Of a stretch of 64,000 nt of DNA, positions 1-64,000 are shown one piece after another (within the stretch, counting starts at the first letter, position 1; every line of letters starts with the position of its first letter). This DNA comes from an uncultured Clostridia bacterium (GTDB taxonomy: Bacteria > Bacillota > Clostridia > Christensenellales > CAG-138). The stretch spans positions 1 to 64,000 of the forward strand of contig CALVWJ010000003.1 in NCBI GenBank assembly GCA_944366945.1, read 5' to 3'. Below the pieces are notes generated by a model that was not told the origin of the DNA, searched no databases, and saw nothing but the letters and a program-made list of their open reading frames with translations. The position numbers were made by a program, and so were the translations under genes.

Positions 1-196
1 GTATGCTTTTCAGTCCTACAATACCGCCGGCCCAAGCGCCGGCATTTACATCGTTGGTATAGCCGCAATACCTGGCCCTGCCTGAGCGAAATGCCGCCCG
101 GGATGCAAGCCGAAGGAACGAGCCCATCAACCCCTTGCCTGTAGGTATGTGGGCACGGGGCAGCTTGACCCATTCGTAGGTAAAGAGGCATTTCAT
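1..196 (-). CDS. Mobile-element conserved protein, N-terminal part (runs off left edge)
   Basis: The minus strand is open from an ATG at 196 to the first base of the window, giving 65 residues without a stop. The protein begins MKCLFTYEWVKLPRAHIPTG and later has a Gly/Trp-rich AGAWAGGIVGLKSI stretch. A GGGAG ribosome binding site lies about nine bases before the ATG. The opening resembles, from memory, a conserved protein of clostridial integrative elements that may be replication- or HTH-related; I could not check this. The composition and spacing look like a real gene. It lies downstream of the broken feoB on the same strand, so a mobile element probably abuts feoB here. The function is not established. 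Confidence 0.68.
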   Translation of the reverse strand, partial: MKCLFTYEWVKLPRAHIPTGKGLMGSFLRLASRAAFRSGRARYCGYTNDVNAGAWAGGIVGLKSI

Positions 197-224
197 GGTT
201 TTCGACTCCCAGCTGGAATAAAGT

Positions 225-255
225 AAAGGAAATGCTGTAGATGGGCATTTCCTTT
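225..255 (-). terminator. Rho-independent terminator after truncated feoB
   Basis: An 11-bp perfect stem (225-235 with 245-255) encloses a 9-base loop. On the minus strand it is followed by a T-rich stretch, and on the plus strand by TTTATTTT past position 253, so it may work both ways. It separates the feoB remnant from the mobile-element gene. Confidence 0.7.
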
Positions 256-392
256 ATTTTGTCCGCATAATTATGATTCAATTTACGTGCCAAGGCATGT
301 CCCGGGCCGTGTGGCCTAATTGTTAATTTAGATAAGCAACCTCTCAATGTTTTAAAAAATCCTCACAGGCTCTCGCCCCCATGCTGCTCTTA

Positions 393-1499
393 TCAGCAGC
401 TTTTTCCTTGTCTTTGCATTCTGCTATGAACCATGCACATGGTGAGTGCCTGTTTGCCGCATGCATGGCAGCGTTTGAAGCAATGGTCCAGATTAAAGGC
501 TACACGGGGCAGATAGCCCAGATCTTCCAGCAGCGTAAACAGCGGGAAGAAAATAGCCATGGGGGGTAGCATAACGGAAACAACCCAAGCAAGAACCCGG
601 TACATGCCAAGCACCAGTGCATCATGCAGCCATGCAGGTGCATTGAGCGACTGAAAGAGCCGCGTGAGCTGCTCTTGCAGAGCAAGCGCCCATTTGGAAA
701 GGAGCGCAGACGGATAATTTGCACCGGCAAGGGTAATATAGAACACCAGCGATAGCAGAAGCAGCATCACTGGGATACCGGTTATCCTGCCGGTTAGCAG
801 ACGGTCAGCACGGAAGCGACGCATGTCGGCGGTAGGGTTCTCACGCGTTACACAGATGCGGCAAATCCGTTCAGCTTCCTGGAAAATCGCTTCCGTGTTT
901 TGGATTGGTGCAGAGGAATTTTCCGTGGAAGGCGGAAGGCAGGCTATGCGCTGCACTGCATCCATAAGCGCAGAAAGCCCCTTCCCGCTGCGGGCGCTCG
1001 TTCCAACAACAGGCATGTTTAACTGCTTGGAAAGCTCTTCAATGTTGACTTGGATGCCCTTCTTTCTCGCCTCATCCATCAGGTTTACACAGAGGACTGC
1101 GCGATCTGTAATGCACCGGGTTTGCAAAGCAAGATTGAGGTTACGCTCGAGGCAGGTCGCATCACAGACGATGATGGTGACGTCTGCCTTGCCGCTGAGG
1201 ATAAAATCCCGCGTGATTTCTTCTTCCTGCGAATGCGGGCTAAGCGAATACGTGCCAGGTAAATCCACAATCACAAATCCTTGCCCATTGTGTACGCAAT
1301 ATCCCTGCGCGCTGTCTACTGTCTTGCCGGGCCAGTTTCCCGTGTGTTGACGCAAACCGGTTAAGGCATTAAAAACGGTACTCTTTCCGACGTTCGGGTT
1401 TCCTGCAAGCGCTAAGATTAGATCCGTTTCGCTGCGTTTTAAAATGGCTCCGTCACGCATATTTGCGTGCGCATCTATTGAAGCTGCCTTTATTCGCAT
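393..1499 (-). pseudogene. feoB: Truncated ferrous iron transporter FeoB (G domain plus first membrane part)
   Basis: FeoB imports Fe(II) through the inner membrane with a cytosolic GTPase domain. The G1 loop GNPNVGKS is at residues 33-40, the G3 motif DLPGTYSL near 78-85 and the G4-like NLMDEA near 137. Hydrophobic segments and the start of the first Gate motif (LEDLGYLPRVAF, KQALTMCM) follow. FeoB is usually 600-800 residues, but homology stops at about base 431, just where the family continues GFGCNAAG. The frame then ends after about 13 unrelated residues. More than half of the pore domain is missing, so transport should be lost. The start at 1499 is chosen because GGAGGGG lies five bases upstream. 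It overlaps the end of feoA. Confidence 0.85.
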
Positions 1500-1738
1500 G
1501 TTGGCCCCTCCAAAATGCATATGTGTGCAGCATCTTCCTCCCTAAGGGCAATGACTGCACCGCGCACCAGGTAAGCGCGTGGTTCACCGGATGGCGCGGC
1601 ATAGAGGCATGCAACTTCTGTGCCGGCAGTAAACCCGATGTCAAGAAGCCGCTGCCCCATAGGCCCGCTGAGATCCATATATGCTACTTCGGCCTTGCAG
1701 CCCAACGGGAGCTCAGAGAGCGCGTGTTTTGATGCCAT
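1490..1738 (-). CDS. feoA: FeoA-type SH3-fold protein
   Basis: The 82-residue product matches the small cytosolic partner of FeoB: a short SH3-like beta protein with SELPLGCKAEV near the start, then GQRLLDIGFTAGTEV and RGAVIALREEDA. FeoA proteins bind FeoB and modulate Fe(II) uptake. A longer upstream frame exists, but the ATG at 1738 has GGAGGAG at the right distance and matches the family length. The stop overlaps the feoB start, indicating translational coupling. The gene is intact, although its partner is broken, so it may be a relic. Iron-dependent control is expected, but I could not identify a convincing regulator site. Confidence 0.88.
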   Translation of the reverse strand: MASKHALSELPLGCKAEVAYMDLSGPMGQRLLDIGFTAGTEVACLYAAPSGEPRAYLVRGAVIALREEDAAHICILEGPTCE

Positions 1739-2045
1739 AAATGCTCCTCCACAACCGAATGAAATGAATGCATATGCATCTTTGAACGCTAAATGCCGTT
1801 TTACGCAAGGATGCATATATGACACAATATGCATTCCGCGAAAGGACGGTGCGAGGTAGAGTAAAAGTATGTCACAGCATAAAATCCTCAATAAAAAGAA
1901 TTTTTGTGCGGTTGTTGCGTAGAAGAAGGAAAAATGGCAAAAAACTATGGATCGGAATTTTTAGGAAATAGGGGCATTTTCAGAATGAAAAGACAAACTG
2001 TGTAGATGTAAAAACGATAAAAGAAAGAGCTGGCGGTGTATGCCG
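1739..2045. other. Gene-free stretch upstream of feoA
   Basis: About 300 bases without a supported gene. They hold the leader and presumably the promoter of feoA. A 12-base palindrome ATGCATATGCAT lies near 1770 and related ATGCAT words follow, which could be a regulator site. No clear sigma-A promoter was found. Confidence 0.4.
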
Positions 2046-2047
2046 CT
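2028..2047 (-). terminator. Possible terminator at the end of the LacI-family gene
   Basis: A short imperfect GC stem overlaps the stop codon of the regulator. It is followed on the minus strand by a pyrimidine- and T-rich run (CTCTTTCTTTTATC). The stem is short and has one bulge. Confidence 0.4.
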
Positions 2048-3095
2048 ATGCCATAAAATATGTGGAGTTCTCAATTAACAATTTAGCATCTATCTCTATA
2101 TCATGTGCAGGTTCTCCATTGATTAAATGGATGAGCTGCTGCATGCAGTGCTGACCGATTGTATAGTCTACGGATGAGATACTCGTCAGTTTAGGCGATA
2201 CTACTTTGGCAATGAGGTCACTATCAAGACAAACAAGAGAGATCTGACTTGGCACATTAAAGCCCTGTTCTTGCAGGAAATTTAATACGCCTGCGCCGCA
2301 GCGATCATTCGGAACAATGACTGCATCAAAACTGACACCTAAAACAAGCATTTGTTTTATGCAGGCATAGCCTGAATCATAGCTGAATCCTCCAAACATC
2401 AATAAAGAAGGATTCGGTTCCAAACCGGCTTCTCTTAACGCACGGCAATAACCTGCATAACGATCATAGGCGGTAAAGCATCCATGGTTTGAAGAATCGT
2501 ATTCCTTTATAAAATCCTCGTAATTCCGAATATGGTCTGCCCAATAGTAAATAATGAATGCGATATTTTTCCGCCCAAGACGTAGAAGGTAGCGTGTGCT
2601 TAAATAAGCTGCTTCTTCATTATTTAGGTGAACATGCACGAGGCCATCCGCAATATGACGCGGCCCTGTAACTACAATTGGAATATGACAAAGCATAGGT
2701 GAGACGCTCCTTGGATCCCGATTTGTGACAGGCGCAATGATAATTCCTGCTGTATCAGAATTGCAAGCGTCAATAAGACAATCTGTTTCTTGCATCGGAT
2801 CGGAATTTGAAAGAGAAATATTTACGCGATAACCCGATTTTTTAGCAATATCAATAATTCCAGTGGCAGTGTGGGAGTAATATGTGTCGGAAATCCCTGG
2901 AACGATTAAAGTCACGTTTTTTTTTCGATCTACCTTATCTATGGGATATCCCAAGGCACGTGCTGAAATAAAAACGCGGCGTGCTAGTTCTGCGTTAACA
3001 CTATTATTTCCATTCAATGCCCGGGAAGCTGTAGCGGGGGATACGCCAGCATGAAGAGCAACTTGGCGAATATTTGTTTTTTTGGCTTTAGGCAT
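2046..3095 (-). CDS. LacI-family transcriptional regulator
   Basis: A 349-residue regulator with an N-terminal LacI helix-turn-helix at about residues 8-27 (IRQVALHAGVSPATASRALN). It is followed by a periplasmic-binding-protein-like effector domain with the usual TLIVPGISD opening, AGIIIAPVTNRD and GVLNFLQEQG segments. Such proteins are cytoplasmic repressors that respond to a small ligand, often a sugar or carboxylate. It is transcribed away from the aroC homologue, and the 450-base gap between them contains GAAAC-type operator candidates, so it probably controls itself and the divergent gene. The ligand is unknown. The start has AGGAG a few bases upstream and length fits the family. Confidence 0.93.
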   Translation of the reverse strand: MPKAKKTNIRQVALHAGVSPATASRALNGNNSVNAELARRVFISARALGYPIDKVDRKKNVTLIVPGISDTYYSHTATGIIDIAKKSGYRVNISLSNSDPMQETDCLIDACNSDTAGIIIAPVTNRDPRSVSPMLCHIPIVVTGPRHIADGLVHVHLNNEEAAYLSTRYLLRLGRKNIAFIIYYWADHIRNYEDFIKEYDSSNHGCFTAYDRYAGYCRALREAGLEPNPSLLMFGGFSYDSGYACIKQMLVLGVSFDAVIVPNDRCGAGVLNFLQEQGFNVPSQISLVCLDSDLIAKVVSPKLTSISSVDYTIGQHCMQQLIHLINGEPAHDIEIDAKLLIENSTYFMA

Positions 3096-3131
3096 TGTTT
3101 TTCTCCTACAATTATAATTAATTGTTTTAAT

Positions 3132-3161
3132 ATTATAGCAAAAGAAAGCGATTCAAGGCAA
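3132..3161 (-). promoter_or_regulatory. Predicted sigma-A promoter of the LacI-family gene
   Basis: On the minus strand, TTGCCT (3156-3161) and TATAAT (3132-3137) are separated by 18 bases. They lie about 37 bases upstream of the regulator start. Confidence 0.6.
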
Positions 3162-3179
3162 ACAGATTCAGATAAAACA

Positions 3180-3202
3180 CTCTGAGAAACTGTTTCTCAG
3201 AG
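3180..3202. promoter_or_regulatory. Perfect palindrome, candidate operator
   Basis: An 11-bp perfect inverted repeat with one central base (arms CTCTGAGAAAC and GTTTCTCAGAG). There is no T-tract on either side, so it looks like a protein-binding site rather than a terminator. The core GAAAC-T-GTTTC shares its half-site with the direct repeats at 3314-3332. It lies just upstream of the regulator promoter and 60 bases before the aroC-side promoter. Confidence 0.6.
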
Positions 3203-3261
3203 CATAAGAAAATGAGCAAAAAAATGGAGCGAGCTGAGAAAAAGACAATTGAAAATTACGA

Positions 3262-3290
3262 TTGACAACAGATAAAATGAGGAATACAAT
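3262..3290 (+). promoter_or_regulatory. Strong sigma-A promoter for the aroC homologue
   Basis: A consensus TTGACA (3262-3267) and TACAAT (3285-3290) are 17 bases apart. Transcription would start near 3297, giving an approximately 245-base leader before the aroC start. Confidence 0.72.
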
Positions 3291-3313
3291 ATGTTTATAT
3301 AATAAATTAAAGC

Positions 3314-3332
3314 TAGAAACAATTAGAAACAA
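3314..3332 (+). repeat. Two TAGAAACAA direct repeats, 10-base period
   Basis: TAGAAACAA occurs at 3314-3322 and again at 3324-3332, one helical turn apart, just downstream of the predicted promoter start point. The half-site matches the palindrome at 3180-3202, so a repressor could bind both and loop or block initiation. Confidence 0.5.
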
Positions 3333-3543
3333 ATGAGTATTTCGAGAAAAGCCTTGCAGATATTTAGGATATCTTTCTTTTAAGAAGGGGTGACCGCTGC
3401 TTTATAGGAAGAACGAGAATTAAACGGAGTACTGCAGAGAAATACGCAAAGGCTAATGAAAGCTATTTCTAGTGCAAAAAGTATGCATTGCGTTGACGCT
3501 GCGCATAAACGCATAAATAATAATGCTAAAAGGAGCCTAAAGA

Positions 3544-4722
3544 ATGAACGGGAACACGTTTGGAAGAGTATTTCGAGTAACAACATGCGGCGAGTCGTAT
3601 TCTGGCTGCTTCCGGAAAACGCCAGATATTCCCAAAGAGCTCTATGGTGGACTGCTGTGCATTGTAGACGGTTGTCCGGCTGGAATTCATATTACTGCAG
3701 AGGATATCCAGAAAGAGCTGGACAAAAGAAAACCGGGTCAGTCCAAATTGGACTCACCTAGGCTTGAAAAAGATCGTGTGTTCATTTTTTCTGGTGTGAT
3801 GGAGAACCAAATGTCTACGGGTGCACCCATTGGAATCGTGATTCCCAATAATGACATTGAGGATGTCCATGTAGGGCAGTACCACGATTATAAAGATATG
3901 GCTCGTCCTGGTCATGCAGAATATACTTTTATGAAAAAGTATGGTCAATTTAATGATTGGGTCGGCGCTGGCCGTGCGTCAGGCCGTGAAACTGTCAGCC
4001 GCGTTGCTGGAGGCGCGGTTGCGAAGTTGATCCTTGATCGATACGGCATTGACGTTATCGCATATACGGTAGAATCTCATGGCATAAAAGCAAAAAGAAT
4101 TGATTATAAGACAGCCAAAGAAAACTATCGAAAAAATAATATTAACTGTCCAGATTTGGATGTTGCGCAAAAAATGGAAGAAGACATTTTGGAAGTACGT
4201 AAAACAGGAGAAACTTGCGGCGGCGTCGTTGAGCTATTGATTGAGGGACTTCCAGCCGGATTGGGTGAACCAGTTTTTGACAAGCTAGAAGCTACACTAG
4301 CCCACGCATTGATGAGCATTGGTGCTGTAAAAGGAATTGAGTTTGGCGCAGGCTTTGATGTTGCGACGATGTTAGGCTCAGAGTGTAACGATGAAATGTA
4401 TTGGGATAAGGAAACTGGACGCGTAAAGTTTTATACGAACCACGCAGGTGGATTCCTCGGTGGCATTTCGAATGGCGATGAAGTACGCGTGCGCTTGGCT
4501 GTAAAGCCTACGCCTACAGTGGATGTAGTGCAAAGGACCATTGATGCTGAGACGAGGGAAGATGTAAAACTTGCCCCGATTACACGTCGCGACGCCTCCC
4601 TTTTGCCACGCATCTATCCAGTAGCGGAAGCCATGGCTCGGATTGCAATTGTAGATGCGTTGATGCAGTTTAAAGGATATCGTGCAATGGAAAGCCTTGA
4701 TGAGAAATACGATAGAATGTAA
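3544..4722 (+). CDS. aroC: Divergent chorismate synthase homologue (AroC-like)
   Basis: Chorismate synthase converts 5-enolpyruvylshikimate-3-phosphate to chorismate using reduced FMN. The 392-residue product has family motifs: NTFGRVFRVTTCGES at the start, the conserved His124 in RPGHAEYTF, GRASGRETVSRVAGGA, AVKGIEFGAGF, GGFLGGISNG and KPTPTV. However, the canonical GESHG motif with a catalytic histidine reads GESYSG here, with Tyr19 at the histidine position. About 15 extra residues (CFRKTPDIPKELYGG) follow before the LLCIVDGCP segment. The usual RHDPC segment reads RRDAS. AAAGGAG precedes the ATG well. These changes suggest altered chemistry or substrate, or a diverged lineage; I cannot tell which without alignment. 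No other aro gene is directly next to it. Confidence 0.85.
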   Translation: MNGNTFGRVFRVTTCGESYSGCFRKTPDIPKELYGGLLCIVDGCPAGIHITAEDIQKELDKRKPGQSKLDSPRLEKDRVFIFSGVMENQMSTGAPIGIVIPNNDIEDVHVGQYHDYKDMARPGHAEYTFMKKYGQFNDWVGAGRASGRETVSRVAGGAVAKLILDRYGIDVIAYTVESHGIKAKRIDYKTAKENYRKNNINCPDLDVAQKMEEDILEVRKTGETCGGVVELLIEGLPAGLGEPVFDKLEATLAHALMSIGAVKGIEFGAGFDVATMLGSECNDEMYWDKETGRVKFYTNHAGGFLGGISNGDEVRVRLAVKPTPTVDVVQRTIDAETREDVKLAPITRRDASLLPRIYPVAEAMARIAIVDALMQFKGYRAMESLDEKYDRM

Positions 4723-4743
4723 TTTATAGAGGCTGTTGCAAAA

Positions 4744-4777
4744 AAAGCCGATGTCAACCGTGGTTGGTATCGGCTTT
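4744..4777. terminator. Bidirectional rho-independent terminator
   Basis: A 16-bp arm pair (4744-4759 with 4762-4777, two G-U pairs) is flanked by A-rich sequence on the left and CTTTATT on the right. It can terminate the aroC homologue from the left and the TIM-barrel gene from the right. Confidence 0.85.
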
Positions 4778-4866
4778 CTTTATTCCGTACAAAAACAGAT
4801 GGAAGGGAAGACTTTTACAGCCATTAAGCAGCTTTGTTAGCAGCATAAAAGGACAGAGACACAAAG

Positions 4867-5703
4867 CTATTCGATCCCGTTAGCCTTAAAATACGCCTTT
4901 GCACGGTTGATGCAGTTTTGTGCATGCCCAGATGGGCCGTATTTCCGGATGTTTTCTAAATTCGGAAGCTCTATGGAAAGTGGAAGATTAGGAAGTGCCT
5001 GCATCATCCCACATATATCCATGACGCCATCACCTATATAAAGGCGACCTTCTCGTGCTGTGAAAAGCATTAATTCATCATTTACATTGTCGAGCACCGG
5101 ATCTCCATCCGGGCCAGCAGGACCATCACATAAATGAATAAAATGGAAGTATTTTGCAGGAGTACGTGCCAATTCGGCTGCGGTTACGCCGGCACGGCCA
5201 GCATGCAACGTATCTACCATGACATAGACATTGTCGCACTGCAAACTATCAATTAGCGTAATAGCTTCTTGAAGATTACGCACACCAGCCCAAGGGAGAA
5301 ACTCGATATTGTAGTTTAATCCATATTGTTTAGCCATGGCGGCAACACGTCCTGCTGTTTCAGTGTACCAAAGCTTATCTCTAGTCCAGACACTTCCAAG
5401 TATATCTGTTGCGCCAAGTTCAGCAGCTTTTTCAAATGCGGGCTCATATTCTGCGATATCAAGATCGGGGCGAATTCTTGCAAGTTCAATATCCATAAGT
5501 GGCATGTCGTATTCCTTTAGCGCATCCTTCGTAGCTTTAAAAAGCAATGGATCCTTGTCAAGTAAAAACTCGGGTTCTCCTGGTAGATGCATGGGGATTG
5601 TACGCAGGCTTACAAAATCATAACCACATTCTTTAGCGATTCTAATTTGTTCCATTGGGTTGGTACCTGGGATGGTAAGGTACGCGAGCGAAAACTTGCG
5701 CAT
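4867..5703 (-). CDS. Sugar-phosphate isomerase/epimerase-like TIM-barrel protein
   Basis: A 278-residue protein of the xylose-isomerase-like TIM-barrel superfamily (IolE, hydroxypyruvate isomerase and 3-dehydroshikimate dehydratase relatives). Family signs are the opening FSLAYLTIPG, NIEFLPWAG with a metal-ligand Glu, VMVDTLHAGRAG, FHFIHLCDG and SIELPN near the end. Such enzymes bind a divalent metal and isomerise, epimerise or dehydrate small polyols. It ends the leftward catabolic gene run. A 3-dehydroshikimate dehydratase role would fit the nearby aro-like genes, but that is inference only, and sugar epimerase is equally possible. Confidence 0.85.
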   Translation of the reverse strand: MRKFSLAYLTIPGTNPMEQIRIAKECGYDFVSLRTIPMHLPGEPEFLLDKDPLLFKATKDALKEYDMPLMDIELARIRPDLDIAEYEPAFEKAAELGATDILGSVWTRDKLWYTETAGRVAAMAKQYGLNYNIEFLPWAGVRNLQEAITLIDSLQCDNVYVMVDTLHAGRAGVTAAELARTPAKYFHFIHLCDGPAGPDGDPVLDNVNDELMLFTAREGRLYIGDGVMDICGMMQALPNLPLSIELPNLENIRKYGPSGHAQNCINRAKAYFKANGIE

Positions 5704-5999
5704 AGGGCTTTCTCCTTTTGTAGGTTGATCATATATGAATTAATGAAGTTGCACAAATCGGAAGTAATGCTTGAAATTGTACCCGTCTAATCATAAGCAA
5801 TCTATGGCTCAGCTGCCGAGATGTATTGTAGCTCAAATATAACGGGCTAAACAAAACATTAAAAATATCGCTTGGCAACAATCGACTTGAGACATCATTT
5901 CCATTGTGCATTTGTCTGCAATTTGCTGCCGCATACAAAAATAGTGGGCAAAAATGAGTGCTGCGCGTTATTCTCAAGATTTGATGCATCCCTAATGCA
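5704..5999. other. Gene-free stretch between TIM-barrel and MalY-type genes
   Basis: About 300 AT-rich bases with no coding support on either strand. A ribosome binding site for the TIM-barrel gene (AAAGGAGAAAG on the minus strand) lies at its left end. No clear terminator was recognised, so it may simply be an untranslated spacer of the same transcript. Confidence 0.4.
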
Positions 6000-7178
6000 T
6001 CAAAGGCATTGCATATAAGCGTTACGTAGTTGATGGAGCGCTTTTTGAAGAGTAGCTCTGGGACAACCAATATTTAAACGAACAAATTGTTCTCCTTCCG
6101 CACCAAAACTTTCCCCTTTGCTGATGCCCACAAGAGCGCGGTTGACAAAAAAATCATAGAGCGAAGCTTTTTCGAACCCTAATGCAGAGCAGTCTAGCCA
6201 CGTGAGAAAAGTAGCTTCTGGCTGTACTAATCGTATACGTGGCATGTAAGAACGCAAGAAACTGTTGAGGAAGGTAATATTTCCTTCGAGATAAGGTAGA
6301 AGCTGCTCCAGATAGTCATCGCACTGTGTGTAAGCGATAACATAAGCGGGGAGCGAAAACAAGCATTCCTGCACGCTGCTGTTGCAAAGCAATTGATGCG
6401 AAAACCGCTCACGGATGGACGAATTTGGAATAACCGCGCAGGAGCCACGGAGACCAGCGATATTGAATGTTTTTGTTGGAGCATAGCATAAAATTGTATT
6501 GTTTTCCCAACAAGGATTGCCAATTGCAGCCGGAGTATGTTTATGGCCGAAAAGCATGAGATCGGAATGGATCTCATCGCTAATAAGCAGGACGTTGTTT
6601 TCCACGCATATCTTTGCAACGCGGTCAACTTCTTCTTTTTTCCAACAGCGACCAACCGGATTATGAGGATTGGAGAAAATCATCAGCTTTGCTTCCGGCT
6701 TTGCACACCGGGCAGCAAGATCATCAAAATCAATTGTATATTGACCACAGGCATAGCGGAGCGCATTATTTGAAAGCCTCCTCCCGTGATCCCGTATGGC
6801 ATGAATAAAGGGATGGTAAACGGGCTGCTGAATAATGACCTCATCGCCCGGGGAAGTAAAAGCCTGGATTATGGTATAGATTATGGGCACAACACCAGTT
6901 GTAAATACCATCCACTCTTCTTGAAGTTCCACTTGGTGCTGTTTTAGAATCCATCGTTTTGTAGCCGCGCGAAATTCGTCTGTTCTATAAGGGTAACCGA
7001 AGATGCCGTGCTGGATGCGCTCTTCAAGCATTTTGCGGATGGGTTGCGGCGCCACAAAATCGGTATCAGCCACCCACATTGGTATGGCATTTTCATTGCC
7101 TACACGTGCTTTTACGTTATCCCATTTGGAAGAATTTGTGTTCTTCCTGGAAATGACTTGATCAAAATTATACTGCAT
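6000..7178 (-). CDS. MalY/PatB-type PLP C-S beta-lyase (aminotransferase fold I)
   Basis: A 392-residue fold-type I PLP enzyme of the MalY/PatB family, which cleave cystathionine or cysteine-S-conjugates to thiol, pyruvate and ammonia. Visible motifs are PMWVADTDF near the start, GIFGYPYRTDEF, VVPIIYTIIQAF, FSNPHNPVGR, LISDEIHSDL and the PLP-lysine region APTKTFNIAGLRGS. The start at 7178 is preceded by AAGGAGG; the longer upstream frame lacks this. It follows a CdsB-like gene, and both act on sulfur-amino-acid-type substrates, suggesting breakdown of an imported S-containing amino acid or conjugate. Confidence 0.9.
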   Translation of the reverse strand: MQYNFDQVISRKNTNSSKWDNVKARVGNENAIPMWVADTDFVAPQPIRKMLEERIQHGIFGYPYRTDEFRAATKRWILKQHQVELQEEWMVFTTGVVPIIYTIIQAFTSPGDEVIIQQPVYHPFIHAIRDHGRRLSNNALRYACGQYTIDFDDLAARCAKPEAKLMIFSNPHNPVGRCWKKEEVDRVAKICVENNVLLISDEIHSDLMLFGHKHTPAAIGNPCWENNTILCYAPTKTFNIAGLRGSCAVIPNSSIRERFSHQLLCNSSVQECLFSLPAYVIAYTQCDDYLEQLLPYLEGNITFLNSFLRSYMPRIRLVQPEATFLTWLDCSALGFEKASLYDFFVNRALVGISKGESFGAEGEQFVRLNIGCPRATLQKALHQLRNAYMQCL

Positions 7179-7301
7179 CCCCTTATCCTCCTTGCATAGA
7201 TACCCGCGCATGTACAGTGCAAAGCCCAAACCTCTGGCGCGCATGAACTGAAACATCAAAAGATGCTCCGAAAATTGCAGAAATATATAGAAATACCGTC
7301 T

Positions 7302-8579
7302 TTATGTTTTTAACATAACATCAAGGATGCAATCGTTCGTTTCCCGCATACCGTCTCTTGCAATTGTACAGACATTGTTAATGGAATTTTCAACGCCTTT
7401 TTTAACAATGCCTTCCCCATCATAGAATTGTTTTCCATGAACGTACATGGTATATCCCATAATCCCTGCGTCTACAGCGGAAGAAATCTTGGCAGCACAA
7501 GAGGATTTTGCCCCATCACAAATCATTCCCGAAAGGATTGCAAGCGCATTAACGATCGTGTGGCAAATGGCCTTATAATCTGCACCTTGAAGATAAGCAA
7601 TTCCGCATCCGGCCCCGATACCCGCACAAACAGCGCCACAAAAAGCGGAAACACTACCGATTCCTTCTTTTTGATGGATGGTAACGAGGTCGGCAAGCAC
7701 AAGCGCACGAAAAAGCTGTTCTTGTGTGCTGGCAAGGTGCTGCGCATATACAAGCACCGGCATGGTGGCGGTAATTCCCTGGTTTCCGCTGCCGGAAAGG
7801 ATAACTGCTGGTAGCTCGCATCCATTCATGCGCGCATCACTGCCCGCTGCAGCGGCAGCCTGTGCCAGCATGCGAACATTGCCATTGCTTTCCTTCTGCA
7901 AGATACGACCGATCTCTGCACCCCAGCTATGCGTTAAGCCTTCTTTTGAGAGTGCGCTATTATATTCGATTTGGCGTGTAAGTGCAGGGGAAATATCCGA
8001 TAAATCAACGGATTGGACATAATCCCATATTCCCGCAATGGTTAAAGATGTTTTATCAGCATCCACACCTTTTTGGGTAGCGTCCTCCGTTTTATCAAAC
8101 AGAATATCCCCGTCTTTTTCAACATGAACGATGTTGGTGTGATGATCTGCAATGATTAACCTTGCAGTATGGCCTTGCCCCCACACCTGCATGTCAATAT
8201 AAAATACAATTCCATTTTGGGCGCGTCGGATTTCAACTGGAGTGTTGCTTAAATAGGGCTCAATTTGTTCAATTTGCGCTTGCCCCATTTCAGCGATCAC
8301 TTGCAATTCTGCTTCCGCATTGCCTCCCACAATTCCAGCGGCAACGGCAGCGGCAATCCCTTTTAGACCGCCAGTATTCGGTACGGTTACGCTCTTAGCA
8401 TTCTTGATGATACTGCTGCTTACTTCTAAAATACAGCGCTCTGGCTTACACCCTAACAGGTCGCGGCATTTGGCGGCTGCATATGCAATCGAGATCGGCT
8501 CTGTACACCCCATCGCAGGGCGCAGCTCAGCTAAAAGGATTTTTGTGTATGTTTGATATAAAATACTGTTTTTTTTCAT
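7302..8579 (-). CDS. L-cysteine desulfidase / serine dehydratase-like Fe-S protein (CdsB/UPF0597 family)
   Basis: The 425-residue product matches the CdsB/UPF0597 family, related to L-cysteine desulfidase and the alpha part of Fe-S L-serine dehydratase. It opens with LLAELRPAMGCTEPISIAYA, with the conserved Cys24, and has VPNTGGLKGIAAAVAAG, SGSGNQGITATMPV, GIGAGCGIAY and GMICDGAKSSCA. The cysteines are expected to hold a 4Fe-4S cluster that activates the substrate for elimination. No good ribosome binding site precedes the ATG, so translation may be coupled to the gene before. The exact substrate is unknown; a cysteine- or serine-like amino acid is likely. Confidence 0.87.
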   Translation of the reverse strand: MKKNSILYQTYTKILLAELRPAMGCTEPISIAYAAAKCRDLLGCKPERCILEVSSSIIKNAKSVTVPNTGGLKGIAAAVAAGIVGGNAEAELQVIAEMGQAQIEQIEPYLSNTPVEIRRAQNGIVFYIDMQVWGQGHTARLIIADHHTNIVHVEKDGDILFDKTEDATQKGVDADKTSLTIAGIWDYVQSVDLSDISPALTRQIEYNSALSKEGLTHSWGAEIGRILQKESNGNVRMLAQAAAAAGSDARMNGCELPAVILSGSGNQGITATMPVLVYAQHLASTQEQLFRALVLADLVTIHQKEGIGSVSAFCGAVCAGIGAGCGIAYLQGADYKAICHTIVNALAILSGMICDGAKSSCAAKISSAVDAGIMGYTMYVHGKQFYDGEGIVKKGVENSINNVCTIARDGMRETNDCILDVMLKT

Positions 8580-8631
8580 AACGGTTTAACGAAAAATTTC
8601 ATAATTACAGGATTCGTTTTTCTTGGTGCTG

Positions 8632-9852
8632 TTAATACGACGACTCTTCTGGATGAACTTTTGCTCCTTCGGCAACAAGTGCGTCTAAAAGAATTGCATA
8701 GGGGAGCGTATCTGCAGTAAAACCATGCTTTAAGCAAAGCGCAGCGGCTAGCCCGGCTGCCTGGCCAGAGCAGGCGCATCCTGGAATCACGCGGACTACA
8801 ACCCAAGCCCATCCATCGGCAGAAACTGTGCGCCCAGCCGTCCAAAGATTGGGATAACTGGGGTTGTATAGAGCCCGATAAGGTATCTCGTACCATTCGC
8901 CTGCTGCCGAAAAGTCGGCTATGGGCGCAATGGAGTCTGGCAGCCTGCAGCATAAATCGGATTCCTGTATGGAATACGCGCCTATAATATGGCGTGTTGT
9001 GCGGAATTGGGCCATGGTAGGGAGGACAGTAAGATCTCGAGAAAAACGGTCCTCGTTGCGCATGGAATCCAGCATCATCTTTCGACCCGCTAAAACGTAT
9101 TGTGTTACTTCTTCCGCAGTTGTGCCTTCGATAAATGGGATTCCCTCTGGATGCCCGTTTCCTCTGGGGCCTGCGCCAAGAAGCGTCCATTTGCGTGCAA
9201 GGAGGATATTCTTCTCAGCAAGTGCAGATGATACGGCTTCCATATCCGTGCGGTAAGCGAGATAGGTCATATAGTTTTTACCGGTTACGCACGGCGCGCC
9301 TGCACGGTAAAAAATATCTGCGTCTCCGGTAGCATCAATGACAGCGCGTGCACGGTAAACGCCTCTGCCGGTTTTATTCTCTATAATTAACCCTGTGCAT
9401 TGCCCTTCATCCATTACTGGAGCTACGATCTGTGTGTCAAATAGAATATCGACACCAGCATTAAGAACAAATTCATCGAGTGCCATAGCAAACATGGCAG
9501 GCGAAAAAAATGTTTTATATTTTCCACAATCGGGAGAAGCGGCATCGGGATCATCACGCCATTGCATGGGCAAAACATCTGGACCATACCGCATGCATAG
9601 TTTCATCAATTCCGAGCCCATGCCATATACGATCTTATGTCCCTGTCCATCGCATATCGGCTCATAAAGAGAGATTAACCCTTGCGTTGCCAATCCGCCA
9701 AGAATAATGCCCTTTTCCAGCAACAATACTCGCTTAATGCCAGCACGTTTTGCTGCTACGGCGGCGCAAGAACCAGCCACGCCGCCGCCAGCAACAATGA
9801 TGTCATATTCCCCTAAAATCGGGGTACTTAACTGCTCAACATACACCTGCAT
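8632..9852 (-). CDS. FAD-dependent oxidoreductase (PF12831-like)
   Basis: A 406-residue flavoprotein. The dinucleotide-binding GGGVAGSCAAVAAKRAG motif lies at about residues 21-37, followed by LLLEKGIILGGLATQG. The ending GCACSGQAAGLAAALC is the usual FAD-contact segment. AVIDATGDADIFYRAG is typical of FAD_oxidored family members found in catabolic clusters next to binding-protein transporters. It is predicted to be cytosolic. The substrate cannot be read from the sequence. An AAGGAAA site precedes the ATG, and only 26 bases separate it from the MmgE/PrpD gene, so it is in the same transcript. Confidence 0.87.
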   Translation of the reverse strand: MQVYVEQLSTPILGEYDIIVAGGGVAGSCAAVAAKRAGIKRVLLLEKGIILGGLATQGLISLYEPICDGQGHKIVYGMGSELMKLCMRYGPDVLPMQWRDDPDAASPDCGKYKTFFSPAMFAMALDEFVLNAGVDILFDTQIVAPVMDEGQCTGLIIENKTGRGVYRARAVIDATGDADIFYRAGAPCVTGKNYMTYLAYRTDMEAVSSALAEKNILLARKWTLLGAGPRGNGHPEGIPFIEGTTAEEVTQYVLAGRKMMLDSMRNEDRFSRDLTVLPTMAQFRTTRHIIGAYSIQESDLCCRLPDSIAPIADFSAAGEWYEIPYRALYNPSYPNLWTAGRTVSADGWAWVVVRVIPGCACSGQAAGLAAALCLKHGFTADTLPYAILLDALVAEGAKVHPEESSY

Positions 9853-9878
9853 AGTTTTTCCTTAAACCTAAACCAGCA

Positions 9879-11246
9879 TCAAACTTTGGGAAGCGTTTGC
9901 AAGGTGCTCAGTAAAGAAGAGAGATCTTCTTTGCGCGCAATCGCCATTGCATCTTGATATATGCTTTTTTGCTGGTCGGGGGTAAGGATACCGTTGGTAA
10001 GCCCACAATACTTTTCATATAGCATTTCATCCGTATACTCCACATGAACATCGGTTGCGTTGTATTCGGTTGTATATATGGTGCCATCCTTCATATGGAT
10101 TTCAATTATGCAGGCGCGGATGCCTTTGGGGCCATCTCCGTAGGCATCATGGCGTTTCGCGGTTATTTTGTTGCACAGCTCAGCATATTTGGGACTGTGC
10201 AGTTTTTCCTGCGTAAAAGCATCCGGCGTAAGCGAACGTTCAATTAATGCAACAGCTACAGTATAGTAAAGAGAAAGCCGTCCAGAGGTTGTGTTGGGAT
10301 TTCGCCCCACTCCGTTGTTTAAATCATAAGAATAAGGATAGGAATCCACGAGCACGGATTCTATCTGTGCAGTATCGATATCATACTTTTCCTGCAGAGC
10401 GAAAGCAGCGTTGACCGCTGGATTTACAGCAAAACAGGCAGGATATTGCTTGATAGAAAGCCAATTAATAAGGTATGGAGAACCAATGCCGATCTCTTTT
10501 CCGTTTTCGCCTTGGAATACGGTATTGAGCGATTTTATGCCGTCCAGGATATGTTCTGCGCCTGTCAAACCGCGCGCAGCAGCATCAACTGCAAACATGG
10601 CCAGATATGCGCCCCAACCGCCATATAGATCTTTGGCAGTTGCCCCTTCAACAAAGCTGATGAAGGGGCATACGGGCAAAAGCGCCGCAACGATTCCGAA
10701 TGCATTGCAAAGCTGATCGATGGTCAAGCCTCGCATCAAACCTGCCGCAGCGACAGCGCCAAGACCTCCTACGAACCCTGGATTATGCAATCCCAGTTCG
10801 CGAATTCGTTCAATAGAAAGCATAGCCATGCGCGTGCACACATCATAGCCGAATACAACGGAGCGAATCACGTCCGCCACGCTTCCGCCATACTGCTGAT
10901 ATGTTGCGAGGACAGAAGACCAAACATAGATTCCGGGGTGGGCAGAAGCTTTCGTCCCATCATTCAGTTCAATACTGGAAAGACGGCATGCATTTGAAAA
11001 TGCAGCAATTGCGGGGGCGACACATGCGTCATCCGCCCAGATAGTGGCTTGTCCACTACTTGCAGGATTCATGGTTTTGATCAAAGCGAGCAACTCTGCA
11101 CAACTTTGATGTGAGGCGGTGTAGATACTGCCGCCGAGATAATTTACCAAGGAACGACCAACCTGCCGCAGCGTAGCTTGATCAAAATCCGTTACACTAC
11201 AATGCACAAAATGCTCTGCAATTGTACGAAAATAACTCTTTTCCAT
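9879..11246 (-). CDS. MmgE/PrpD family protein
   Basis: A 455-residue member of the MmgE/PrpD fold, which includes 2-methylcitrate dehydratase, cis-aconitate decarboxylase and iminodisuccinate epimerase. Motifs include LVNYLGGSIYTA, a helical-domain segment ELNDGTKASAHPGIYVW with the conserved HPG, VFGYDVCTRMAM, LHNPGFVGGLGAVAAAG and SIKQYPACFAVNPAV. These enzymes act on di- or tricarboxylates by proton abstraction. A good AAGGAG site precedes the ATG. Its place between an ABC importer and a FAD oxidoreductase points to catabolism of an imported carboxylate or amino acid derivative. Confidence 0.9.
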   Translation of the reverse strand: MEKSYFRTIAEHFVHCSVTDFDQATLRQVGRSLVNYLGGSIYTASHQSCAELLALIKTMNPASSGQATIWADDACVAPAIAAFSNACRLSSIELNDGTKASAHPGIYVWSSVLATYQQYGGSVADVIRSVVFGYDVCTRMAMLSIERIRELGLHNPGFVGGLGAVAAAGLMRGLTIDQLCNAFGIVAALLPVCPFISFVEGATAKDLYGGWGAYLAMFAVDAAARGLTGAEHILDGIKSLNTVFQGENGKEIGIGSPYLINWLSIKQYPACFAVNPAVNAAFALQEKYDIDTAQIESVLVDSYPYSYDLNNGVGRNPNTTSGRLSLYYTVAVALIERSLTPDAFTQEKLHSPKYAELCNKITAKRHDAYGDGPKGIRACIIEIHMKDGTIYTTEYNATDVHVEYTDEMLYEKYCGLTNGILTPDQQKSIYQDAMAIARKEDLSSLLSTLQTLPKV

Positions 11247-11255
11247 ACTTTCTCC

Positions 11256-12215
11256 TTATAGGCCATTAATCGTGCGCACATGGTGGCATGCCACAAAATG
11301 GTTCGGCAGAACCTCTTCAAGCTCGGGTGTGCAGTGGCTGCATTCTTCGGTGGCATAAGCACAGCGTGCGGCAAAGCGGCAGCCAGGCTCCGGATCAATG
11401 GGGGAGGTGATTTCGCCCCTTAAGATTGTGCGCTTCCGTTCTTTGTGAATATTGGGTTCGGGAATGGCAGAAAGCAACGCTTTGGAATATGGGTGCAACG
11501 TGTGCTCAAACAATTCATCCGCATCCGATTTTTCCACCATGTTGCCAAGATACATCACGATGATGCTGTTGGAAATATGCTTTACAACAGACATGTCGTG
11601 CGTAATGAACATATAGGTGAAATTGCGTTCTTCCTGCAGATCCTGCATCAAATTCAGAATCTGTGCCTGGATAGAAACGTCCAAGGCGGAAACTGGCTCA
11701 TCGCATACGATAAATTCGGGTTCAAGCGCGAGCGCACGCGCGATGCCAATCCTTTGGCGGCGACCACCGTCCAGCTCATGGGGATATGCGTTAGTAAAAC
11801 GTTCTGCAAGGCCTACAGTGTCCATCAAAGTGCGAATCCGTTTGTCCAGCTCTTCCTTACTTTTGCATACATGATGGATGTTGAGAGGCTCCGCAATAAT
11901 CTGGCTTACCGACATACGCGGGTTTAGGGAAGAAAAAGGATCTTGAAAAATCATTTGCATCCTGCGGCGATCATCCAGTGTGCTTGGCCGCGATGTAATA
12001 TCTTCTCCTTTAAAAAAGATCTTGCCTTCCGTTGCTTCCAACAGCCGTATAATAACTCGGCCAAGGGTAGACTTACCACAACCAGATTCACCTACAACGC
12101 CAACTGTCCGGCCCTGCTCGATCGTAAAGCTTACATCGTCAACCGCATGAAGCATGCCATGGTTGGTTTTAAAGTATTTTTTTAAATTTTGGACTTCAAT
12201 CAATGTATTTGACAT
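11256..12215 (-). CDS. Oligopeptide/dipeptide-type ABC importer ATPase (OppF/DppF-like)
   Basis: A 319-residue ATPase energising a peptide-type importer. It has Walker A GESGCGKS, a Q-loop in FQDPFSSLNPRM, a signature reading LDGGRRQRIGIARAL (first residues differ from the usual LSGGQ), Walker B FIVCDEP, the D-loop SALDVSIQ, and the C-terminal oligopeptide-binding-type region with cysteines (CRFAARC, CAYATEEC) usual in Opp/Dpp ATPases. The ATG at 12215 is preferred over one five codons earlier because GGAGG sits five bases before it. It lies ten bases upstream of the MmgE/PrpD gene. Confidence 0.92.
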   Translation of the reverse strand: MSNTLIEVQNLKKYFKTNHGMLHAVDDVSFTIEQGRTVGVVGESGCGKSTLGRVIIRLLEATEGKIFFKGEDITSRPSTLDDRRRMQMIFQDPFSSLNPRMSVSQIIAEPLNIHHVCKSKEELDKRIRTLMDTVGLAERFTNAYPHELDGGRRQRIGIARALALEPEFIVCDEPVSALDVSIQAQILNLMQDLQEERNFTYMFITHDMSVVKHISNSIIVMYLGNMVEKSDADELFEHTLHPYSKALLSAIPEPNIHKERKRTILRGEITSPIDPEPGCRFAARCAYATEECSHCTPELEEVLPNHFVACHHVRTINGL

Positions 12216-12235
12216 CCTAACCTCCATCAATCGCC

Positions 12236-13204
12236 TTACTCATAACGAAGGCACCGAACATAATGCCCAGGTGAAACCTCTGTTTTAACTGGCGCGCGCG
12301 ATTTACAGCTTTCTTTGCAATCTGGACAACGCGGGTGGAATGGGCAGCCTGTAGGAAGATCTACTGGATCCGGCATTAGACCATCAATGGGAACCAGTCG
12401 CTTGCTTTTCATGGATAAGCTAGGGAGAGATCCAAACAGGCCTTTGGTGTATGGATGCATCGTATTATCATATACATCTTCCAAGGAACCCATTTCTACA
12501 ATTTGTCCAGCATACATAATTGCAACTTTGTTGCAAGTGTCCGCAACCACGCCCAAGTCGTGGGTAATCAAAAGCATCGCTGTACCTAGCTTTTCTTGAA
12601 GCTCACGCATCAGCTCTAGCACTTGCGCTTGAATCGTAACATCAAGTGCGGTGGTGGGCTCATCTGCAATAATCAATTTAGGGCTGCATGCGAGTGCAAT
12701 TGCAATAACAACGCGCTGCTTCATTCCGCCAGAAAACTGATGGGGATATTCTGACATCCGTTCGGCGGGAATACCTACCATTTCAAGAATTTGAGCAGCT
12801 TTGAGGTTTGCATCCTTGCGGGAAAGTTTTTCATGCAGGCGAATGACTTCGGCAATTTGATCACCAACCGTTAGAATTGGATTGAGAGAAGTCATCGGAT
12901 CTTGAAAAATCATGGAAAAGTCTTTTCCGCGATGGAGGCGCATTTCCAAATTAGAGGCCTTGAGTAAGTCCTTACCTTCAAATAGGATCTCACCTCCGAC
13001 AACACGCCCGGGAGGGTTTGGAACTAAGCCCATGATGCCGCGCGCAGTGGTCGTTTTACCAGCGCCGGTTTCACCAACCAATCCCATGGTTTCACCACGC
13101 ATCAGCTCAAAATCAATGTTGTTTACGGCACGTACTACTCCTTCTTCCGTGAAGTAGTGGATAGATAGATCTTTGATCTCTAGAAGTTTCTTTGTTGTTT
13201 CCAT
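12236..13204 (-). CDS. Oligopeptide/dipeptide-type ABC importer ATPase (OppD/DppD-like)
   Basis: The 322-residue partner ATPase. Walker A is GETGAGKT, the Q-loop region reads FQDPMTSLNPIL, the signature is FSGGMKQRVVIAIAL, Walker B is LIIADEP, and the H-loop is in LLITHDLGVV. The C-terminal cysteine region (CPFHPRCPDCKESC) is typical of OppD/DppD. AAGGGGG precedes the ATG. It pairs with the OppF-like subunit 20 bases downstream. Confidence 0.93.
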   Translation of the reverse strand: METTKKLLEIKDLSIHYFTEEGVVRAVNNIDFELMRGETMGLVGETGAGKTTTARGIMGLVPNPPGRVVGGEILFEGKDLLKASNLEMRLHRGKDFSMIFQDPMTSLNPILTVGDQIAEVIRLHEKLSRKDANLKAAQILEMVGIPAERMSEYPHQFSGGMKQRVVIAIALACSPKLIIADEPTTALDVTIQAQVLELMRELQEKLGTAMLLITHDLGVVADTCNKVAIMYAGQIVEMGSLEDVYDNTMHPYTKGLFGSLPSLSMKSKRLVPIDGLMPDPVDLPTGCPFHPRCPDCKESCKSRAPVKTEVSPGHYVRCLRYE

Positions 13205-13216
13205 CGTGTTTCCCCC

Positions 13217-14095
13217 TTATTTCTTCAGCTTAGGATCCAATGCGTCACGCAAGCCGTCGCCAAAGAGATTCAGCGCAAGAACAGTGAGCATGATGGCAAT
13301 GCCTGGAGAAATAACCATGTACGAATAGTCGCGCATAAAGGTTCTGGCATTTGAAAGCATGCTGCCCCATTCGGGCATGGGCGGTTGTACGCCAAGGCCA
13401 AGGAAGCTCAAAGAGGCGCAGAGCAGGATGGACTTGCCAATGCCAAGCGTTGCCTGCACGATAATAGGAGCAAGAATGTTAGGGAAGATGTGGTGGATAA
13501 TAATGTGGGTGTTATTGCCGCCCAAAGAGGCAGAGGCCTCCACATATTCTTGATCGCGTACGGTCATGGTTGCTGCACGTACAACACGTGCAAAATTTGG
13601 AACGGAACTGACCGCTACCGCGATTAGAGCGCTGGTAATGCCTGGGCCAATGGTGGATGCGATCGCAATTGCAAGGACAATTTGAGGAATTCCATGAAGC
13701 ACGTCGCAAGTACGCATAATGATATTGTCGGTTTTCCCGCCGAAGAAGCCAGCAATAGCGCCGAAAATGCATCCGATCAGAGCGCCACCCGTCAATGAAA
13801 TGAAACCGACATATAGGGAAGTGCGACTACCATAAACTACGCGGCTGAAAATATCACGCCCATATTCATCTGTTCCCATCAGATGCTCAAGGGAAGGGGA
13901 CTGAAGCGTTGCATTATAATCCTGCTCATCATATGGATAAGGCGCAATAAGGTCTGCAAAGATTGCTGTTATTACCAGTACCGCCAAAATCGCCAACCCA
14001 ACCATAGCAAGCCGGTTTTTGGAAAGCCTTTTCCAGGTTTCTTGGAATTGGCTGCGCTTTTTAATGTGACCGTGTTCAGCTTGTTTTTTTATCAT
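13217..14095 (-). CDS. Peptide-type ABC importer permease (OppC/DppC-like)
   Basis: A 292-residue inner-membrane subunit with the OppC-type N-terminal cytosolic tail (RLSKNRLAMVGLAIL), one helix, a large outer loop with HLMGTDEYGRDIFSRVVYG, and the five-helix transport domain. It carries the EAA-type loop SASLGGNNTHIIIHHIFPN. The ATG at 14095 follows GGAAGTG, while an in-frame GTG three codons earlier is possible. It lies just after the OppB-like gene. Confidence 0.92.
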   Translation of the reverse strand: MIKKQAEHGHIKKRSQFQETWKRLSKNRLAMVGLAILAVLVITAIFADLIAPYPYDEQDYNATLQSPSLEHLMGTDEYGRDIFSRVVYGSRTSLYVGFISLTGGALIGCIFGAIAGFFGGKTDNIIMRTCDVLHGIPQIVLAIAIASTIGPGITSALIAVAVSSVPNFARVVRAATMTVRDQEYVEASASLGGNNTHIIIHHIFPNILAPIIVQATLGIGKSILLCASLSFLGLGVQPPMPEWGSMLSNARTFMRDYSYMVISPGIAIMLTVLALNLFGDGLRDALDPKLKK

Positions 14096-14100
14096 AGCAA

Positions 14101-15102
14101 TCACTTCCTTTTGTTTGCAGCCATCCCGGCATTTGCGGTAACTGCACCGTTAAGGGCTTTCTTTTTCTTTTTATCCCTGCTGTACTGAGAACGAATCCGC
14201 GGGTCGACAAAGGCATACAGCAAATCAATGAAAAGGTTAACCATACTTTGCAGAAGCGAAAGGACTAGGACAGATCCTGTTACAAGAGGATAATTCCTTG
14301 CTTTAATAGCATCTACCATTAATTTGCCGATGCCGGGAATTGCAAATACCTGCTCGTTTACAACAGCACCACCCAAGCTTCCTGCAAATTGGATTCCAAC
14401 AACCGTAAGGATGGGGATCAAAGCGTTTAAAAGAGCATGCTTGAATAGAACCACGCGCTCTTTTTGCCCTTTTGCACGGGCGGTATCAATATAATCCTGT
14501 CGGATAACTTCCAGCATGCTGGAACGCGCTGTACGCGTAATAATTGCAATGGAGGCTGCGCTTATGCTTATAATAGGCAAAATATAATAGGACGGTCCAT
14601 AGAGACCAGAAGCTGGAAGCCATCCTAGCCTTACAGAGAATAACAGAACCAATAGCAGTGCGAACCAAAAGCTTGGCATGGTAATTCCAAGCAAGGCAAG
14701 AACACGGGTTATGCTGTCAATAATGGTATACTGACGCACTGCTGAAAGAATGCCAATTGGAACGCCTATGATTACAGCGAATAAGATAACAAAAAATGCA
14801 ACCTTAGCTGTAACTGGAAGCCGTACAGAGATTTCATCCCATACGGGTAATTTGGTCGTATAAGATGTACCCAGATCACCTCGGAGAAGATCGCCCATAT
14901 ATCTAAAATAACGTTCGAAAAATCCATCGTTAAGGCCCATTTCCTCACGAAGCGCTTCAACATCCTCTTTGTCGGCCATATCGCCAAGGATCATTTGTGC
15001 CGGATCGCCAGGCGTAAAATACATGAGCAAAAAAATAACAAAACTGATACCAAGCAAAACTGGAATCATGAGAAAAATTCTCTTTGCTATATATCGTAGC
15101 AT
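14101..15102 (-). CDS. Peptide-type ABC importer permease (OppB/DppB-like)
   Basis: A 333-residue permease with the classical OppB opening (MLRYIAKRIFLMIPVLLGIS, then LMYFTPGDPAQMILG), six predicted helices, and the EAA loop DYIDTARAKGQKERVVLFKHALLN. The Lys-rich tail (DKKKKKALNG) is unusual but at the cytosolic end. AAAGGAG precedes the ATG. It forms the channel with the OppC-like protein encoded next. Confidence 0.93.
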   Translation of the reverse strand: MLRYIAKRIFLMIPVLLGISFVIFLLMYFTPGDPAQMILGDMADKEDVEALREEMGLNDGFFERYFRYMGDLLRGDLGTSYTTKLPVWDEISVRLPVTAKVAFFVILFAVIIGVPIGILSAVRQYTIIDSITRVLALLGITMPSFWFALLLVLLFSVRLGWLPASGLYGPSYYILPIISISAASIAIITRTARSSMLEVIRQDYIDTARAKGQKERVVLFKHALLNALIPILTVVGIQFAGSLGGAVVNEQVFAIPGIGKLMVDAIKARNYPLVTGSVLVLSLLQSMVNLFIDLLYAFVDPRIRSQYSRDKKKKKALNGAVTANAGMAANKRK

Positions 15103-15213
15103 CGCTTGACTCCTTTGGATAGAATGCCGGCTCCAGCCGGACTGCTAATGCAGCTGAAGGGCACTCAGCATCAAACTGGAATGTCCTTCAGCTTTTGCAA
15201 CAGGATGGGTCAA

Positions 15214-16812
15214 TTACGCAGTAAATTCAATTTCAGCAAAATCGGGTACGCCGGATGCAACAAAGTCAAAGTTGCCAATGTTTGCGCGGGCGCCGTAGCC
15301 GGAGAGAGGATATGCCAGGGGAAGAATGTAGAGCTTCTCCCAAAGATAATCCTGCAGCTCTTCATAGATCTTAATGCGGTCTTCCATGGCGTAGGTGCGT
15401 TCACCTTGATCGAGCAGGTCTTGAATGTGCTGGTCGTTATGGCGCAAGGAAATAGTCCTTTCAAGCGGCCAAGCAGAAAGCGCAACCGCTGGATCAGAGA
15501 TAGACGAACCATTTGCCATTACCGTCATGGGGAGTTCACCGTTGTTGTTCATAGAAGTGAACGTGGCAAGGTCTACCATTTCAATCGTGCATGTAATGCC
15601 TACTTCGCTGAGCATGCTCTGAATGATTTCGATGCACGCATTGTAATACTGCTGCTGGAACGTTACAAACTTGACTTCAAGGCCATCGGCATAACCTGCT
15701 TCAGCAAGCAGCTCTTTGCTCTTTTCGGGATTGTATTCCCAAGGGCCAACTTTCTTGTAGCCCGGGATACTACGGGCAATAAAACCGTCAGCAGCATCAG
15801 CCTGGCCTTGGTAAGCGGTCTTTGCAACCGCTTCTACATCGATTGCATAAGCAATCGCTTTGCGGATCAATTCATTGCCATAAAGCTCCATGGAATTGTT
15901 GAAGCAAAGGTAGGTCATGCTCATAGAGTTACCGGTAAGCATCTGCGTTTCAGGATTCTCTTCCAAACGAGTCCAATCAACCGGCGAGATTTGGAACGCG
16001 ACGTCCACGCCGCCAGTTTCAAGCTCTACCGTACGGGAAGATGCTTCCAGGATAATACGGAAAATTACGTTGTCAAACGCAGGCTTCTCCCCCCAATATT
16101 GGTCAAAGGCAGTAAGCTCAATCCTATCGCCGTTGACCCAGTTTTTGAACATCATGGGACCAGTACCAACTGGAGCCCGGCCGAATGCATCCGCACCCAT
16201 GGACTCAAAAGCAGCCTTGCTCAAAATTGCACCGCGATAGCTTGCCAGGCCTTCCAGGAGGGGAGCATACGGATAGAGAAGCTTTAATTCCACAGTTTGC
16301 TCATCAAGCGCTTTGGTGTTTTCCACGTCAATCGCACCAAAAAGTGTACTTGTAAAGGAGCTGGTCGCACCATAGGTCAAGGAGAACACAACGTCATCCG
16401 CGGTCATCTTGTTCCCATCGTGGAAATAAACATCGTCACGCAGGGTGATTTTGATAGTAAGATCATCAACAGTCTCATAACCAGTAGCAAGCCAAGGGAT
16501 CAGCTCGCCATTTTCGGATTTGAACAGGGATTCGAAAATTGGTTCCGAGCTGATAAAAGTAGTTTCATGAGACGCTGCATAGGGGTCAATCGTCTGGGGT
16601 TCTGCTTGAATCGCAACAATTAAGTTTTCTTTGCGGATTTCAGTTGCAGGATCAGATCCTTCAGGTTCTTGCCCATCTGGAGCAGGCGTCGCAGCTTCAT
16701 TTGTTGCGTCCGGAGAGGATGTGTTTTCCGGAGCGGGTGTAGAGGGTTCTGAGCAGGCTATGACGCTCATGAGCATCATAAAGGCCAAAGCAAGAACAAG
16801 TAGCTTTTTCAT
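15214..16812 (-). CDS. Peptide-type ABC importer substrate-binding lipoprotein (OppA/DppA-like, SBP family 5)
   Basis: A 532-residue lipoprotein with a signal peptide and lipobox near SVIAC19, a Ser/Pro/Glu-rich linker, then an SBP_bac_5 fold: NLIVAIQAEPQTIDPYAA, LATGYE, ITLRDDVYFHDGNKMTADDV, and GTGPMMFKNWVNGD. Such proteins capture peptides, opines or other organic solutes outside the membrane. GGAGGA precedes the ATG. It leads the transporter run and has its own leader with 10-base tandem repeats. The solute is unknown; the downstream enzymes argue for a carboxylate- or sulfur-containing compound over a plain peptide, but that is inference. Confidence 0.93.
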   Translation of the reverse strand: MKKLLVLALAFMMLMSVIACSEPSTPAPENTSSPDATNEAATPAPDGQEPEGSDPATEIRKENLIVAIQAEPQTIDPYAASHETTFISSEPIFESLFKSENGELIPWLATGYETVDDLTIKITLRDDVYFHDGNKMTADDVVFSLTYGATSSFTSTLFGAIDVENTKALDEQTVELKLLYPYAPLLEGLASYRGAILSKAAFESMGADAFGRAPVGTGPMMFKNWVNGDRIELTAFDQYWGEKPAFDNVIFRIILEASSRTVELETGGVDVAFQISPVDWTRLEENPETQMLTGNSMSMTYLCFNNSMELYGNELIRKAIAYAIDVEAVAKTAYQGQADAADGFIARSIPGYKKVGPWEYNPEKSKELLAEAGYADGLEVKFVTFQQQYYNACIEIIQSMLSEVGITCTIEMVDLATFTSMNNNGELPMTVMANGSSISDPAVALSAWPLERTISLRHNDQHIQDLLDQGERTYAMEDRIKIYEELQDYLWEKLYILPLAYPLSGYGARANIGNFDFVASGVPDFAEIEFTA

Positions 16813-16860
16813 ATGTGTCCTCCTGTTTTTTAAATAAAATCTGAATAACCAGATTTATTT

Positions 16861-16889
16861 CATAACGCAGCATAACGCATCATAGCGCA
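16861..16889 (-). repeat. Three tandem 10-base repeats in the binding-protein leader
   Basis: CATAACGCA occurs at 16861-16869 and 16871-16879, with CATAGCGCA at 16881-16889. They lie 49-77 bases upstream of the binding-protein start, a likely promoter position. The helical-turn period suggests a regulator site. An imperfect hairpin (about 16832-16860) follows towards the gene. Confidence 0.45.
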
Positions 16890-16963
16890 TTTGTCGCCTA
16901 AAAATTTCCTGCCTAACCAACTTAAAAGCGTAAAGGCTTGCCTTGTTTTTAAGCAGATAATGC

Positions 16964-18253
16964 TCAGCACAAGGTTATTTTAGCACCACAAGACTGCATT
17001 TTTTGGTAAAAGCCAGGGAAAGTGACGCTCGCGCATTCAGCAGACTGAATATCTGTATACCCCTCTGCAGATAAGGCAGCTACGGTAAGCGCCATTGCAA
17101 TGCGGTGATCACCATGGCTGTCCTGCAGACAACCGTGCAGTTTTTTTCCTCCATGGATTGTAATTACATTTTCTGTTGCCGAGATGCTGGCTCCCATGCG
17201 GGAGAGCGCATCTACCATAACAGAAACACGATCGGTTTCCTTGAGCCTTGCTCCGGCTACGTTATCCAATATCGTAGTTCCCTCTGCCATGCAACCTGCT
17301 ACACACAAAATTGGGAGAGCATCGGGAGTGTTTTTCAGATCCATGCGTATGCCATGCAACTGATTTCCACCGCGGATGGAAAGGGTTCCTGCTTCAACGT
17401 GTTTTTGGATATTCGCGCCCATCTCTACCAGATGATCGATGATAATTGCATCGCCTTGGCTGTCGTTGAAATCCATATTGTGAATCTTGAGTTCTGATCC
17501 AGAGATCAAAGCGGCCACAGTTGGGAAAGCTACGCTTGACCAATCGCTGGGCATATATTTATCAAATGGCTTGTACTGTTGCCTGCCTTTAATTTCAAAA
17601 AACTTATGTTCAGCTTCGTCATAAGTTATTTGGATCCCAGCTTCTTTTAGCCATTTGATGGTCATATCCAAATAAGGAATTTCGGCCGGATGGTCTGTCG
17701 TGATGCGCATATCTCCGTCACACATCGGTGCAGCAATCATCAGCGAAGAGATATATTGTGAAGTTGTGCAGGGCACATTCACTTCTCCGCCATGAATCGG
17801 CCCTTTGATGAAAAACGGTGCGCATCCATTGCCGCTGCGTGTAGTAGAAGACTGAGCACCAAGTTGATTCAAAGCATTAAGAAGCGGTTGAACAGGACGC
17901 CTGCGAATAGATTGATCTCCAGTAAAAATCGTATAATCTGGCAGCAACGCTGCAATGGATGTCATGAAATATAACGTTGTACCAGAGTTGTCCACGTTGA
18001 CAACATCATCGGGCGTTTTGAGGCCATCTATTGGCCCATCTACAATCCAAACCCCTTCTTCTGTTGCGATAGTGGAGCCAAACTGCCCGGCGATGCGCAT
18101 GGCAGCTTTGCAATCATCGCTTAATAACGGATTGCGGATATAGGAACGCCCACCTGCAAGCGTCGCAATAATTAATGCCCGAATGGTATGGCTTTTCGAG
18201 CTGGGGACGCTAATTTCTCCTTTTATAGGGCCAGGATTAATTTTTGCAATCAT
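16964..18253 (-). CDS. aroA: Divergent EPSP synthase homologue (AroA-like)
   Basis: EPSP synthase moves the enolpyruvyl group of PEP to shikimate-3-phosphate. The 429-residue product keeps SSKSHTIRAL (Lys20, Arg25), GDQSIRRRPVQ, TTSQYISSLM, PSDWSSVAFP with the catalytic-type Asp, ARLKETDRVSVM and HGDHRIAM. One hallmark is changed: the NAGTAxR/NSGTTxR motif reads NSGTTLYF, so the conserved arginine is Tyr95. The protein may therefore handle a different substrate or simply be a divergent type. AAGGAGG precedes the ATG at 18253; a longer frame to 18286 lacks this. It begins 16 bases after aroE, so the two are co-transcribed. Confidence 0.87.
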   Translation of the reverse strand: MIAKINPGPIKGEISVPSSKSHTIRALIIATLAGGRSYIRNPLLSDDCKAAMRIAGQFGSTIATEEGVWIVDGPIDGLKTPDDVVNVDNSGTTLYFMTSIAALLPDYTIFTGDQSIRRRPVQPLLNALNQLGAQSSTTRSGNGCAPFFIKGPIHGGEVNVPCTTSQYISSLMIAAPMCDGDMRITTDHPAEIPYLDMTIKWLKEAGIQITYDEAEHKFFEIKGRQQYKPFDKYMPSDWSSVAFPTVAALISGSELKIHNMDFNDSQGDAIIIDHLVEMGANIQKHVEAGTLSIRGGNQLHGIRMDLKNTPDALPILCVAGCMAEGTTILDNVAGARLKETDRVSVMVDALSRMGASISATENVITIHGGKKLHGCLQDSHGDHRIAMALTVAALSAEGYTDIQSAECASVTFPGFYQKMQSCGAKITLC

Positions 18254-18269
18254 GTGAACGAAATCCTCC

Positions 18270-19139
18270 TTATGCTTTGCTGCCAATGCTTTGTTCTAAA
18301 GTTTGCCGCATTAAATCCACAGGTGCCGGTTGCCCGGTCCAAAGCTCAAACTGAGCCGTGCCTTGGTAAAGCAACATCCCGAGTCCATTGAAGGTAGTGC
18401 ATCCACACTCTTCAGCATCAGCTAAAAAACGTGTAACCGAGGGATTATAGGCAGCATCAAATGCTGTCATACCAGGATGGAAAATCGCCTTATCTACAGG
18501 AGATTCACCAACATGTGCCCCCATTCCGACACCAGTAGCATTTAGGATTAGGTCTGCAGGCTCAGCTTCCCTTTGTAATTTCGCCTGCTGATCCCACGGG
18601 ATCATAGTAGCAACTGGAGAAAACCTGGTGTTAATATCCTGTACCAGTTGTTCGCTTTCCCAATCGAATAGACTACTGATAATGATTTTTGAAGCGCCTT
18701 GATAAGCAAGCGAACTGCAAATCGCCCGTGCGGCTCCACCTGCGCCTAAGCATACAAAAATGCTTTCGGAAAGCGGCTTTGCATAGTGTTCGTTGAGTGA
18801 ATGTAAAAAACCGATGCCATCCGTGTTGTAGCCCTTCAAACGGCCATGCTTGTCTACGACAACTGTGTTGACCGCCCCCATTTTTTGGGCGAATTCATCC
18901 AATTCATCCAACAAACTAATTACGGCAATTTTATCGGGTTTTGTAACGCCGAACCCGACAAAGTTCATGCACCGGATTGCAGAAACAATCGTAGAAAGTG
19001 ATTGTTCCGTAGTTTCAATGGGAAAGTATTCGTAGTCCAGGCCACAAGAATGGAACGCAGCATTTTGCATAAGTGTGGATAATGATTGTGCCAAAGGGTT
19101 ACCCAATAAGGCTACAAGCTTTGTGGAAACCGTTATCAT
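18270..19139 (-). CDS. aroE: Divergent shikimate dehydrogenase homologue (AroE-like)
   Basis: AroE reduces 3-dehydroshikimate with NADPH. The 289-residue product keeps the catalytic Lys70 and Asp107 (in NTDGIG), the dinucleotide motif CLGAGGAARA and a YNPSVT-type loop. The substrate-pocket motif usually GxPIxHSxSP reads GNPLAQSLST, the NVTxPxK motif reads GVTKPDK (Gly64 for Asn), and the SP end is ST. These residues line the shikimate pocket in known structures, so specificity may differ. GAGGT precedes the ATG. It opens the leftward transcript facing a LysR-type gene, which likely regulates it. Confidence 0.85.
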   Translation of the reverse strand: MITVSTKLVALLGNPLAQSLSTLMQNAAFHSCGLDYEYFPIETTEQSLSTIVSAIRCMNFVGFGVTKPDKIAVISLLDELDEFAQKMGAVNTVVVDKHGRLKGYNTDGIGFLHSLNEHYAKPLSESIFVCLGAGGAARAICSSLAYQGASKIIISSLFDWESEQLVQDINTRFSPVATMIPWDQQAKLQREAEPADLILNATGVGMGAHVGESPVDKAIFHPGMTAFDAAYNPSVTRFLADAEECGCTTFNGLGMLLYQGTAQFELWTGQPAPVDLMRQTLEQSIGSKA

Positions 19140-19262
19140 GCATACACCTCGTGAATATGAAATTGAAGAATTATCCTAGTGCTAAAGAGGGGTAAACTAT
19201 ATTGAAAACGGATTGCCTACGGAAAGAAAAACTTCGATGATTGAAACCGCTAGCTCCCCTCA

Positions 19263-19303
19263 AACGTAATACTCAATCTTTATATGGATTATATCATTAC
19301 GTT
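19263..19303. promoter_or_regulatory. Spaced inverted repeat in the aroE/LysR divergent region
   Basis: AACGTAAT (19263-19270) and ATTACGTT (19296-19303) form an 8-bp inverted repeat 25 bases apart. It could be a dyad bound by the LysR protein encoded to the right. Confidence 0.35.
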
Positions 19304-19336
19304 CTAACATATAATATAGGGTTTTAGCGGAAAAAG

Positions 19337-19351
19337 ATGAATTTAATTCAT
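19337..19351. promoter_or_regulatory. Palindrome ATGAATT-T-AATTCAT, candidate LysR operator
   Basis: A perfect 7-1-7 palindrome lies 62 bases upstream of the LysR start. This fits an autoregulatory LysR-type site shared by both divergent genes. Confidence 0.45.
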
Positions 19352-19412
19352 TGATATATTAAAAACATTGCCAAGATTAGGCGAATGCGGTAAAATAACA
19401 TGAGGTGATTTC

Positions 19413-20330
19413 ATGAATTTGCAGCAGTTAACATATTTTTGTACGATTGTTCAAAAGAAGAGCTATACGCGTGCATCTGAGCATCTTCGGGTAACACAAT
19501 CAACATTAAGTCACTCGATTAACGAATTGGAAAGAGAGCTAAATGCTCCATTGCTTATCCGGAGCGGGAGAAGTATCACGCTTACGCCGTTTGGTGAGAT
19601 ACTTCTTCAATATGTAAAGCCAGCGCTTTCCCTTTTAGACGAAGCGCAATCCAAGCTAAAAGATATGACCGATCCAGAGTCAGGCATGATTTCTGTGAGT
19701 TATTTCAGCTCTTTAAACGATTTGGTGATTTATGCAATCTCGCGCTATTATGAAGAATCCGGAAAAATCCAGCCACATTTTAGGTTTTTCCCAGCGTCTA
19801 CCACTGAGATTGAAGAGGCCATTATAAATGGGACAAGCGACTTGGCTTTTACAACGCAGATCGACAACCCGATGTTTGAATATCATACCATCGGCTATCA
19901 TGAAACGGTGATTATTGTTTCCAATCGGCATCCGCTTGCACGTTATAAGGAAATTCATCTTTCGCAATTGAGGAATGAGAACATTATTGCATATGAAGAA
20001 CAGTGCCAGATTCGTGGGTATATAGATCAGTTATTTGCAGATGCTGGTTTTAAACCCAAGGTAATATTTGAAACTACGAATGATAATATAATTCTAAGCT
20101 CGGTATCCGCAAATTTTGGGATTGCGCTGGTACCCAAACCACTGACGGAGCATGCTAGGCCAGTAAAGGTGATCAAAATTAAGGATAAAATGCCCCCCCG
20201 CCCAATTGTGTTGGCACGGCGGAAATCACGGTATCTATCGCGCGCTGCTGAGAGCTTTGCCAATTATGTCATTCGGAACGCAGCGCTGTTCGATGAGTAT
20301 TTGAAATCTACAAATTCAATTTCAAATTAG
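19413..20330 (+). CDS. LysR-family transcriptional regulator next to the AroE/AroA homologues
   Basis: A 305-residue LTTR. The winged HTH is at about residues 3-60 (LQQLTYFCTIVQKKSYTRAS then STLSHSINELERELNAPLL). The effector-binding domain has ISVSYFSSLNDLVIYAISRY, ETVIIVSNRHPLARY and GIALVPKP. GAGGTG precedes the ATG. It is transcribed away from the AroE homologue with 273 bases between, the standard layout for a regulator of that transcript. The inducer is unknown. AT content matches the block to its left. Confidence 0.93.
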   Translation: MNLQQLTYFCTIVQKKSYTRASEHLRVTQSTLSHSINELERELNAPLLIRSGRSITLTPFGEILLQYVKPALSLLDEAQSKLKDMTDPESGMISVSYFSSLNDLVIYAISRYYEESGKIQPHFRFFPASTTEIEEAIINGTSDLAFTTQIDNPMFEYHTIGYHETVIIVSNRHPLARYKEIHLSQLRNENIIAYEEQCQIRGYIDQLFADAGFKPKVIFETTNDNIILSSVSANFGIALVPKPLTEHARPVKVIKIKDKMPPRPIVLARRKSRYLSRAAESFANYVIRNAALFDEYLKSTNSISN

Positions 20331-20437
20331 CGGAAAGTACATTGGATAGGCCGATTAAAAGTGAGGTGCAAACAGTTTAAATGGTAGTAGCTGTCCAAGC
20401 AAAAACTTTCACGCATGAATAAGGTGAGAAACACAAA

Positions 20438-20467
20438 AATGCGCAAGCAAATATTTGCTTGCGCATT
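20438..20467 (-). terminator. Terminator of the ThDP-enzyme operon
   Basis: A perfect 15-bp inverted repeat (AATGCGCAAGCAAAT and its complement) is followed on the minus strand by TTTTTGTGTTT. It lies 70 bases past the ThDP-enzyme stop and close to the composition change in the window. Confidence 0.75.
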
Positions 20468-20536
20468 ACAAAATGTAAAGATGATAAAGATGTGTGCTAA
20501 GCTACATCGTTTCAAGCTGGTATTAAAGTTTGCGCG

Positions 20537-22354
20537 TCATGCATGCGATTTCGCGTGCATGGGCCGAACCAGCTTGCCCTCTGCATCGGGCACCAGCTTG
20601 CCTTCTACAACGTTCTGCTTGGGCGTATAAATGTCGTTGATGTTCCAACAACCCGGCGTAGGCACTGCGATGTTTTCCATGGGCACATCCAGTAGATAGG
20701 GCTTGCCGGAAGCAACCGCAGCCGCAAGAGCAGGCTTGAATTGGTCCGCACGCTCAATACGCACGGCTTCGATACCATAGGCTTTTGCAACTTCCGCCCA
20801 GTTGGGTGAATAGGATGCCCCATCGGGCGTATGGAAGGTGGTACCAAAGCGGGTTTTATAATTGGCGTATTCCAAGCCAGCAATGGTACCAAAAGCTGAG
20901 TTGTTCATTACGATCCAGATGACAGGGATATTCTGCTCCACGGCCGTAGCAATGCAGCTTGGATTGGTACCAAATCCGCCATCGCCTACAAGCGTGAGCA
21001 CCACCTTATCCGGTGCGGCGAGCTTGCCGCCCAGGATCGCCGATGCGCCAAACCCCATCGTTGCAAGGCCGGAACTGTGATGGATCGAACCGGGCACGGT
21101 GATGTCGAATTGCTGCGCAACGCCATTCTTATTCCAGCCCACATCCGTATAGATGAGGGAATCTTCCGGGATCACTTCTTTTACATCCTTGAGAATGCGC
21201 TGCGGCGTCATGGGGAAGCGGCCATCCTCCGAAATCGCGCGGTTGGATTCCTTAAATGCAGCTTTTGCTTCTGCAATGCGGCGGCGCAGCTCGGGGTTAT
21301 GCTTGCCGGCTGGGCAGAGCTTCTTTACTTCTGCGAGGATCTGTGGCAGAGCTTCCTTTAAATCCGCAACGGCGCCTACGGCTACCGGATAGTTGCGGCC
21401 GATCTCCGCAGGGTCGATATCGATTTGCAGGAAGGTGGTTTTTTCGGGATCAAAGGTTACGCCTGGATACCAGCTGGAACTGTCCGCCTCCGCAAAGCGC
21501 GTGCCAAGACCGAGAACCACATCCGCCTTAGTTGTGAGCGAATGGGTGAAATCAAGGCCCCAGAAACCGGTTTGCCCCACCATAAGCGGATGCAGATCCG
21601 AAAGGCAGCCTTGCCCCATCAAGGTGCGGGAAACCGGGATATCAAGAAATTCAGAGAGCGCCGCAAGTTCGCTGGAAGCTTGAGCAAGCAGCACGCCGCC
21701 GCCCGCGTGGATGAGCGGATGCTCCGCTTCTACAAGATATTTTGCAATAGCCTGCGCGGCCGCAGGAGCAAGCGCGGGTTTTGCGGTGCAGCTGCTGTCG
21801 CGGTAGGTGCGCGCAAACAGGCCTGCATCGATCTCCCGGGAAAAGATGTCCATCGGGATATCGACGAGCACGGGGCCAGGACGCCCGCTCTCTGCAAGGC
21901 GAAATGCTTTATCGAGGATTTCCGGCAAGGCTTCCGGATCGTCCACCCGCCAGGCGCGCTTCACGATGGGCCGCAAAATTTCATACTGGGAACCGTCCGC
22001 ATGCATGTTGACTTCTTGATGCGGGTGCTTACCGAAATAATAACTCGGCACGTCGCCTGCAATTAAAACAAGGGGAATGGAGTCAAACGCGGCGTTGGCA
22101 ATACCTGTTACGGTGTTGGTGATACCCGGGCCAAGGTGGGAGAGCACTACGGCCGCCTTGTGCGTAACACGGGCATAACCATCCGCAGCGGTTGCGGCAA
22201 TCTGTTCATGCCGCACGGAAATATAGCGAATCTTTTCGCTTCGGGAAAGCGCTTCGAGAAAACCAATTACGGTATGCCCGCAAAGGCCGAAGATATATTC
22301 AACGCCGCGGCGCTCCAGATAATCTACCATCAATTCAGATACGAGCTTTTTCAT
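20537..22354 (-). CDS. ThDP-dependent enzyme of the acetolactate synthase/2-oxoacid decarboxylase superfamily
   Basis: A 605-residue thiamine diphosphate enzyme. The catalytic Glu is in SVRHEQIAATAADGYARV, LSHLGPGITNTVTGIANA forms the first domain core, and the ThDP/Mg motif runs from GDGGFGTNPS to IVMNN. The middle domain (HPLIHAGGGVLLAQ) is of the acetolactate-synthase type. These enzymes decarboxylate 2-oxoacids or join aldehydes. There is no regulatory small subunit beside it, and the companions are an acylating aldehyde dehydrogenase and a lyase, which argues for catabolism over branched-chain synthesis. AAAGGAG precedes the ATG. Substrate unknown. Confidence 0.9.
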   Translation of the reverse strand: MKKLVSELMVDYLERRGVEYIFGLCGHTVIGFLEALSRSEKIRYISVRHEQIAATAADGYARVTHKAAVVLSHLGPGITNTVTGIANAAFDSIPLVLIAGDVPSYYFGKHPHQEVNMHADGSQYEILRPIVKRAWRVDDPEALPEILDKAFRLAESGRPGPVLVDIPMDIFSREIDAGLFARTYRDSSCTAKPALAPAAAQAIAKYLVEAEHPLIHAGGGVLLAQASSELAALSEFLDIPVSRTLMGQGCLSDLHPLMVGQTGFWGLDFTHSLTTKADVVLGLGTRFAEADSSSWYPGVTFDPEKTTFLQIDIDPAEIGRNYPVAVGAVADLKEALPQILAEVKKLCPAGKHNPELRRRIAEAKAAFKESNRAISEDGRFPMTPQRILKDVKEVIPEDSLIYTDVGWNKNGVAQQFDITVPGSIHHSSGLATMGFGASAILGGKLAAPDKVVLTLVGDGGFGTNPSCIATAVEQNIPVIWIVMNNSAFGTIAGLEYANYKTRFGTTFHTPDGASYSPNWAEVAKAYGIEAVRIERADQFKPALAAAVASGKPYLLDVPMENIAVPTPGCWNINDIYTPKQNVVEGKLVPDAEGKLVRPMHAKSHA

Positions 22355-22395
22355 ATCGCGTCTCCTTTTCGAGAAATTCTAACTGCGGCAGGCCG

Positions 22396-23310
22396 CTATT
22401 TTTTTACGAGGTCGCTGGACTTCCCGGCGCGCAGGATATAGCTTTCGTTGCCGTGGCCGGTAAGCGAGGCGGCGAGCCGCGCGGTGGCGATGCATGCATC
22501 AAGGTCAATACCGGTTGCAATGCCCATTTCAGAAAACATATGAACTACATCTTCCGACGCAACATTGCCTGCAGCGCCGGGCACGAACGGGCAACCGCCA
22601 AGGCCAGCGAACGAACAATCCATCCGCGTGATGCCTGCCTCCATGGCGGCGATGAGATTGGCCATGGCCGTACCGCGGGTATTATGGGAATGGAACCACC
22701 AAATAACATTCGGATACGTTTGCACCATATCTGAAAATAAGGTATAAACGCTTGTCGGAACCGCCATGCCGGAGGTATCGGAGAGGGAAATCTCTTCGAC
22801 CCCTACTGCGAGGTAAGCATCCACGATGGTGCGCACGTCCGCAACCGGCGTAAAACGCTCCCATGGCGAACCAAAGGGCATAGAGATCGAGCCGGAAACG
22901 GCAATACCAGCATCCAAAGCGGCTTTTACGCAATCTGCAAACCCGGCAACGCTCTCTTCCGGCGTTTTGTTCAGATTCGCAAGGTTATGGCCACGGCTTG
23001 CCGAAACGTTCAGCTTGACCTTCTTGCAGCCGCACGCAGCCGCACGGTCAACGCCGCGCCGGTTTGCAATCAACGCGCGCAGCTCTACGCCCGGCACGTT
23101 CCCCAAGGCGCGGTACAATGCATCGGTATCTGCCATTTGTGGCACGGCTTTGGGGCTAACAAAAGAGCCAAGCTCTATTACTGGAAAACCCGATGCTATG
23201 ATGGAGCGGGCAAGCGCGATTTTATCCGCAAGGGGGAGCAGCGCTTTTTCATTTTGCAGGCCGTCCCGCAGGCCGACCTCGCAAAGGGTGATTTTATCAG
23301 CGAATTTCAT
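22396..23310 (-). CDS. Hydroxymethylglutaryl-CoA lyase-like enzyme
   Basis: A 304-residue DRE-TIM metallolyase. The metal- and base-binding EVGLRDGLQNE is near residue 11, SDTSGMAVP follows, FHSHNTRGTAMAN holds the metal histidines, and GLGGCPFVPGAAGNVASEDVV carries the catalytic loop cysteine of HMG-CoA lyases. It should split a 3-hydroxy-3-methylacyl-CoA-type substrate into acetyl-CoA and a keto product. It lies 41 bases before the ThDP gene. Its ribosome binding site is weak (AAAGAAAG), suggesting coupling. HMG-CoA itself may not be the substrate. Confidence 0.9.
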   Translation of the reverse strand: MKFADKITLCEVGLRDGLQNEKALLPLADKIALARSIIASGFPVIELGSFVSPKAVPQMADTDALYRALGNVPGVELRALIANRRGVDRAAACGCKKVKLNVSASRGHNLANLNKTPEESVAGFADCVKAALDAGIAVSGSISMPFGSPWERFTPVADVRTIVDAYLAVGVEEISLSDTSGMAVPTSVYTLFSDMVQTYPNVIWWFHSHNTRGTAMANLIAAMEAGITRMDCSFAGLGGCPFVPGAAGNVASEDVVHMFSEMGIATGIDLDACIATARLAASLTGHGNESYILRAGKSSDLVKK

Positions 23311-23357
23311 GGTTTTACTTTCTTTGCTCAGCGAGATTCAAGGCTTTGGACCGCTTT

Positions 23358-24122
23358 TTACATCGCGCCGTGCAGAATATCGAGCACCTGCTTGAGCTGT
23401 GCCACGGGGATCTGGCCGGGGGCAGAGGCCTGGCCAGCCGCGCCGAAGGTCATTGCGGAACCAAACGCCTCGCAGGAAAGGCGGCTGATCACGCCTTTTG
23501 CACTCATGGACATCGTTATGATGGGGCGATCCGCATAGGTTTCATGCATCTCTGCCGTTGCTGCAAGCAGGGTAAGCACATCCGCGGTGCTCTGGGGCAT
23601 CACGGCGATCTTCGGGATGTCTGCGCCCATTTCCTGCATCTTGCGCAGGCGGGATACGATCTCCTCCTTTTGCGGGGTCGCGAAGAAATCATGATTGGAA
23701 CCTACTACGCGCACGCCTGCCGCATGGATGCCTTCGATGTTCTTTTTTACGACGGCATCGCCGGAGAAGATTTCAACATCGATAAAGTCCACGTTGCCGC
23801 TTGCTGCTACTGCAAGGTTGAGCGCGGTATACTGCTCCATGGAAATCGCCTTTTCTCCGCCTTCCTTTTGGGTGCGGAACGTGAACAGCAGCGGGAGCGC
23901 GCTGAGCGCGCTGCGCAGCTGCGCCAAGGTTGCAAGCGTTTTTGCAACGTCGAATACGTCTTCATAGAAATCGACGCGCCATTCTACCATGTGAATGGGC
24001 ATCCGGGCGATCTCTGCGGCTTTTGCGAGGATCGCTTCGCTTGTTTTCCCCACGATGGGAACAATGATTTTGGGCACACCGCTGCCGATTTCGACGTCGC
24101 GGATGCGGATGGGTTGAATCAT
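23358..24122 (-). CDS. aroD: Type I 3-dehydroquinate dehydratase (AroD)
   Basis: The 254-residue class I dehydratase uses a Schiff-base lysine to turn 3-dehydroquinate into 3-dehydroshikimate. Conserved residues are visible: Glu47/Arg49 in VEWRVD, TFRTQKEGG, His144 in SNHDFFATP, Lys171 in KIAVMP, and the C-terminal SRLSCEAFGSAMTFG followed by SAPGQ. The ATG at 24122 has AAGGAGA eight bases upstream, while the earlier ATG lies directly on that site. It is inserted in a catabolic operon instead of an aro operon, so it could serve quinate-type breakdown or the nearby aro-like genes. Confidence 0.92.
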   Translation of the reverse strand: MIQPIRIRDVEIGSGVPKIIVPIVGKTSEAILAKAAEIARMPIHMVEWRVDFYEDVFDVAKTLATLAQLRSALSALPLLFTFRTQKEGGEKAISMEQYTALNLAVAASGNVDFIDVEIFSGDAVVKKNIEGIHAAGVRVVGSNHDFFATPQKEEIVSRLRKMQEMGADIPKIAVMPQSTADVLTLLAATAEMHETYADRPIITMSMSAKGVISRLSCEAFGSAMTFGAAGQASAPGQIPVAQLKQVLDILHGAM

Positions 24123-24217
24123 GAGCATTCTCCTTGCAGCTTTTTGATTTAAAACAGGGATGGGCGAACCGGCATCACAGCTCCTGCATGTCGGCCCGCC
24201 CGAATTATCAAGTGGGA

Positions 24218-25639
24218 TTATTCTTGATCCAGCGCTGGATCGTAATACGCGCCGAAGAGCTCTGCATCGGAAGGCTTATCTTCCGGGATCACGCGGGACA
24301 CCCAGGTGGTGTTCATGTAGTGCTTGAGCGCGATGTTTTCCGAAACGATGTTACCGCCCCAGGTACCGCAACCCATGGAGGAGGTCATCGGCATGCCGTT
24401 GGTGAACGAGCCTGCATTCGCTTTGTTCTGCGGCTGGCGTACCATGATGCGGCTGACGGGTGCAGCCAGGGCCAGGCGATGGATGTGCTCGTCGTTAAAG
24501 GAATAGATGCCGCACGAATGGCCTTTGCCGCCCACATTGTAGATGGCGCGCATCATATCAAGGGCATTTTCAAATTCGCCGTCGTATTTGAATAGGGCGA
24601 GCAGCGTGGTAAGCTTTTCGGAGGAGAAGAAGTGCTCCTTGCCGATTTTGTTTTCGCCATCCACCATGATGAACTTGTATTCGGCACCGATGGAGAACCC
24701 TGCTGCCTCAGCCAGCTTTTGCGCGGAGATGGCCACAGTGTTGGGCAGGCGGTGGCCATTTTCATCCCACATTACCTTTTTGAGCGCTTCTGCTTCTTCC
24801 TTGGAGGCAAGATAGCCGCCTTCATCCTGCAATGCCTTGACCATGGCGTCATAAATCGAGGCATGGATCACAAGGTTGCCATCGCAGGAGCAGCCAGAGC
24901 CGAAATCGGAATACTTGCTGATGCGGGTATTCATGGCAGCTTCCTTGACATCCGCAGTTTCATCGATGATCATGGTGGAGTTGCCTGCACCGGAGCCATA
25001 GGCGGGGGTGCCAGAGCTATAGGCTGATTTTACCATTGGGCGGCCGCCCGTTGCAATCACCAGGTTTGCGCGGGCCATGAGTTCCTTGGTGAGCGGAATG
25101 CTGGGCTTTTCGATGCATTGGAGGATATCTGCCGGCGCGCCTTCGCGCACGAGGGCTTCGCGCATGATTTCAATGGCCTTGCGGGTAACGCCCTTTGCGC
25201 GCGGATGGGGCGAGAAGATCACGACATCGCGGGCTTTAATGGCATAGATTGCCTGGCCCACAGGGGTAACGACAGGGTTGGTTGTAGGAACAAGGGAAGC
25301 GATGATACCAACAGGCTTCGCATATTTCACGATGCCCTTTTCCGGCAGTTCTTCGATGATGCCAACGCTCTTGGCACGCAGCGCGTCGCGCAGGATTCCC
25401 TTTGCCTTGTTGCGCTTTCCAACCTTGCCGATGGGGTCGCCCAGGCGGGTTTCTTCTACCGCTTCATACGCGAGCGGTTTCCAGGTCTGCAGGTTGATGA
25501 CGGACCATGCAACCGCTTGGATCAGCTTGTCAACACGTTCCTGGTCATAGGTTTCAATGATTGCAGCAGCAGCCTGCGCGCGGGCAAACATGCCGTCCAA
25601 CATGCTGAGCTCTTCTACCGTGATTTCTCGTTCTGCCAT
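24218..25639 (-). CDS. Acylating (CoA-dependent) aldehyde dehydrogenase, SauS-like
   Basis: A 473-residue aldehyde dehydrogenase that resembles CoA-acylating types such as sulfoacetaldehyde dehydrogenase (SauS) and succinate semialdehyde dehydrogenase. Motifs include VGIIASLVPTTNPVVTP, VIFSPHPRAKGVT, VIATGGRPMVKSAYSSGTPA, the cysteine-bearing FGSGCSCDGN, and GGKGHSCGIY. It should oxidise an aldehyde to an acyl-CoA with NAD. The ATG at 25639 has AAAGGAG upstream; a longer frame lacks support. It is the first gene of the operon facing a LysR gene. The aldehyde could come from the ThDP enzyme encoded last in the same operon. Confidence 0.88.
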   Translation of the reverse strand: MAEREITVEELSMLDGMFARAQAAAAIIETYDQERVDKLIQAVAWSVINLQTWKPLAYEAVEETRLGDPIGKVGKRNKAKGILRDALRAKSVGIIEELPEKGIVKYAKPVGIIASLVPTTNPVVTPVGQAIYAIKARDVVIFSPHPRAKGVTRKAIEIMREALVREGAPADILQCIEKPSIPLTKELMARANLVIATGGRPMVKSAYSSGTPAYGSGAGNSTMIIDETADVKEAAMNTRISKYSDFGSGCSCDGNLVIHASIYDAMVKALQDEGGYLASKEEAEALKKVMWDENGHRLPNTVAISAQKLAEAAGFSIGAEYKFIMVDGENKIGKEHFFSSEKLTTLLALFKYDGEFENALDMMRAIYNVGGKGHSCGIYSFNDEHIHRLALAAPVSRIMVRQPQNKANAGSFTNGMPMTSSMGCGTWGGNIVSENIALKHYMNTTWVSRVIPEDKPSDAELFGAYYDPALDQE

Positions 25640-25724
25640 AATGATGATGCTCCTTTGTGTATTGGATTGCGTCTGTTGAATTCTGCGCGTCACAAGGCGT
25701 GCATGCTTTCCTTTTGTTAGCCCC

Positions 25725-25755
25725 ATTATATTTCCATAGGTGCGGCGGCGTCCAA
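25725..25755 (-). promoter_or_regulatory. Predicted promoter of the aldehyde dehydrogenase operon
   Basis: Minus-strand TATAAT (25725-25730) with TTGGAC (25750-25755) 19 bases upstream. The spacing is long, as often seen for activator-dependent promoters, consistent with LysR control. Confidence 0.45.
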
Positions 25756-25798
25756 TACATCTTTTCACACTTTTTTATAGAAAAAATCTATTGAATGA

Positions 25799-25827
25799 TT
25801 GCGAAAATAGGGCCGAAATTTTATAAT
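25799..25827 (+). promoter_or_regulatory. Predicted promoter of the second LysR gene
   Basis: TTGCGA (25799-25804) and TATAAT (25822-25827) are 17 bases apart, 33 bases before the LysR start. Confidence 0.6.
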
Positions 25828-25860
25828 GGAAAAAAGGCTTTTTGCAAGGGAGGGCTACCG

Positions 25861-26775
25861 ATGACCTTGATGCAGTTGCGCTATTTTCAGACGCTTGCCA
25901 GTATGCTCAATTATACCAAAGCGGCGGAAGCGCTGCATATTTCCCAGCCCAGCTTGAGCTATGCCATTGCGGAGCTGGAAAAAGACCTGGAGGTCCCCTT
26001 GCTTGCGCGGAAAAACCGGCGTGTTGCGCTGACTCCGTATGGGGAATTTTTTCTTACATACGCAACGCGCGTGCTGGCAACGCTCGAGGAAGGCGTGCGC
26101 ATGACGCGGCAGATGGTGCTTGCTCCAGCTGCAGGCGGCGCAGTGACCCTGGGGTATTTTTACAGCATTTCCTCGGATTTTATCCCATCCATCGTGGAGG
26201 GGTTTCAAAAGAAATATGCGGATTCCGGGATCGTGTTTCATTTTGCGCAGCACATGAACAGCGACCTGCTTGCAGAGCTCAAGGCGGGCAGGATTGACCT
26301 TGCCTTCTGCGTGACTGCGGATGGGGATGTTGCATGCGAAAAGATCGGCGAGCAGGCGCTTTATGCCGTGGTGCCCAACGGGCACCGGCTTGCCGGGCAG
26401 GAAAGCGTTTCGGTGCGCGAACTTGCGGATGAGAAAATGGTGCTGCTGCACAAGAGCAGCGGCTTGCGCGCTACGGTGGAAGAGCTGTTTTCCGAAGAGG
26501 GTGTACCGCTGCACATCGCTTATGAGACGCAGGAATGCAACAGCGCGCTGCAATTTGTAAGCATTGGCGGCTGCGTAACGATCATGCCCCAAATCCCGGC
26601 GATGCAGCTTCAGCCGGTTACGGTCATCCCAATTTCAGACCGGCGCACCTGCCGTTCCGTCTTTTTGGCGTGGCGCAAAAACGAAGCGCTGCCGCCAGCT
26701 GTGCGCAAGGTGCGGGATTTTGTGCTGGAGGAATGGAACGACGAGCGCGCAGGGCTTTTTACGGCGTATTGCTAA
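25861..26775 (+). CDS. LysR-family transcriptional regulator of the ALDH/AroD/HMGL/ThDP operon
   Basis: A 304-residue LTTR with HTH in residues 1-60 (MQLRYFQTLASMLNYTKAAE, then SQPSLSYAIAELEKDLEVPL) and a LysR effector domain (VTLGYFYSISSDFIPSIV, LYAVVPNGHRLAG, GGCVTIMPQIP). The ATG at 25861 is chosen over an upstream in-frame ATG because GGGAGGG lies before it. The gene faces the aldehyde dehydrogenase operon with about 220 bases between. The first effector-domain segment resembles that of the LysR protein near 19.4 kb, so the two may be related regulators. Confidence 0.93.
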   Translation: MTLMQLRYFQTLASMLNYTKAAEALHISQPSLSYAIAELEKDLEVPLLARKNRRVALTPYGEFFLTYATRVLATLEEGVRMTRQMVLAPAAGGAVTLGYFYSISSDFIPSIVEGFQKKYADSGIVFHFAQHMNSDLLAELKAGRIDLAFCVTADGDVACEKIGEQALYAVVPNGHRLAGQESVSVRELADEKMVLLHKSSGLRATVEELFSEEGVPLHIAYETQECNSALQFVSIGGCVTIMPQIPAMQLQPVTVIPISDRRTCRSVFLAWRKNEALPPAVRKVRDFVLEEWNDERAGLFTAYC

Positions 26776-26846
26776 GCGCTTGCTTGGAACTTTTATGCTG
26801 GACACGGCGTTTTAGTAGTAAAACGGAAACGCTGGAGGTATGCCCT

Positions 26847-28127
26847 GTGAAAAAGAAAAAAACGTTCTGCCGCGCATGCATGGCGCATTGCCTTGCATGC
26901 GCGCTGTTTTTGTGCGGCTGCAATGCGCTTGCACCGGGGGTGGATACGATTGATGACTTGACGGCGAACGTCGCGCCCGCATCGCTGCAGGGCGAGGCTG
27001 CGCATGCATCCGCCGTGACAGATTTCAGCGCCCTGCTGGCAGCGGAAGCGATGAAACAAGAAGCGGAAAATCCCGTGTTTTCGCCGATTTCGGCCTATCT
27101 TGCGCTTGCAATGGCAGCGGATGGCGCCGCTGGGGAAACGCTCGCCCAATTCGGTGCGCTTTTGGGTGCCTCGGGCACGGAGCTGGACGCGCTTTGCGCC
27201 GGACTGATGGAAAACTTGACGCAAACCGAAGGAAGCACGCAGCTTTCCATTGCCAATTCCATATGGATCGATTCCTGTGAGGATTTAGTCGTGGAAGAAG
27301 GCTGGCTCAGCAGGGTTAAGGCCGCGATGGATGCGGAGGTATTCTCCGCCGACCTTTCCGAAAAGGAAGCGCTTGATGCAGTCAATGCCTGGGTCGAGGA
27401 ACACACCCAGGGCCTCATCCCCAACCTGCGCACGGAACCCTATGACGAGAACATGATGCTTGTGCTTCTGAATGCGCTGTATTTCAAAGCACAGTGGGAA
27501 AATCCATTTTGCGCCAACCATACGGGTGAGGATGCGTTTACGCGGGCAGATGGGGAGACCGTGCAGGCTGCGTTCATGCGCGCTTGGGGATGCTATCGCG
27601 ATTTTATCGACTTAGAGGGTGTTCGCGGCACAATCCTGCCCTATGATGATGGCAAAACCGCTTTCGTGGTGCTTCTTCCCGAAGAGGGGATGGACGTGCG
27701 CGCCTTTGCGGCGACACTCGATGCACAGCAGCTTAAGGCATATTTTGACGCTGCCATGCCGCAGACCTATATGGACCTGTTTTTACCCAAGTTTATGGTG
27801 CAGGCGACATTTCCAATGAAGGATGCGTTGACCTCCATGGGGCTTACGGATGCGTTTGACATGGAAAAGGCCGATCTTTCCGCTATGGGCCATGTGGAAG
27901 GCGCGCCGCTTTATATCGGTAGCGTTTTGCAAAAGGCGAAGCTCATCGTGGATGAGGCGGGAACAGAAGGCGCAGCCGTGACGGAGGTTGCAATCCCATC
28001 CGGCGCCGCGGAGCCCGCAGAATCCCCGGTGACGCTTCGGTTTGATCGGCCGTTTGCGTATGCAGTGGTGGATCTTGCAAGCGGCGTACCGCTATTCTTG
28101 GGTGTGATGGAAAACCCGGTGGCATAA
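26847..28127 (+). CDS. Secreted lipoprotein serpin (serine protease inhibitor)
   Basis: A 426-residue serpin. The GTG start at 26847 follows TGGAGG by eight bases. A Cys-rich signal peptide ends in a lipobox at LFLCGC, so the protein is probably anchored outside the membrane. Serpin landmarks are NPVFSPISAYLALAM, NSIWI, LNALYFKAQWENPF, LPKFMVQATFPMKDALTSMG, FDMEKADLSAM and the DRPFAYAVVD ending. The hinge EAGTEGAAVTE fits inhibitory serpins, with small residues at P12-P9 positions. The reactive bond, by a 17-residue hinge count, falls near Ser-Gly-Ala, which would suit an elastase- or subtilisin-like target. A possible terminator follows at 28245-28277. Confidence 0.92.
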   Translation: MKKKKTFCRACMAHCLACALFLCGCNALAPGVDTIDDLTANVAPASLQGEAAHASAVTDFSALLAAEAMKQEAENPVFSPISAYLALAMAADGAAGETLAQFGALLGASGTELDALCAGLMENLTQTEGSTQLSIANSIWIDSCEDLVVEEGWLSRVKAAMDAEVFSADLSEKEALDAVNAWVEEHTQGLIPNLRTEPYDENMMLVLLNALYFKAQWENPFCANHTGEDAFTRADGETVQAAFMRAWGCYRDFIDLEGVRGTILPYDDGKTAFVVLLPEEGMDVRAFAATLDAQQLKAYFDAAMPQTYMDLFLPKFMVQATFPMKDALTSMGLTDAFDMEKADLSAMGHVEGAPLYIGSVLQKAKLIVDEAGTEGAAVTEVAIPSGAAEPAESPVTLRFDRPFAYAVVDLASGVPLFLGVMENPVA

Positions 28128-28244
28128 AAGCGCTGAAAAGAGGGAAACGCGTTGCTGCGGAGAAATAACACCCCACGTGTTTGCAATTGTGTGTATATTC
28201 CTCGGAGGATGAAAGGGATTTCCAAAAGCCGCTTCAAAAATCAT

Positions 28245-28277
28245 AGAGGGGTTGTGCGGGTTCTCCGCACAGCCTCT
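28245..28277 (+). terminator. Terminator of the serpin gene
   Basis: Arms AGAGG...TGTGCGG and CCGCACA...CCTCT pair across a short loop, with a small bulge, followed by TGTTCGTTTG. It lies 118 bases after the serpin stop. Confidence 0.55.
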
Positions 28278-28388
28278 TGTTCGTTTGAGACGATTCACGC
28301 GCTGGATAAAAGGGCGTAACAGGTGGTTCCCCCGCCACAGGCACGCAAGCTGGCGAGTGTTGTATTTGGAGCTTGCAGGGTTGAAAAG

Positions 28389-28421
28389 GCAAGGTGCGGT
28401 TGAAAAGCTACCGCACCTTGC
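28389..28421. repeat. Perfect 12-bp hairpin
   Basis: GCAAGGTGCGGT and its complement enclose a 9-base loop. The plus side is followed by GTAAAAATC and the minus side by CTTTTCAA, so it may be a leftward terminator or a structured leftover. No gene is attached. Confidence 0.4.
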
Positions 28422-28834
28422 GTAAAAATCAAAAACATAAGGCGCCGGTTTGCATGTGCAATTTTATATGACTTTGTAACTTAAAAGCATTTGCCGGATG
28501 GAACGTTGCGCTCGCAAATTCTAAAAACATTGTGTATCATGGCGCCCTATGCGATCCAAGCTTTGGAGCATTGCAGATTAGAAAGGGCAAAACGAATGAA
28601 AATGTTGCATTCCGCATACGAAAAGCCTCCGGAAGCTCTGGAATGAAAGCCCTAAAAAGATGCAATCGAATGGAGTGGCGCAAGATCAACTGTTCCAAAA
28701 GCGCAAAGGGGAAAACCTTGCGCAATGTGCGGCAAATCCGAAAAAACCTATGCGCAAGGGATTCCCTGCATGGCCCGCCAGCATAAGGGAACCATGCAAA
28801 CCTTGAAAAAGTGGTAGCACTTTTTCGATAGCCA

Positions 28835-28865
28835 AAGGGATCTCCCGCACAGCGGGAGATCCCTT
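28835..28865 (-). terminator. Terminator of the amidohydrolase gene
   Basis: A perfect 14-bp stem (AAGGGATCTCCCGC with its complement) and 3-base loop, 17 bases past the amidohydrolase stop on the minus strand. The T-run after it is short. A second stem with T5 in its arm (28805-28826) follows and may back it up. Confidence 0.65.
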
Positions 28866-28881
28866 CTATTCTGCACAGATG

Positions 28882-30447
28882 TTATTTTTCCCAGGCGATC
28901 TCGCCATCCACCACGGTCATTTCCACCTTGGTTGCACCGATCTCATCTGGAGCAATGGTGAAAATGTCGCGGGAGAGCACGGCGAAATCCGCAAGCTTGC
29001 CTACGCTGAGCGTGCCGCGGTCGTTTTCTTCGAAGGAAGCATATGCCGCTTCCTCTGTGAAGCAGCGCACCGCTTCCTCCACGGTGAGGCACTGCTCCGC
29101 ATGCCATGGCTGCGCACCCGGAACGGTAGGATCCTTGCGCGTGACGGCGCAGGCCAGGTTGGGAAGAAGGTCGAATGGTTCCACCGGGCAATCCGAGCCA
29201 CCGCTTGCATGAATGCCCAGCGTTCGCAGCGTTTTCCAGGCATAGCTCGTTTGGGCAAGCGCTGCACCCACGCGGTCTTCGGTGATGTGCTGATCCGCCT
29301 TTACAAAGATAGGCTGGATGTAAGCCTGCATGTTGAGCTGTGCGATGCGCGCAAGCTGCGCTTGATCCGTAATTTGGCAATGCACTACGCCATGGCGCGC
29401 ATCCTTGCGCGGGGCTTCCTTCTGGAGGCGTTCTACCGTATTTAAAAGCATTTCAAGCGCGCCATCCCCAATAGCGTGCGCTGCAATCGGGAACCCTGCC
29501 GCATGGGAAATGCGGGTAAGGGCATAGAGGCTATCCTCCGTAAACAATGGAATGCCCTGCGTGCTGGGATCATCCGCATAAGGCTTGCGCATATAGGCTG
29601 TGCGCGCGCCGAGCGAGCCGTCCAGCAGCAGCTTATGCTCGCCCAGCCGGTAATGGCCATGCGTTTCGCCATAAAAATGGCCATCGGAAAGGAAACGCTC
29701 AAGCTGTTCGGGCGTGAGGAAACGGCATTGCTGCACGATGCGCACAGCGAGCTTACCTGCTTCGGCAAGGCTGCGGTAAGCGTTGTAAACGGGCGCATAA
29801 TTTCCAGATTCCCCAAAATCATCCGTGTGAGCGCAAACGATCCCCTGTTTTAGCAGGTCGGCACAACCTTCTTGGATCATTGCCATAAGCTCATCTGCGG
29901 TGGGTTGCGCTTCAATGGCCGAAAGGCAATTGCCCTCATCCTCGCGCAGGATACCGTCGCAATCCGCGCTGAGCCCGAGCAGCTCGCAGGCACGGCTATT
30001 GATGGAAGTTACGTGGTAACATGCGCGGGAAAGGGCGATGGGTACTTCGGTAGAGATCCTGTCCAAATCGTGCTTGTCGGGAATGCGGGGCGTAGGCCAG
30101 CCATTCTGATTCCAGCCGCGGCCGATCAGCCAGCCATTTCGGCACTGGCCCGCGGCGAGGGCAGCACGGCAGGTTTCAATGAGGGCTTCAAGAGAGCCTG
30201 CGGTGGATAGATCCACCTCGCGCTTGGAGCCGACATAGGAAATCAAGTGCATGTGTGTATCGGAGAATGCAGGGGTCACCGTGCGCCCACCAAGGTCGAT
30301 CACCTGTGCCTTGGAGGATACCGCTGCACGAACCTGCTCCTGCGTGCCAAGGGCGGCAATACGGCCATTCACTACGGCAAGCGCAGAGACGAGAGGGGAG
30401 GTCGCATCCAACGTATGGATGGTTCCGTTGACATAAAGCTTCTCCAT
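28882..30447 (-). CDS. Amidohydrolase family protein (YtcJ-like, amidohydrolase 3)
   Basis: A 521-residue metal-dependent hydrolase of the YtcJ/amidohydrolase_3 group. It has the N-terminal LYVNGTIHTLDATSP and GGRTVTPAFSDTHMHLISY (metal-binding HMH), the HTDDFGESG and KLLLDGSLGARTAYM segments, AAHAIGDGALEM, VVHCQI and GGSDCPVEPFDL. The final LSVGKLADFAVLSRDIFTI is the usual beta-sandwich end. Such proteins cleave amides, imides or carbamates; the substrate cannot be assigned. The ATG at 30447 is preferred over an upstream TTG because AAAGGAA precedes it. Confidence 0.88.
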   Translation of the reverse strand: MEKLYVNGTIHTLDATSPLVSALAVVNGRIAALGTQEQVRAAVSSKAQVIDLGGRTVTPAFSDTHMHLISYVGSKREVDLSTAGSLEALIETCRAALAAGQCRNGWLIGRGWNQNGWPTPRIPDKHDLDRISTEVPIALSRACYHVTSINSRACELLGLSADCDGILREDEGNCLSAIEAQPTADELMAMIQEGCADLLKQGIVCAHTDDFGESGNYAPVYNAYRSLAEAGKLAVRIVQQCRFLTPEQLERFLSDGHFYGETHGHYRLGEHKLLLDGSLGARTAYMRKPYADDPSTQGIPLFTEDSLYALTRISHAAGFPIAAHAIGDGALEMLLNTVERLQKEAPRKDARHGVVHCQITDQAQLARIAQLNMQAYIQPIFVKADQHITEDRVGAALAQTSYAWKTLRTLGIHASGGSDCPVEPFDLLPNLACAVTRKDPTVPGAQPWHAEQCLTVEEAVRCFTEEAAYASFEENDRGTLSVGKLADFAVLSRDIFTIAPDEIGATKVEMTVVDGEIAWEK

Positions 30448-30612
30448 AAGGTGGAATTTCCTTTCCAAATAGTGTAAAAGTATAGAAATAGCATACTACG
30501 TTTTGCAGCAAAGCACAATCTATGCGAGCATATTCCTCTGCAATGCGCATCGAAAACATGCAGGAAAGCTGGCAGCCTGCGCTTCGCTGGGCGGTCCGGC
30601 ACCCGCAGAATG

Positions 30613-30641
30613 CGAAAAAGTGGCATAAAGCCACTTTTTCG
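30613..30641 (-). terminator. Terminator of the MacB-type operon
   Basis: A 12-bp perfect stem (CGAAAAAGTGGC with its complement, loop ATAAA) is 31 bases past the permease stop. On the minus strand its 3' arm carries CTTTTTCG, so the U-run is part of the stem. The same CGAAAAAGTG-type arm occurs in the hairpin at 28805-28826. Confidence 0.6.
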
Positions 30642-30671
30642 ATGCGATTGCAGAAAACATTCCATTGGCTT

Positions 30672-31973
30672 TCACTCATTGCGGATGGCAGCGAGCGGGG
30701 AAAGGCGCATTGCGCGGATGGCCGGATAAAGCCCTGAAATGAGCGCCACTAGAATGGAGAACGCAACTGCGCCAAACGCGAGATAGAGCGGAATGGAGCT
30801 GTGCATGCCCGACTGGGCCAAAAACTTGTTGAGCACGATGGAAAGCGTATAGCTTACGCCCAAACCAAGCGCGCCGCCAAAGAGACCAATATAGGCGGAT
30901 TCGGTTAGGAACATCCCGGCAATGTTGGACATCCTGCACCCAAGCACCTTGATGATGCCGATTTCCTTCGTGCGTTCATAGATGCTCATCATCATCGTGT
31001 TCATGATGCCGATAGCGGCAACGAGGAGTGAGACGCCACCGATGGCACCTAAAAGATACTGCGTTTGCTTGATGCTCTGCTCCGATTGCTCAATCCATTC
31101 CTGCAGACATTGGGTGCCATAGCCCATGTCTTTAATCGTTTTGTTTACGCTTTCAACAGCATCTGTATCCGTGCATTTAACGATGACTTCGTTGTAATTG
31201 CTGGTATCAATGTTTACGAAATCCTTATTCTCCTTGGCCAGCTTTTTTAGTGCTTCAATATCCATGAGGCAATAATAGGAGAATTCGTTACCGGATGCCG
31301 CAGTTACGCCTGTTGCGTTGAGCCGGTACATTTTGCCGGGCGTTCTCCCTTCCATGCTGTCTCCTGGATTCCCATAGATGTTGCTTGAATCAAACGTAAG
31401 CTGGAAGCGGGAATCCCAAGTCACTTTTGGATTCCCATCTTTGTCCACTGCTTGCTTTCCCGTGTTTGGGTCGTAAAAATACCCATATTGGAAGAGGTCC
31501 GAGCCAAACACAATGTCGTAAGTGCCACCTGTGGTGCGCGCGCTGGGCATCTCGCCTTCTGCAAGCGTTATGCCGAATTCCGATGCAACGGAGGTATCAA
31601 TCCCCATAATGCTAATATCTGCAACGTACCGCCCGCTTTTTACCATGCCCCAGGTTGTGATGCGGGGCATGATTACTTCTACACCAGGGATCAGCTTGAA
31701 CTGCTCCACAGTCTTTTTCGTGAGGTCTTTTTCCGTGGACGTGTAATTGCCATTCGCGTCAACGGAAGAGCTCCAGCGCGTAACGGTGATGTTCGTCATG
31801 CTGCCCATCTGGGAATAACTCTCGATCATGGCTTCACGCATCCCAATGCCAAGCGACACCATCACTACAATGGAGCTCGTGCCGATGACCATGCCGAGCA
31901 CGGTCAAAAATGCGCGCAGCTTGCGCCGCCACAGGTTTAGAAACGCTGTGCGGAGCATGTCGGAGAATTTCAT
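30672..31973 (-). CDS. MacB/FtsX-type ABC transporter permease
   Basis: A 433-residue permease of the MacB fold. One N-terminal helix (FLTVLGMVIGTSSIVVMVSL) is followed by a large extracellular domain of about 230 residues (SSSVDANGNYTSTEKDL...), then three C-terminal helices with IYERTKEIGIIKVLG and PLYLAFGAVAFSILVALISG. MacB-type units do not carry solute across the membrane but transmit motion to outer domains. The start overlaps the ectodomain gene by four bases (ATGA-type coupling), so the three genes form one operon. Confidence 0.9.
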   Translation of the reverse strand: MKFSDMLRTAFLNLWRRKLRAFLTVLGMVIGTSSIVVMVSLGIGMREAMIESYSQMGSMTNITVTRWSSSVDANGNYTSTEKDLTKKTVEQFKLIPGVEVIMPRITTWGMVKSGRYVADISIMGIDTSVASEFGITLAEGEMPSARTTGGTYDIVFGSDLFQYGYFYDPNTGKQAVDKDGNPKVTWDSRFQLTFDSSNIYGNPGDSMEGRTPGKMYRLNATGVTAASGNEFSYYCLMDIEALKKLAKENKDFVNIDTSNYNEVIVKCTDTDAVESVNKTIKDMGYGTQCLQEWIEQSEQSIKQTQYLLGAIGGVSLLVAAIGIMNTMMMSIYERTKEIGIIKVLGCRMSNIAGMFLTESAYIGLFGGALGLGVSYTLSIVLNKFLAQSGMHSSIPLYLAFGAVAFSILVALISGLYPAIRAMRLSPLAAIRNE

Positions 31974-33823
31974 ACGTCCTCCAGCTCCTTCGCGCGTTTC
32001 TTTTTAAGGAGGATGATTGCAACGGCTGCACCTGCAACTACGACGACGCCAATGCCAACCCACACCCAGGGGAAGTCGCCTGTTTCGCCGCCTATCACTT
32101 CTACGCCGGGATCGATCATGCCAGGATCCCCGCCGATGGGAAGGCCGGTTTCGGGATCGATCATGCCAGGATCATCCATGGGGATCTCCTCATTGACAAA
32201 CAGGTTCAAGGGCAGCCGCTCTTCCATCTGCTCACCGTAAACATCCTCATAAGTAATGACGATTTCGCCCGCAATATCACCGCCTACGGAAGGGATGATT
32301 GAAAAGTCTGCGCGCATGGTGCTGCCTGCAGAGACCGTGCCTCCAAAATAAGTTTCTTCCATGGCAAGGCCTTCGCCATCCACATCGACCATGCAGTTAT
32401 AGATCGGTGCTTTTCCCATGTTATAAAGCGCAAAGTAGATCGCGCAGCTCTGGCCCACCCAGGGGTCATCGTAAATCACCGGGTCGTCAAGCTTAATGCG
32501 AATGCGCTGGAGGATGGGGATGGCAATGGTTTCCGTTGCGGTATAAGAGGCGATGTTGGAGGCGCCCTCATAGGAAAAATCAAGCTGCAACGTATAGGCT
32601 TTGGCTTCCGTATCGGGTGCGCTTTGCATGGAGATGGTTTCCGTGTGCGTTTCGCCCTTGCCGATCTTTGCGATGTAAAGCGTATTGGAGCCGTTGTTCG
32701 CAGGCATCAGCTTGCCGACCTCAGCCGTGTCGCTGATACTGATCTGGATGTTCTGCACAGCCTCTTCTTCCGAGGTGTTCCTAAGCGTGAAGGTTACGTC
32801 AAACTGCTCGCCAGCATAGATCTTTTCCGTGCTGATGGAATAGGAATCCAGGATCACCTTGGGCTTGGAAACGGGCTGCGTGCCATCCGGCCCGGTTTCG
32901 GCCTCATAACCCTTGATTACATTTACATAGATGCTGATGGTCATGCTCTGGGGGGTGTTGGAAGTGCTCCAATCCTCCGTCCAGGAGATGGTGAAATCCA
33001 CCTTTTTTACGCCAGCGGTTACTTTTTCGTTGAACTTGAGGTTGCTGTAGCGGAATTCGAAAATCGCACCACGGTAAAGGCTACCGGAAAGGCCCTGCGT
33101 GTAATCGAGCGCGGTAATCTCAAAGGGGAAAGCATCGAGCTCCGTAGAAAGCACGGGCGTAATGGTAACGTTTGAAATGTTGCTGCGCAGGCATTGCAGC
33201 GGGATGCGCACCACCACGCTTTTGCCCGCGTTGCCGGAGGGCGCGGGAACGAGGTTGCCTTCTGCATCATAGGAAGAAAGGCGGAACGGCGGATCCACGG
33301 TTTCCGTGGTGTCGCCGCCGGGAGTATTATTGCCACCCGCATCATCGCCGCCGACGTTAATGCCAAAGTTTACAGATATGTCTTCATATACTTCAAATGT
33401 ATTAGAAGGTGTTGTAATACTTTTGAATTTTAAACCTAACGTATATGTAGCGGAATCGGGATGGTTTTGCTCATATCTATACATAAGCAAAATTTGCTTC
33501 GTACTCTTTGCGGGGATTTCCTTGTTAAACTGATGCGATGAATTTTCGTCTTCGAATAAACTATCCTTCTCTGTGCTATTGCGAACACTATTAAGTTCCA
33601 CCGCTTCGTCACTATTATTGACTATCGTAAACGGAACATAAATATGTGTAGTGGATAGCGTAGCAGTACCCGGAGTAACCGTTACATTGCTTGCGCTTGC
33701 AGGCACGGGCGTGGTGGCTTCGCCGGAATCGGACGGGCCTTCCGCCAATGCGCCTGCGCTGAGTGTGAACGTAAAGAGCAATGCCAGTGCGAGCGCCAGT
33801 GCCCGCTTTGCAAAATGATTCAT
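31970..33823 (-). CDS. Membrane-anchored extracellular CARDB/S-layer-like protein of the MacB-type unit
   Basis: A 617-residue protein with a signal peptide (about residues 1-27), Thr/Pro-rich linker, at least three beta-sandwich-like segments resembling CARDB/COG1361 domains (VILDSYSISTEKIYAGEQFD, PVIYDDPWVGQSCAIYFALY), and a C-terminal helix FPWVWVGIGVVVVAGAAVAI followed by KKKRAKELEDV. Just before the helix are two near-copies of DPGMIDP. The domain assignment is by pattern, not by search. It overlaps both the ATPase and the permease genes by four bases, so it should work with the transporter, perhaps as an outer effector or receptor. No enzyme motif was seen. Confidence 0.72.
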   Translation of the reverse strand: MNHFAKRALALALALLFTFTLSAGALAEGPSDSGEATTPVPASASNVTVTPGTATLSTTHIYVPFTIVNNSDEAVELNSVRNSTEKDSLFEDENSSHQFNKEIPAKSTKQILLMYRYEQNHPDSATYTLGLKFKSITTPSNTFEVYEDISVNFGINVGGDDAGGNNTPGGDTTETVDPPFRLSSYDAEGNLVPAPSGNAGKSVVVRIPLQCLRSNISNVTITPVLSTELDAFPFEITALDYTQGLSGSLYRGAIFEFRYSNLKFNEKVTAGVKKVDFTISWTEDWSTSNTPQSMTISIYVNVIKGYEAETGPDGTQPVSKPKVILDSYSISTEKIYAGEQFDVTFTLRNTSEEEAVQNIQISISDTAEVGKLMPANNGSNTLYIAKIGKGETHTETISMQSAPDTEAKAYTLQLDFSYEGASNIASYTATETIAIPILQRIRIKLDDPVIYDDPWVGQSCAIYFALYNMGKAPIYNCMVDVDGEGLAMEETYFGGTVSAGSTMRADFSIIPSVGGDIAGEIVITYEDVYGEQMEERLPLNLFVNEEIPMDDPGMIDPETGLPIGGDPGMIDPGVEVIGGETGDFPWVWVGIGVVVVAGAAVAIILLKKKRAKELEDV

Positions 33824-34566
33824 GCTGTTTCTACCCCCTGCTTAACATCTGTTTTTTTCTTGGAATCCGAATGGTCGTTGTATTCAATGCTTACAACCTT
33901 CCCATCCAGAATTTGGATTACCTTGTCCGCAAATTCCGCCATGTGTGGATCATGCGTGACCATAACGAGCGTTTTGTTCTGCGCGCGCATAACGTCGCAA
34001 ATGGAGTTCATCACATCGTCTGAAGTGTTGGAATCCAAATTGCCCGTGGGCTCATCTGCAAACACGATCTCCGGATCCGTCACCAGCGCGCGCGCGATGC
34101 CAACGCGCTGCTGTTGACCGCCGCTCATTTGGGACGGTTTGTGTTTCATGTGCGTTGCAAGCCCCATGGTTTTGAGCGCTTCGCGGGCGAGCGCATTCCT
34201 TTTGCGCGCGGGCACACCGCGGAAAGACAGCGGGAACGCAACGTTTTCAAGCGCTGTATAATAGGGCATTAAATTGAAAGACTGGAATATAAAACCAACA
34301 TGCTTTTGCCGAAAAACGATCAGCTCGCTCTGCGTCATCTTATCGAGCCGTTTCCCCGCGATGACGATTTCGCCGCTCGTAACGTGTTCCAACCCAGCCA
34401 GCACATTGAGCAATGTTGATTTGCCCGAGCCGCTTCTTCCGATAATGCAGCAGATATCGCCGCGGTTAATCGTAAGATTGATGCCGCGCAACGCATGCAC
34501 GTCTACACTCCCCACATGGTAGACTTTTGTTACATTTCTTACTTCAATCAGTGGAACCTGCTCCAC
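33820..34566 (-). CDS. MacB-type ABC transporter ATPase
   Basis: A 248-residue ATPase of the LolD/MacB group: Walker A GRSGSGKS, Q-loop FIFQSFNLMPYYT, signature MSGGQQQRVGIARAL, Walker B IVFADEPTGNLDS and H-loop MVTHDPHMAEF. A GTG at 34566 is chosen because GGAAGGGGG lies about ten bases upstream. A longer frame to 34623 with another start is possible. It is first in the three-gene operon. Confidence 0.88.
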   Translation of the reverse strand: MEQVPLIEVRNVTKVYHVGSVDVHALRGINLTINRGDICCIIGRSGSGKSTLLNVLAGLEHVTSGEIVIAGKRLDKMTQSELIVFRQKHVGFIFQSFNLMPYYTALENVAFPLSFRGVPARKRNALAREALKTMGLATHMKHKPSQMSGGQQQRVGIARALVTDPEIVFADEPTGNLDSNTSDDVMNSICDVMRAQNKTLVMVTHDPHMAEFADKVIQILDGKVVSIEYNDHSDSKKKTDVKQGVETA

Positions 34567-34816
34567 AGGCAGCACACCCCCTTCCAATATTTCCAGTTTA
34601 CACCGGGGATTAAAAATATACAATTTAATAATTCATGAACCTTTTATCCCATAAATTGGGCATGGCATACTCCTTTTAAAAAAACGTAACACGCAAGGAA
34701 ATGGTTCCCGCAAAGCAGTTGATTTCACTTGTTTTTTCGATTACAATAATTTGGGCTTTTGCTCATGGGCAGGGAAAGGAAGGAACATCGCGATAGGCCC
34801 TCCGATGAGGAATTTC

Positions 34817-35548
34817 ATGAAAAAACAGAAATACGCCATTCTTTTAAAAACCGCATTCATTAAAACGCTTCCTGTGATGGCAGGTTACCTGGTGCTGGGC
34901 ATGGGTTTTGGCATTCTGCTGCAGGATAAGGGATATGGCCCGCTTTGGGCTTTTGGCATGAGCGTTACCATGTTTGCCGGTTCCATGCAGTATGTTGCGG
35001 TGGATCTCCTTGCAAGCGGCGCATCGCTTATTTCCGCTGCGATCATGACGCTTATGGTGAATGCGCGGCATTTATTTTACGGCATCTCCATGATCGATCG
35101 TTATAAGGGGGCGGGTCGCAAGAAACCATATCTGATGTTCGCGCTTACGGATGAAACCTATTCGCTTATCTGTAGCGAAAAGGTGCCGGAAGGCGCAAAC
35201 CCACATCTCTTTTATTTTATGATTTCGCTGCTGGATCAATGCTATTGGGTAATAGGCTCCACGCTCGGCGCAGTGCTGGGGTCGCTGATCACATTCAGCA
35301 CAGCAGGCGTGGACTTTGCGATGACGGCGCTTTTTGTGAGCATCTTTACGGAGCAATGGCTTTCAACCCGGCAGCATACGCCGGCGCTTATCGGCGTTCT
35401 TGCGACGCTCGCGTGCCTCATACTCTTTGGCGCGGATCGCTTTTTGATCCCTGCAATGCTGGTGATCTTGACCGCGCTTTGCACGCTGCGGCCGCACATC
35501 GAGCGTAACGCTGCTGCGGAAACGGAGGAACAACAAGATGGCCGGTAA
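34817..35548 (+). CDS. azlC: AzlC-family branched-chain amino acid exporter subunit
   Basis: A 243-residue membrane protein of the AzlC/YgaZ family. It carries MAGYLVLGMGFGILLQDKGY, MFAGSMQYVAVDLLASGA and MVNARHLFYGISMIDRY, the usual conserved segments. With AzlD it exports branched-chain or related amino acids. The ATG at 34817 has GAGGAA upstream; earlier in-frame ATGs are less likely. It overlaps azlD by 11 bases. The divergent neighbour is the MacB-type operon. Confidence 0.93.
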   Translation: MKKQKYAILLKTAFIKTLPVMAGYLVLGMGFGILLQDKGYGPLWAFGMSVTMFAGSMQYVAVDLLASGASLISAAIMTLMVNARHLFYGISMIDRYKGAGRKKPYLMFALTDETYSLICSEKVPEGANPHLFYFMISLLDQCYWVIGSTLGAVLGSLITFSTAGVDFAMTALFVSIFTEQWLSTRQHTPALIGVLATLACLILFGADRFLIPAMLVILTALCTLRPHIERNAAAETEEQQDGR

Positions 35549-35870
35549 CGCGCTGCATGCAATCCTCCTCATCGCGGTGATGGCAATCGTAACAGCGCTT
35601 TTGCGCTGCCTGCCGTTTTTCCTTTTTGGCGGGAAACGCAAAACTTCGCCGTTTATAGCCTATCTTGGAAAATATCTGCCATATGCCATGATGGGCATGC
35701 TCCTCATTTATTGCTATAAAGGCGTTTCGCTTACGCATGCGCCGTTTGGCGCACCGGAGCTGCTCGCGGGGCTTCTCGTTGTGCTGCTTCACATCTGGAA
35801 GCGCAATTCGCTTTTGAGCATCGGCCTTGGCACGGTCTGCTACATGCTTTTGATCCAGTTCGTGTTCTGA
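35538..35870 (+). CDS. azlD: AzlD-family exporter small subunit
   Basis: A 110-residue protein with four predicted helices and the AzlD hallmark ALLRCLPFFLFGGKRKTSPF near residues 20-40, followed by YLGKYLPYAMMGMLL. It is the small partner of AzlC. GGAGG precedes its ATG inside azlC, so translation is coupled. Confidence 0.92.
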   Translation: MAGNALHAILLIAVMAIVTALLRCLPFFLFGGKRKTSPFIAYLGKYLPYAMMGMLLIYCYKGVSLTHAPFGAPELLAGLLVVLLHIWKRNSLLSIGLGTVCYMLLIQFVF

Positions 35871-36662
35871 TGCAACTGGAGCAACGGATCCCTGGGCGGC
35901 GGGTTCCCTTATTATGGCCCTTACAGCAAATGCCAACCACGAGGCAGAAAGAGGGCGAGGCGGCTTTCACGCATGGAAAATGCGGGGGAATACGGGCGCT
36001 TTCATAGGTGCAAAGCGCTGAACTACCTTGCTGTAAATAGCTGCAATGCCGCTTATGCTGCCGTTAACGCGGACGCAGGCCTTAAAAGCAGCTCTAAAGC
36101 GAGCTGCTTGAGAAAATGCTTACAGCGCAGGGCGCCGCAGAAGCGGTTTCATGCAGCCCAAACCAGCCAGAGATGTAACTCTCAATTTTCCCTGGGCTTT
36201 TCATCTGCATATAGCAACGCTTTTTATCCTATCTTGACGTTTTGTAACGGGCACGCGCTTTTTTACATGCTATGCCTTCGGGCACCACTGTAATCCCATG
36301 GAGCAGATTGCCTAAAATGGAACAGGTTAGAGGCGGAAATCCGTTTGGGGATACGGAGCCGCTTTTTATTGCCTTCCGGCCATTATGGACAACAAAGCGC
36401 CATACAAAGGAGCGGTGACATAGGAAAACGTGGGTCAAGCTCGTCCATACGCCCCGGCACTGTGTTGGCCGGCCTTGGAAGGGGGCACGTTGCCAAGGCG
36501 GGGCTGCCTTGCGCCAGAACAAATACGGCCGAACTTGACGCTATGCCCTTGAAGCGGCAGATGTGCGGCGGAGACGCGAAAGAGGCGGGAGGCATACCCG
36601 CTGTGGTATTTCTCCCGACGATGCCGATATGCCCTCCTCATGACGATGTGTTCATAGGCCAC

Positions 36663-36686
36663 AGCCCCGAAAATAGGGGGCTTTTT
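36663..36686 (+). terminator. Rightward rho-independent terminator
   Basis: AGCCCC and GGGGCT pair across an A-rich loop and are followed by five T residues. No intact gene on the plus strand ends close by, so it may belong to an undetected transcript or to azlCD readthrough. Confidence 0.5.
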
Positions 36687-36698
36687 AAACAAAATATA

Positions 36699-36722
36699 GA
36701 AGGCCGCCAATTGGCGGCCTTC
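36699..36722 (-). terminator. Terminator of the PLP-enzyme gene
   Basis: A perfect 12-bp palindrome (GAAGGCCGCCAA and its complement) followed on the minus strand by TATATTTTGTTT, 16 bases past the stop. Confidence 0.8.
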
Positions 36723-36737
36723 CGCATGCGATTTCGC

Positions 36738-38216
36738 TTATCGTTCCATTTCCGCGAGTACGCCGGTTTTTTCGTTGAATGCCCGAATCAAAGCATCGAG
36801 CTCTGCGGCTTGATCGTGGATCGAAGTCCAATAGGTGTCGTCATACCACTGCGCGTTGAGCTCTTCGACCGTCTTGCCCTGCTGTTCTACCCAGGTATAA
36901 TACTTGAGATTGTGCACGCGCTTGCGCGCAGCATAGGTCAGCTCCTCCATGTTATCTGTGCGAATGCCATGCAGGTGCTCGCTGTAATCGCGCGCGGCAG
37001 TCAGAAGGTCATAGGCGCCCTGCTGCTCGTTGAGCTCTGCAATGCGCGAGGTATACATTTCCGCTGAATCCGTGCCCACGGTTGCGACCACGTCGTTTTC
37101 CGTCAATTCGTAATACTTGGCGAACTTGATGCAGCAAAGCACATTGGCAATGCCGGAAATGCCAAGGAGGGAAAGCTGGCTGGCCGTTTCTTCCGGCACG
37201 CCTACGATCTCGGTGAGGTATTTGCGGCCCTCTTCGGTGTTGAACAGGCGCAGCAGGTTCTGGGAATCCTCATCGTCAATGTCGATGACCATATCCGTGT
37301 TTTTCACATTATGTACCCAAGGCACATGCTTGTCGCCGATGCCCTCAATGCGATGGCCGCCGAATCCGTTTTCGAGCAGCGTGGGGCATTGCAGCGCTTC
37401 GCCCACAGCGAGCTTTGCATGGGGGTATTGCTCCTTGAGGTAATCGCCCGCGCTCATCGTGCCGGAAGAACCGCTTGTGAAGCAGGCGCCTGCAAAGCGC
37501 GTTTTTTCCGTCTTGATGGATTCATAGGCATCTGCAATCGCTTTACCGGTTACCTGGTAATGCCAGAGCACATTGCCCATTTCTTCAAACTGGTTAAAAA
37601 TGACAACATCCTTGCGCGTGCGGCGCAGCTCCCAGGTTTTATCGAAGATTTCCTTTACGTTGCTTTCGCAACCGGGCGTTGCAATGACTTCCCCCGCAAT
37701 TTTGGAGAGCCAGTCAAAGCGCTCCTTGCTCATTTCAGCGGGCAGGATTGCGATGGATTCGCAGCCCAAAAGCTTGGAATTATAGGCGCCGCCACGGCAG
37801 TAATTGCCGGTGGAGGGCCAAACGGCCTTATGGAATGTAGGGTCAAATTGGCCGGTGACCAGGCGCGGTGCAAGGCAGCCAAACGATGCTCCAACCTTAT
37901 GACATCCCGTGGGGAACCACTTCCCGCACAGCACGATGATGCGCGCTTTTACGCCGGTGAGCGCGCTTGGAAGCTCAATGAAATTAACATTGCCAAAACC
38001 GCCGCCCTGCATGGTGGGCTCGTTGCGCCATGTGATGCGGAACAGGTTGAGCGGGTTTACATCCCAAAGCCCAACATCCTTGAGCTTGTTTTTGATTACC
38101 GCAGGGATCTTGGAAGGATCGCGCATCTCTGCAAACGTCGGGATAACAATCCGGTTTTCCCGAGCGCGCTGCACCGCGTGTTCCAATTGTTGCGGGTGTA
38201 CTGTCAGATCAATCAT
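36738..38216 (-). CDS. PLP-dependent enzyme of the cysteine synthase-like fold (fold type II), 492 residues
   Basis: A fold-type II PLP protein related to cysteine synthase and threonine dehydratase. The PLP lysine is expected in TGCHKVGAS, the phosphate loop in FTSGSSGTMSAG, and WPSTGNYCRGGAYNSKLLG matches the substrate-loop region. At 492 residues it is far longer than cysteine synthase (about 310); the extra C-terminal 150 residues (from VGVPEETASQL) are not recognised. The GGGGGG site precedes the ATG. Single-gene transcript with its own terminator. The reaction is unknown; a lyase or synthase acting on an amino acid is likely. Confidence 0.8.
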   Translation of the reverse strand: MIDLTVHPQQLEHAVQRARENRIVIPTFAEMRDPSKIPAVIKNKLKDVGLWDVNPLNLFRITWRNEPTMQGGGFGNVNFIELPSALTGVKARIIVLCGKWFPTGCHKVGASFGCLAPRLVTGQFDPTFHKAVWPSTGNYCRGGAYNSKLLGCESIAILPAEMSKERFDWLSKIAGEVIATPGCESNVKEIFDKTWELRRTRKDVVIFNQFEEMGNVLWHYQVTGKAIADAYESIKTEKTRFAGACFTSGSSGTMSAGDYLKEQYPHAKLAVGEALQCPTLLENGFGGHRIEGIGDKHVPWVHNVKNTDMVIDIDDEDSQNLLRLFNTEEGRKYLTEIVGVPEETASQLSLLGISGIANVLCCIKFAKYYELTENDVVATVGTDSAEMYTSRIAELNEQQGAYDLLTAARDYSEHLHGIRTDNMEELTYAARKRVHNLKYYTWVEQQGKTVEELNAQWYDDTYWTSIHDQAAELDALIRAFNEKTGVLAEMER

Positions 38217-38408
38217 GATATGCCCCCCCTGTATTTATGTTTAATATTGGAATCCGATGCCTGCTTATACTTACGCCTATAGTTTAGAGTGTTTTCAAGG
38301 GTTTGTAAAGGGAAAAACCAAAATTGTTTTTGCAAAACTAAAAGTTTTTTAGGAGAGCCAATACGTACAAAGCAACCTCTGCTTTATACGCATTAGCTCC
38401 GCTTAGAT

Positions 38409-39623
38409 TTAAGCATATGTGAGCTGCACAATCGCTCGCAGGATTTCAACCACTTTTTCCATGGATTGTATGGAGATGAATTCCAAAACGCCGTGGAAAT
38501 TATGCCCGCCTGTGCCAAGGTTGGGGCAGGGGAGGCCCATATAGGAAAGGCGAGCGCCATCCGTACCTCCGCGCACAGGGACGATTTCGGGCAATATTCC
38601 AGCCTTTTCTATCGCCGCTTTTGCGGTTTCGATGAGGTGGAAATGTGGCAGGATTTTTTCTTTCATATTATAATAAGAATCCTTCAATGCAAGCACAACC
38701 GTACCTGGACCATATTTTTCGCAGAGAAATGCGGTTGCAGCCAGCATCAGCGCTTTTTTGGCTTCAAATTTGCCCGCGTCGTGGTCGCGGATAATATACT
38801 GTGCCGTTGCCTGCGTAACGTCGCCCGAAAGCCCGGTTAAGTGGAAAAAGCCTTCATAGCCTTCCGTGTGCTCAGGCCGCTCGGCCGAAGGCAGCATTGC
38901 ATCGAATTCTTGAGCCATGTGCAGCGCGTTGCGCATGCGGCCTTTTGCGGAGCCGGGATGGATACCGACGCCGTAGAACGTGAGCTTTGCAGAAGCCGCA
39001 TTGAAGTTTTCATATTCAAGTTCGCCTGCAGCGCCGCCATCCACGGTGTAGGCAAAGTCTGCGCCAAAGCCAGGCACATCGAAAAGGTCTGCCCCGCAGC
39101 CTACCTCTTCATCCGGCGTAAAGGCAAAGCAGATGCGCCCCCTTTTTTGCTCTGGATGCGCGAGCAGAGTTTCTGCAAGCGTGAGGATTTCAGCAATACC
39201 GGCTTTGTCATCCGCGCCAAGAAGCGTGGTGCCGTCGGTCACGATGATGTCGTTGCCAATGTAGTTGTTAAGGGCAGGGAACAAATGCTCCGCAATGGTG
39301 GTTTCCGCATTCAAAGGAATGTCGCCGCCCGGATAGTTGCGCACGATTCGTGGGCGTACGCCGCAGCCCGGTGCATCGGGCGAAGTGTCCATGTGCGCGA
39401 TAAACCCCAGCGCGGGAAGACCCTCCGCCGTTGCCGGAATGCTGCCATACACATAGCCGTGCGCGTCCACGCGCGCATCCGCAATGCCCATGGCCTGCAT
39501 CTCCTCTACCAGCAGGCGCGCGAGGGTGAACTGCTTTTTCGTGCTGGGGATTTGTTCTACTCCATCTGCGGATTGGGTATCTATGGCGATATAACGCAAA
39601 AATCTCTGTGCAACGTTCTCCAT
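38409..39623 (-). CDS. pepT: Peptidase T (tripeptide aminopeptidase)
   Basis: A 404-residue cytosolic dizinc aminopeptidase cleaving the N-terminal residue of tripeptides. Metal-site motifs are LGFIAHMDTSPDAPG, LLGADDKAGIAEI, FTPDEEVGCGADLF and TVDGGAAGELEYE. PGSAKGRMRNAL, PVRGGTDGARLSYMGLPCPN and GTGGHNFHGVLEF are also present, matching the PepT subfamily over the whole length. GGAGGGC precedes the ATG. It stands alone between two monocistronic genes. Confidence 0.95.
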   Translation of the reverse strand: MENVAQRFLRYIAIDTQSADGVEQIPSTKKQFTLARLLVEEMQAMGIADARVDAHGYVYGSIPATAEGLPALGFIAHMDTSPDAPGCGVRPRIVRNYPGGDIPLNAETTIAEHLFPALNNYIGNDIIVTDGTTLLGADDKAGIAEILTLAETLLAHPEQKRGRICFAFTPDEEVGCGADLFDVPGFGADFAYTVDGGAAGELEYENFNAASAKLTFYGVGIHPGSAKGRMRNALHMAQEFDAMLPSAERPEHTEGYEGFFHLTGLSGDVTQATAQYIIRDHDAGKFEAKKALMLAATAFLCEKYGPGTVVLALKDSYYNMKEKILPHFHLIETAKAAIEKAGILPEIVPVRGGTDGARLSYMGLPCPNLGTGGHNFHGVLEFISIQSMEKVVEILRAIVQLTYA

Positions 39624-39813
39624 TTGGAAATGCCCTCCTTTTGTTTTATCTGGCTTTCATTTTACCACGTTGCATGTAAAAACGCATCCAGCGGAAAAAA
39701 GAGAAAAAACGGCTTAAAATAGCCTGTACAAATGCTTGGGGATATAGTATCATAAATAAAAGAACAAATATTTTCTGCAAATCAAACTTTTTTTGTTAGG
39801 CGGCTGGAAGAAA

Positions 39814-41046
39814 ATGATGAAGCATATTTTAGGTTATCGCTGCACGCTGTGTGGTGCTGAACTCCCTTACGATGAACGCATGACTTGCCCCCATTGCGGT
39901 GAAAAGGGCATCCTCGATATCGTGTTTGATTACAACTATATTAAAAAGAGTTTTGGCCGCGCGGCGCTTGCAAAGGACCGCACGAACAGCATGTGGCGCT
40001 ATGCGCCGCTTATGCCGCTTGAACCGCGGGATTTTTCCCCATTCCTGCGCGTTGGCTGGACCCCGCTTTATACTGCGAACCGGCTTTCTGCGGAACTTGG
40101 GCTTAAAACGCTTTACCTTAAGGACGATGGCCTCAACCCGACGGCTTCGCTCAAGGACCGCGCTTCCGGCGTGGCGGTAGCCAAAGCGGTGGAGCTCGGA
40201 TATGACACCATCGCCTGCTCTTCCACGGGCAACGCTGCGTCTTCCTGCGCAGGCAATGCAGCGCGCATGGGGCTGAAAACGGTGATTTTCGTGCCGCAAC
40301 GCGCGCCGGAGGGGAAAGTAGCGCAGCTGATGATCTTTGGCGCCAAGGTGGTTTCTGTCAAAGGCGATTATAAAGCCACATTTGAGCTTTCCAAGGCCGC
40401 GATAGAAAAATATGGCTGGTACAACCGCAATGCCGGGATCAATCCAATTTTAACGGAAGGGAAAAAGACGGTGGCCCTTGAGATTGCAGAGCAGCTCAAT
40501 TGGGAGCCGACGGATTGGGTGGCTGTTTCCGTGGGCGATGGCTGCACCATTGGCGGCGTATACAACGGCTTCCACGACCTTTATGCGCTCGGCATGATCG
40601 AGCGGGTCCCCAAAATCCTCGGCGTGCAGTCCACGGGCTGCTGCCCGTTCGTGGATGCGGCACGGGAGCACAGGCCGCTTGTGCCTGCTGCAGAAAACAC
40701 CCTCGCGGATTCCATCGCAGTAGGCGTTCCGCGCAATCCCGTAAAGGCCATGCGCGCCGTTTCCGCTTCAAACGGAGCATGGATCGCTGTCCCGGATGAA
40801 GAGATCCTGGCAGCAATGCGGTTGGCTGGCGCTAAGGAAGGTGTTTTTGGGGAGCCTGCAGGCGTAACTGCTTTGGCAGGCGTACGCCGTGCGCTACAGG
40901 AAGGTATTATCAAATCGGGTGAAACAGTGACCGCAATCAGCACGGGAAGCGGCCTAAAGGATGTGAAAAATGCGCTGCGTGCCGCAGGCACGCCAAAGCT
41001 GTGCGAGCCGGATCTTGCAGCGCTGGACAAGAGCGGGATCCTGTGA
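39814..41046 (+). CDS. thrC: Threonine synthase
   Basis: A 410-residue PLP enzyme converting O-phosphohomoserine to threonine. A zinc-ribbon-like start (CTLCG...CPHCG, residues 10-31) leads into the fold-type II core: WTPLYTANRLS, NPTASLKDRASG with the PLP lysine, SSTGNAASSCAGNAARMGL, SVGDGCTIGGVYNGF and GEPAGVTALAGVRRAL. The ribosome binding site GGAAG lies just before two adjacent ATGs (39814 or 39817). Upstream TTG is less likely. No hom or thrB gene is nearby. Confidence 0.92.
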   Translation: MMKHILGYRCTLCGAELPYDERMTCPHCGEKGILDIVFDYNYIKKSFGRAALAKDRTNSMWRYAPLMPLEPRDFSPFLRVGWTPLYTANRLSAELGLKTLYLKDDGLNPTASLKDRASGVAVAKAVELGYDTIACSSTGNAASSCAGNAARMGLKTVIFVPQRAPEGKVAQLMIFGAKVVSVKGDYKATFELSKAAIEKYGWYNRNAGINPILTEGKKTVALEIAEQLNWEPTDWVAVSVGDGCTIGGVYNGFHDLYALGMIERVPKILGVQSTGCCPFVDAAREHRPLVPAAENTLADSIAVGVPRNPVKAMRAVSASNGAWIAVPDEEILAAMRLAGAKEGVFGEPAGVTALAGVRRALQEGIIKSGETVTAISTGSGLKDVKNALRAAGTPKLCEPDLAALDKSGIL

Positions 41047-41062
41047 TACAATACATCCCGTT

Positions 41063-41094
41063 GCACACGCCCAGCCCTGCCCGGGCGTGCGTGC
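41063..41094 (+). terminator. Probable terminator of thrC
   Basis: GCACACGCCC pairs with GGGCGTGCGTGC around a short loop, followed by GTTTGT. It begins 16 bases after the stop and precedes the BMP-type gene by 170 bases. Confidence 0.5.
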
Positions 41095-41267
41095 GTTTGT
41101 AAGGTGCAGCATGGGTTAAACCTGCTGCGATGCGCGCAGCGGCAAAAGGCATTCGGATCCCCTTCGCTTTTGCCGTGCGGCTGCGGAAGGTGTTCCGCAG
41201 CAACGCCTTTGGTTGCAATGCCCGAGATGGGCTTAAAAAAAGCAACAAAAATAAGGAGGATTACAAA

Positions 41268-42509
41268 ATGAGGAAAATCATTGCAATCGTTCTTTGCCTC
41301 GTAATGGCGCTCGGCCTTGTTGCATGCAGCGAGCCCGCCGCCAACAACGAGGGGGATGGGGAACAGGAAGTTAAAAAGCTTGCGTTCAAGGATGTGATCG
41401 GGACGGAGCTTGGCGCTGTCCATGTGGACACGGAAGGCGTTGACTATTCCGGCATGAAGATCGGGTTCATCCACATTTCGGATCCGTCCGACATGGGCTA
41501 CACCTACAACCATAACAACGGCACTCTGAAAATGGTTGAAACGCTGGGCCTTGATGCGGACACCCAGATCATCAACAAGTTCAACATCGCAGAAGACAAT
41601 GCGGAAGTAACCCAGGCGGCTAATGAGCTGATTGCCGAAGGCTGCAACCTCATCTTCGCAACCAGCTTCGGCCATGAACCGGCGCTGCTGGAAGTTGCCA
41701 AGGCGAACCCCGATGTGCAGTTCTGCCATGCGACTGGCTATATGGCCAGCACTGCGGGCGTTTCCAATTTCCACAATTACTTTGGCCGCATCTATGAAGC
41801 GCGCTATCTTTCCGGCGTCGTAGCTGGCCTTAAGGCCAAGGAAATCGGCAACAACCGGCTCGGCTATGTGGCGGCTGTGCCGTTTGCCGAGGTTATTTCG
41901 GGCTTTACATCCTTCTACCTTGGCGCAAAGAGCGTCAATCCGGATGTTACCATGAAGGTTATGTACACCGGCTCTTGGAACGACCCCACCAAGGAAGCAC
42001 AGAATGCCAACGCTCTGATCGATGCAGGCTGCGGCGTGATTTCCCAGCATTGCGACTCTACCGCTCCGGCGACCGCCGCTGAAGAGAAGGGTGCGTTCCA
42101 CGTCGGTTACAACTCCGGCATGATCGATGTTGCGCCCAATGCATCGCTCACGAGCACCATTTGGGATTGGTCCCAGTATCTTGTATATGCAACGACCTGC
42201 GTTGCTAAGGGCGAGCCGATCGATACCGACTGGATGGGCGGCCTCTATGATGGCGTCTGCCTGCTGTCCGATCTCAATGAGAATCTGCTTGGAGAAGGTA
42301 CAGCGGATGCAGTAAAGACTGCTTACAACGGCATTCTGGATGGAAGCATTCATGTATTTGCCGGCCCCTATCATGGCGAAGGCGTTGACTTCGATGGCAA
42401 CACCGTAACCATCGATGTGGCGGAGGGCGAATGGTATGAAGAGAACGAATTCGTTTCTGCACCTTCCTTCAACTACATCATTGACGGCATTGAGGTAGTT
42501 GGCGAATAA
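41268..42509 (+). CDS. BMP-family nucleoside-type ABC binding lipoprotein
   Basis: A 413-residue lipoprotein (lipobox ...LGLVAC19) of the BMP/PnrA family, which bind purine nucleosides or related ligands outside the membrane. Motifs include MKIGFIHISDPSDMGYTYNH, LIFATSFGHEPALLEVAKAN, YFGRIYEARYLSGVVAG and NRLGYVAAVPFAEVISGF. AAGGAGG precedes the ATG at 41268. It is followed by the ATPase and two permeases of the same importer. The ligand is most likely a nucleoside by homology, but not read from the sequence. Confidence 0.92.
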   Translation: MRKIIAIVLCLVMALGLVACSEPAANNEGDGEQEVKKLAFKDVIGTELGAVHVDTEGVDYSGMKIGFIHISDPSDMGYTYNHNNGTLKMVETLGLDADTQIINKFNIAEDNAEVTQAANELIAEGCNLIFATSFGHEPALLEVAKANPDVQFCHATGYMASTAGVSNFHNYFGRIYEARYLSGVVAGLKAKEIGNNRLGYVAAVPFAEVISGFTSFYLGAKSVNPDVTMKVMYTGSWNDPTKEAQNANALIDAGCGVISQHCDSTAPATAAEEKGAFHVGYNSGMIDVAPNASLTSTIWDWSQYLVYATTCVAKGEPIDTDWMGGLYDGVCLLSDLNENLLGEGTADAVKTAYNGILDGSIHVFAGPYHGEGVDFDGNTVTIDVAEGEWYEENEFVSAPSFNYIIDGIEVVGE

Positions 42510-42522
42510 CACTACGCATTAT

Positions 42523-42550
42523 GGCAGGGCTGCCTTCCGGCGGCTCTGCC
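42523..42550 (+). terminator. Partial terminator/attenuator between binding protein and ATPase genes
   Basis: A 12-bp stem (arms 42523-42534 and 42539-42550, two wobble pairs, TTCC loop) followed by GTTCTTTA. A leaky terminator here would give excess binding protein over the ABC subunits. Confidence 0.6.
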
Positions 42551-42580
42551 GTTCTTTACCCGCCGGGCTTATGCTGTTCG

Positions 42581-42619
42581 GGATATGGCTGCGCACGCTG
42601 TGCGCGCGCAGCCATATCC
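42581..42619 (+). repeat. 14-bp perfect hairpin before the nucleoside ATPase gene
   Basis: GGATATGGCTGCGC and its complement (42606-42619) enclose an 11-base loop 19 bases upstream of the ATPase start. It may stabilise mRNA ends. Confidence 0.5.
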
Positions 42620-42638
42620 TTGAACGGGAGGCGAATGC

Positions 42639-44177
42639 ATGGAACAAATCCAATACGCAGTCCAGATGCGCAACATCAGAAAAACATTCGGAAAGGTCGT
42701 TGCAAATAACAACGTCAGCCTTTCGTTGCGCAAAGGGGAAATTCTTGCGCTTCTGGGCGAAAATGGGAGCGGGAAAACCACGCTTATGAACATGCTCGCC
42801 GGCATCTATTATCCAGATCATGGCGAGATTCTCATTGATGGAAAAGAGGTCATAATCCGCTCGCCCAAGGAAGCTTTTGATCTTGGCATCGGCATGATTC
42901 ACCAGCATTTCAAACTTGTGGATGTGCTGACTGCGGCTGAAAATATCGTGCTGGGGCTTCCGGGCGGCATCCAGCTCAACCGGCGGGAAGCGGCTGGGCA
43001 TATTCGGGAAATCAGCGCAAAATATGGGTTCCAGATCGATCCGGACAAAAAAATCTATAATATGGCCGTTTCTGAAAAGCAGACGGTTGAAATCGTCAAG
43101 GTGCTTTACCGCGGCGCGGATATTTTGATTTTAGATGAACCAACTGCTGTTTTGACCCCGCAGGAGACGCAGAAGCTTTTTGATGTGCTCCGCGCGATGA
43201 AGGCCGACGGGAAATCCATTATTATCATTACGCACAAGCTGCACGAAGTGCTGGATGTTTCCGACCGCGTGGCGATTCTGCGCAAGGGAGAATACATCGG
43301 CACGGTGGAAACGGCGCAGGCCACGCAGCAATCGCTCACGGAAGCGATGGTGGGCCGCAGCATCAGCCTTGCGATCGAACGGCCAGAGGTGGATGAAAAA
43401 GAAGAGCTTTTGCGCGTGCAAGGGCTGACCTGCATCAATGCGGAGGGCGTTGCCGCCGTGCGGGATGTGAGCTTTACTGCCTATGGCGGAGAGATCCTCG
43501 GCATTGCGGGCGTTGCGGGTTCGGGCCAGAAGGAGCTTTGTGAAGCCATCGCCGGGCTTTACCACGTTAAGAGCGGCAGCATCGAGTTCAAAACCGGGGC
43601 GGGCTTTGAAAACATTGTGGGCGCCAAACCGGATGAAATCTTTAAAAAAGGCATTTCGCTCGCGTTTGTTCCAGAGGATAGGCTCGGCATGGGCCTGGTT
43701 GGTTCGCTCGACATGGTGGACAACATGCTCATCCGCAGCTATAAAAACAATAAAGGCCCGCTTGTGGATAGAAAAACGGCGAAAAAGGTATGCGATGAAC
43801 TGATCGAGTCCCTTGAAATCGTGACCCCGGGCACTTCCACCCCGGTGCGCAGGCTCTCCGGCGGGAACGTGCAAAAGGTGCTGCTCGGGCGTGAAATCCA
43901 CTATAATCCTAAAGTGCTCATGGTTTCTTACCCGGTGCGCGGGCTTGACATCAACTCTTCTTTTAAAATCTATGATTTGCTCAATGGGCAGAAGAAGAAG
44001 GGCGTTGCAGTGATCTTCGTGGGCGAAGACCTTGACGTGCTGATGGAGATTTCTGATCGCATCCTGGTGCTTTGCGGGGGCGTGCTTACGGGCATCGTTG
44101 ATCCGCGGAATGTAACCAAGGAGGATGTGGGGCTTTTGATGGTTCATACGGGCGGAGAAAAGGAGGCAGGGAAATGA
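42639..44177 (+). CDS. Nucleoside/sugar-type ABC importer double ATPase (NupO/RbsA-like)
   Basis: A 512-residue double-domain ATPase. The first domain has Walker A LGENGSGKT, KLVDVLTAAENIVLG and Walker B ILILDEPTAVLTPQE, but its signature reads VSEKQTVEI instead of the usual VGxQQRVEI form. The second domain has GIAGVAGSGQKEL (no GK, as normal for this family), RLSGGNVQKVLLGREI and VGEDLDVLMEISDRI; its Walker B end reads SYPVRGLD in place of the usual PTRGLD. GGGAGG precedes the ATG. The stop overlaps the first permease start. Confidence 0.92.
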   Translation: MEQIQYAVQMRNIRKTFGKVVANNNVSLSLRKGEILALLGENGSGKTTLMNMLAGIYYPDHGEILIDGKEVIIRSPKEAFDLGIGMIHQHFKLVDVLTAAENIVLGLPGGIQLNRREAAGHIREISAKYGFQIDPDKKIYNMAVSEKQTVEIVKVLYRGADILILDEPTAVLTPQETQKLFDVLRAMKADGKSIIIITHKLHEVLDVSDRVAILRKGEYIGTVETAQATQQSLTEAMVGRSISLAIERPEVDEKEELLRVQGLTCINAEGVAAVRDVSFTAYGGEILGIAGVAGSGQKELCEAIAGLYHVKSGSIEFKTGAGFENIVGAKPDEIFKKGISLAFVPEDRLGMGLVGSLDMVDNMLIRSYKNNKGPLVDRKTAKKVCDELIESLEIVTPGTSTPVRRLSGGNVQKVLLGREIHYNPKVLMVSYPVRGLDINSSFKIYDLLNGQKKKGVAVIFVGEDLDVLMEISDRILVLCGGVLTGIVDPRNVTKEDVGLLMVHTGGEKEAGK

Positions 44178-45298
44178 AACAGCGCGCAGAGCAGAAAGAC
44201 CCTTTTGTGCGTATTGCAAAGCGCGCGTCGATCGCGTCGGGAAAGGCCTGGGGCATCCGGGCTGTAGCCTTTTTGGGCGCCTTGCTGACGGGAGCATTGC
44301 TGCTCTTGATCCTTGGCCATAATCCGCTTAACATTTATGGTGAGATGGCGCGTGGCGCATTCGGCGGGGCCATGTATTTAAAAGAAACGGCGCGCACTGC
44401 GGTGCCGCTGTTGATCTCCGCGATCGGGATCGCGTTTGCATTTAAAATGCAGTTCTGGAACATTGGGGCTGAGGGCCAAATCCTTGTAGGCGGCATTGCG
44501 GCTTCCGCCGTGGCAATCTATTATGACGCTCAGTTTGCAGCGTGGGCAGCCGAAACGGGCAGCGCGCTGCCAAAGATTGCCCTGCTTGTGCTTATGTTCC
44601 TTGCGGCCTTTGTGGCAGGCGGGCTCTATGGCGTCATCCCTGCGCTGTTCAAATCCAAATGGGGAACGAATGAAACGCTTTTCACGCTCATGCTTAACTA
44701 TATTGCATTGCAGTACGTGAAGTTTCTCACCTACCAGCCGGCTTGGAAGATGGCGGGCACTTCGTTCCCAAAGATTCGCATGTTTGACCCCATTGCGACG
44801 CTGCCGAAGGTGCTTGGCGTGCATATCGGTTGGATTTTTGCGCTGCTTCTGGTCGTGCTTGCTTATTTTTACCTCACGCGCACCAAACACGGCTATGAGA
44901 TCGCAGTTGTTGGGGAATCCACCAATACCGCGCGGTATGCGGGGATCAATGTTTCCAAAGTGTATCTGCGCACGATGTTCCTTTCCGGCGCGCTTTCCGG
45001 GTTCGCAGGATACTTGATTTGTTCCGGCGCGGATGGAACACTGACGGAAAGCACGGCAGGTGGCATCGGCTTTACGGCGATCACCGTTGCCTGGCTTGCC
45101 AAAATGAACCCGTTTGCCATGCTGATCGTGGCAATCTTCATCGCGGCCCTCGATCGCGGGGCAGGGTTCCAATCCGCATCCGGCGTGCCGGAATCCTGTG
45201 CGGAAGTGTTGGTGGGCATCATCCTGTTCTTCATGCTCGGCTGCGAGTTCTTCATCAATTATAAGCTTGTGTTCCGTGGGAAGGAGGTTGCCGCATGA
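44174..45298 (+). CDS. Nucleoside-type ABC importer permease 1 (NupP-like)
   Basis: A 374-residue permease with about nine predicted helices. Conserved BPD_transp_2 segments are IGAEGQILVGGIAASAVAI, WGTNETLFTLMLNYIALQYV, VGESTNTARYAGINVSKVYL and FLSGALSGFAGYL. It forms a channel with the next protein. It overlaps both neighbours by four bases. The N-terminal stretch is Lys/Arg-rich. Confidence 0.93.
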   Translation: MKQRAEQKDPFVRIAKRASIASGKAWGIRAVAFLGALLTGALLLLILGHNPLNIYGEMARGAFGGAMYLKETARTAVPLLISAIGIAFAFKMQFWNIGAEGQILVGGIAASAVAIYYDAQFAAWAAETGSALPKIALLVLMFLAAFVAGGLYGVIPALFKSKWGTNETLFTLMLNYIALQYVKFLTYQPAWKMAGTSFPKIRMFDPIATLPKVLGVHIGWIFALLLVVLAYFYLTRTKHGYEIAVVGESTNTARYAGINVSKVYLRTMFLSGALSGFAGYLICSGADGTLTESTAGGIGFTAITVAWLAKMNPFAMLIVAIFIAALDRGAGFQSASGVPESCAEVLVGIILFFMLGCEFFINYKLVFRGKEVAA

Positions 45299-46302
45299 GT
45301 ATTGACTTTATCAGCCTGTTTGTTGCCGCTGTTCTGGCGGGAACGCCGCTTTTACTGGGCACGCTGGGCGAGATCTTAACCGAAAAATCCGGCCATCTAA
45401 ACCTCGGCGTGGAAGGCATGATGTTCATGGGCGCAATCGCAAGCATTGCGGCGTCCTGGGCCTATGAACAGATGGCCAAAAATGCAGGCTTTGCAGCCTC
45501 CGGCTTTCTTTCGGTGCTGATTGCGCTGCTTGCAGCCTTTGGCGCAGGTGCGTTTGGGGCGCTGGTGTATAGCTTCCTAACCGTGACGCTGCGCGCAAAC
45601 CAAAACGTCACGGGCCTTACGCTCACCATCTTCGGCACGGGGCTTGCCAACTTCTGCGGCGAGCTGCTGGGCAAGAGCGCTGGCGGTTTTGTGACCGTGT
45701 CCAAGGTAACAAAGGCAGCGTTTGCGCAGCTCGACTTACTCGGCCTAAAAGAAAGCACATCCCCCGTATTGCAGACGATTTCCAGGCTGTTTTTTCAATA
45801 TAATTGGATGGTGTATTTTGCCATTGCCATCGCGCTTATTCTTGCCTGGTTTTTCAAACGCACGCGCGTGGGCTTAAACCTTAGAGCCGTGGGTGAAAGC
45901 CCTGCCACTGCGGATGCTGCCGGCATTAACGTCACGCGTTATAAATATATCGCAACGGTGATCGGCGGCGGCATTTGCGGCATGGGCGGCATGTACATGA
46001 GCATGGTGAACCAATCCGGCGTTTGGGTGCACAACTGCGTGGCAGGCTATGGCTGGCTTGCGGTCGCGCTCGTGATCTTCTCCACCTGGAGCCCGCTGCG
46101 CGGCCTCATTTGTGGCCTTATCTTCGGTGCGTTTACGATTATGCGCCTGTATGTGAATATCCCGGGGCTTGCGATGCAGATCTATGATATGCTGCCCTAT
46201 GCGGCAACGATCCTCGTTCTGATTGTTACGAGCATCCGTCAGTCGCGCGAGCATGCGCAGCCAAAATCCTGCGGCACAAATTATTTCCGCGAAGAACGGT
46301 AA
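45295..46302 (+). CDS. Nucleoside-type ABC importer permease 2 (NupQ-like)
   Basis: A 335-residue permease with family motifs LLGTLGEILTEKSGHLNLGVEG, QNVTGLTLTIFGTGLANF, NLRAVGESPATADAAGINVTRY and GGGICGMGGMYMSM. It completes the BMP-type importer and ends the operon. A 11-bp hairpin follows at 46370. Confidence 0.93.
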   Translation: MSIDFISLFVAAVLAGTPLLLGTLGEILTEKSGHLNLGVEGMMFMGAIASIAASWAYEQMAKNAGFAASGFLSVLIALLAAFGAGAFGALVYSFLTVTLRANQNVTGLTLTIFGTGLANFCGELLGKSAGGFVTVSKVTKAAFAQLDLLGLKESTSPVLQTISRLFFQYNWMVYFAIAIALILAWFFKRTRVGLNLRAVGESPATADAAGINVTRYKYIATVIGGGICGMGGMYMSMVNQSGVWVHNCVAGYGWLAVALVIFSTWSPLRGLICGLIFGAFTIMRLYVNIPGLAMQIYDMLPYAATILVLIVTSIRQSREHAQPKSCGTNYFREER

Positions 46303-46369
46303 AGCGGGTGCAGTGTGCATCTGCGGATAAGAAAAGAGCATTATAGATTGTGCACAGCAAATGCTATGT

Positions 46370-46394
46370 GAAGAGGCGCCGTTGGCGCCTCTTC
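46370..46394 (+). terminator. Likely terminator of the nucleoside importer operon
   Basis: A perfect 11-bp stem (GAAGAGGCGCC with its complement, loop GTT) 68 bases past the stop. The T-run is missing (GCGCGTTATG), so efficiency is uncertain. Confidence 0.5.
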
Positions 46395-46523
46395 GCGCGT
46401 TATGCGCTTACGCTGTTTTTGAGGTTGTAGCCGTTGCGCGTGGTCGATTCTGTGGCCCTTTTGTGATGGACGCAAAAGTATGGCGTTTTGTTGATTTTTT
46501 AACCGCGCAGAGGAATTGCGGCG

Positions 46524-47159
46524 CTAAAGCGCATTCCAAATTTCTGCGTGCAGGGCGCCGCAATAAGGTATCTTCCGTGCATGGCAGAAGGCGCGCAGCG
46601 CCCGCTCTGTGGAAGCGTCAAAGCATCCAGTCAACCCTCCGTCCGAGGGAAAGCCTTGCACGGCAAGCGCATCCTGCAGGGCAAAAACAAACACGCTGCG
46701 TTCGCCTGGAGAGAGCTCTGGGAATGGGCAGCGAGGCGCACAGGGCAGCGCAATGCGCTTTTGCACGCCTACCCAGGTGGGGGCGGCATATTCTGGAAGC
46801 ACAAATTCGAACAGGCCGCTGCGCAGCGCAAGGCGGCGAAGCCGTTCCCGTTCCGGCGGAGGAAGGTCGGCTCCAACATCCAGCGTTAGGCCAGCGCAGC
46901 GTGGAGAGATGCACAGCCGCCTGCCCGGGCGCACGCGGCGAAATCCGCCGCAAACGGTGATAGGCGCGCCAAACTCTGCCGTAAGCGCGCCAAATGCAGT
47001 GAGCAGCCGCCGGTCCACCCAGACGGTTTCGCCGAACGTGCTGCCGAGAAAATCATGCAGGCGCACCCGGGCATCGCCGGTATAGGGAAGCAAGGCTGCA
47101 CGCTGCATGTGAAAAAGCGAGAATCCCTGTAGCAAATGATCGTATACATATAATCGCAT
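46524..47159 (-). CDS. Degenerate peptidase M15-like domain plus peptidoglycan-binding domain
   Basis: A 211-residue protein. The C-terminal 60 residues (RSVFVFALQDALAVQGFPSD then TERALRAFCHARKIPY) look like a PG_binding_1 wall domain. The N-terminal part (FLGSTFGETVWVDRRLLTAF, then ITVCGGFRRV and LTLDVGADLP) looks like a DD-peptidase M15 fold, but the histidine expected in the SxH-x-G-x-A-x-D motif is lost (SPRCAGLTLDVG) and no signal peptide is evident. The ATG at 47159 fits a GGAG site at some distance; a longer frame exists. It lies next to csoR on the opposite strand. Assignment is by pattern and moderate. Confidence 0.6.
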   Translation of the reverse strand: MRLYVYDHLLQGFSLFHMQRAALLPYTGDARVRLHDFLGSTFGETVWVDRRLLTAFGALTAEFGAPITVCGGFRRVRPGRRLCISPRCAGLTLDVGADLPPPERERLRRLALRSGLFEFVLPEYAAPTWVGVQKRIALPCAPRCPFPELSPGERSVFVFALQDALAVQGFPSDGGLTGCFDASTERALRAFCHARKIPYCGALHAEIWNAL

Positions 47160-47249
47160 AATCCACAATATGCTCCTGGATGCAAAATGGCGCTCCAACT
47201 TGAAACGGCTTTTCGGGAAAATTCGCCTAAGCAGCCGGGCGCTTTGCGC

Positions 47250-47278
47250 TTGACAATCCCCATGCTGCACGATAGAGT
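47250..47278 (+). promoter_or_regulatory. Predicted csoR promoter
   Basis: TTGACA (47250-47255) and TAGAGT (47273-47278) are 17 bases apart. The copper-type operator overlaps the start region just downstream. Confidence 0.55.
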
Positions 47279-47283
47279 ATACA

Positions 47284-47299
47284 TATACACCTATGGGTA
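47284..47299 (+). promoter_or_regulatory. CsoR-type operator candidate before csoR
   Basis: TATACACCTATGGGTA, an imperfect inverted repeat with outer TAC/GTA arms. It resembles the site before the P-type ATPase gene and lies between the promoter and the ribosome binding site. Confidence 0.5.
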
Positions 47300-47312
47300 A
47301 GGAGCGGCAAGA

Positions 47313-47588
47313 ATGAAACAATGCATGGATTCAGAAAACCTGCACCGCAGATTAAAAAAAATCATTGGGCAGGTGCAGGCGATCGACCGCATGATCGATG
47401 AAGATATCCCCTGCGAGGATATTCTTTCCCAGCTTAACGCTGCAAAATCCGCGCTGCATAAATGCGGCCAGGTTGTGCTGGAAGGGCATATTAAGCATTG
47501 CGTGCGCGATGGCATTGAACATGGCGATGCGGAGCGCACCATTGAAAACTTCACAAAAGCGGTGGAGCGGTTTTCCAACATGGGTTGA
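47313..47588 (+). CDS. csoR: CsoR/FrmR-family metal-sensing repressor
   Basis: A 91-residue helical repressor that binds DNA in the apo form and lets go on metal binding. The Cys-His-Cys pattern fits copper-sensing CsoR: Cys in DEDIPCEDIL, then His and Cys in EGHIKHCV. LKKIIGQVQAIDRMI is the classical first helix. AAGGAG precedes the ATG. Its own promoter carries a matching operator, as does the P-type ATPase gene 730 bases on, so it is probably the regulator of both. A terminator follows directly. Confidence 0.92.
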   Translation: MKQCMDSENLHRRLKKIIGQVQAIDRMIDEDIPCEDILSQLNAAKSALHKCGQVVLEGHIKHCVRDGIEHGDAERTIENFTKAVERFSNMG

Positions 47589-47643
47589 GCCCGCCGGGCA
47601 TGGAACCTGCAAGGTTGCAACGAAAACTCCCATCATTGTATTG

Positions 47644-47672
47644 AAAAGAGGCGTGGTTGGCATGCCTCTTTT
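47644..47672 (+). terminator. csoR terminator
   Basis: A 9-bp stem (AAAAGAGGC with GCCTCTTTT) and 11-base loop, 55 bases past the stop. The T-run is within the 3' arm. Confidence 0.7.
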
Positions 47673-48254
47673 GCGTACCGGCCATATGGCGTTCCTATGC
47701 TTATGAAGCTGTGGAGCGGGGGCAAGGCACCAAGCAGCTTTGGGGGCTTCCAACGGATGTAACAGCGCAAGGTGCAATATCCCGAAGCGGCAAGGAAGAC
47801 CGCCTGCCGGGACTGTGTGGCAAATCCGTAAAAGCTGCGTGCGACAAGGAACGCTCCACGTGTTCCAAATTTGCACTCAAGATGCAATGCTTCAAGAAGA
47901 ACTCAAAAAAAGTTGCAGCTACCACATTTTCCATATGCTGCGTCTTGCAGGCAAGGTTTTATAGACGCATTCAGCTATGCGGCGGAATCCAATGCAACCT
48001 TTCTAAGTGGGTGACCTTTTATATTGGACGGGGCTTTCGGCACATGGAGGTGCTGCATAGCACGATGGATGGAATGCAAAGAAGGCAGAAGCGGCGAAAG
48101 TATTAGCCAAAGCGCGGATCATGCTCGTGCCGCTCGCAGCGCATCCATTGGAAGGGCGGGATACGGACGGCGTTTATCGGATAAAGCCGCAAAAAGCTGC
48201 GTAGTTTGAATTCTGGATGGGAGGATTTATTCGAAAAATTGGCGTGCTTTCCGC
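47673..48254. other. Gene-free stretch between csoR and the P-type ATPase
   Basis: About 580 bases without a supported gene. The short sequence 47814-47832 resembles 28726-28745 in another gene-free region. Several open frames overlap here, but none has a good ribosome binding site or sensible composition. Confidence 0.45.
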
Positions 48255-48284
48255 TTGACAATATGAAAGGTGTAGGCATAAAAT
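48255..48284 (+). promoter_or_regulatory. P-type ATPase promoter
   Basis: TTGACA (48255-48260) and TAAAAT (48279-48284) are 18 bases apart. The operator at 48291 begins six bases after the -10 box. Confidence 0.7.
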
Positions 48285-48290
48285 ATGGGC

Positions 48291-48306
48291 ATACCCCTAT
48301 AGGTAT
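48291..48306 (+). promoter_or_regulatory. CsoR-type operator candidate before the P-type ATPase
   Basis: ATACCCCTATAGGTAT, with 5-bp ATACC/GGTAT arms, resembles known CsoR operator sequences in having C-rich and G-rich halves. It overlaps the expected transcription start, which suits repression by CsoR. Confidence 0.6.
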
Positions 48307-48319
48307 AAAGGAGGACGGA

Positions 48320-50200
48320 ATGAAGACGCTGATTGCAAAGCTGGAAGGTTTGCTGGAACTTGGCGGCATAAAAAAAGATGTTGCATTGCTCGCGCTTTCC
48401 GGAATCGCACTCATCCTCAGCATTTTGAAGCCCTTTGAACTGGCATTGGATCCAGCTTGGATTGCGATTGTGCTTTGCGGCCTTCCGATTATCCTCGAGG
48501 CAATCATAGGGCTGATTACGGCTTTCGACATCAAAGCGGATGTGCTGGTTTCGCTTGCTTTGATTGCATCAGTATGCATTGGCGAGATTTTTGCCGCAGG
48601 GGAAGTGGCATTTATTATGCAGCTTGGCGCGCTCCTTGAGGAGGTCACCGTTGCAAAGGCGCGGGCCGGAATCGAAAAACTGGTGCATTTGACGCCGCAA
48701 ACGGCGCGGCGCATGCAAAATGATGCGGAAGAAATTATCCCAGCACAAGCGGTGCGGGTGGGCGACCGTTTGCGCGTCCTGCCGGGGGAAAGCATCCCGG
48801 TGGACGGCGTGATCGTTTCGGGCCAAACCTCGGTGAACCAGGCGGTTATGACGGGGGAATCGCTGCCGGTGGATAAGACCGTGGGGGACGAGGTCTCAAG
48901 CGGAACGGTCAACCAGTTCGGCGCGTTTGAGATGAGGGCCACGAAGGTGGGGGAGGATAGCTCCATCCAGCGCATGGTGCGGCTCGTTCAATCCGCCGAT
49001 GCAGGAAAAGCGAAAATTGTTGGGCTGGCAGACCGCTGGGCCACCTGGATTGTGGTGATCGCTTTGAGCGCTGCAGCGCTCACCTGGGCCATTTCCGGGG
49101 AGATCATCCGTGCAGTAACGATTCTTGTGGTATTTTGCCCATGCGCGCTTGTGCTCGCGACACCAACGGCCATTATGGCAGCAATCGGCAACGCAACAAA
49201 GCATGGCTTTCTTGTGCGGGAAGGCGATGCGCTGGAGCGTTTGGCAGCTGTAAAGAAGATCGCGTTTGACAAAACGGGAACGTTAACCTATGGCGCCCCA
49301 AAGGTCATTGCGGTTAAAAGCGTTTCCGCAAGCTTTACAGAACATGCGCTTTATGCCATTACCGCAGCGGCAGAACAGCTTTCCGAGCATCCGCTCGGCA
49401 AGGCGGTCGTTGCAAGCTACAAGCGGGAACATCAAGCGGGGCTTGCTCCCTCCGATGCCTTTGCAATGCTGCCGGGGCGCGGCGTGTGCGCCAGCATCCA
49501 AGGCAGGGAGGTCCTTGCTGGCAACCTGGAAATGCTGGTTGAGCGGGGCATTGCAGTGGATGCAAAAGATGCCGCGCAGTACCTGGAACAGGGATGCACG
49601 GTAATTTACGTGGCGATAGACGGCGCCTTTGCGGGCTATCTTGCCCTTTCGGATACCATCCGCCCGGAGAGCGCGGACATGATCGAGCGCCTTGGAAAAA
49701 CGGGCGTACAGCCCGTGCTATTAACGGGTGATGGAGAAAAGGCTGCAAACACCATCGCGAAACAGCTGAACATAAGCGAGGTGCGCGCGAACTGCTTGCC
49801 CGAGGATAAGCTTGCATACATTGACCAGGATCAAGATGCCGGAAATCCGGTTTGTATGATTGGCGATGGAATCAATGATGCGCCTGCGCTGAAAAAAGCG
49901 GCGGTTGGCATCGCGATGGGCGGCGTAGGCAGCGACATTGCGGTAGAAGCTGCGGATATCGCGCTTGTGGATGATGAAGTAAAGGAGTTGCCTCACCTTG
50001 TTGCGCTTTCCAGACGCATGATGACGACGATCAAGATCAACCTAACGTTTTCAATGGGGCTGAACTTTATTGCCATCTTTCTTGCAATGGATGGAATCCT
50101 TAACCCTGTGGTGGGCGCGCTTGTGCATAACGCAGGCTCCGTGCTCGTCATTATCAATTCAGCGCTGCTTTTGAAATGGCGGAAGAAAAGTGATCTTTAA
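48320..50200 (+). CDS. Heavy-metal P-type ATPase (P1B type) without N-terminal metal-binding domain
   Basis: A 626-residue metal exporter. The transmembrane CPC is in [12 protein letters not shown] near residue 272, the phosphorylation motif [13 protein letters not shown] near 316, the TGES loop in [11 protein letters not shown], the HP motif in [10 protein letters not shown], and [10 protein letters not shown] near the hinge. It has no CXXC HMA domain at the start. The last helix reads [17 protein letters not shown], which differs from the CopA and CadA/ZntA patterns I know, so the metal (Cu, Zn, Cd or other) is open; the CsoR-type control argues for copper. The ATG at 48320 has AAAGGAGG upstream; a longer frame to 48206 is rejected. 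Confidence 0.9.
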
Positions 50201-50429
50201 CTTGAATGGGCCTTTGCAGGGGAATGGAATTAGCGGAATTCCGTTCCCCGAAGAAAAGAATGTGGATAATGCGTCAGCTCGGTTTTAACGGATGCAAAAA
50301 CAATTGGATTCGGCTTTTCGATATGCGTGCCGCTCGCACGCGAGTGCGTTGGATAAAAATAAGGCGCAGCGCAGCAAACAGAAGCTTGAAGGTATTTGCG
50401 GCCGGCGTCAAATAAAATTATGCAATATG

Positions 50430-50464
50430 AAAGCGCCTATGTGGCTTAGCCACAAGGCGCTTTT
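50430..50464. terminator. Bidirectional terminator between ATPase and LCP genes
   Basis: An outer stem AAAGCGCC/GGCGCTTTT encloses an inner GTGGC/GCCAC stem. Both ends have T- or A-runs, so it can stop the P-type ATPase from the left and the LCP gene from the right. About 230 bases of gene-free sequence lie between the ATPase stop and this stem. Confidence 0.75.
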
Positions 50465-50519
50465 ACACGTATGATAGGCGGGCGCAAAACGCAGCTGCGC
50501 ATCGGAAAAGGGTCGTTTT

Positions 50520-51842
50520 TCAACTTCCTCCGCCCACGCTGATGCCGCTTCCGCCTCCATTGGGATTATAGACCGTGGCTTCTGGGGAAAGGCCATCCTC
50601 CATGCCTGTTGTTGGCGAAGGTGTGCGCGGGGGAAGCGATGGATTGGGGTCGAGAAGCTTTGCCGTCGAAACGGTTTGGTCATCATCGAAGATAAACTGA
50701 TGGAGCTCCCAGGACATGCCGGGCAGGTCGCAGAAGAATACAAACTTCTTTTCCCATTTTCCATTCTGGTAATAGCCTTCCACTGGCAGGCGGAAATAGA
50801 TGAGGCCGCCGCTGCTGCTGGTCAGTGCGCTTACCGCCGCATCGATGATTTCGGCGTTGGTCATGTTGGTTTCCACCATCGGCAGAAGGTCATAGAGAAT
50901 GTCGTACTGCTTGGAAAGGCTCTTGCTGCGGAACATGGAGAGCACGGTGTTGAGCACGGTGTACTGGCGTTCTGTGCGCACGAATTCGCTGTCGATTTTG
51001 CGGATGCGCGCATAGCCGAGCGCCTGCTTGCCGGTCAATTTGATCGGGCCGGGGTCAGCAAAGATAAAGCCATCCCAAAGGTATTCTACACCAAGCTGCT
51101 TGTTGAGGCCTGCAATGCAATCGTTTGCCGCGCTGATCTCTTCGGCGGTCATGTTGATGGTGATGCCGCCAAGCGCATCGATTACATCCACGAACATATA
51201 AAAATCTACAAGCACATATTGCGTAAGCGTAATGTGAAAATTCTCTTCAATGGTGTCAAAAAGGAGCTGGATCCCACCGCGCGCCGCGGCGGAGTTGAGC
51301 TTGCCATATCCATAGCCCGGAATGTTCACCAGCATATCGCGCATGAGCGTTGTGAGCTTAAGGGTACCATGGCGCTTATCGATTGTGGCGATCATCATGG
51401 TATCGGAATTATAGCTGCCGCTTTTCGAGCGGCGGTCTGCGCCGATGAGAAGCACGTTGATGAATTCATCGCTCGCGTTGTTTTCCGCCATCTGGGCAAG
51501 CTGCGCATCCGTAAGATACGTTTGCTCGTAATATTCGGAAACCGGCAGGATTGGCTGCGGCGTCGCGGATGGGTGGGGCGTGGGCGTAAGCGAAGGCGTA
51601 CGGGTTGGCGTAGGCGTTTGTTCCGGCGCATATTCTTCTTCCGGCTCCAAGGTGCCATCCACGATCAAATTATCCTCTGTGGGGCGCGAAACGCGGTTGA
51701 GCAAATCCATCCCAAGCCAAGCGATCACGCCGCCGCATACGAGCACGAGTGCAAGCAGGATGAACAGGATCTTGACTAGAAGCGGGAGCTTCTTTTTTGG
51801 TTTTGGCGTTTTGCCACCGTTCGTTTTATTGGTTCGGGCCAT
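50520..51842 (-). CDS. LytR-CpsA-Psr (LCP) family cell-wall transferase
   Basis: A 440-residue protein with a Lys-rich start, one membrane helix near residues 20-45 (LVKILFILLALVLVCGGVIA), a Thr/Pro-rich stalk (TPTPTRTPSLTPTP), and an extracellular LCP domain: FINVLLIGADRRS, SDTMMIATIDK, LTTLMRDMLVNIPGYG, KLNSAAARGG and QALGYARIR. LCP enzymes attach wall polymers to peptidoglycan. The C-terminal PGGGSGISVGGGS-type tail is Gly-rich. The ATG at 51842 has GGGGA eight bases upstream. Divergent from the methyltransferase operon. Confidence 0.92.
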   Translation of the reverse strand: MARTNKTNGGKTPKPKKKLPLLVKILFILLALVLVCGGVIAWLGMDLLNRVSRPTEDNLIVDGTLEPEEEYAPEQTPTPTRTPSLTPTPHPSATPQPILPVSEYYEQTYLTDAQLAQMAENNASDEFINVLLIGADRRSKSGSYNSDTMMIATIDKRHGTLKLTTLMRDMLVNIPGYGYGKLNSAAARGGIQLLFDTIEENFHITLTQYVLVDFYMFVDVIDALGGITINMTAEEISAANDCIAGLNKQLGVEYLWDGFIFADPGPIKLTGKQALGYARIRKIDSEFVRTERQYTVLNTVLSMFRSKSLSKQYDILYDLLPMVETNMTNAEIIDAAVSALTSSSGGLIYFRLPVEGYYQNGKWEKKFVFFCDLPGMSWELHQFIFDDDQTVSTAKLLDPNPSLPPRTPSPTTGMEDGLSPEATVYNPNGGGSGISVGGGS

Positions 51843-51986
51843 GTCGATTCCCCGCAATTCTCCAAATTTATACGCAGATTCTAGCACAACGCCGGGAGGA
51901 GTTCAAGCGCGCTTGCCTTCCCAGCATGATTGTTGTACAATTGTTTACAATCCAACGCTATGATTATGCGATAGAATGGGTGAAGT

Positions 51987-52730
51987 ATGCAAAGCTATGG
52001 AAAATTCGCTGCGCTGTATGACCGGCTGATGCGGGATGTTGACCGCGATGCGTGGGCGGAATACATTATTTCTTTGCTGGGCAGCCCACCGCGCATGGTG
52101 GCAGATTGCGCCTGCGGCACAGGGGAAATCACGCTGCGGCTTGCCCGTGCTGGGTATTGCGTGACCGGCGTGGATCTTTCGGAGGAGATGCTCGCAGTTG
52201 CGGCGGAAAAAGCGCGCAAAATGCGGCTGAAAGTGCCGTTTATCTGCCAGGACATGCGCAGGCTTGCGCTGCACCGGCAGGTGGATGCGGTTGTATCCGC
52301 TTGCGACGGCGTAAATTATCTTGCTTCCCGCCGGGCACTTTCAGAATTTGCGGCAGCGGCATATGCGGCGCTTAAGCCGGGCGGGGTGCTGCTGTTTGAT
52401 GTTTCCTCCCGGTACAAGCTTTCGACCATTCTAGGGAACAATACGTTTGCGCTCGATGAAACGGATTCCGCTTATATCTGGCAGAACGCTTATGACCCGG
52501 AAACCAAGCTTATTCGCATGGAGCTTACGTTTTTTGCCCGCATAGTGAACGAAACCAAATATGAGCGCTTTACAGAAACGCACCTGCAGCGCGCGCATTC
52601 TGAGCGAGAGATCCGCGCGGCGCTTGCAGACGCCGGATTTGAACGGGCGGAAGCATACGAGGCGTTTACGCGCAACCCGCCCAGGGATGAGAGTGAACGG
52701 CTGCAATTTATGGCATGGAAAGGAATTTGA
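51987..52730 (+). CDS. Class I SAM-dependent methyltransferase
   Basis: A 247-residue methyltransferase with the SAM-binding motif I VADCACGTGEITLRLA, motif II TGVDLSEEML and LKPGGVLLFDVSS. The substrate cannot be inferred; family members of this type methylate small molecules or proteins. It starts the operon that continues with hslO, six bases later. The ribosome binding site is weak (GGTGAAG). Confidence 0.88.
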   Translation: MQSYGKFAALYDRLMRDVDRDAWAEYIISLLGSPPRMVADCACGTGEITLRLARAGYCVTGVDLSEEMLAVAAEKARKMRLKVPFICQDMRRLALHRQVDAVVSACDGVNYLASRRALSEFAAAAYAALKPGGVLLFDVSSRYKLSTILGNNTFALDETDSAYIWQNAYDPETKLIRMELTFFARIVNETKYERFTETHLQRAHSEREIRAALADAGFERAEAYEAFTRNPPRDESERLQFMAWKGI

Positions 52731-52736
52731 TATAAA

Positions 52737-53636
52737 ATGGAAGATCTTATAATTCGCGGTTTGCTTGCGGATGAAACGGTAAAGATTATGGCGATTACGG
52801 GTGGAGCGCTTGTGGAAAAGGCACGGGAGACGCACGGGCTTTCCCGGGTTTGCACGGCAGCGCTCGGCCGCACGCTGATGATGACCTCTATGATGGGGGC
52901 ACAGCTGAAAAACGAAGAGGAGCGCGTTACTGCGATGCTCAAGGGCGGCGGCGAAGCGGGCAATATTGTTTGCACTGCGGACTGGACGGGCCGCGTAAAA
53001 GGCTATGTGGAAAACCCTGGCGTGGAACTCCCCCCTGCGCCGAATGGCAAGCTCGACGTTGCGCTTGCAGTCGGTTGGTTCGGAGATCTTACCGTCGTGC
53101 GGGATATGGGGTTAAAGGAGCCGTATGTCGGGACATGCCCCATTACATCCGGCGAAATCGCAGAGGATTTTGCCCGGTATTTTGCAACTTCCGAGCAACA
53201 GCCCTCGCTTGTCTACCTGGGCGTGCATGTGGATGCGCAAAGCGGTGCGGTGCGGGCAGCCGGCGGCCTTTTGGTACAGCCGCTGCCGGATTGCCCGGAT
53301 GCGGTGATCGATGCGCTTACGGAAAAGGCGAAGGAGATTGAAACGCTTACGTCCATGCTCGAGCGCGGCACATCGCTGCAAGATGCGCTGATGCAGCTTT
53401 TTGACGGCATGGGACTCGAAATAACCGCGTGCCAGCATCCAGAATTTCGCTGCGATTGCAGCAGGGAACGGCTGGAGCGCGTGCTGATCTCCCTCGGGGA
53501 AGAGGAGCTTTCCGATATGATTGCGCAGGAGCATGGCGCGGAGCTTACTTGCCATTTCTGCAATCAAAAATATCGTTTCGACGAAAATGATCTCCGGCGT
53601 TTGCTCGCGGAGGCGAAAGGAAAAGAGAAAGCGTGA
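52737..53636 (+). CDS. hslO: Hsp33 redox-regulated chaperone
   Basis: A 299-residue Hsp33. The N-terminal domain opens ALVEKARETHGLSRVCTAAL, GGG/GEAGNIVCTADWTG is present, and the C-terminal zinc switch has FRCDCSRERL followed by LTCHFCNQKYRF (CXC...CXXC). When oxidised, the zinc leaves and the chaperone holds unfolded proteins. Its stop overlaps the TPR gene start (GTGA). Start region differs from E. coli but is typical for Firmicutes. Confidence 0.95.
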   Translation: MEDLIIRGLLADETVKIMAITGGALVEKARETHGLSRVCTAALGRTLMMTSMMGAQLKNEEERVTAMLKGGGEAGNIVCTADWTGRVKGYVENPGVELPPAPNGKLDVALAVGWFGDLTVVRDMGLKEPYVGTCPITSGEIAEDFARYFATSEQQPSLVYLGVHVDAQSGAVRAAGGLLVQPLPDCPDAVIDALTEKAKEIETLTSMLERGTSLQDALMQLFDGMGLEITACQHPEFRCDCSRERLERVLISLGEEELSDMIAQEHGAELTCHFCNQKYRFDENDLRRLLAEAKGKEKA

Positions 53637-55378
53637 GCAAAAGGGAACTGCGTGCTCCGGCTGGACGGGGCAAAATTTTGCCCTTTCAGCAGCCGGGTGA
53701 ATTTTTCTATAAGCGCGGGCTGGAAAAGCTCGATAAAAACAACCTGCCGGATGCGATGGCGTATTACGGGAAGGCGCTTGAGCGCGATCCCGAAAACGAG
53801 GAGATCCGCATCGCAATGGCGCAAGCGCTCACGGGGATGAGCCGCTTTGAGGAATCCAACCGCATCTTGTTTGCGCTTACGCGCGGTGGTTCGGATCCAA
53901 AGGCGGATCCGGAGTGCTTTTTCGGCATGGGCTGTAATTTTGTGGGGTTATTCGATTATAGAAACGCGCGCAGCGCCCTTGAACATTATCTTGATTTGGA
54001 ACCGGAAGGCGAATTTGTGCCGGATGCCTATGATATGCTGGATGCGCTGGACGATGCGGAGCTTTCCGAGCACGGGGAAGGGCTTGTTGCGCTTTCCAAA
54101 GAAGATCGCGCCTATGACCTTGCGGATGAAGGACGGGCACTTTTGGAACAAGATCAATATGAAGCTGCGGCAGAAGCGCTTCATCACGCGCTTGCGCTCT
54201 GCCCGGAGCTTACATATGCGCGGAATTGCCTGGCTCTTACCTATTTCTGCATGCGGGATAATAAGCGTGCGCTCGCAGAGACGCGCGCTGTGCTGCGGGA
54301 GGAGCCAAAGAATGTGCAGGCGATGTGCAATCTTGCCATGATCGAATGTGCGGCGCATAACGATGAAGCTGCGAACCACATGGCGGATCAGATCGTGCAG
54401 CAGGATACGGATGAACCGGAAGACCTCAACCGTATTGCGCTTGTGCTTATGGAACTCGGCCGCTTTGAAGAAGCCTATAACGTGATGCAGCGCCTTGTGC
54501 GCCACTATCCGTACGAAACCGGCACAGTGCACCGCCTGGCAGTTTGCGCATATGAAACCGGGCGTTACCGGGAAGCAACGGAATGCTATGATAAGCTTCT
54601 GAAAATCAATGCGGACGATACAGTTGCGCGCTATTACCGCGGGCTTTGCCGGGCGGCTCAAACAGGGGGATTGCCCCATGGCCGCAAACGGAAATTCCTG
54701 TTCAATTATCAAGTGCCGGTAGATGAGATGCTCGCGCGCATGAACCGGCTTAACGCGATCTTGAGTTTGCCGCAGGATGAACTGTCCAAGCGCTGGCGCG
54801 AGGATAACGAGCTGAAACGGCTTGTGGAATGGGGGCTGGACATGCCGGAAGAGGGTGTAAAGCGCGCGCTGCTTTCCCTTGTTGCATCGTTTGGCGATGT
54901 GCGAGCGGAGGAGATTCTGCGCGATTTTGCGATGCGGATGGATCAGCCGGATGCCCTTAAGCAGGAAACCTTTGCCCTCCTTGCGCAGATGGGCGCAAAG
55001 GCCCCGTTTACGGGCTATATCGGCGGCAGGTTGGTGGAAAGCAGCATCAGCTTTGTTAAGGGCTTTCCGGCCGATTTGCCCAAGGCATATGGCGAAGTGG
55101 TTAAAATCTGCATGCGGGAAATGCATGGCGGGCGGCCGGAGAAGGTTCTGGTTGAGGCCATGAAGCTGTGGGCGGAATATGCAGCACAGCTTGCGGGAAA
55201 GTATCCGCGCTTAAACCGGCACCAGACCGTAGCCATGGCGGCAGCGCTCGACTATCTTGCTTGCCGCGCCTGCGGTGAAAAGACAACCCGAGCGGATGTG
55301 TGTGCACAATATGGGATATCTACGTTGCGGCTGAACAACGCTCTTTCCAAATTAGCAAAACAAAAGGAAAAAGTATGA
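53633..55378 (+). CDS. TPR-repeat protein
   Basis: A 581-residue cytosolic protein. TPR-like helices are visible through residues 20-330, for example PDAMAYYGKALERDPENEEI, YEAAAEALHHALALCPELTY and YREATECYDKLLKINADDTV. A different C-terminal half (from RKRKFLFNYQVPVDEML) is followed by a possible HTH-like end (TTRADVCAQYGISTLRLNNA). The GTG start overlaps the hslO stop; this is the only good start. No enzyme motif; it may be a scaffold or regulator in the stress-linked operon. Confidence 0.8.
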   Translation: MSKRELRAPAGRGKILPFQQPGEFFYKRGLEKLDKNNLPDAMAYYGKALERDPENEEIRIAMAQALTGMSRFEESNRILFALTRGGSDPKADPECFFGMGCNFVGLFDYRNARSALEHYLDLEPEGEFVPDAYDMLDALDDAELSEHGEGLVALSKEDRAYDLADEGRALLEQDQYEAAAEALHHALALCPELTYARNCLALTYFCMRDNKRALAETRAVLREEPKNVQAMCNLAMIECAAHNDEAANHMADQIVQQDTDEPEDLNRIALVLMELGRFEEAYNVMQRLVRHYPYETGTVHRLAVCAYETGRYREATECYDKLLKINADDTVARYYRGLCRAAQTGGLPHGRKRKFLFNYQVPVDEMLARMNRLNAILSLPQDELSKRWREDNELKRLVEWGLDMPEEGVKRALLSLVASFGDVRAEEILRDFAMRMDQPDALKQETFALLAQMGAKAPFTGYIGGRLVESSISFVKGFPADLPKAYGEVVKICMREMHGGRPEKVLVEAMKLWAEYAAQLAGKYPRLNRHQTVAMAAALDYLACRACGEKTTRADVCAQYGISTLRLNNALSKLAKQKEKV

Positions 55379-56511
55379 GGTGGATTGCAACCTGCAAGCT
55401 GGGCCTGGAGGCTCTCGTGGCGGCAGAACTTAAGCATATCGGCATTGCGCCGGAAACCGTTGCGGATGCGCGCGTGACGTTTCTTGGAGACGAGACCGCG
55501 ATGGCGCGCGCTTGCCTTTGGTTGCGCACGGCGGAACGCGTGCTTATGGAAGTCGGCACGTTCGAAGCGAAGACATTCGAAGCATTGTTTGAGGGCGTAA
55601 AAGCCCTGCCTTGGAAGCAATACCTTGCGCGGGATGCATTCATCCATGTAAATGGCAAAAGCGCGAAAAGCACGCTGTTCTCCGTTTCAGACTGCCAGAG
55701 CATCACAAAAAAGGCCATCGTGGAGAACTTGCGTGCAGCTTATCATACGCAGACGTTGCCGGAAACGGGTGGGGAGGTCATCGTCGAGGTCGGCATCCTC
55801 CGTGACCAGGTGACACTTGCGCTTGACCCATGCGGCGCAGGGCTTTCGCGGCGCGGTTATCGCACATGGAATGTAGCGGCGCCCATTTCCGAAACCCTTG
55901 GCGCAGCGATCGTACTGCTATCGCGTTTTGCACCGGAGGAACCGTTCATTGATCCCATGTGCGGAAGCGGCACAATGCCAATCGAGGCGGCGATGATCGC
56001 GCAGAACCGTGCGCCGGGGCTCAACCGCGCCTTTGCAGCGGAAACCTGGCCATTTTTGCCGAAGCATATTTTTGACCGCGCCCGTGAGGAGGCCAGGGAC
56101 GCCATCCAGCCCATAAAACTTGATATTCTGGGCACCGACATCGATGCGCATTCCATTGCGCTTTGCAAGAAGCATGCAAAAAAGGCAGGCGTAATGATAA
56201 ACTGGGCGGTTCGCCCGGTGAAGGAGCTCCAAAGCAGCAAACCAAGCGGCGTGCTGGTGTGCAACCCGCCCTATGGCGAGCGAATGCTCAAAAAGAGCGA
56301 AGCGGAACGCCTGTATCGCGAGATGCGCACCGCATTCGATGGCCTTACCGACTGGCGCAAAAGCATCATTACGGCGCATCCCGATTTTGAGCGTATCTAT
56401 GGCCGCCGGGCGGATAGGCGCCGCAAGCTTTCCAATGGCGGAATGCCCTGCACGCTGTATCAGTATTTTCGGCCAACATCCGATGGCAGCGAAGGTTCAA
56501 GAGAAAAATGA
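55375..56511 (+). CDS. RlmL/THUMP-type RNA methyltransferase
   Basis: A 378-residue RNA N2-guanine-type methyltransferase. The start MRWIATCKLGLEALVAAELK is the THUMP-associated opening, and the Rossmann part has DPMCGSGTMPIEAAMIAQN, LGTDIDAHSIALCKKHA and the catalytic NPPYGERM near residue 300. Such enzymes modify 23S rRNA or tRNA. ATGA overlap with the TPR gene and AAAGGAA before the start support translational coupling. The exact RNA target is not known. Confidence 0.9.
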   Translation: MRWIATCKLGLEALVAAELKHIGIAPETVADARVTFLGDETAMARACLWLRTAERVLMEVGTFEAKTFEALFEGVKALPWKQYLARDAFIHVNGKSAKSTLFSVSDCQSITKKAIVENLRAAYHTQTLPETGGEVIVEVGILRDQVTLALDPCGAGLSRRGYRTWNVAAPISETLGAAIVLLSRFAPEEPFIDPMCGSGTMPIEAAMIAQNRAPGLNRAFAAETWPFLPKHIFDRAREEARDAIQPIKLDILGTDIDAHSIALCKKHAKKAGVMINWAVRPVKELQSSKPSGVLVCNPPYGERMLKKSEAERLYREMRTAFDGLTDWRKSIITAHPDFERIYGRRADRRRKLSNGGMPCTLYQYFRPTSDGSEGSREK

Positions 56512-57599
56512 AATATACGTTTGAGATTACGGTGGCTGGATGCAACGCAAGGTGTCGTCATTGCTATGTAAGCGGCGGCCCGGGCTCGTCTATGCCGCTT
56601 TCTGACTATCGCGCATGCCTGGAGAAGCTTGTGCCGGCGCTTACGCGGCTAAAAGGCAGCGTTTCCATCGCGCCCGGGCATGAGCCATTCAACCATGAAG
56701 AGGCAGCCGCGCTCATGCGCATGACCCATGCGCTTGCGCCGCAATTTTATCCGGATGCGGGGTACGATTGGCCAACAACGGGGATTGCGCTCAAAAGCAG
56801 GAGAGACCGGGCAGATATTTTTGCATTGCTGCACGGGTTTGGCGCGAAACGCCTCATGCTGACACTGCATGGCTTAGAGGAGTGCCATAATGAGATCGTG
56901 CGGGCGCCGCATGGCTTTGAGGCGCTGTGCGCATTTGCGGATCTGCTGCATGCGGAAGGGTTTGAGGTTGCTTTCAATTTAATGCTCAATCATAGGATGA
57001 CGGAGGATTGGGATGCGATCTGCCAGGTGCTGGAAGCAAATCGCTGCGACGCTGCCTATCTTACGATCCCGCTCTATCTGCCGGTTGCTCGGCTGCGCAA
57101 GTACGAACCCTATCGGGCCACCTACGCTGATTGCCAGCGATTGCGCGGGCGGCTTGACCGTTTTGGAATCGATGAAGCACAGTTTTTTGCGAAGGTAGAA
57201 GCTTTCAATGCGGCTGCCGTGCGTGCGCGCGCATTGCAGAAAGGCTGGGATTATGCGGCGCGCGAACGGGAAAAGCCGGATTGGGCGTTTTTTCATATCA
57301 CAGAGGAACTGGAGTTTTATTATGGCAACGCCGGAATGCATACAAAACGGCTCGGAAACATCGCTACAATGACGAGCGAAGAGATTTATGAGGCAATTCG
57401 AGCGCAGCGCGCGAATTACGATTATTCAGCCTATTATGATCTAAAGCAGCTTCCACCCATTTCTGCGGTGCTTGCGGCAAATCCACCGCAGGAAAATCAT
57501 GTTTATCCAGATGCAGAAAGTTGCCTGTACCGTTGGCTTGATGCAATGGGAGTGCCGACGATCCTGCTTCCTGGGCCTGGCGCTCTGGCAGGCGCTTAA
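56508..57599 (+). CDS. Radical SAM protein of unknown function
   Basis: A 363-residue radical SAM enzyme. The cluster cysteines are C12, C16 and C19 (CNARCRHC, CX3CX2C), in an otherwise typical beta/alpha fold with GHEPFNHEEAAALMR, LMLTLHGLEECHNE and FNLMLNHRMTEDWD. No second Fe-S cluster motif is obvious; one Cys is near the C terminus (DAESCLYRW). It starts in a four-base overlap with the RNA methyltransferase, so the two could modify the same RNA or protein. The substrate is unknown. No tRNA or terminator is seen directly after; the tRNA promoter is 80 bases on. Confidence 0.85.
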   Translation: MKYTFEITVAGCNARCRHCYVSGGPGSSMPLSDYRACLEKLVPALTRLKGSVSIAPGHEPFNHEEAAALMRMTHALAPQFYPDAGYDWPTTGIALKSRRDRADIFALLHGFGAKRLMLTLHGLEECHNEIVRAPHGFEALCAFADLLHAEGFEVAFNLMLNHRMTEDWDAICQVLEANRCDAAYLTIPLYLPVARLRKYEPYRATYADCQRLRGRLDRFGIDEAQFFAKVEAFNAAAVRARALQKGWDYAAREREKPDWAFFHITEELEFYYGNAGMHTKRLGNIATMTSEEIYEAIRAQRANYDYSAYYDLKQLPPISAVLAANPPQENHVYPDAESCLYRWLDAMGVPTILLPGPGALAGA

Positions 57600-57680
57600 G
57601 AGCTTTCGTTTAGCGCATAAATAGTATGTGCGCCGCACCGCTCCGAAAGAACGTGGCTATGTATTGCCCGCAAATAATGC

Positions 57681-57709
57681 TTTACAAACGAGGGAAAATA
57701 AAGTATAAT
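57681..57709 (+). promoter_or_regulatory. Strong sigma-A promoter for the tRNA region
   Basis: TTTACA (57681-57686) and TATAAT (57704-57709) are 17 bases apart. It drives the tRNA remnant and tRNA-Ala. Confidence 0.75.
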
Positions 57710-57772
57710 AACTCCTGCGCGAATGCGTAAGGCCTTCGCCCGGGTTACCGTGCGAGCCGCCAATATAAGAAT

Positions 57773-57800
57773 GGGGCTTTAGCTCAGCTGGCTAGAGCCA
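57773..57800 (+). other. 5' fragment of a tRNA (remnant)
   Basis: The sequence GGGGCTTTAGCTCAGCTGG plus CTAGAGC matches an acceptor 5' strand and a D-arm, but the anticodon, T-arm and 3' end are missing; unrelated sequence follows for about 40 bases. A complete tRNA starts at 57841. It looks like a broken tRNA copy, possibly a recombination or integration scar. Confidence 0.6.
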
Positions 57801-57840
57801 ATGACCGTAAAACACAGAAACCTTTATGTACCAACGTCGT

Positions 57841-57916
57841 GGGGCATTAGCTCAGTTGGTAGAGTGCCACACTGGCAGTGTGGATGTCAGCGGTTCGAGT
57901 CCGCTATGCTCCACCA
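57841..57916 (+). tRNA. tRNA-Ala (anticodon GGC)
   Basis: A 76-base cloverleaf with encoded CCA. The acceptor stem has the G3-U70 pair that defines alanine tRNAs, the D-arm is AGCTCAGTTGGTAGAGT, the anticodon stem CCACA/TGTGG encloses loop CTGGCAG with U33 and anticodon GGC, and the T-arm has GGTTCGAGTCC. A strong terminator follows. Confidence 0.95.
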
Positions 57917-57918
57917 GG

Positions 57919-57951
57919 AAAACCGCCAAACTTCTAGGGTTTGGCGGTTTT
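57919..57951 (+). terminator. tRNA-Ala terminator
   Basis: AAAACCGCCAAAC pairs with GTTTGGCGGTTTT around a short loop, followed by CTTTTTGCTT. It begins three bases after the tRNA. Confidence 0.9.
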
Positions 57952-58007
57952 CTTTTTGCTTATAATCGCCGAAGAATCGCCCTGCCAGTGTATCGCCTGG
58001 CCCGATT

Positions 58008-59639
58008 TTAACCAAAGTGTGCGAATTCTTTTTCGGGCGTTTCGCCCATGAATTGAGCATAGGATACGTTGAATTTTATATCCAGCGTGTAGTCGCTGGA
58101 TACCGTTACCCGCGCAATAAGCGCGGAAGCAATCATCTTTTTAACCGGAAGCTCTGCCGTAGCATACAGCGCGCCCCAGCTTTGCAGCTGCTTTAACTGG
58201 GCCGCCGTTTCTTCGCAAAGAAGATCCACCCGCTGTACACTCCCGCTGGCTTCCTGGTACTGGGCTGTGGCGGCGGCAACCTTTTCCTCAGCAACCTTGA
58301 GCATCTCCGCCAATACGCTTTGGGGCAGTTTGCTTTCGCCCCGGATGATTTTGAAAACCTCGCTTTGCAGCTCCTGCATCTCCGAGGAGGCCGCATCCAG
58401 CTCTGCCTTGGCCTGCTGCTGCAAGGCTGCCGCTTCCGCAATCTTCGCCTCGCAACGCATCTTGACCAGCGGCTCCGCTGGCGCATCGGTGAATCTGGAA
58501 AAGATGCTGTAAAGCAGCCGGTCGATCACCTCGTCTATCTTTTTCGCCGTATAGCCGCTTTGACCAGTGCAAAGGGCACGGTGCCGTACCTTGTTGTAGC
58601 AGGCATAGCGGTGAATGCGGCTTACGGTGGTGCTGCCATCGGCATTTTTGTACTTCTTGGGGTTGGTGGTGGCCACCAGTTTGCCGCCGCAATGGGCGCA
58701 GTAGATGTTGCCGGAAAGCAGCGTTCCCCCAAAAGTGTGCCGGGGAACGGCACGCTGTTCCATATAGGCGGCAGAACGGGCTTTTAACAGTTCCTGGGCC
58801 CGGGCAAAGGTAACGTCGTCGATGATCTGTAATTCCGGAACAGGCTCGGAAATATATTCCCCGCACTTGATACGGCCCGTATAGGTAACGCGGCCCAGCA
58901 TATGGCGTATGGTGGTGTTGGTGAATACGCCGCCGCTGCGGCAGGAGACGCCCATGCTGTACAGATGATTGCCAATGGTATGGGTCCCCATGCCCTCGTT
59001 GACATATTTATCGAAGATGAGTCGGACGATGGCAGCTTCTTGGGGCAGCACCCGCAGGTCTTTTACCGGCGCGCCGTGCTTGTTCATCCGGCCCAGGAAC
59101 ACGCTTTCGTAGCCATAGGGGGCTGCGCCGCCATGATAATGGCCTTCTTCAGCGATTTGTGCCAGGCGGGTGCGAATGCGGATAGAGGTCTTTTCGCTTT
59201 CGCCAGCAGCCTGCCAGAAGCGTATGTAATTGGTGAGCTTGTCCACATGGCTTTCAAACCGCTGTTCGCCTTCTTTTACGCTCCATACCCGGATGCCCTG
59301 CTTGACGAACCACTCTACAATAAACGGGGTTTCGCTTTCTATGCGGCCCAGCCTGTCAAACATAAAGACCAGCAAAATATCAAATTCGTGCCGCAGGGCC
59401 TTCTGCTGCAAGATCTGAATCGCATCCCGGTCTTTGGCGGAAACCTTGAATCCGGATACCCCTTTTTCAGAAAGTTCGTCTACGAAATTCCAGCCCTGCT
59501 GGGCAATGTAGGCATGGCAAGCCTGGCGCTGCATGGGAATATCGTCCCGAAGTTTATCTACCTGGCCCAGGGTGGATACCCGGTATAAACAGAATACGCG
59601 GTTTTGCATCTCTGGATGATGGAAGGCTACATTTTGCAT
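58008..59639 (-). CDS. Large serine recombinase
   Basis: A 543-residue site-specific recombinase. The N-terminal resolvase domain has the active-site Ser22 in FCLYRVSTLGQ and the helix E/catalytic pattern VFMFDRLGRIE. The middle Recombinase domain has GGAAPYGYES and VRLIFDKYVNEGMG. A zinc ribbon (YCAHCGGKL, then C...C near ALCTG) and a coiled coil (AEAAALQQQAKAELDAASSE) follow. Such enzymes integrate or excise elements. GAGG lies seven bases before the ATG. Its 3' end is about 90 bases from tRNA-Ala, so the element boundary is probably close. Confidence 0.93.
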   Translation of the reverse strand: MQNVAFHHPEMQNRVFCLYRVSTLGQVDKLRDDIPMQRQACHAYIAQQGWNFVDELSEKGVSGFKVSAKDRDAIQILQQKALRHEFDILLVFMFDRLGRIESETPFIVEWFVKQGIRVWSVKEGEQRFESHVDKLTNYIRFWQAAGESEKTSIRIRTRLAQIAEEGHYHGGAAPYGYESVFLGRMNKHGAPVKDLRVLPQEAAIVRLIFDKYVNEGMGTHTIGNHLYSMGVSCRSGGVFTNTTIRHMLGRVTYTGRIKCGEYISEPVPELQIIDDVTFARAQELLKARSAAYMEQRAVPRHTFGGTLLSGNIYCAHCGGKLVATTNPKKYKNADGSTTVSRIHRYACYNKVRHRALCTGQSGYTAKKIDEVIDRLLYSIFSRFTDAPAEPLVKMRCEAKIAEAAALQQQAKAELDAASSEMQELQSEVFKIIRGESKLPQSVLAEMLKVAEEKVAAATAQYQEASGSVQRVDLLCEETAAQLKQLQSWGALYATAELPVKKMIASALIARVTVSSDYTLDIKFNVSYAQFMGETPEKEFAHFG

Positions 59640-59713
59640 GATTTATCCTCGCTTTCTTATATAGCGGCGCTGCGAGCCAATTCATGCTTCAAACCGAAAA
59701 ACCTAAATATACA

Positions 59714-59726
59714 GTTTTCAAGGTGC
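59714..59726 (-). repeat. Leader motif GCACCTTGAAAAC, copy 1
   Basis: On the minus strand GCACCTTGAAAAC lies about 75 bases upstream of the recombinase start. An identical copy is at 60220-60232. Confidence 0.6.
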
Positions 59727-59764
59727 ATATGCGCTTCTGCGCGTAACAGTATTATCATGGCAAT

Positions 59765-59920
59765 CTAGGCAAAAGGCAAATGTGCGAGGCTATCTTCTTT
59801 GGTTTGCGCATAGTGGTTGAGCAGAATGGTCCGCACGGCGTCTATCACGGCGGGATTAGGTTCTGTGATGAAGGAAAGCGCAACCATCCCTTCGGCAAGT
59901 TTGATAACTTTATTCTCCAT
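59765..59920 (-). CDS. Small recombinase-associated protein, 51 residues
   Basis: A 51-residue frame beginning MENKVIKLAEGMVALSFITE and ending in TAG, with AGGAGG six bases before the ATG. It lies 125 bases upstream of the recombinase on the same strand. The charge pattern and good ribosome binding site make it a likely gene. Small proteins of this kind accompany recombinases in clostridial elements, but I cannot name a family. Confidence 0.68.
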   Translation of the reverse strand: MENKVIKLAEGMVALSFITEPNPAVIDAVRTILLNHYAQTKEDSLAHLPFA

Positions 59921-60353
59921 GAAAAGCCTCCTAAAGTACGATATACTTTATGTGAGGAACCCTGCCGCGCCGCAAAAAGCACAGCAGAATCCGCAGCAAG
60001 TAAAAGGAAATGCCTGGACCGGCCGGTTCCGGCCGCGCTGGGATTGCACCACCCCCCTTGCAGCGGGCTGCATTCTGGGACTTAACCTCGACTATGCAGG
60101 CGTATCATTATGCCGCTTTACAAGCCGTATCGCTGGCGCCTTGGGTTTTGCCCTACCCGATCCAGCTGCGGAGGCGGTCTTGTAAAGCGGGGTTGTTGTA
60201 TCCAGGCAATCGGTATGCGGTTTTCAAGGTGCTGTTAAGGACAATGGCGGGGGATACGTCCTGCCTTACACCGGCAAACGCTTCCCCTGTTCACCCAGCA
60301 AAATATGTCCCTCTATATATCCATACATTTTTGGGGCAAATTCGAGGGGTCTA
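59921..60353. other. Gene-free stretch upstream of the small protein
   Basis: About 430 bases without a supported gene. It holds the second GCACCTTGAAAAC copy and GC-rich inverted repeats (GGCCGGTTCCGGCC). Plus-strand frames here have odd composition and no ribosome binding site. On the minus strand it could be a long leader of the recombinase operon. Confidence 0.4.
60220..60232 (-). repeat. Leader motif GCACCTTGAAAAC, copy 2
   Basis: Identical to the copy at 59714-59726; on the minus strand it lies 300 bases upstream of the 51-residue gene. Confidence 0.6.
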
Positions 60354-60779
60354 TCACAAATTTTTTTGCAGGAATTTTCCCATGCTTCTTAGCGCCCGGC
60401 GAATGCTCTCTCGTATGGAACGTTCCCTTACGTTTTCTAAGCGGGCAATACGGCTATAGCTCATGCCTAAAAAGAAGTGGGCGTATACCCGCTGCCGCTG
60501 CTTGTCTGAAAGGGAGGCCAACGCTTGATATAGCTGTTCCTTTTCATAGTTTGCCGCCAGAAGGGTATAAGGGCCTGCCGCCGTGCTTCCGGGCAGCTCT
60601 CCGCGCGCCTCCGCCCACTCCAGGGAATAGTAGGCTTTGTTCCGAAAAACGCGCACCTAATAGGCAACCTCGCCGGTTTTCCCTTCATGCAGCGCAGCCG
60701 CGACGGCATCCGGCAAGGGGATTGGATGATCTCGGTGATATATCGTAGGATAGTAATCCCGCAAATTGATGGTTTTCAT
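60354..60779 (-). pseudogene. Sigma-70 region 4-like protein of a mobile element, in-frame TAG stop
   Basis: Read through, the frame starts MKTINLRDYYPTIYHRD and ends SMGKFLQKNL, with a helix-turn-helix-like KQRQRVYAHFFLGMSYSRIA. From memory this resembles a short sigma-70-like protein found in clostridial elements. An amber codon (60657-60659) after GEVAY breaks the frame; in relatives I remember, this position is often Gln in AYQRR, so a single C-to-T change would explain it. The second part alone can begin at a GTG right after the stop. GAGGAGG precedes the first ATG. The function may be lost or use readthrough. Confidence 0.72.
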
Positions 60780-60865
60780 ATGAACCTCCTCGGTCTTTGA
60801 TTTCATGCTGGGATCACAGAGACCCAGGAGGGGAGCAGGCACGGCCTAGGAAGGCATAAAATAAG

Positions 60866-60893
60866 CCACGCAATGGCAATCCGCATTGCGTGG
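60866..60893 (-). terminator. Second hairpin after the ectodomain gene
   Basis: CCACGCAATG and its complement pair around an 8-base loop; the minus strand continues CTTATTTTATG. It may be a back-up terminator or a leader structure of the sigma-like gene. Confidence 0.5.
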
Positions 60894-61066
60894 TAAAAAA
60901 GGAATTTTTGATTGGCCCCTTCAGAGGGACATACGGGCTTGGTTTATTGGAAGATCGGCAGCAAGCCGTGGGGCTATAGACGCTTCTTTTACGTAGGCAT
61001 ATAGGGCGATTTTGCAAAAGAAATCCCGAAACTGGCTTTGGCGTGGCGCTAAAATGGCAAACAAAT

Positions 61067-61092
61067 AAAAGGGCTTGCGAAGGAAGCCTTTT
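61067..61092 (-). terminator. Terminator of the second ABC/ectodomain operon
   Basis: AAAAGGCTT and AAGCCCTTTT (minus strand) pair with one bulge, followed by ATTTGTTT. It lies about 30 bases past the ectodomain stop. Confidence 0.7.
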
Positions 61093-61120
61093 ACAAGCCT
61101 TATGGATTACTCATACGCTA

Positions 61121-62887
61121 CTACTTTATCCGCATCATCCTTGTAAACCTGGTTACCACGATCACCGCAACTATAATGGCGATCACTGCGAAGGCCACCA
61201 GCACGCTGATCCACCATTGGCTGGCAGCCTGCCTGGCTTCCGCCTCCGCAGCCTTTTCCGCTTCGGTCTTTTCCCCCTCGATCACCGGCTGCCGGATCTC
61301 GGTGGAGACCTGGGTTTCCTCCGTGTAAGAAATCCCCTGGTCGTCCTGGTAGGAGATGGTGTAGACGCCGGTGGTGGGGCCGTAGCTCTCCGTGTAGCCC
61401 TCGGTCATGCTCAGCATCCCTATGAATACCTTCATTTCCCCATAGCCAGCTTCCCCGGGCGGGATGTCCCCCAGGAATACGCTGCTGGTGGGGAACAGCC
61501 CTGCGCCAGTCAAGGTCAGCGTCACGTTCCGCAGGGTGCTTTTCCCCAGGTTAAATACGTTGGCCGGCAGGGATACTGTCTCTCCTGCGACGATCTCTTT
61601 GGGCAGTGATACCGGATCATATCCCATAACAGCAGGTTGGGTCACTTGGATGAGGAAGGTTCGAGTACTAGTGTAAACGCCCCCATACAGGTCTACATAG
61701 TCCAGGGTGATGTAAAAGGGCTGCTGCCCTGCCAGCACATCCTTGGCTGTCTTCATCTGGAAGGTCACCTCTGTGCTGTCCTCGCTGGCGATATTCTCAA
61801 GATGCAGGGCGTTGTTGGTCTCCACCGCTACGATTCCTGCCGCCTCGCTGCCGTAGGTCAACCGCACCGACCGGGCCCGGATGGCTCCGAGATTCTCTAT
61901 GGTAACATTAACGGAGAAGGTCTCCTCACCGCCAACCGTCTCTGGCTCTACCGTACAGGCGGAAATAAATAGTTCCGGCTTTTCTACCTCCTGCCGGGGG
62001 GCTTCATTGGGGTCGGGCGGCGTCTTGCCGTCGGTAATGGTTACATATACGGTGAAAGTCTGGCTGGCCGGGTTGCCAGTGACATTTAGGTAATCTGCCC
62101 GCAGCTCCACCGGATAGGTGCCGTTGTACCGCTCTGTCAAGAGGGGGATATCCAGGCAAAAGATGTATTTCCCATACCCGGCGGCGGTTTGGCTGTAGTT
62201 GCCGTAGACAAAGGGGCTGGACTCTAATTCCCCCAAATTGGCTGTAATGGTCACCCGGCCGTCGTAGGTCTGGCCCAACAGGGGCAACACAATGTATACT
62301 CTGCCGTCCAGCACTGTGGGCACATATCCCTCGCCATAGGTGAGGGCCATGCCGGGATACAGGGTATAGCTGTCAATCGTCAGCTGGCCTGCCACTGGCG
62401 GGGGCGTGGGGGTAGGCTCCGCCAAGTTGGGGTCCTGGCCGTCTGAGACCACCACCTGCACGGTGAAGGACTGGGCATAGGCCGTACCTCCAGCGTCTGT
62501 GTAGGCACATTGGAATTCCACTGGATAGGCGCCGTTCTTTCGATCCGCCTTGAGGGGCAAGTTCAAGGTCACGGGAAAGATCCCTTTATCCGGAGCCCAG
62601 TTTACGTTGAATTCGTAATTTCCATAGGCAAAGGGACTGTCCTCTCCGGTGTCGAATACCGGGGTGACCCGCAGGGAAGAGATGCCCTCCTGGGCAGTGG
62701 TAAGGGGCAGGACGATATGAGCGGTATTGTTGCCCACTGTAGGCACATAGCCGTTGCCATAGGTCTGCCCCTCAATGTCGTAGTCTGTATCGATAGACAA
62801 CGCACTGCCCTCTTCCGCCAGGGCGGAATAGGCGAAGCCCAGCAGTAAGGTTAGAAACACAACAAACCCAATGATCATTTTCTTCAT
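61121..62887 (-). CDS. Membrane-anchored extracellular protein with tandem beta repeats, ABC-linked
   Basis: A 588-residue protein with a signal peptide (to about residue 24), two related repeats of about 125 residues (YGNGYVPTV...SPFAYGNY...NGAYPVEF and YGEGYVPTV...SSPFVYGNY...NGTYPVELR), CARDB-like segments with CTVEPETVGGEETFSVNVTI, and a C-terminal helix (WWISVLVAFAVIAIIVAVIV) plus a basic tail. Pro/Thr-rich linkers lie between. Like the 31970-33823 protein, it is an anchored ectodomain encoded with an ABC transporter. It overlaps the ATPase gene by four bases. No enzyme motif was seen. Confidence 0.72.
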   Translation of the reverse strand: MKKMIIGFVVFLTLLLGFAYSALAEEGSALSIDTDYDIEGQTYGNGYVPTVGNNTAHIVLPLTTAQEGISSLRVTPVFDTGEDSPFAYGNYEFNVNWAPDKGIFPVTLNLPLKADRKNGAYPVEFQCAYTDAGGTAYAQSFTVQVVVSDGQDPNLAEPTPTPPPVAGQLTIDSYTLYPGMALTYGEGYVPTVLDGRVYIVLPLLGQTYDGRVTITANLGELESSPFVYGNYSQTAAGYGKYIFCLDIPLLTERYNGTYPVELRADYLNVTGNPASQTFTVYVTITDGKTPPDPNEAPRQEVEKPELFISACTVEPETVGGEETFSVNVTIENLGAIRARSVRLTYGSEAAGIVAVETNNALHLENIASEDSTEVTFQMKTAKDVLAGQQPFYITLDYVDLYGGVYTSTRTFLIQVTQPAVMGYDPVSLPKEIVAGETVSLPANVFNLGKSTLRNVTLTLTGAGLFPTSSVFLGDIPPGEAGYGEMKVFIGMLSMTEGYTESYGPTTGVYTISYQDDQGISYTEETQVSTEIRQPVIEGEKTEAEKAAEAEARQAASQWWISVLVAFAVIAIIVAVIVVTRFTRMMRIK

Positions 62888-63537
62888 CCTTCATACCCCC
62901 TTATGGCAGTCATGACCCCGGCGTCCATTTCGCATACCGTGTCGCACAGGGCGTCGATATCTCCTTGATTGTGGCTGGCCAGCAGAATGGTCTTGCCCGC
63001 CGCCTGTAGTCCCCTAATCAGTTCCCGCATTTCCCGTACCCCGTGCTTGTCCAGACCGTTCAAGGGCTCATCCAGGATCAAGAGGCTGGGGTCCTCCATA
63101 ATCGCCTGGGCGATGCCAAGACGCTGACGCATACCTAGGGAATACTTGCCTACGGGCTTTTTCATGTTGGGGTCCAGGCCCACTCGGCGGATGGATGCTG
63201 CAATTTCCCTAAGGCCAATCTTCCTGTTTAGGGAAGCCAATATCTCCAGGTTCTTCATCCCGCTATACTGGGGCAAAAACCCCGGCGTTTCGATGATCAG
63301 CCCCAGGTTCGGGGGAAAGTCCACATCCACTCCTACCCGTTGGTCGTTTACGGTAACCGTCCCATCAGTGGGGACAAGGAACCCGCAGATGCACTTCATG
63401 AGCACCGTTTTGCCGCTTCCGTTGTTGCCCACGATGCCGTGAATTTTTCCACGTTCAAAGTCCCGGGTTACGCTATGGAGCACCCGCTCCTGCCCAAAGT
63501 CCTTGGATAGGTTCTCCACTGAAATCGCAACGTCCAT
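62884..63537 (-). CDS. ABC transporter ATPase
   Basis: A 217-residue ATPase with Walker A GNNGSGKT, signature YSLGMRQRLGIAQAI, Walker B LLILDEPLNGLD and H-loop LLASHNQGDID. It is of the export/ABC-2 type. GGAG precedes the ATG three bases after the permease stop. It pairs with the anchored ectodomain protein. Confidence 0.92.
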   Translation of the reverse strand: MDVAISVENLSKDFGQERVLHSVTRDFERGKIHGIVGNNGSGKTVLMKCICGFLVPTDGTVTVNDQRVGVDVDFPPNLGLIIETPGFLPQYSGMKNLEILASLNRKIGLREIAASIRRVGLDPNMKKPVGKYSLGMRQRLGIAQAIMEDPSLLILDEPLNGLDKHGVREMRELIRGLQAAGKTILLASHNQGDIDALCDTVCEMDAGVMTAIRGYEG

Positions 63538-63540
63538 TTA

Positions 63541-64000
63541 TCAGTTCTCCGTTCCACTGAATACAAAATTGTAGTTCCGCACCGCCCGAAGCGACAGAAC
63601 AAAGCACAGGACGATGAGTATTGCAAATATAAGATACGTCTGCCATAGCCGGGGCAGCAGGTCGTAGCCGAAGTTGTGCATATGGTAAGTGGCGTGGTTC
63701 AACGGGGACAGCCACCCCACCGCCACATTGGCTTTATACATCAGCTCATCCGGGAGCTGGAAGATAGACTGAATGGTTTGTGGATTCAGCAAAAACCCAT
63801 ACAGGGAAAATCCCACCGCTCCGACCACGCCGCCTAGCTGGCCCTTATGGATGTTGCAGGTCAGCATGACAAAGGAGAGCAGCATGGCGTATAGGAGCAT
63901 GAGAAGGAAGATGGCGGCCATGCATTGGTAGGGCCGGCTCATCTCCAGGGTTTTGACCAAGGCAGGCAGAGCCACGGCCTGGCCTGCCCCAGAATAGCCC
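63541..64000 (-). CDS. ABC transporter permease, C-terminal part (runs off right edge)
   Basis: The minus-strand frame stays open to the right edge; 153 codons are visible with about five hydrophobic segments (FLLMLLYAMLLSFVMLTC, YLIFAILIVLCFVLSL). The first residues inside the window (GYSGAGQAVALP) continue without a stop, so the true start lies outside. It fits an ABC-2-type permease of the ATPase to its left. Confidence 0.85.
   Translation of the reverse strand, partial: GYSGAGQAVALPALVKTLEMSRPYQCMAAIFLLMLLYAMLLSFVMLTCNIHKGQLGGVVGAVGFSLYGFLLNPQTIQSIFQLPDELMYKANVAVGWLSPLNHATYHMHNFGYDLLPRLWQTYLIFAILIVLCFVLSLRAVRNYNFVFSGTEN

Follow-up and report, generated by a model that had tools for sequence, protein, structure and literature searches.

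Introduction

Several described systems resemble in part the loci studied here. The YtrBCDEF system of Bacillus subtilis is encoded by one operon and comprises two ABC sets, YtrB with YtrC/YtrD, and YtrE with YtrF, which has a MacB-like domain, according to one report (PMC8060467). A second source, available in excerpt, names YtrB2CD and, under the type VII exporters, YtrE2F2 (PMC11466899), and an excerpt of a third gives the repressor YtrA and a small YtrG as further parts of the Ytr operon (PMC12772383). The composite operons reported below pair the same two ABC kinds, a likeness drawn from these descriptions; however, neither a CARDB ectodomain nor a DUF6034 lipoprotein is mentioned for Ytr in these excerpts.

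Transporters of the LanFEG kind, like the ABC-2-like unit analysed here, combine a small ATPase nearest to TIGR03740 with a pair of permeases (about 260-300 aa) and operon-encoded lipoproteins. However, our unit includes DUF6034 lipoproteins as well as a CARDB ectodomain, and its ATPase falls below the TIGR03740 cut-off. The type VII systems MacAB and FtsEX share with our MacB-type unit, and with the corresponding half of the composite operons, the FtsX and MacB_PCD domains and the presence of a distinct extracytoplasmic partner, but here that partner is an anchored CARDB rod. In addition, contig C5 recalls BlaI/BlaR1 in that the gene of a BlaI-like repressor overlaps that of an M56 membrane peptidase, except that the sensor domain on C5 is DUF6034. 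Finally, the predicted fold of DUF6034 may resemble YycH/YycI/YpeB (Z 10-12 in a second-look alignment), but the DUF6034 proteins are lipoproteins, are often arrayed and have no Pfam match to those families.

Results

Two ABC units with one ectodomain design

The window, that is, the whole 64,000-nucleotide stretch of DNA analysed, from an uncultured Clostridia bacterium, includes two ABC units, each with an ectodomain protein (Table 1).

Table 1. Features of the two ABC units, by position in the window
Feature	Position	Strand	Basis
PERM1, MacB/FtsX permease of the first unit	30672..31973	-	PF02687, PF12704
ECT1, homologous ectodomain protein, 617 aa	31970..33823	-	hhalign homology with ECT2
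ATP1, LolD/MacB-like ATPase, motifs intact	33820..34623	-	Pfam, NCBIfam, motif scan
ECT2, anchored ectodomain protein, 588 aa	61121..62887	-	ORF and PF07705 CARDB
ECT2 C-terminal end, residues 542-588: helix with conserved QWW, transmembrane segment and basic tail	61124..61264	-	
ECT2 CARDB-like domain 2, residues 420-533	61289..61630	-	Model; aligned with matching ECT1 domain
ECT2 CARDB-like domain 1, residues 304-416	61640..61978	-	PF07705 at 304-381; model and structural matches
ECT2 tandem repeat unit 2, residues 169-296	62000..62383	-	Repeat self-alignment
ECT2 tandem repeat unit 1, residues 30-156	62420..62800	-	Repeat self-alignment
ECT2 signal peptide, residues about 1-24	62816..62887	-	From sequence; helix 2-18 in model
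ATP2, LanF-like ABC ATPase, 217 aa, motifs intact	62884..63537	-	PF00005; best NCBIfam TIGR03740, below cut-off
PERM2b, ABC-2-like permease, C-terminal part	63541..64000	-	Gene leaves window; full gene L005:2542-3561

The CARDB match of ECT2 passed the Pfam gathering cut-off (E = 4.5e-7, 30.5 bits versus 22.7). The two repeat units aligned with a score of 203, whereas 200 shuffles gave 32 ± 6 with a maximum of 58, and the tandem repeat is genuine. The AlphaFold model predicted four beta domains, at about residues 50-147, 191-284, 306-416 and 421-532, followed by a helix (542-587); its mean pLDDT was 84.8, but the domain orientation is unsure because pTM was only 0.47. Thus ORF, Pfam, repeat and model results agree with the original prediction of an anchored protein with a signal peptide, tandem beta repeats, CARDB-like segments, a C-terminal helix and a basic tail. 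The QWW-bearing transmembrane end is well conserved, and a paralogue 59% identical to ECT2 lies on contig C5. The structural matches of the ectodomain were generic Ig-like folds, and the Pfam search found no MacA-type adaptor and no peptidoglycan hydrolase domain in it. None of profiles A1, A2, A4 and A6 retrieved an informative relative when solved structures were searched by sequence. Antibody chains topped the A2 search, with a match that begins already at the signal peptide of A2, and were set aside as uninformative.

The gene of ATP2 (ABC_tran, PF00005, E = 5e-27) overlaps that of ECT2 by 4 bases. ATP2 scored 166.7 bits against TIGR03740, a lantibiotic protection ATPase family with a cut-off of 309.75, and among the PADLOC anti-phage defence models there was no specific match, only ATPase-domain similarity of ATP2. 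The ORF of PERM2b within the window (63541-63999, minus strand) is truncated by the window end; a second permease, PERM2a, lies ahead of it (L005:3435-4226), and four DUF6034 lipoprotein genes belong to the same unit, mostly outside the window edge. No Pfam or NCBIfam family matched the two permeases, so the label "ABC-2-like" rests on size, hydrophobicity and ATPase type.

In the first unit, PERM1 scored above the cut-offs of both FtsX (70.4 bits, cut-off 25.5) and MacB_PCD (61 bits, cut-off 27). Profile alignment of ECT1 and ECT2 by hhalign gave a probability of 100 and E = 1.3e-46 over 377 columns at 20% identity, taking in the repeat domain, the pair of CARDB-like domains and the transmembrane end. 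On this profile evidence ECT1 and ECT2 belong to one protein family, which speaks against unrelated folds and bears out the idea that both units share one ectodomain design.

Conservation of the linkage

The contigs were scanned with the conserved permease profile A4, profile A1 being too divergent, so loci without that permease escape detection. A phylum survey of 398 genomes with A4 found strong matches in the genome of the window only; six further genomes had weak matches, which were distant sister ABC sets or unclear. The genome survey found the ABC-plus-ectodomain linkage conserved in dozens of genomes, as had been expected from the window alone. For ECT2, an ATP2 ATPase was present in the stretch at 41 of the 45 loci fetched from the family of the window; it lay at most 400 bases from ECT2 in 35 of these 41, and an ATP1 intervened in none. 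ECT1 was accompanied by ATP1 and PERM1 in the same gene order at all 18 family loci. Furthermore, the order ATPase-ectodomain-permease, with overlapping genes, is kept among relatives. The module is also carried by the isolates Bacillus niameyensis, Christensenella intestinihominis and Hominifimenecus microfluidus.

A third ABC type, double-FtsX, also carries a member of the ectodomain family, and the class is thus wider than two ABC types, as had been supposed. The first ectodomain tree used 74 of 106 rows, after removal of rows under 200 bits, rows under 280 aa and near-identical rows; for the second tree, more near-identical rows and L139 were removed. Partner ABC type tracks the ectodomain tree almost perfectly, with 7 changes needed, a minimum of 6 and 62.8 after shuffling.

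Among 80 loci, six that offered 3 kb or more of room lacked the ectodomain, those of Clostridium zeae and C. paridis being examples; the ABC-2 pump can therefore exist without it. Seven of the 80 had no such room, and three (L147, L153 and L163) had no ATP2 in the stretch.

Composite operons and degenerate ATP1

Eight of the 80 loci had both ABC transporters with intact ATPases in one operon with one common ectodomain. At 23 loci, the composite was found with a degenerate ATP1, its motifs lost but its gene retained, and L136 and L167, outside these 23, have a probable degenerate ATP1 below the threshold. At 31 loci, the ectodomain alone was left beside the ABC-2 set; the ECT2 locus of the window is of this type, with no type VII set. 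The gene order of the Ytr operon presumably differs from that of the composite operons.

Every motif was present in all eight intact composite ATP1 proteins. Among the 23 degenerate ones, the SGG signature and the H-loop His were found in none, the Walker B DE in one, the Q-loop in two and Walker A in three. Of 12 pairs of degenerate ATP1 compared, one was saturated; the other 11 had dN/dS of 0.17-0.52, and ATP2 had 0.07-0.12. The degenerate ATP1 is kept under purifying selection; its higher dN/dS than that of ATP2 is a sign of relaxed selection, and slow decay would also fit. A literature search for pseudo-ATPase together with ABC transporter or FtsX gave none with the first term among the matches listed.

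The composite PERM1 sequences formed a single clade (support 100), in which those of the degenerate clade had long branches and unusual letter composition. The three ECT2-side lineages formed an open fork in the ectodomain tree. The direction from composite to stripped rests on trees with SH-aLRT as their only branch support.

DUF6034 lipoproteins and signalling neighbours

DUF6034 was present in 75 of the 80 loci, with as many as 13 lipoprotein genes per stretch. In the family genomes (n = 101), it was found in 37 of 38 with ECT2 and in 21 of 63 without. PF19499 was the sole Pfam family above cut-off in the lipoproteins, with none for YycH, YycI or YpeB. A Foldseek search of PDB with the DUF6034 model returned nothing at E < 0.001; VIA-align on the Foldseek candidates gave Z scores of 21.3 for 5coz, 11.6 and 10.3 for YycH, 11.2 for YpeB and 10.8 for YycI. 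The fold is tentatively predicted to be YycH/YycI/YpeB-like, from this second-look alignment of Foldseek candidates only.

Two-component genes adjoin 17 of the 80 loci. On contig C5, the M56 protein is fused to DUF6034, which stands where Pfam found no penicillin-binding domain; its M56 peptidase domain scored 131.6 bits (cut-off 31), and against BlaR1 NF000326 the fusion scored 91.2 bits, below the cut-off of 400. A search for dyads resembling the BlaI operator, upstream of both the BlaI-like gene and the C3 operon, turned up two loose matches in L008 which, lacking a chance estimate, were not counted as informative. The literature searched held no paper on DUF6034 and none on ectodomain-ABC pairing.

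Mobile elements

Next to the ECT2 locus of the window lie a tRNA-Ala and a serine recombinase. No exact direct repeats of 13-30 bases were shared by the tRNA-Ala region and the contig interval 59.6-85 kb, and hence no att site was found. Serine-recombinase-like ORFs occurred in just 5 of the 144 loci scanned, and the MacB-type ectodomain was present in all five genomes of the genus examined. Thus, carriage of the module by mobile elements, which the original prediction had suggested, is not supported as a general rule.

Discussion

On balance we lean towards the view that these loci encode an envelope-stress ABC machine with ECT2 as its extracytoplasmic adaptor, and that the history ran from a MacB unit through a composite to a stripped form. 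ECT2 would be an accessory extracytoplasmic subunit of the co-encoded ABC-2-like (type V) transporter; its Ig/CARDB rod may extend into the wall, and its transmembrane segment and basic tail would dock on the permease. The DUF6034 lipoproteins may act at the membrane surface by sensing a ligand or presenting one, with the signal passing via BlaI/M56 or a histidine kinase, and the LanF-like pump would remove or flip a membrane-active compound or lipid, both substrate and stress role being putative. The original partner of the ectodomain would be a MacB-type (type VII) unit in the order ATPase-ectodomain-permease. This three-gene unit probably joined the DUF6034/ABC-2 module once, giving a composite operon with one common ectodomain. 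In one lineage the MacB-type ATPase would then have lost its catalytic motifs and stayed; in the lineage of the window the MacB half would have been lost and the ectodomain alone retained.

We hold a bolder version only tentatively, judging it somewhat doubtful: that one ectodomain physically couples two mechanistically different ABC types in a single envelope machine, that in a whole clade the type VII partner is now a pseudo-transporter, still under selection, and serves as a passive or allosteric scaffold for a live type V pump, that the locus of the window is the stripped end state, and that DUF6034 arrays give changing ligand specificity.

It is unlikely, in our judgement, that the unit is a LanFEG-like pump for self-protection or resistance, which would expel a lantibiotic-like peptide, with the DUF6034 proteins as LanI-like binders and the ectodomain only holding lipoproteins or peptide near the pump. 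TIGR03740 is the closest NCBIfam family of ATP2, lipoproteins and two permeases share the operon, and two-component genes adjoin some of the loci; however, ATP2 misses the family cut-off, the lipoprotein fold is tentatively predicted to be YycH/YycI/YpeB-like and a stretch can hold as many as 13 lipoprotein genes. In addition, the search for LanC-like PF05147 gave 0 matches in the genome of the window, and lantibiotic immunity without synthesis genes is possible.

More improbable still, the ectodomain could be a generic surface protein, co-transcribed by chance, without a role in the ABC machine and reshuffled by recombination. CARDB and Ig-like domains are promiscuous modules, and the structural matches are generic, but the 7 changes on the ectodomain tree versus 62.8 by chance, the conserved QWW end and the retained overlapping gene order all argue against this reading. 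That the two units of the window arose independently, and resemble each other owing to the wide occurrence of CARDB domains, is hardly credible, since the profile alignment, for all its low identity, already contradicts it and composite operons bridge both types.

Returning to the adaptor reading, our results connect an ectodomain family that has been little described with three ABC architectures, and they give a natural series in which both transporters are live, one is dead or one is lost. The series lets one ask what the adaptor does in an ABC machine and why a dead half persists. Furthermore, DUF6034 now has a predicted fold, and its gene neighbours place it in the context of envelope signalling; the isolates that carry the module make the model testable.

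The ECT2 locus and its genome

The genes for a LanF-like ATPase (ATP2) and an anchored ectodomain protein (ECT2) at the end of the window overlap by 4 bases, and a permease gene ahead of both is interrupted by the window edge. The remaining operon, on contig C3 of the same genome (G000), encodes two permeases, one of them the interrupted one in its complete form, four DUF6034 (PF19499) lipoproteins, and a small peptidoglycan-binding protein. The original prediction described the anatomy of ECT2 rightly: we found a signal peptide, a tandem pair of ~125-residue repeats (score 203, far above the 32 ± 6 given by chance), a pair of CARDB-like domains, and, at the C terminus, a helix and basic tail. 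The first ABC unit of the window is of the MacB type, and its ectodomain gene (ECT1) sits between the ATPase (ATP1) and permease (PERM1) genes.

Features of the two ABC units and of the ECT2 surroundings in the window
Feature	Positions	Strand	Remark
First ABC unit	30672-34623		MacB type
tRNA-Ala	57841-57916		adjoins ECT2 locus
Serine recombinase	58008-59639	minus	adjoins ECT2 locus
ECT2, anchored protein, 588 aa	61121-62887	minus	ORF
ABC ATPase, 217 aa	62884-63537	minus	ORF

There are seven DUF6034 genes in this genome (eight matches, two being pieces of one gene). A close paralogue of the ECT2 locus (59% identity) on contig C5 includes a repressor, an M56 peptidase-DUF6034 fusion, two permeases, an ATPase, and an ectodomain; read by eye from sequence and position, the repressor is probably BlaI-like. 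In this locus (L006:3110-5963), the BlaI-like gene overlaps that of the M56 (BlaR1-type) peptidase, and DUF6034 replaces the penicillin-binding domain as the sensor part. A third DUF6034 locus, on contig C4 (L197, G000:C4:28001-46000, at 7593-12978), has no adjoining ABC genes and includes two DUF6034 lipoproteins behind an apparent response regulator and histidine kinase, both named by eye from likeness to Pfam-typed regulators elsewhere.

DUF6034 arrays were also seen in the fetched stretches L153 and L147 (whole stretch), with up to 13 genes in 20.9 kb, and a first look at the window's family gave about 50 DUF6034 candidates in some genomes. In addition, small ORFs in L084 (about 7660-7796, plus strand) and L085 (about 5428-5550, minus strand) encode only an ECT2-like transmembrane segment with its basic tail (SQWWIS...RMK). 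They start at the extreme end of a DUF6034 gene, and more such matches were found in genomes G066, G071, and G094. These ORFs may be remnants or single-pass microproteins.

The carriage by mobile elements that had been proposed was not borne out in general: serine-recombinase-like genes were seldom close to the module (5 of 144 loci), and no att repeat was found at the tRNA-Ala/recombinase side of the locus. A possible island edge lies next to the operon at 57841-60656, made up of the tRNA-Ala, the recombinase, and an isolated sigma-70 region 4 ORF. One congener has the same kind of tRNA-Ala after the same radical-SAM gene and different genes thereafter, so this stretch is variable within the genus. 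Elsewhere, positions 2001-20000 are possibly a foreign stretch: their G+C content is 0.41-0.48, and that of the remaining window 0.50-0.57.

One ectodomain family with several ABC partners

Profiles of ECT1 and ECT2, from 17 and 18 relatives, aligned over 377 columns (probability 100, E = 1.3e-46). The aligned region takes in the final repeat domain, the two CARDB-like domains, and the transmembrane end. The single design suggested for the two proteins is thus one family and not two unrelated folds.

An ectodomain match was found in 55 of the 101 genomes searched in the window's family, from which 60 neighbourhoods were fetched. The predicted ABC linkage is conserved: MacB-type ATPase and permease are present in each of the 18 ECT1-type loci, counting that of the window, and the LanF-like ATPase in 41 of 45 ECT2-type loci (within 400 bases in 35 of those 41), being absent from the fetched stretch in the other 4. 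With ECT2 and ECT1 genomes separated by match score, DUF6034 was present in 37 of the 38 ECT2 genomes and in 21 of the 63 that lack ECT2 (Fisher's test, P = 1.7e-11, the kinship of the genomes being ignored). No such association was found for ECT1 (DUF6034 in 10 of 24 with it and 48 of 77 without).

In the phylum survey, ECT1-type ectodomains were found in 64 of 398 genomes. Among 40 neighbourhoods, picked mostly from the best matches, HMM searches found MacB-type ATPase and permease nearby in 34, the permease alone in 4, and neither in 2. A large FtsX-type permease occurred instead in 5 of the 40 (L207, L213, L219, L220, and L224); it has two FtsX stretches in two intact, Pfam-typed cases, and in L213, and apparently also in L224, it is divided between two ORFs. 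Since MacB-type, ABC-2, and large FtsX-type partners all occur, the ectodomain family is common to at least three ABC architectures, a wider class than two ABC types, as had been expected. Two loci, L204 (4323-9923, minus strand) and L209 (3346-9018, plus strand), have a MacB unit whose permease gene is flanked on both sides by an ectodomain gene, the two ectodomains being different.

Composite operons and a worn transporter half

A scan of a species-level genome collection with the profile of the highly conserved ABC-2-like permease (A4) gave 251 relatives, and HMMs made from the first loci were used to classify the best 80 of the 251 loci. Named isolates among these 80 were Clostridium zeae, C. 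paridis, Bacillus niameyensis, Christensenella intestinihominis, and Hominifimenecus microfluidus. Eight of the 80 were composite operons with a single shared ectodomain, in the order permease, permease, LanF-like ATPase, MacB-type ATPase, ectodomain, MacB-type permease. In 23, an ATP1 homologue stood at the same place with its motifs gone (worn), and 2 further loci fell below threshold. The ectodomain followed the LanF-like ATPase without ATP1 in 31; 6 had no ectodomain despite at least 3 kb downstream, 7 had too little room, and 3 had no ATP2 in the stretch.

Every motif was kept in the 8 intact composite ATP1 proteins. Of the 23 worn ones, none retained the SGG of the signature or the histidine of the H-loop, 1 retained Walker B DE, 2 the Q of the Q-loop, and 3 Walker A; two worn ATP1 proteins still exceeded the Pfam ABC_tran cut-off (84.9 and 26.8 against 25 bits). 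The LanF-like ATPase had its signature in 119 of 119 aligned rows (L in 118, M in 1) and the common form of Walker A in 114. By HMM, only part of the 23 worn loci showed a PERM1 homologue following the ectodomain (15 usable). Pairwise dN/dS of worn ATP1 was 0.17-0.52 in 11 of 12 pairs (one pair was saturated) and that of worn PERM1 0.24-0.57, compared with 0.07-0.12 for ATP2 in the same pairs and 0.10-0.30 for the ectodomain. Selection thus still acts on the worn MacB half at the protein level, and less strictly than on the live pump.

In the ectodomain tree (n = 109), solo MacB, third-type, intact composite, worn composite, and window-type proteins fell in separate groups, and the partner labels needed 7 changes (minimum possible 6, shuffled mean 62.8). 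Across intact and worn composites, the 22 usable PERM1 sequences formed a single clade (support 100), with the worn ones as a clade within it (99); these trees come from quick searches with SH-aLRT as the sole support measure, and long branches occur among the worn rows in some cases. In the simplest history, a MacB-ectodomain unit would have joined the DUF6034/ABC-2 module once, after which catalysis would have been lost in one line and the MacB half in another. The order of events may also be the reverse, because the tree shows the three lines as an open fork.

Folds and possible function

In its model, ECT2 consists of Ig-like domains in a row, and their closest structural matches are CARDB/transglutaminase-C-type domains (Z up to 13.1 for one domain); this predicted likeness is generic and says little about function. 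The DUF6034 model is confident (pLDDT 83.9, pTM 0.83). The top match by VIA-align was an uncharacterised protein of Eubacterium rectale (5coz, Z 21.3), followed by YycH (11.6 and 10.3), the YpeB C-terminal domain (11.2), and YycI (10.8), with a drop to 6.8 thereafter. Because Foldseek with the same model, by itself, gave no significant structural match, we take the YycH/YycI/YpeB-like fold as a lead. YycH and YycI regulate the cell-wall kinase WalK, and YpeB regulates a spore-cortex hydrolase.

Among the best 80 of the 251 loci, the regulators that adjoined the module were two-component genes, in 17, or of the BlaI/M56 kind, with M56 genes in 6, of which 3 were DUF6034-fused. A distant sister set in a distant genome (L187, 5192-11895) includes a lipoprotein, two permeases, a LanF-like ATPase, and BlaI-like and M56 genes, and no ectodomain. 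From the LanF-like ATPase, the lipoproteins, and the envelope-type regulators, our best guess is an envelope-stress machine, whose target would be a membrane-active compound or a lipid. That the module is a lantibiotic-immunity transporter seems less likely, as the window ATPase falls below the TIGR03740 cut-off and a LanC-like gene was not found in this genome.

The nearest described double-ABC operon to the composites is YtrBCDEF. It affects competence, biofilm formation, and cell wall thickness (PMC8060467), and a 2025 study links it to the lipid II cycle rather than to antibiotic survival (PMC12772383); a structural survey lists YtrB2CD, and YtrE2F2 as a type VII exporter (PMC11466899). 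In the full text searched, outside which most subscription journals lie, we found no paper on DUF6034 and none joining CARDB, an ABC transporter, and BlaR1 or MacB; COG1361 occurs together with ABC transporters in three papers, named a single time in each. Beyond what was originally seen, the results give one ectodomain family with three ABC types, composite operons as the bridge between them, and a worn transporter half that is kept by selection.
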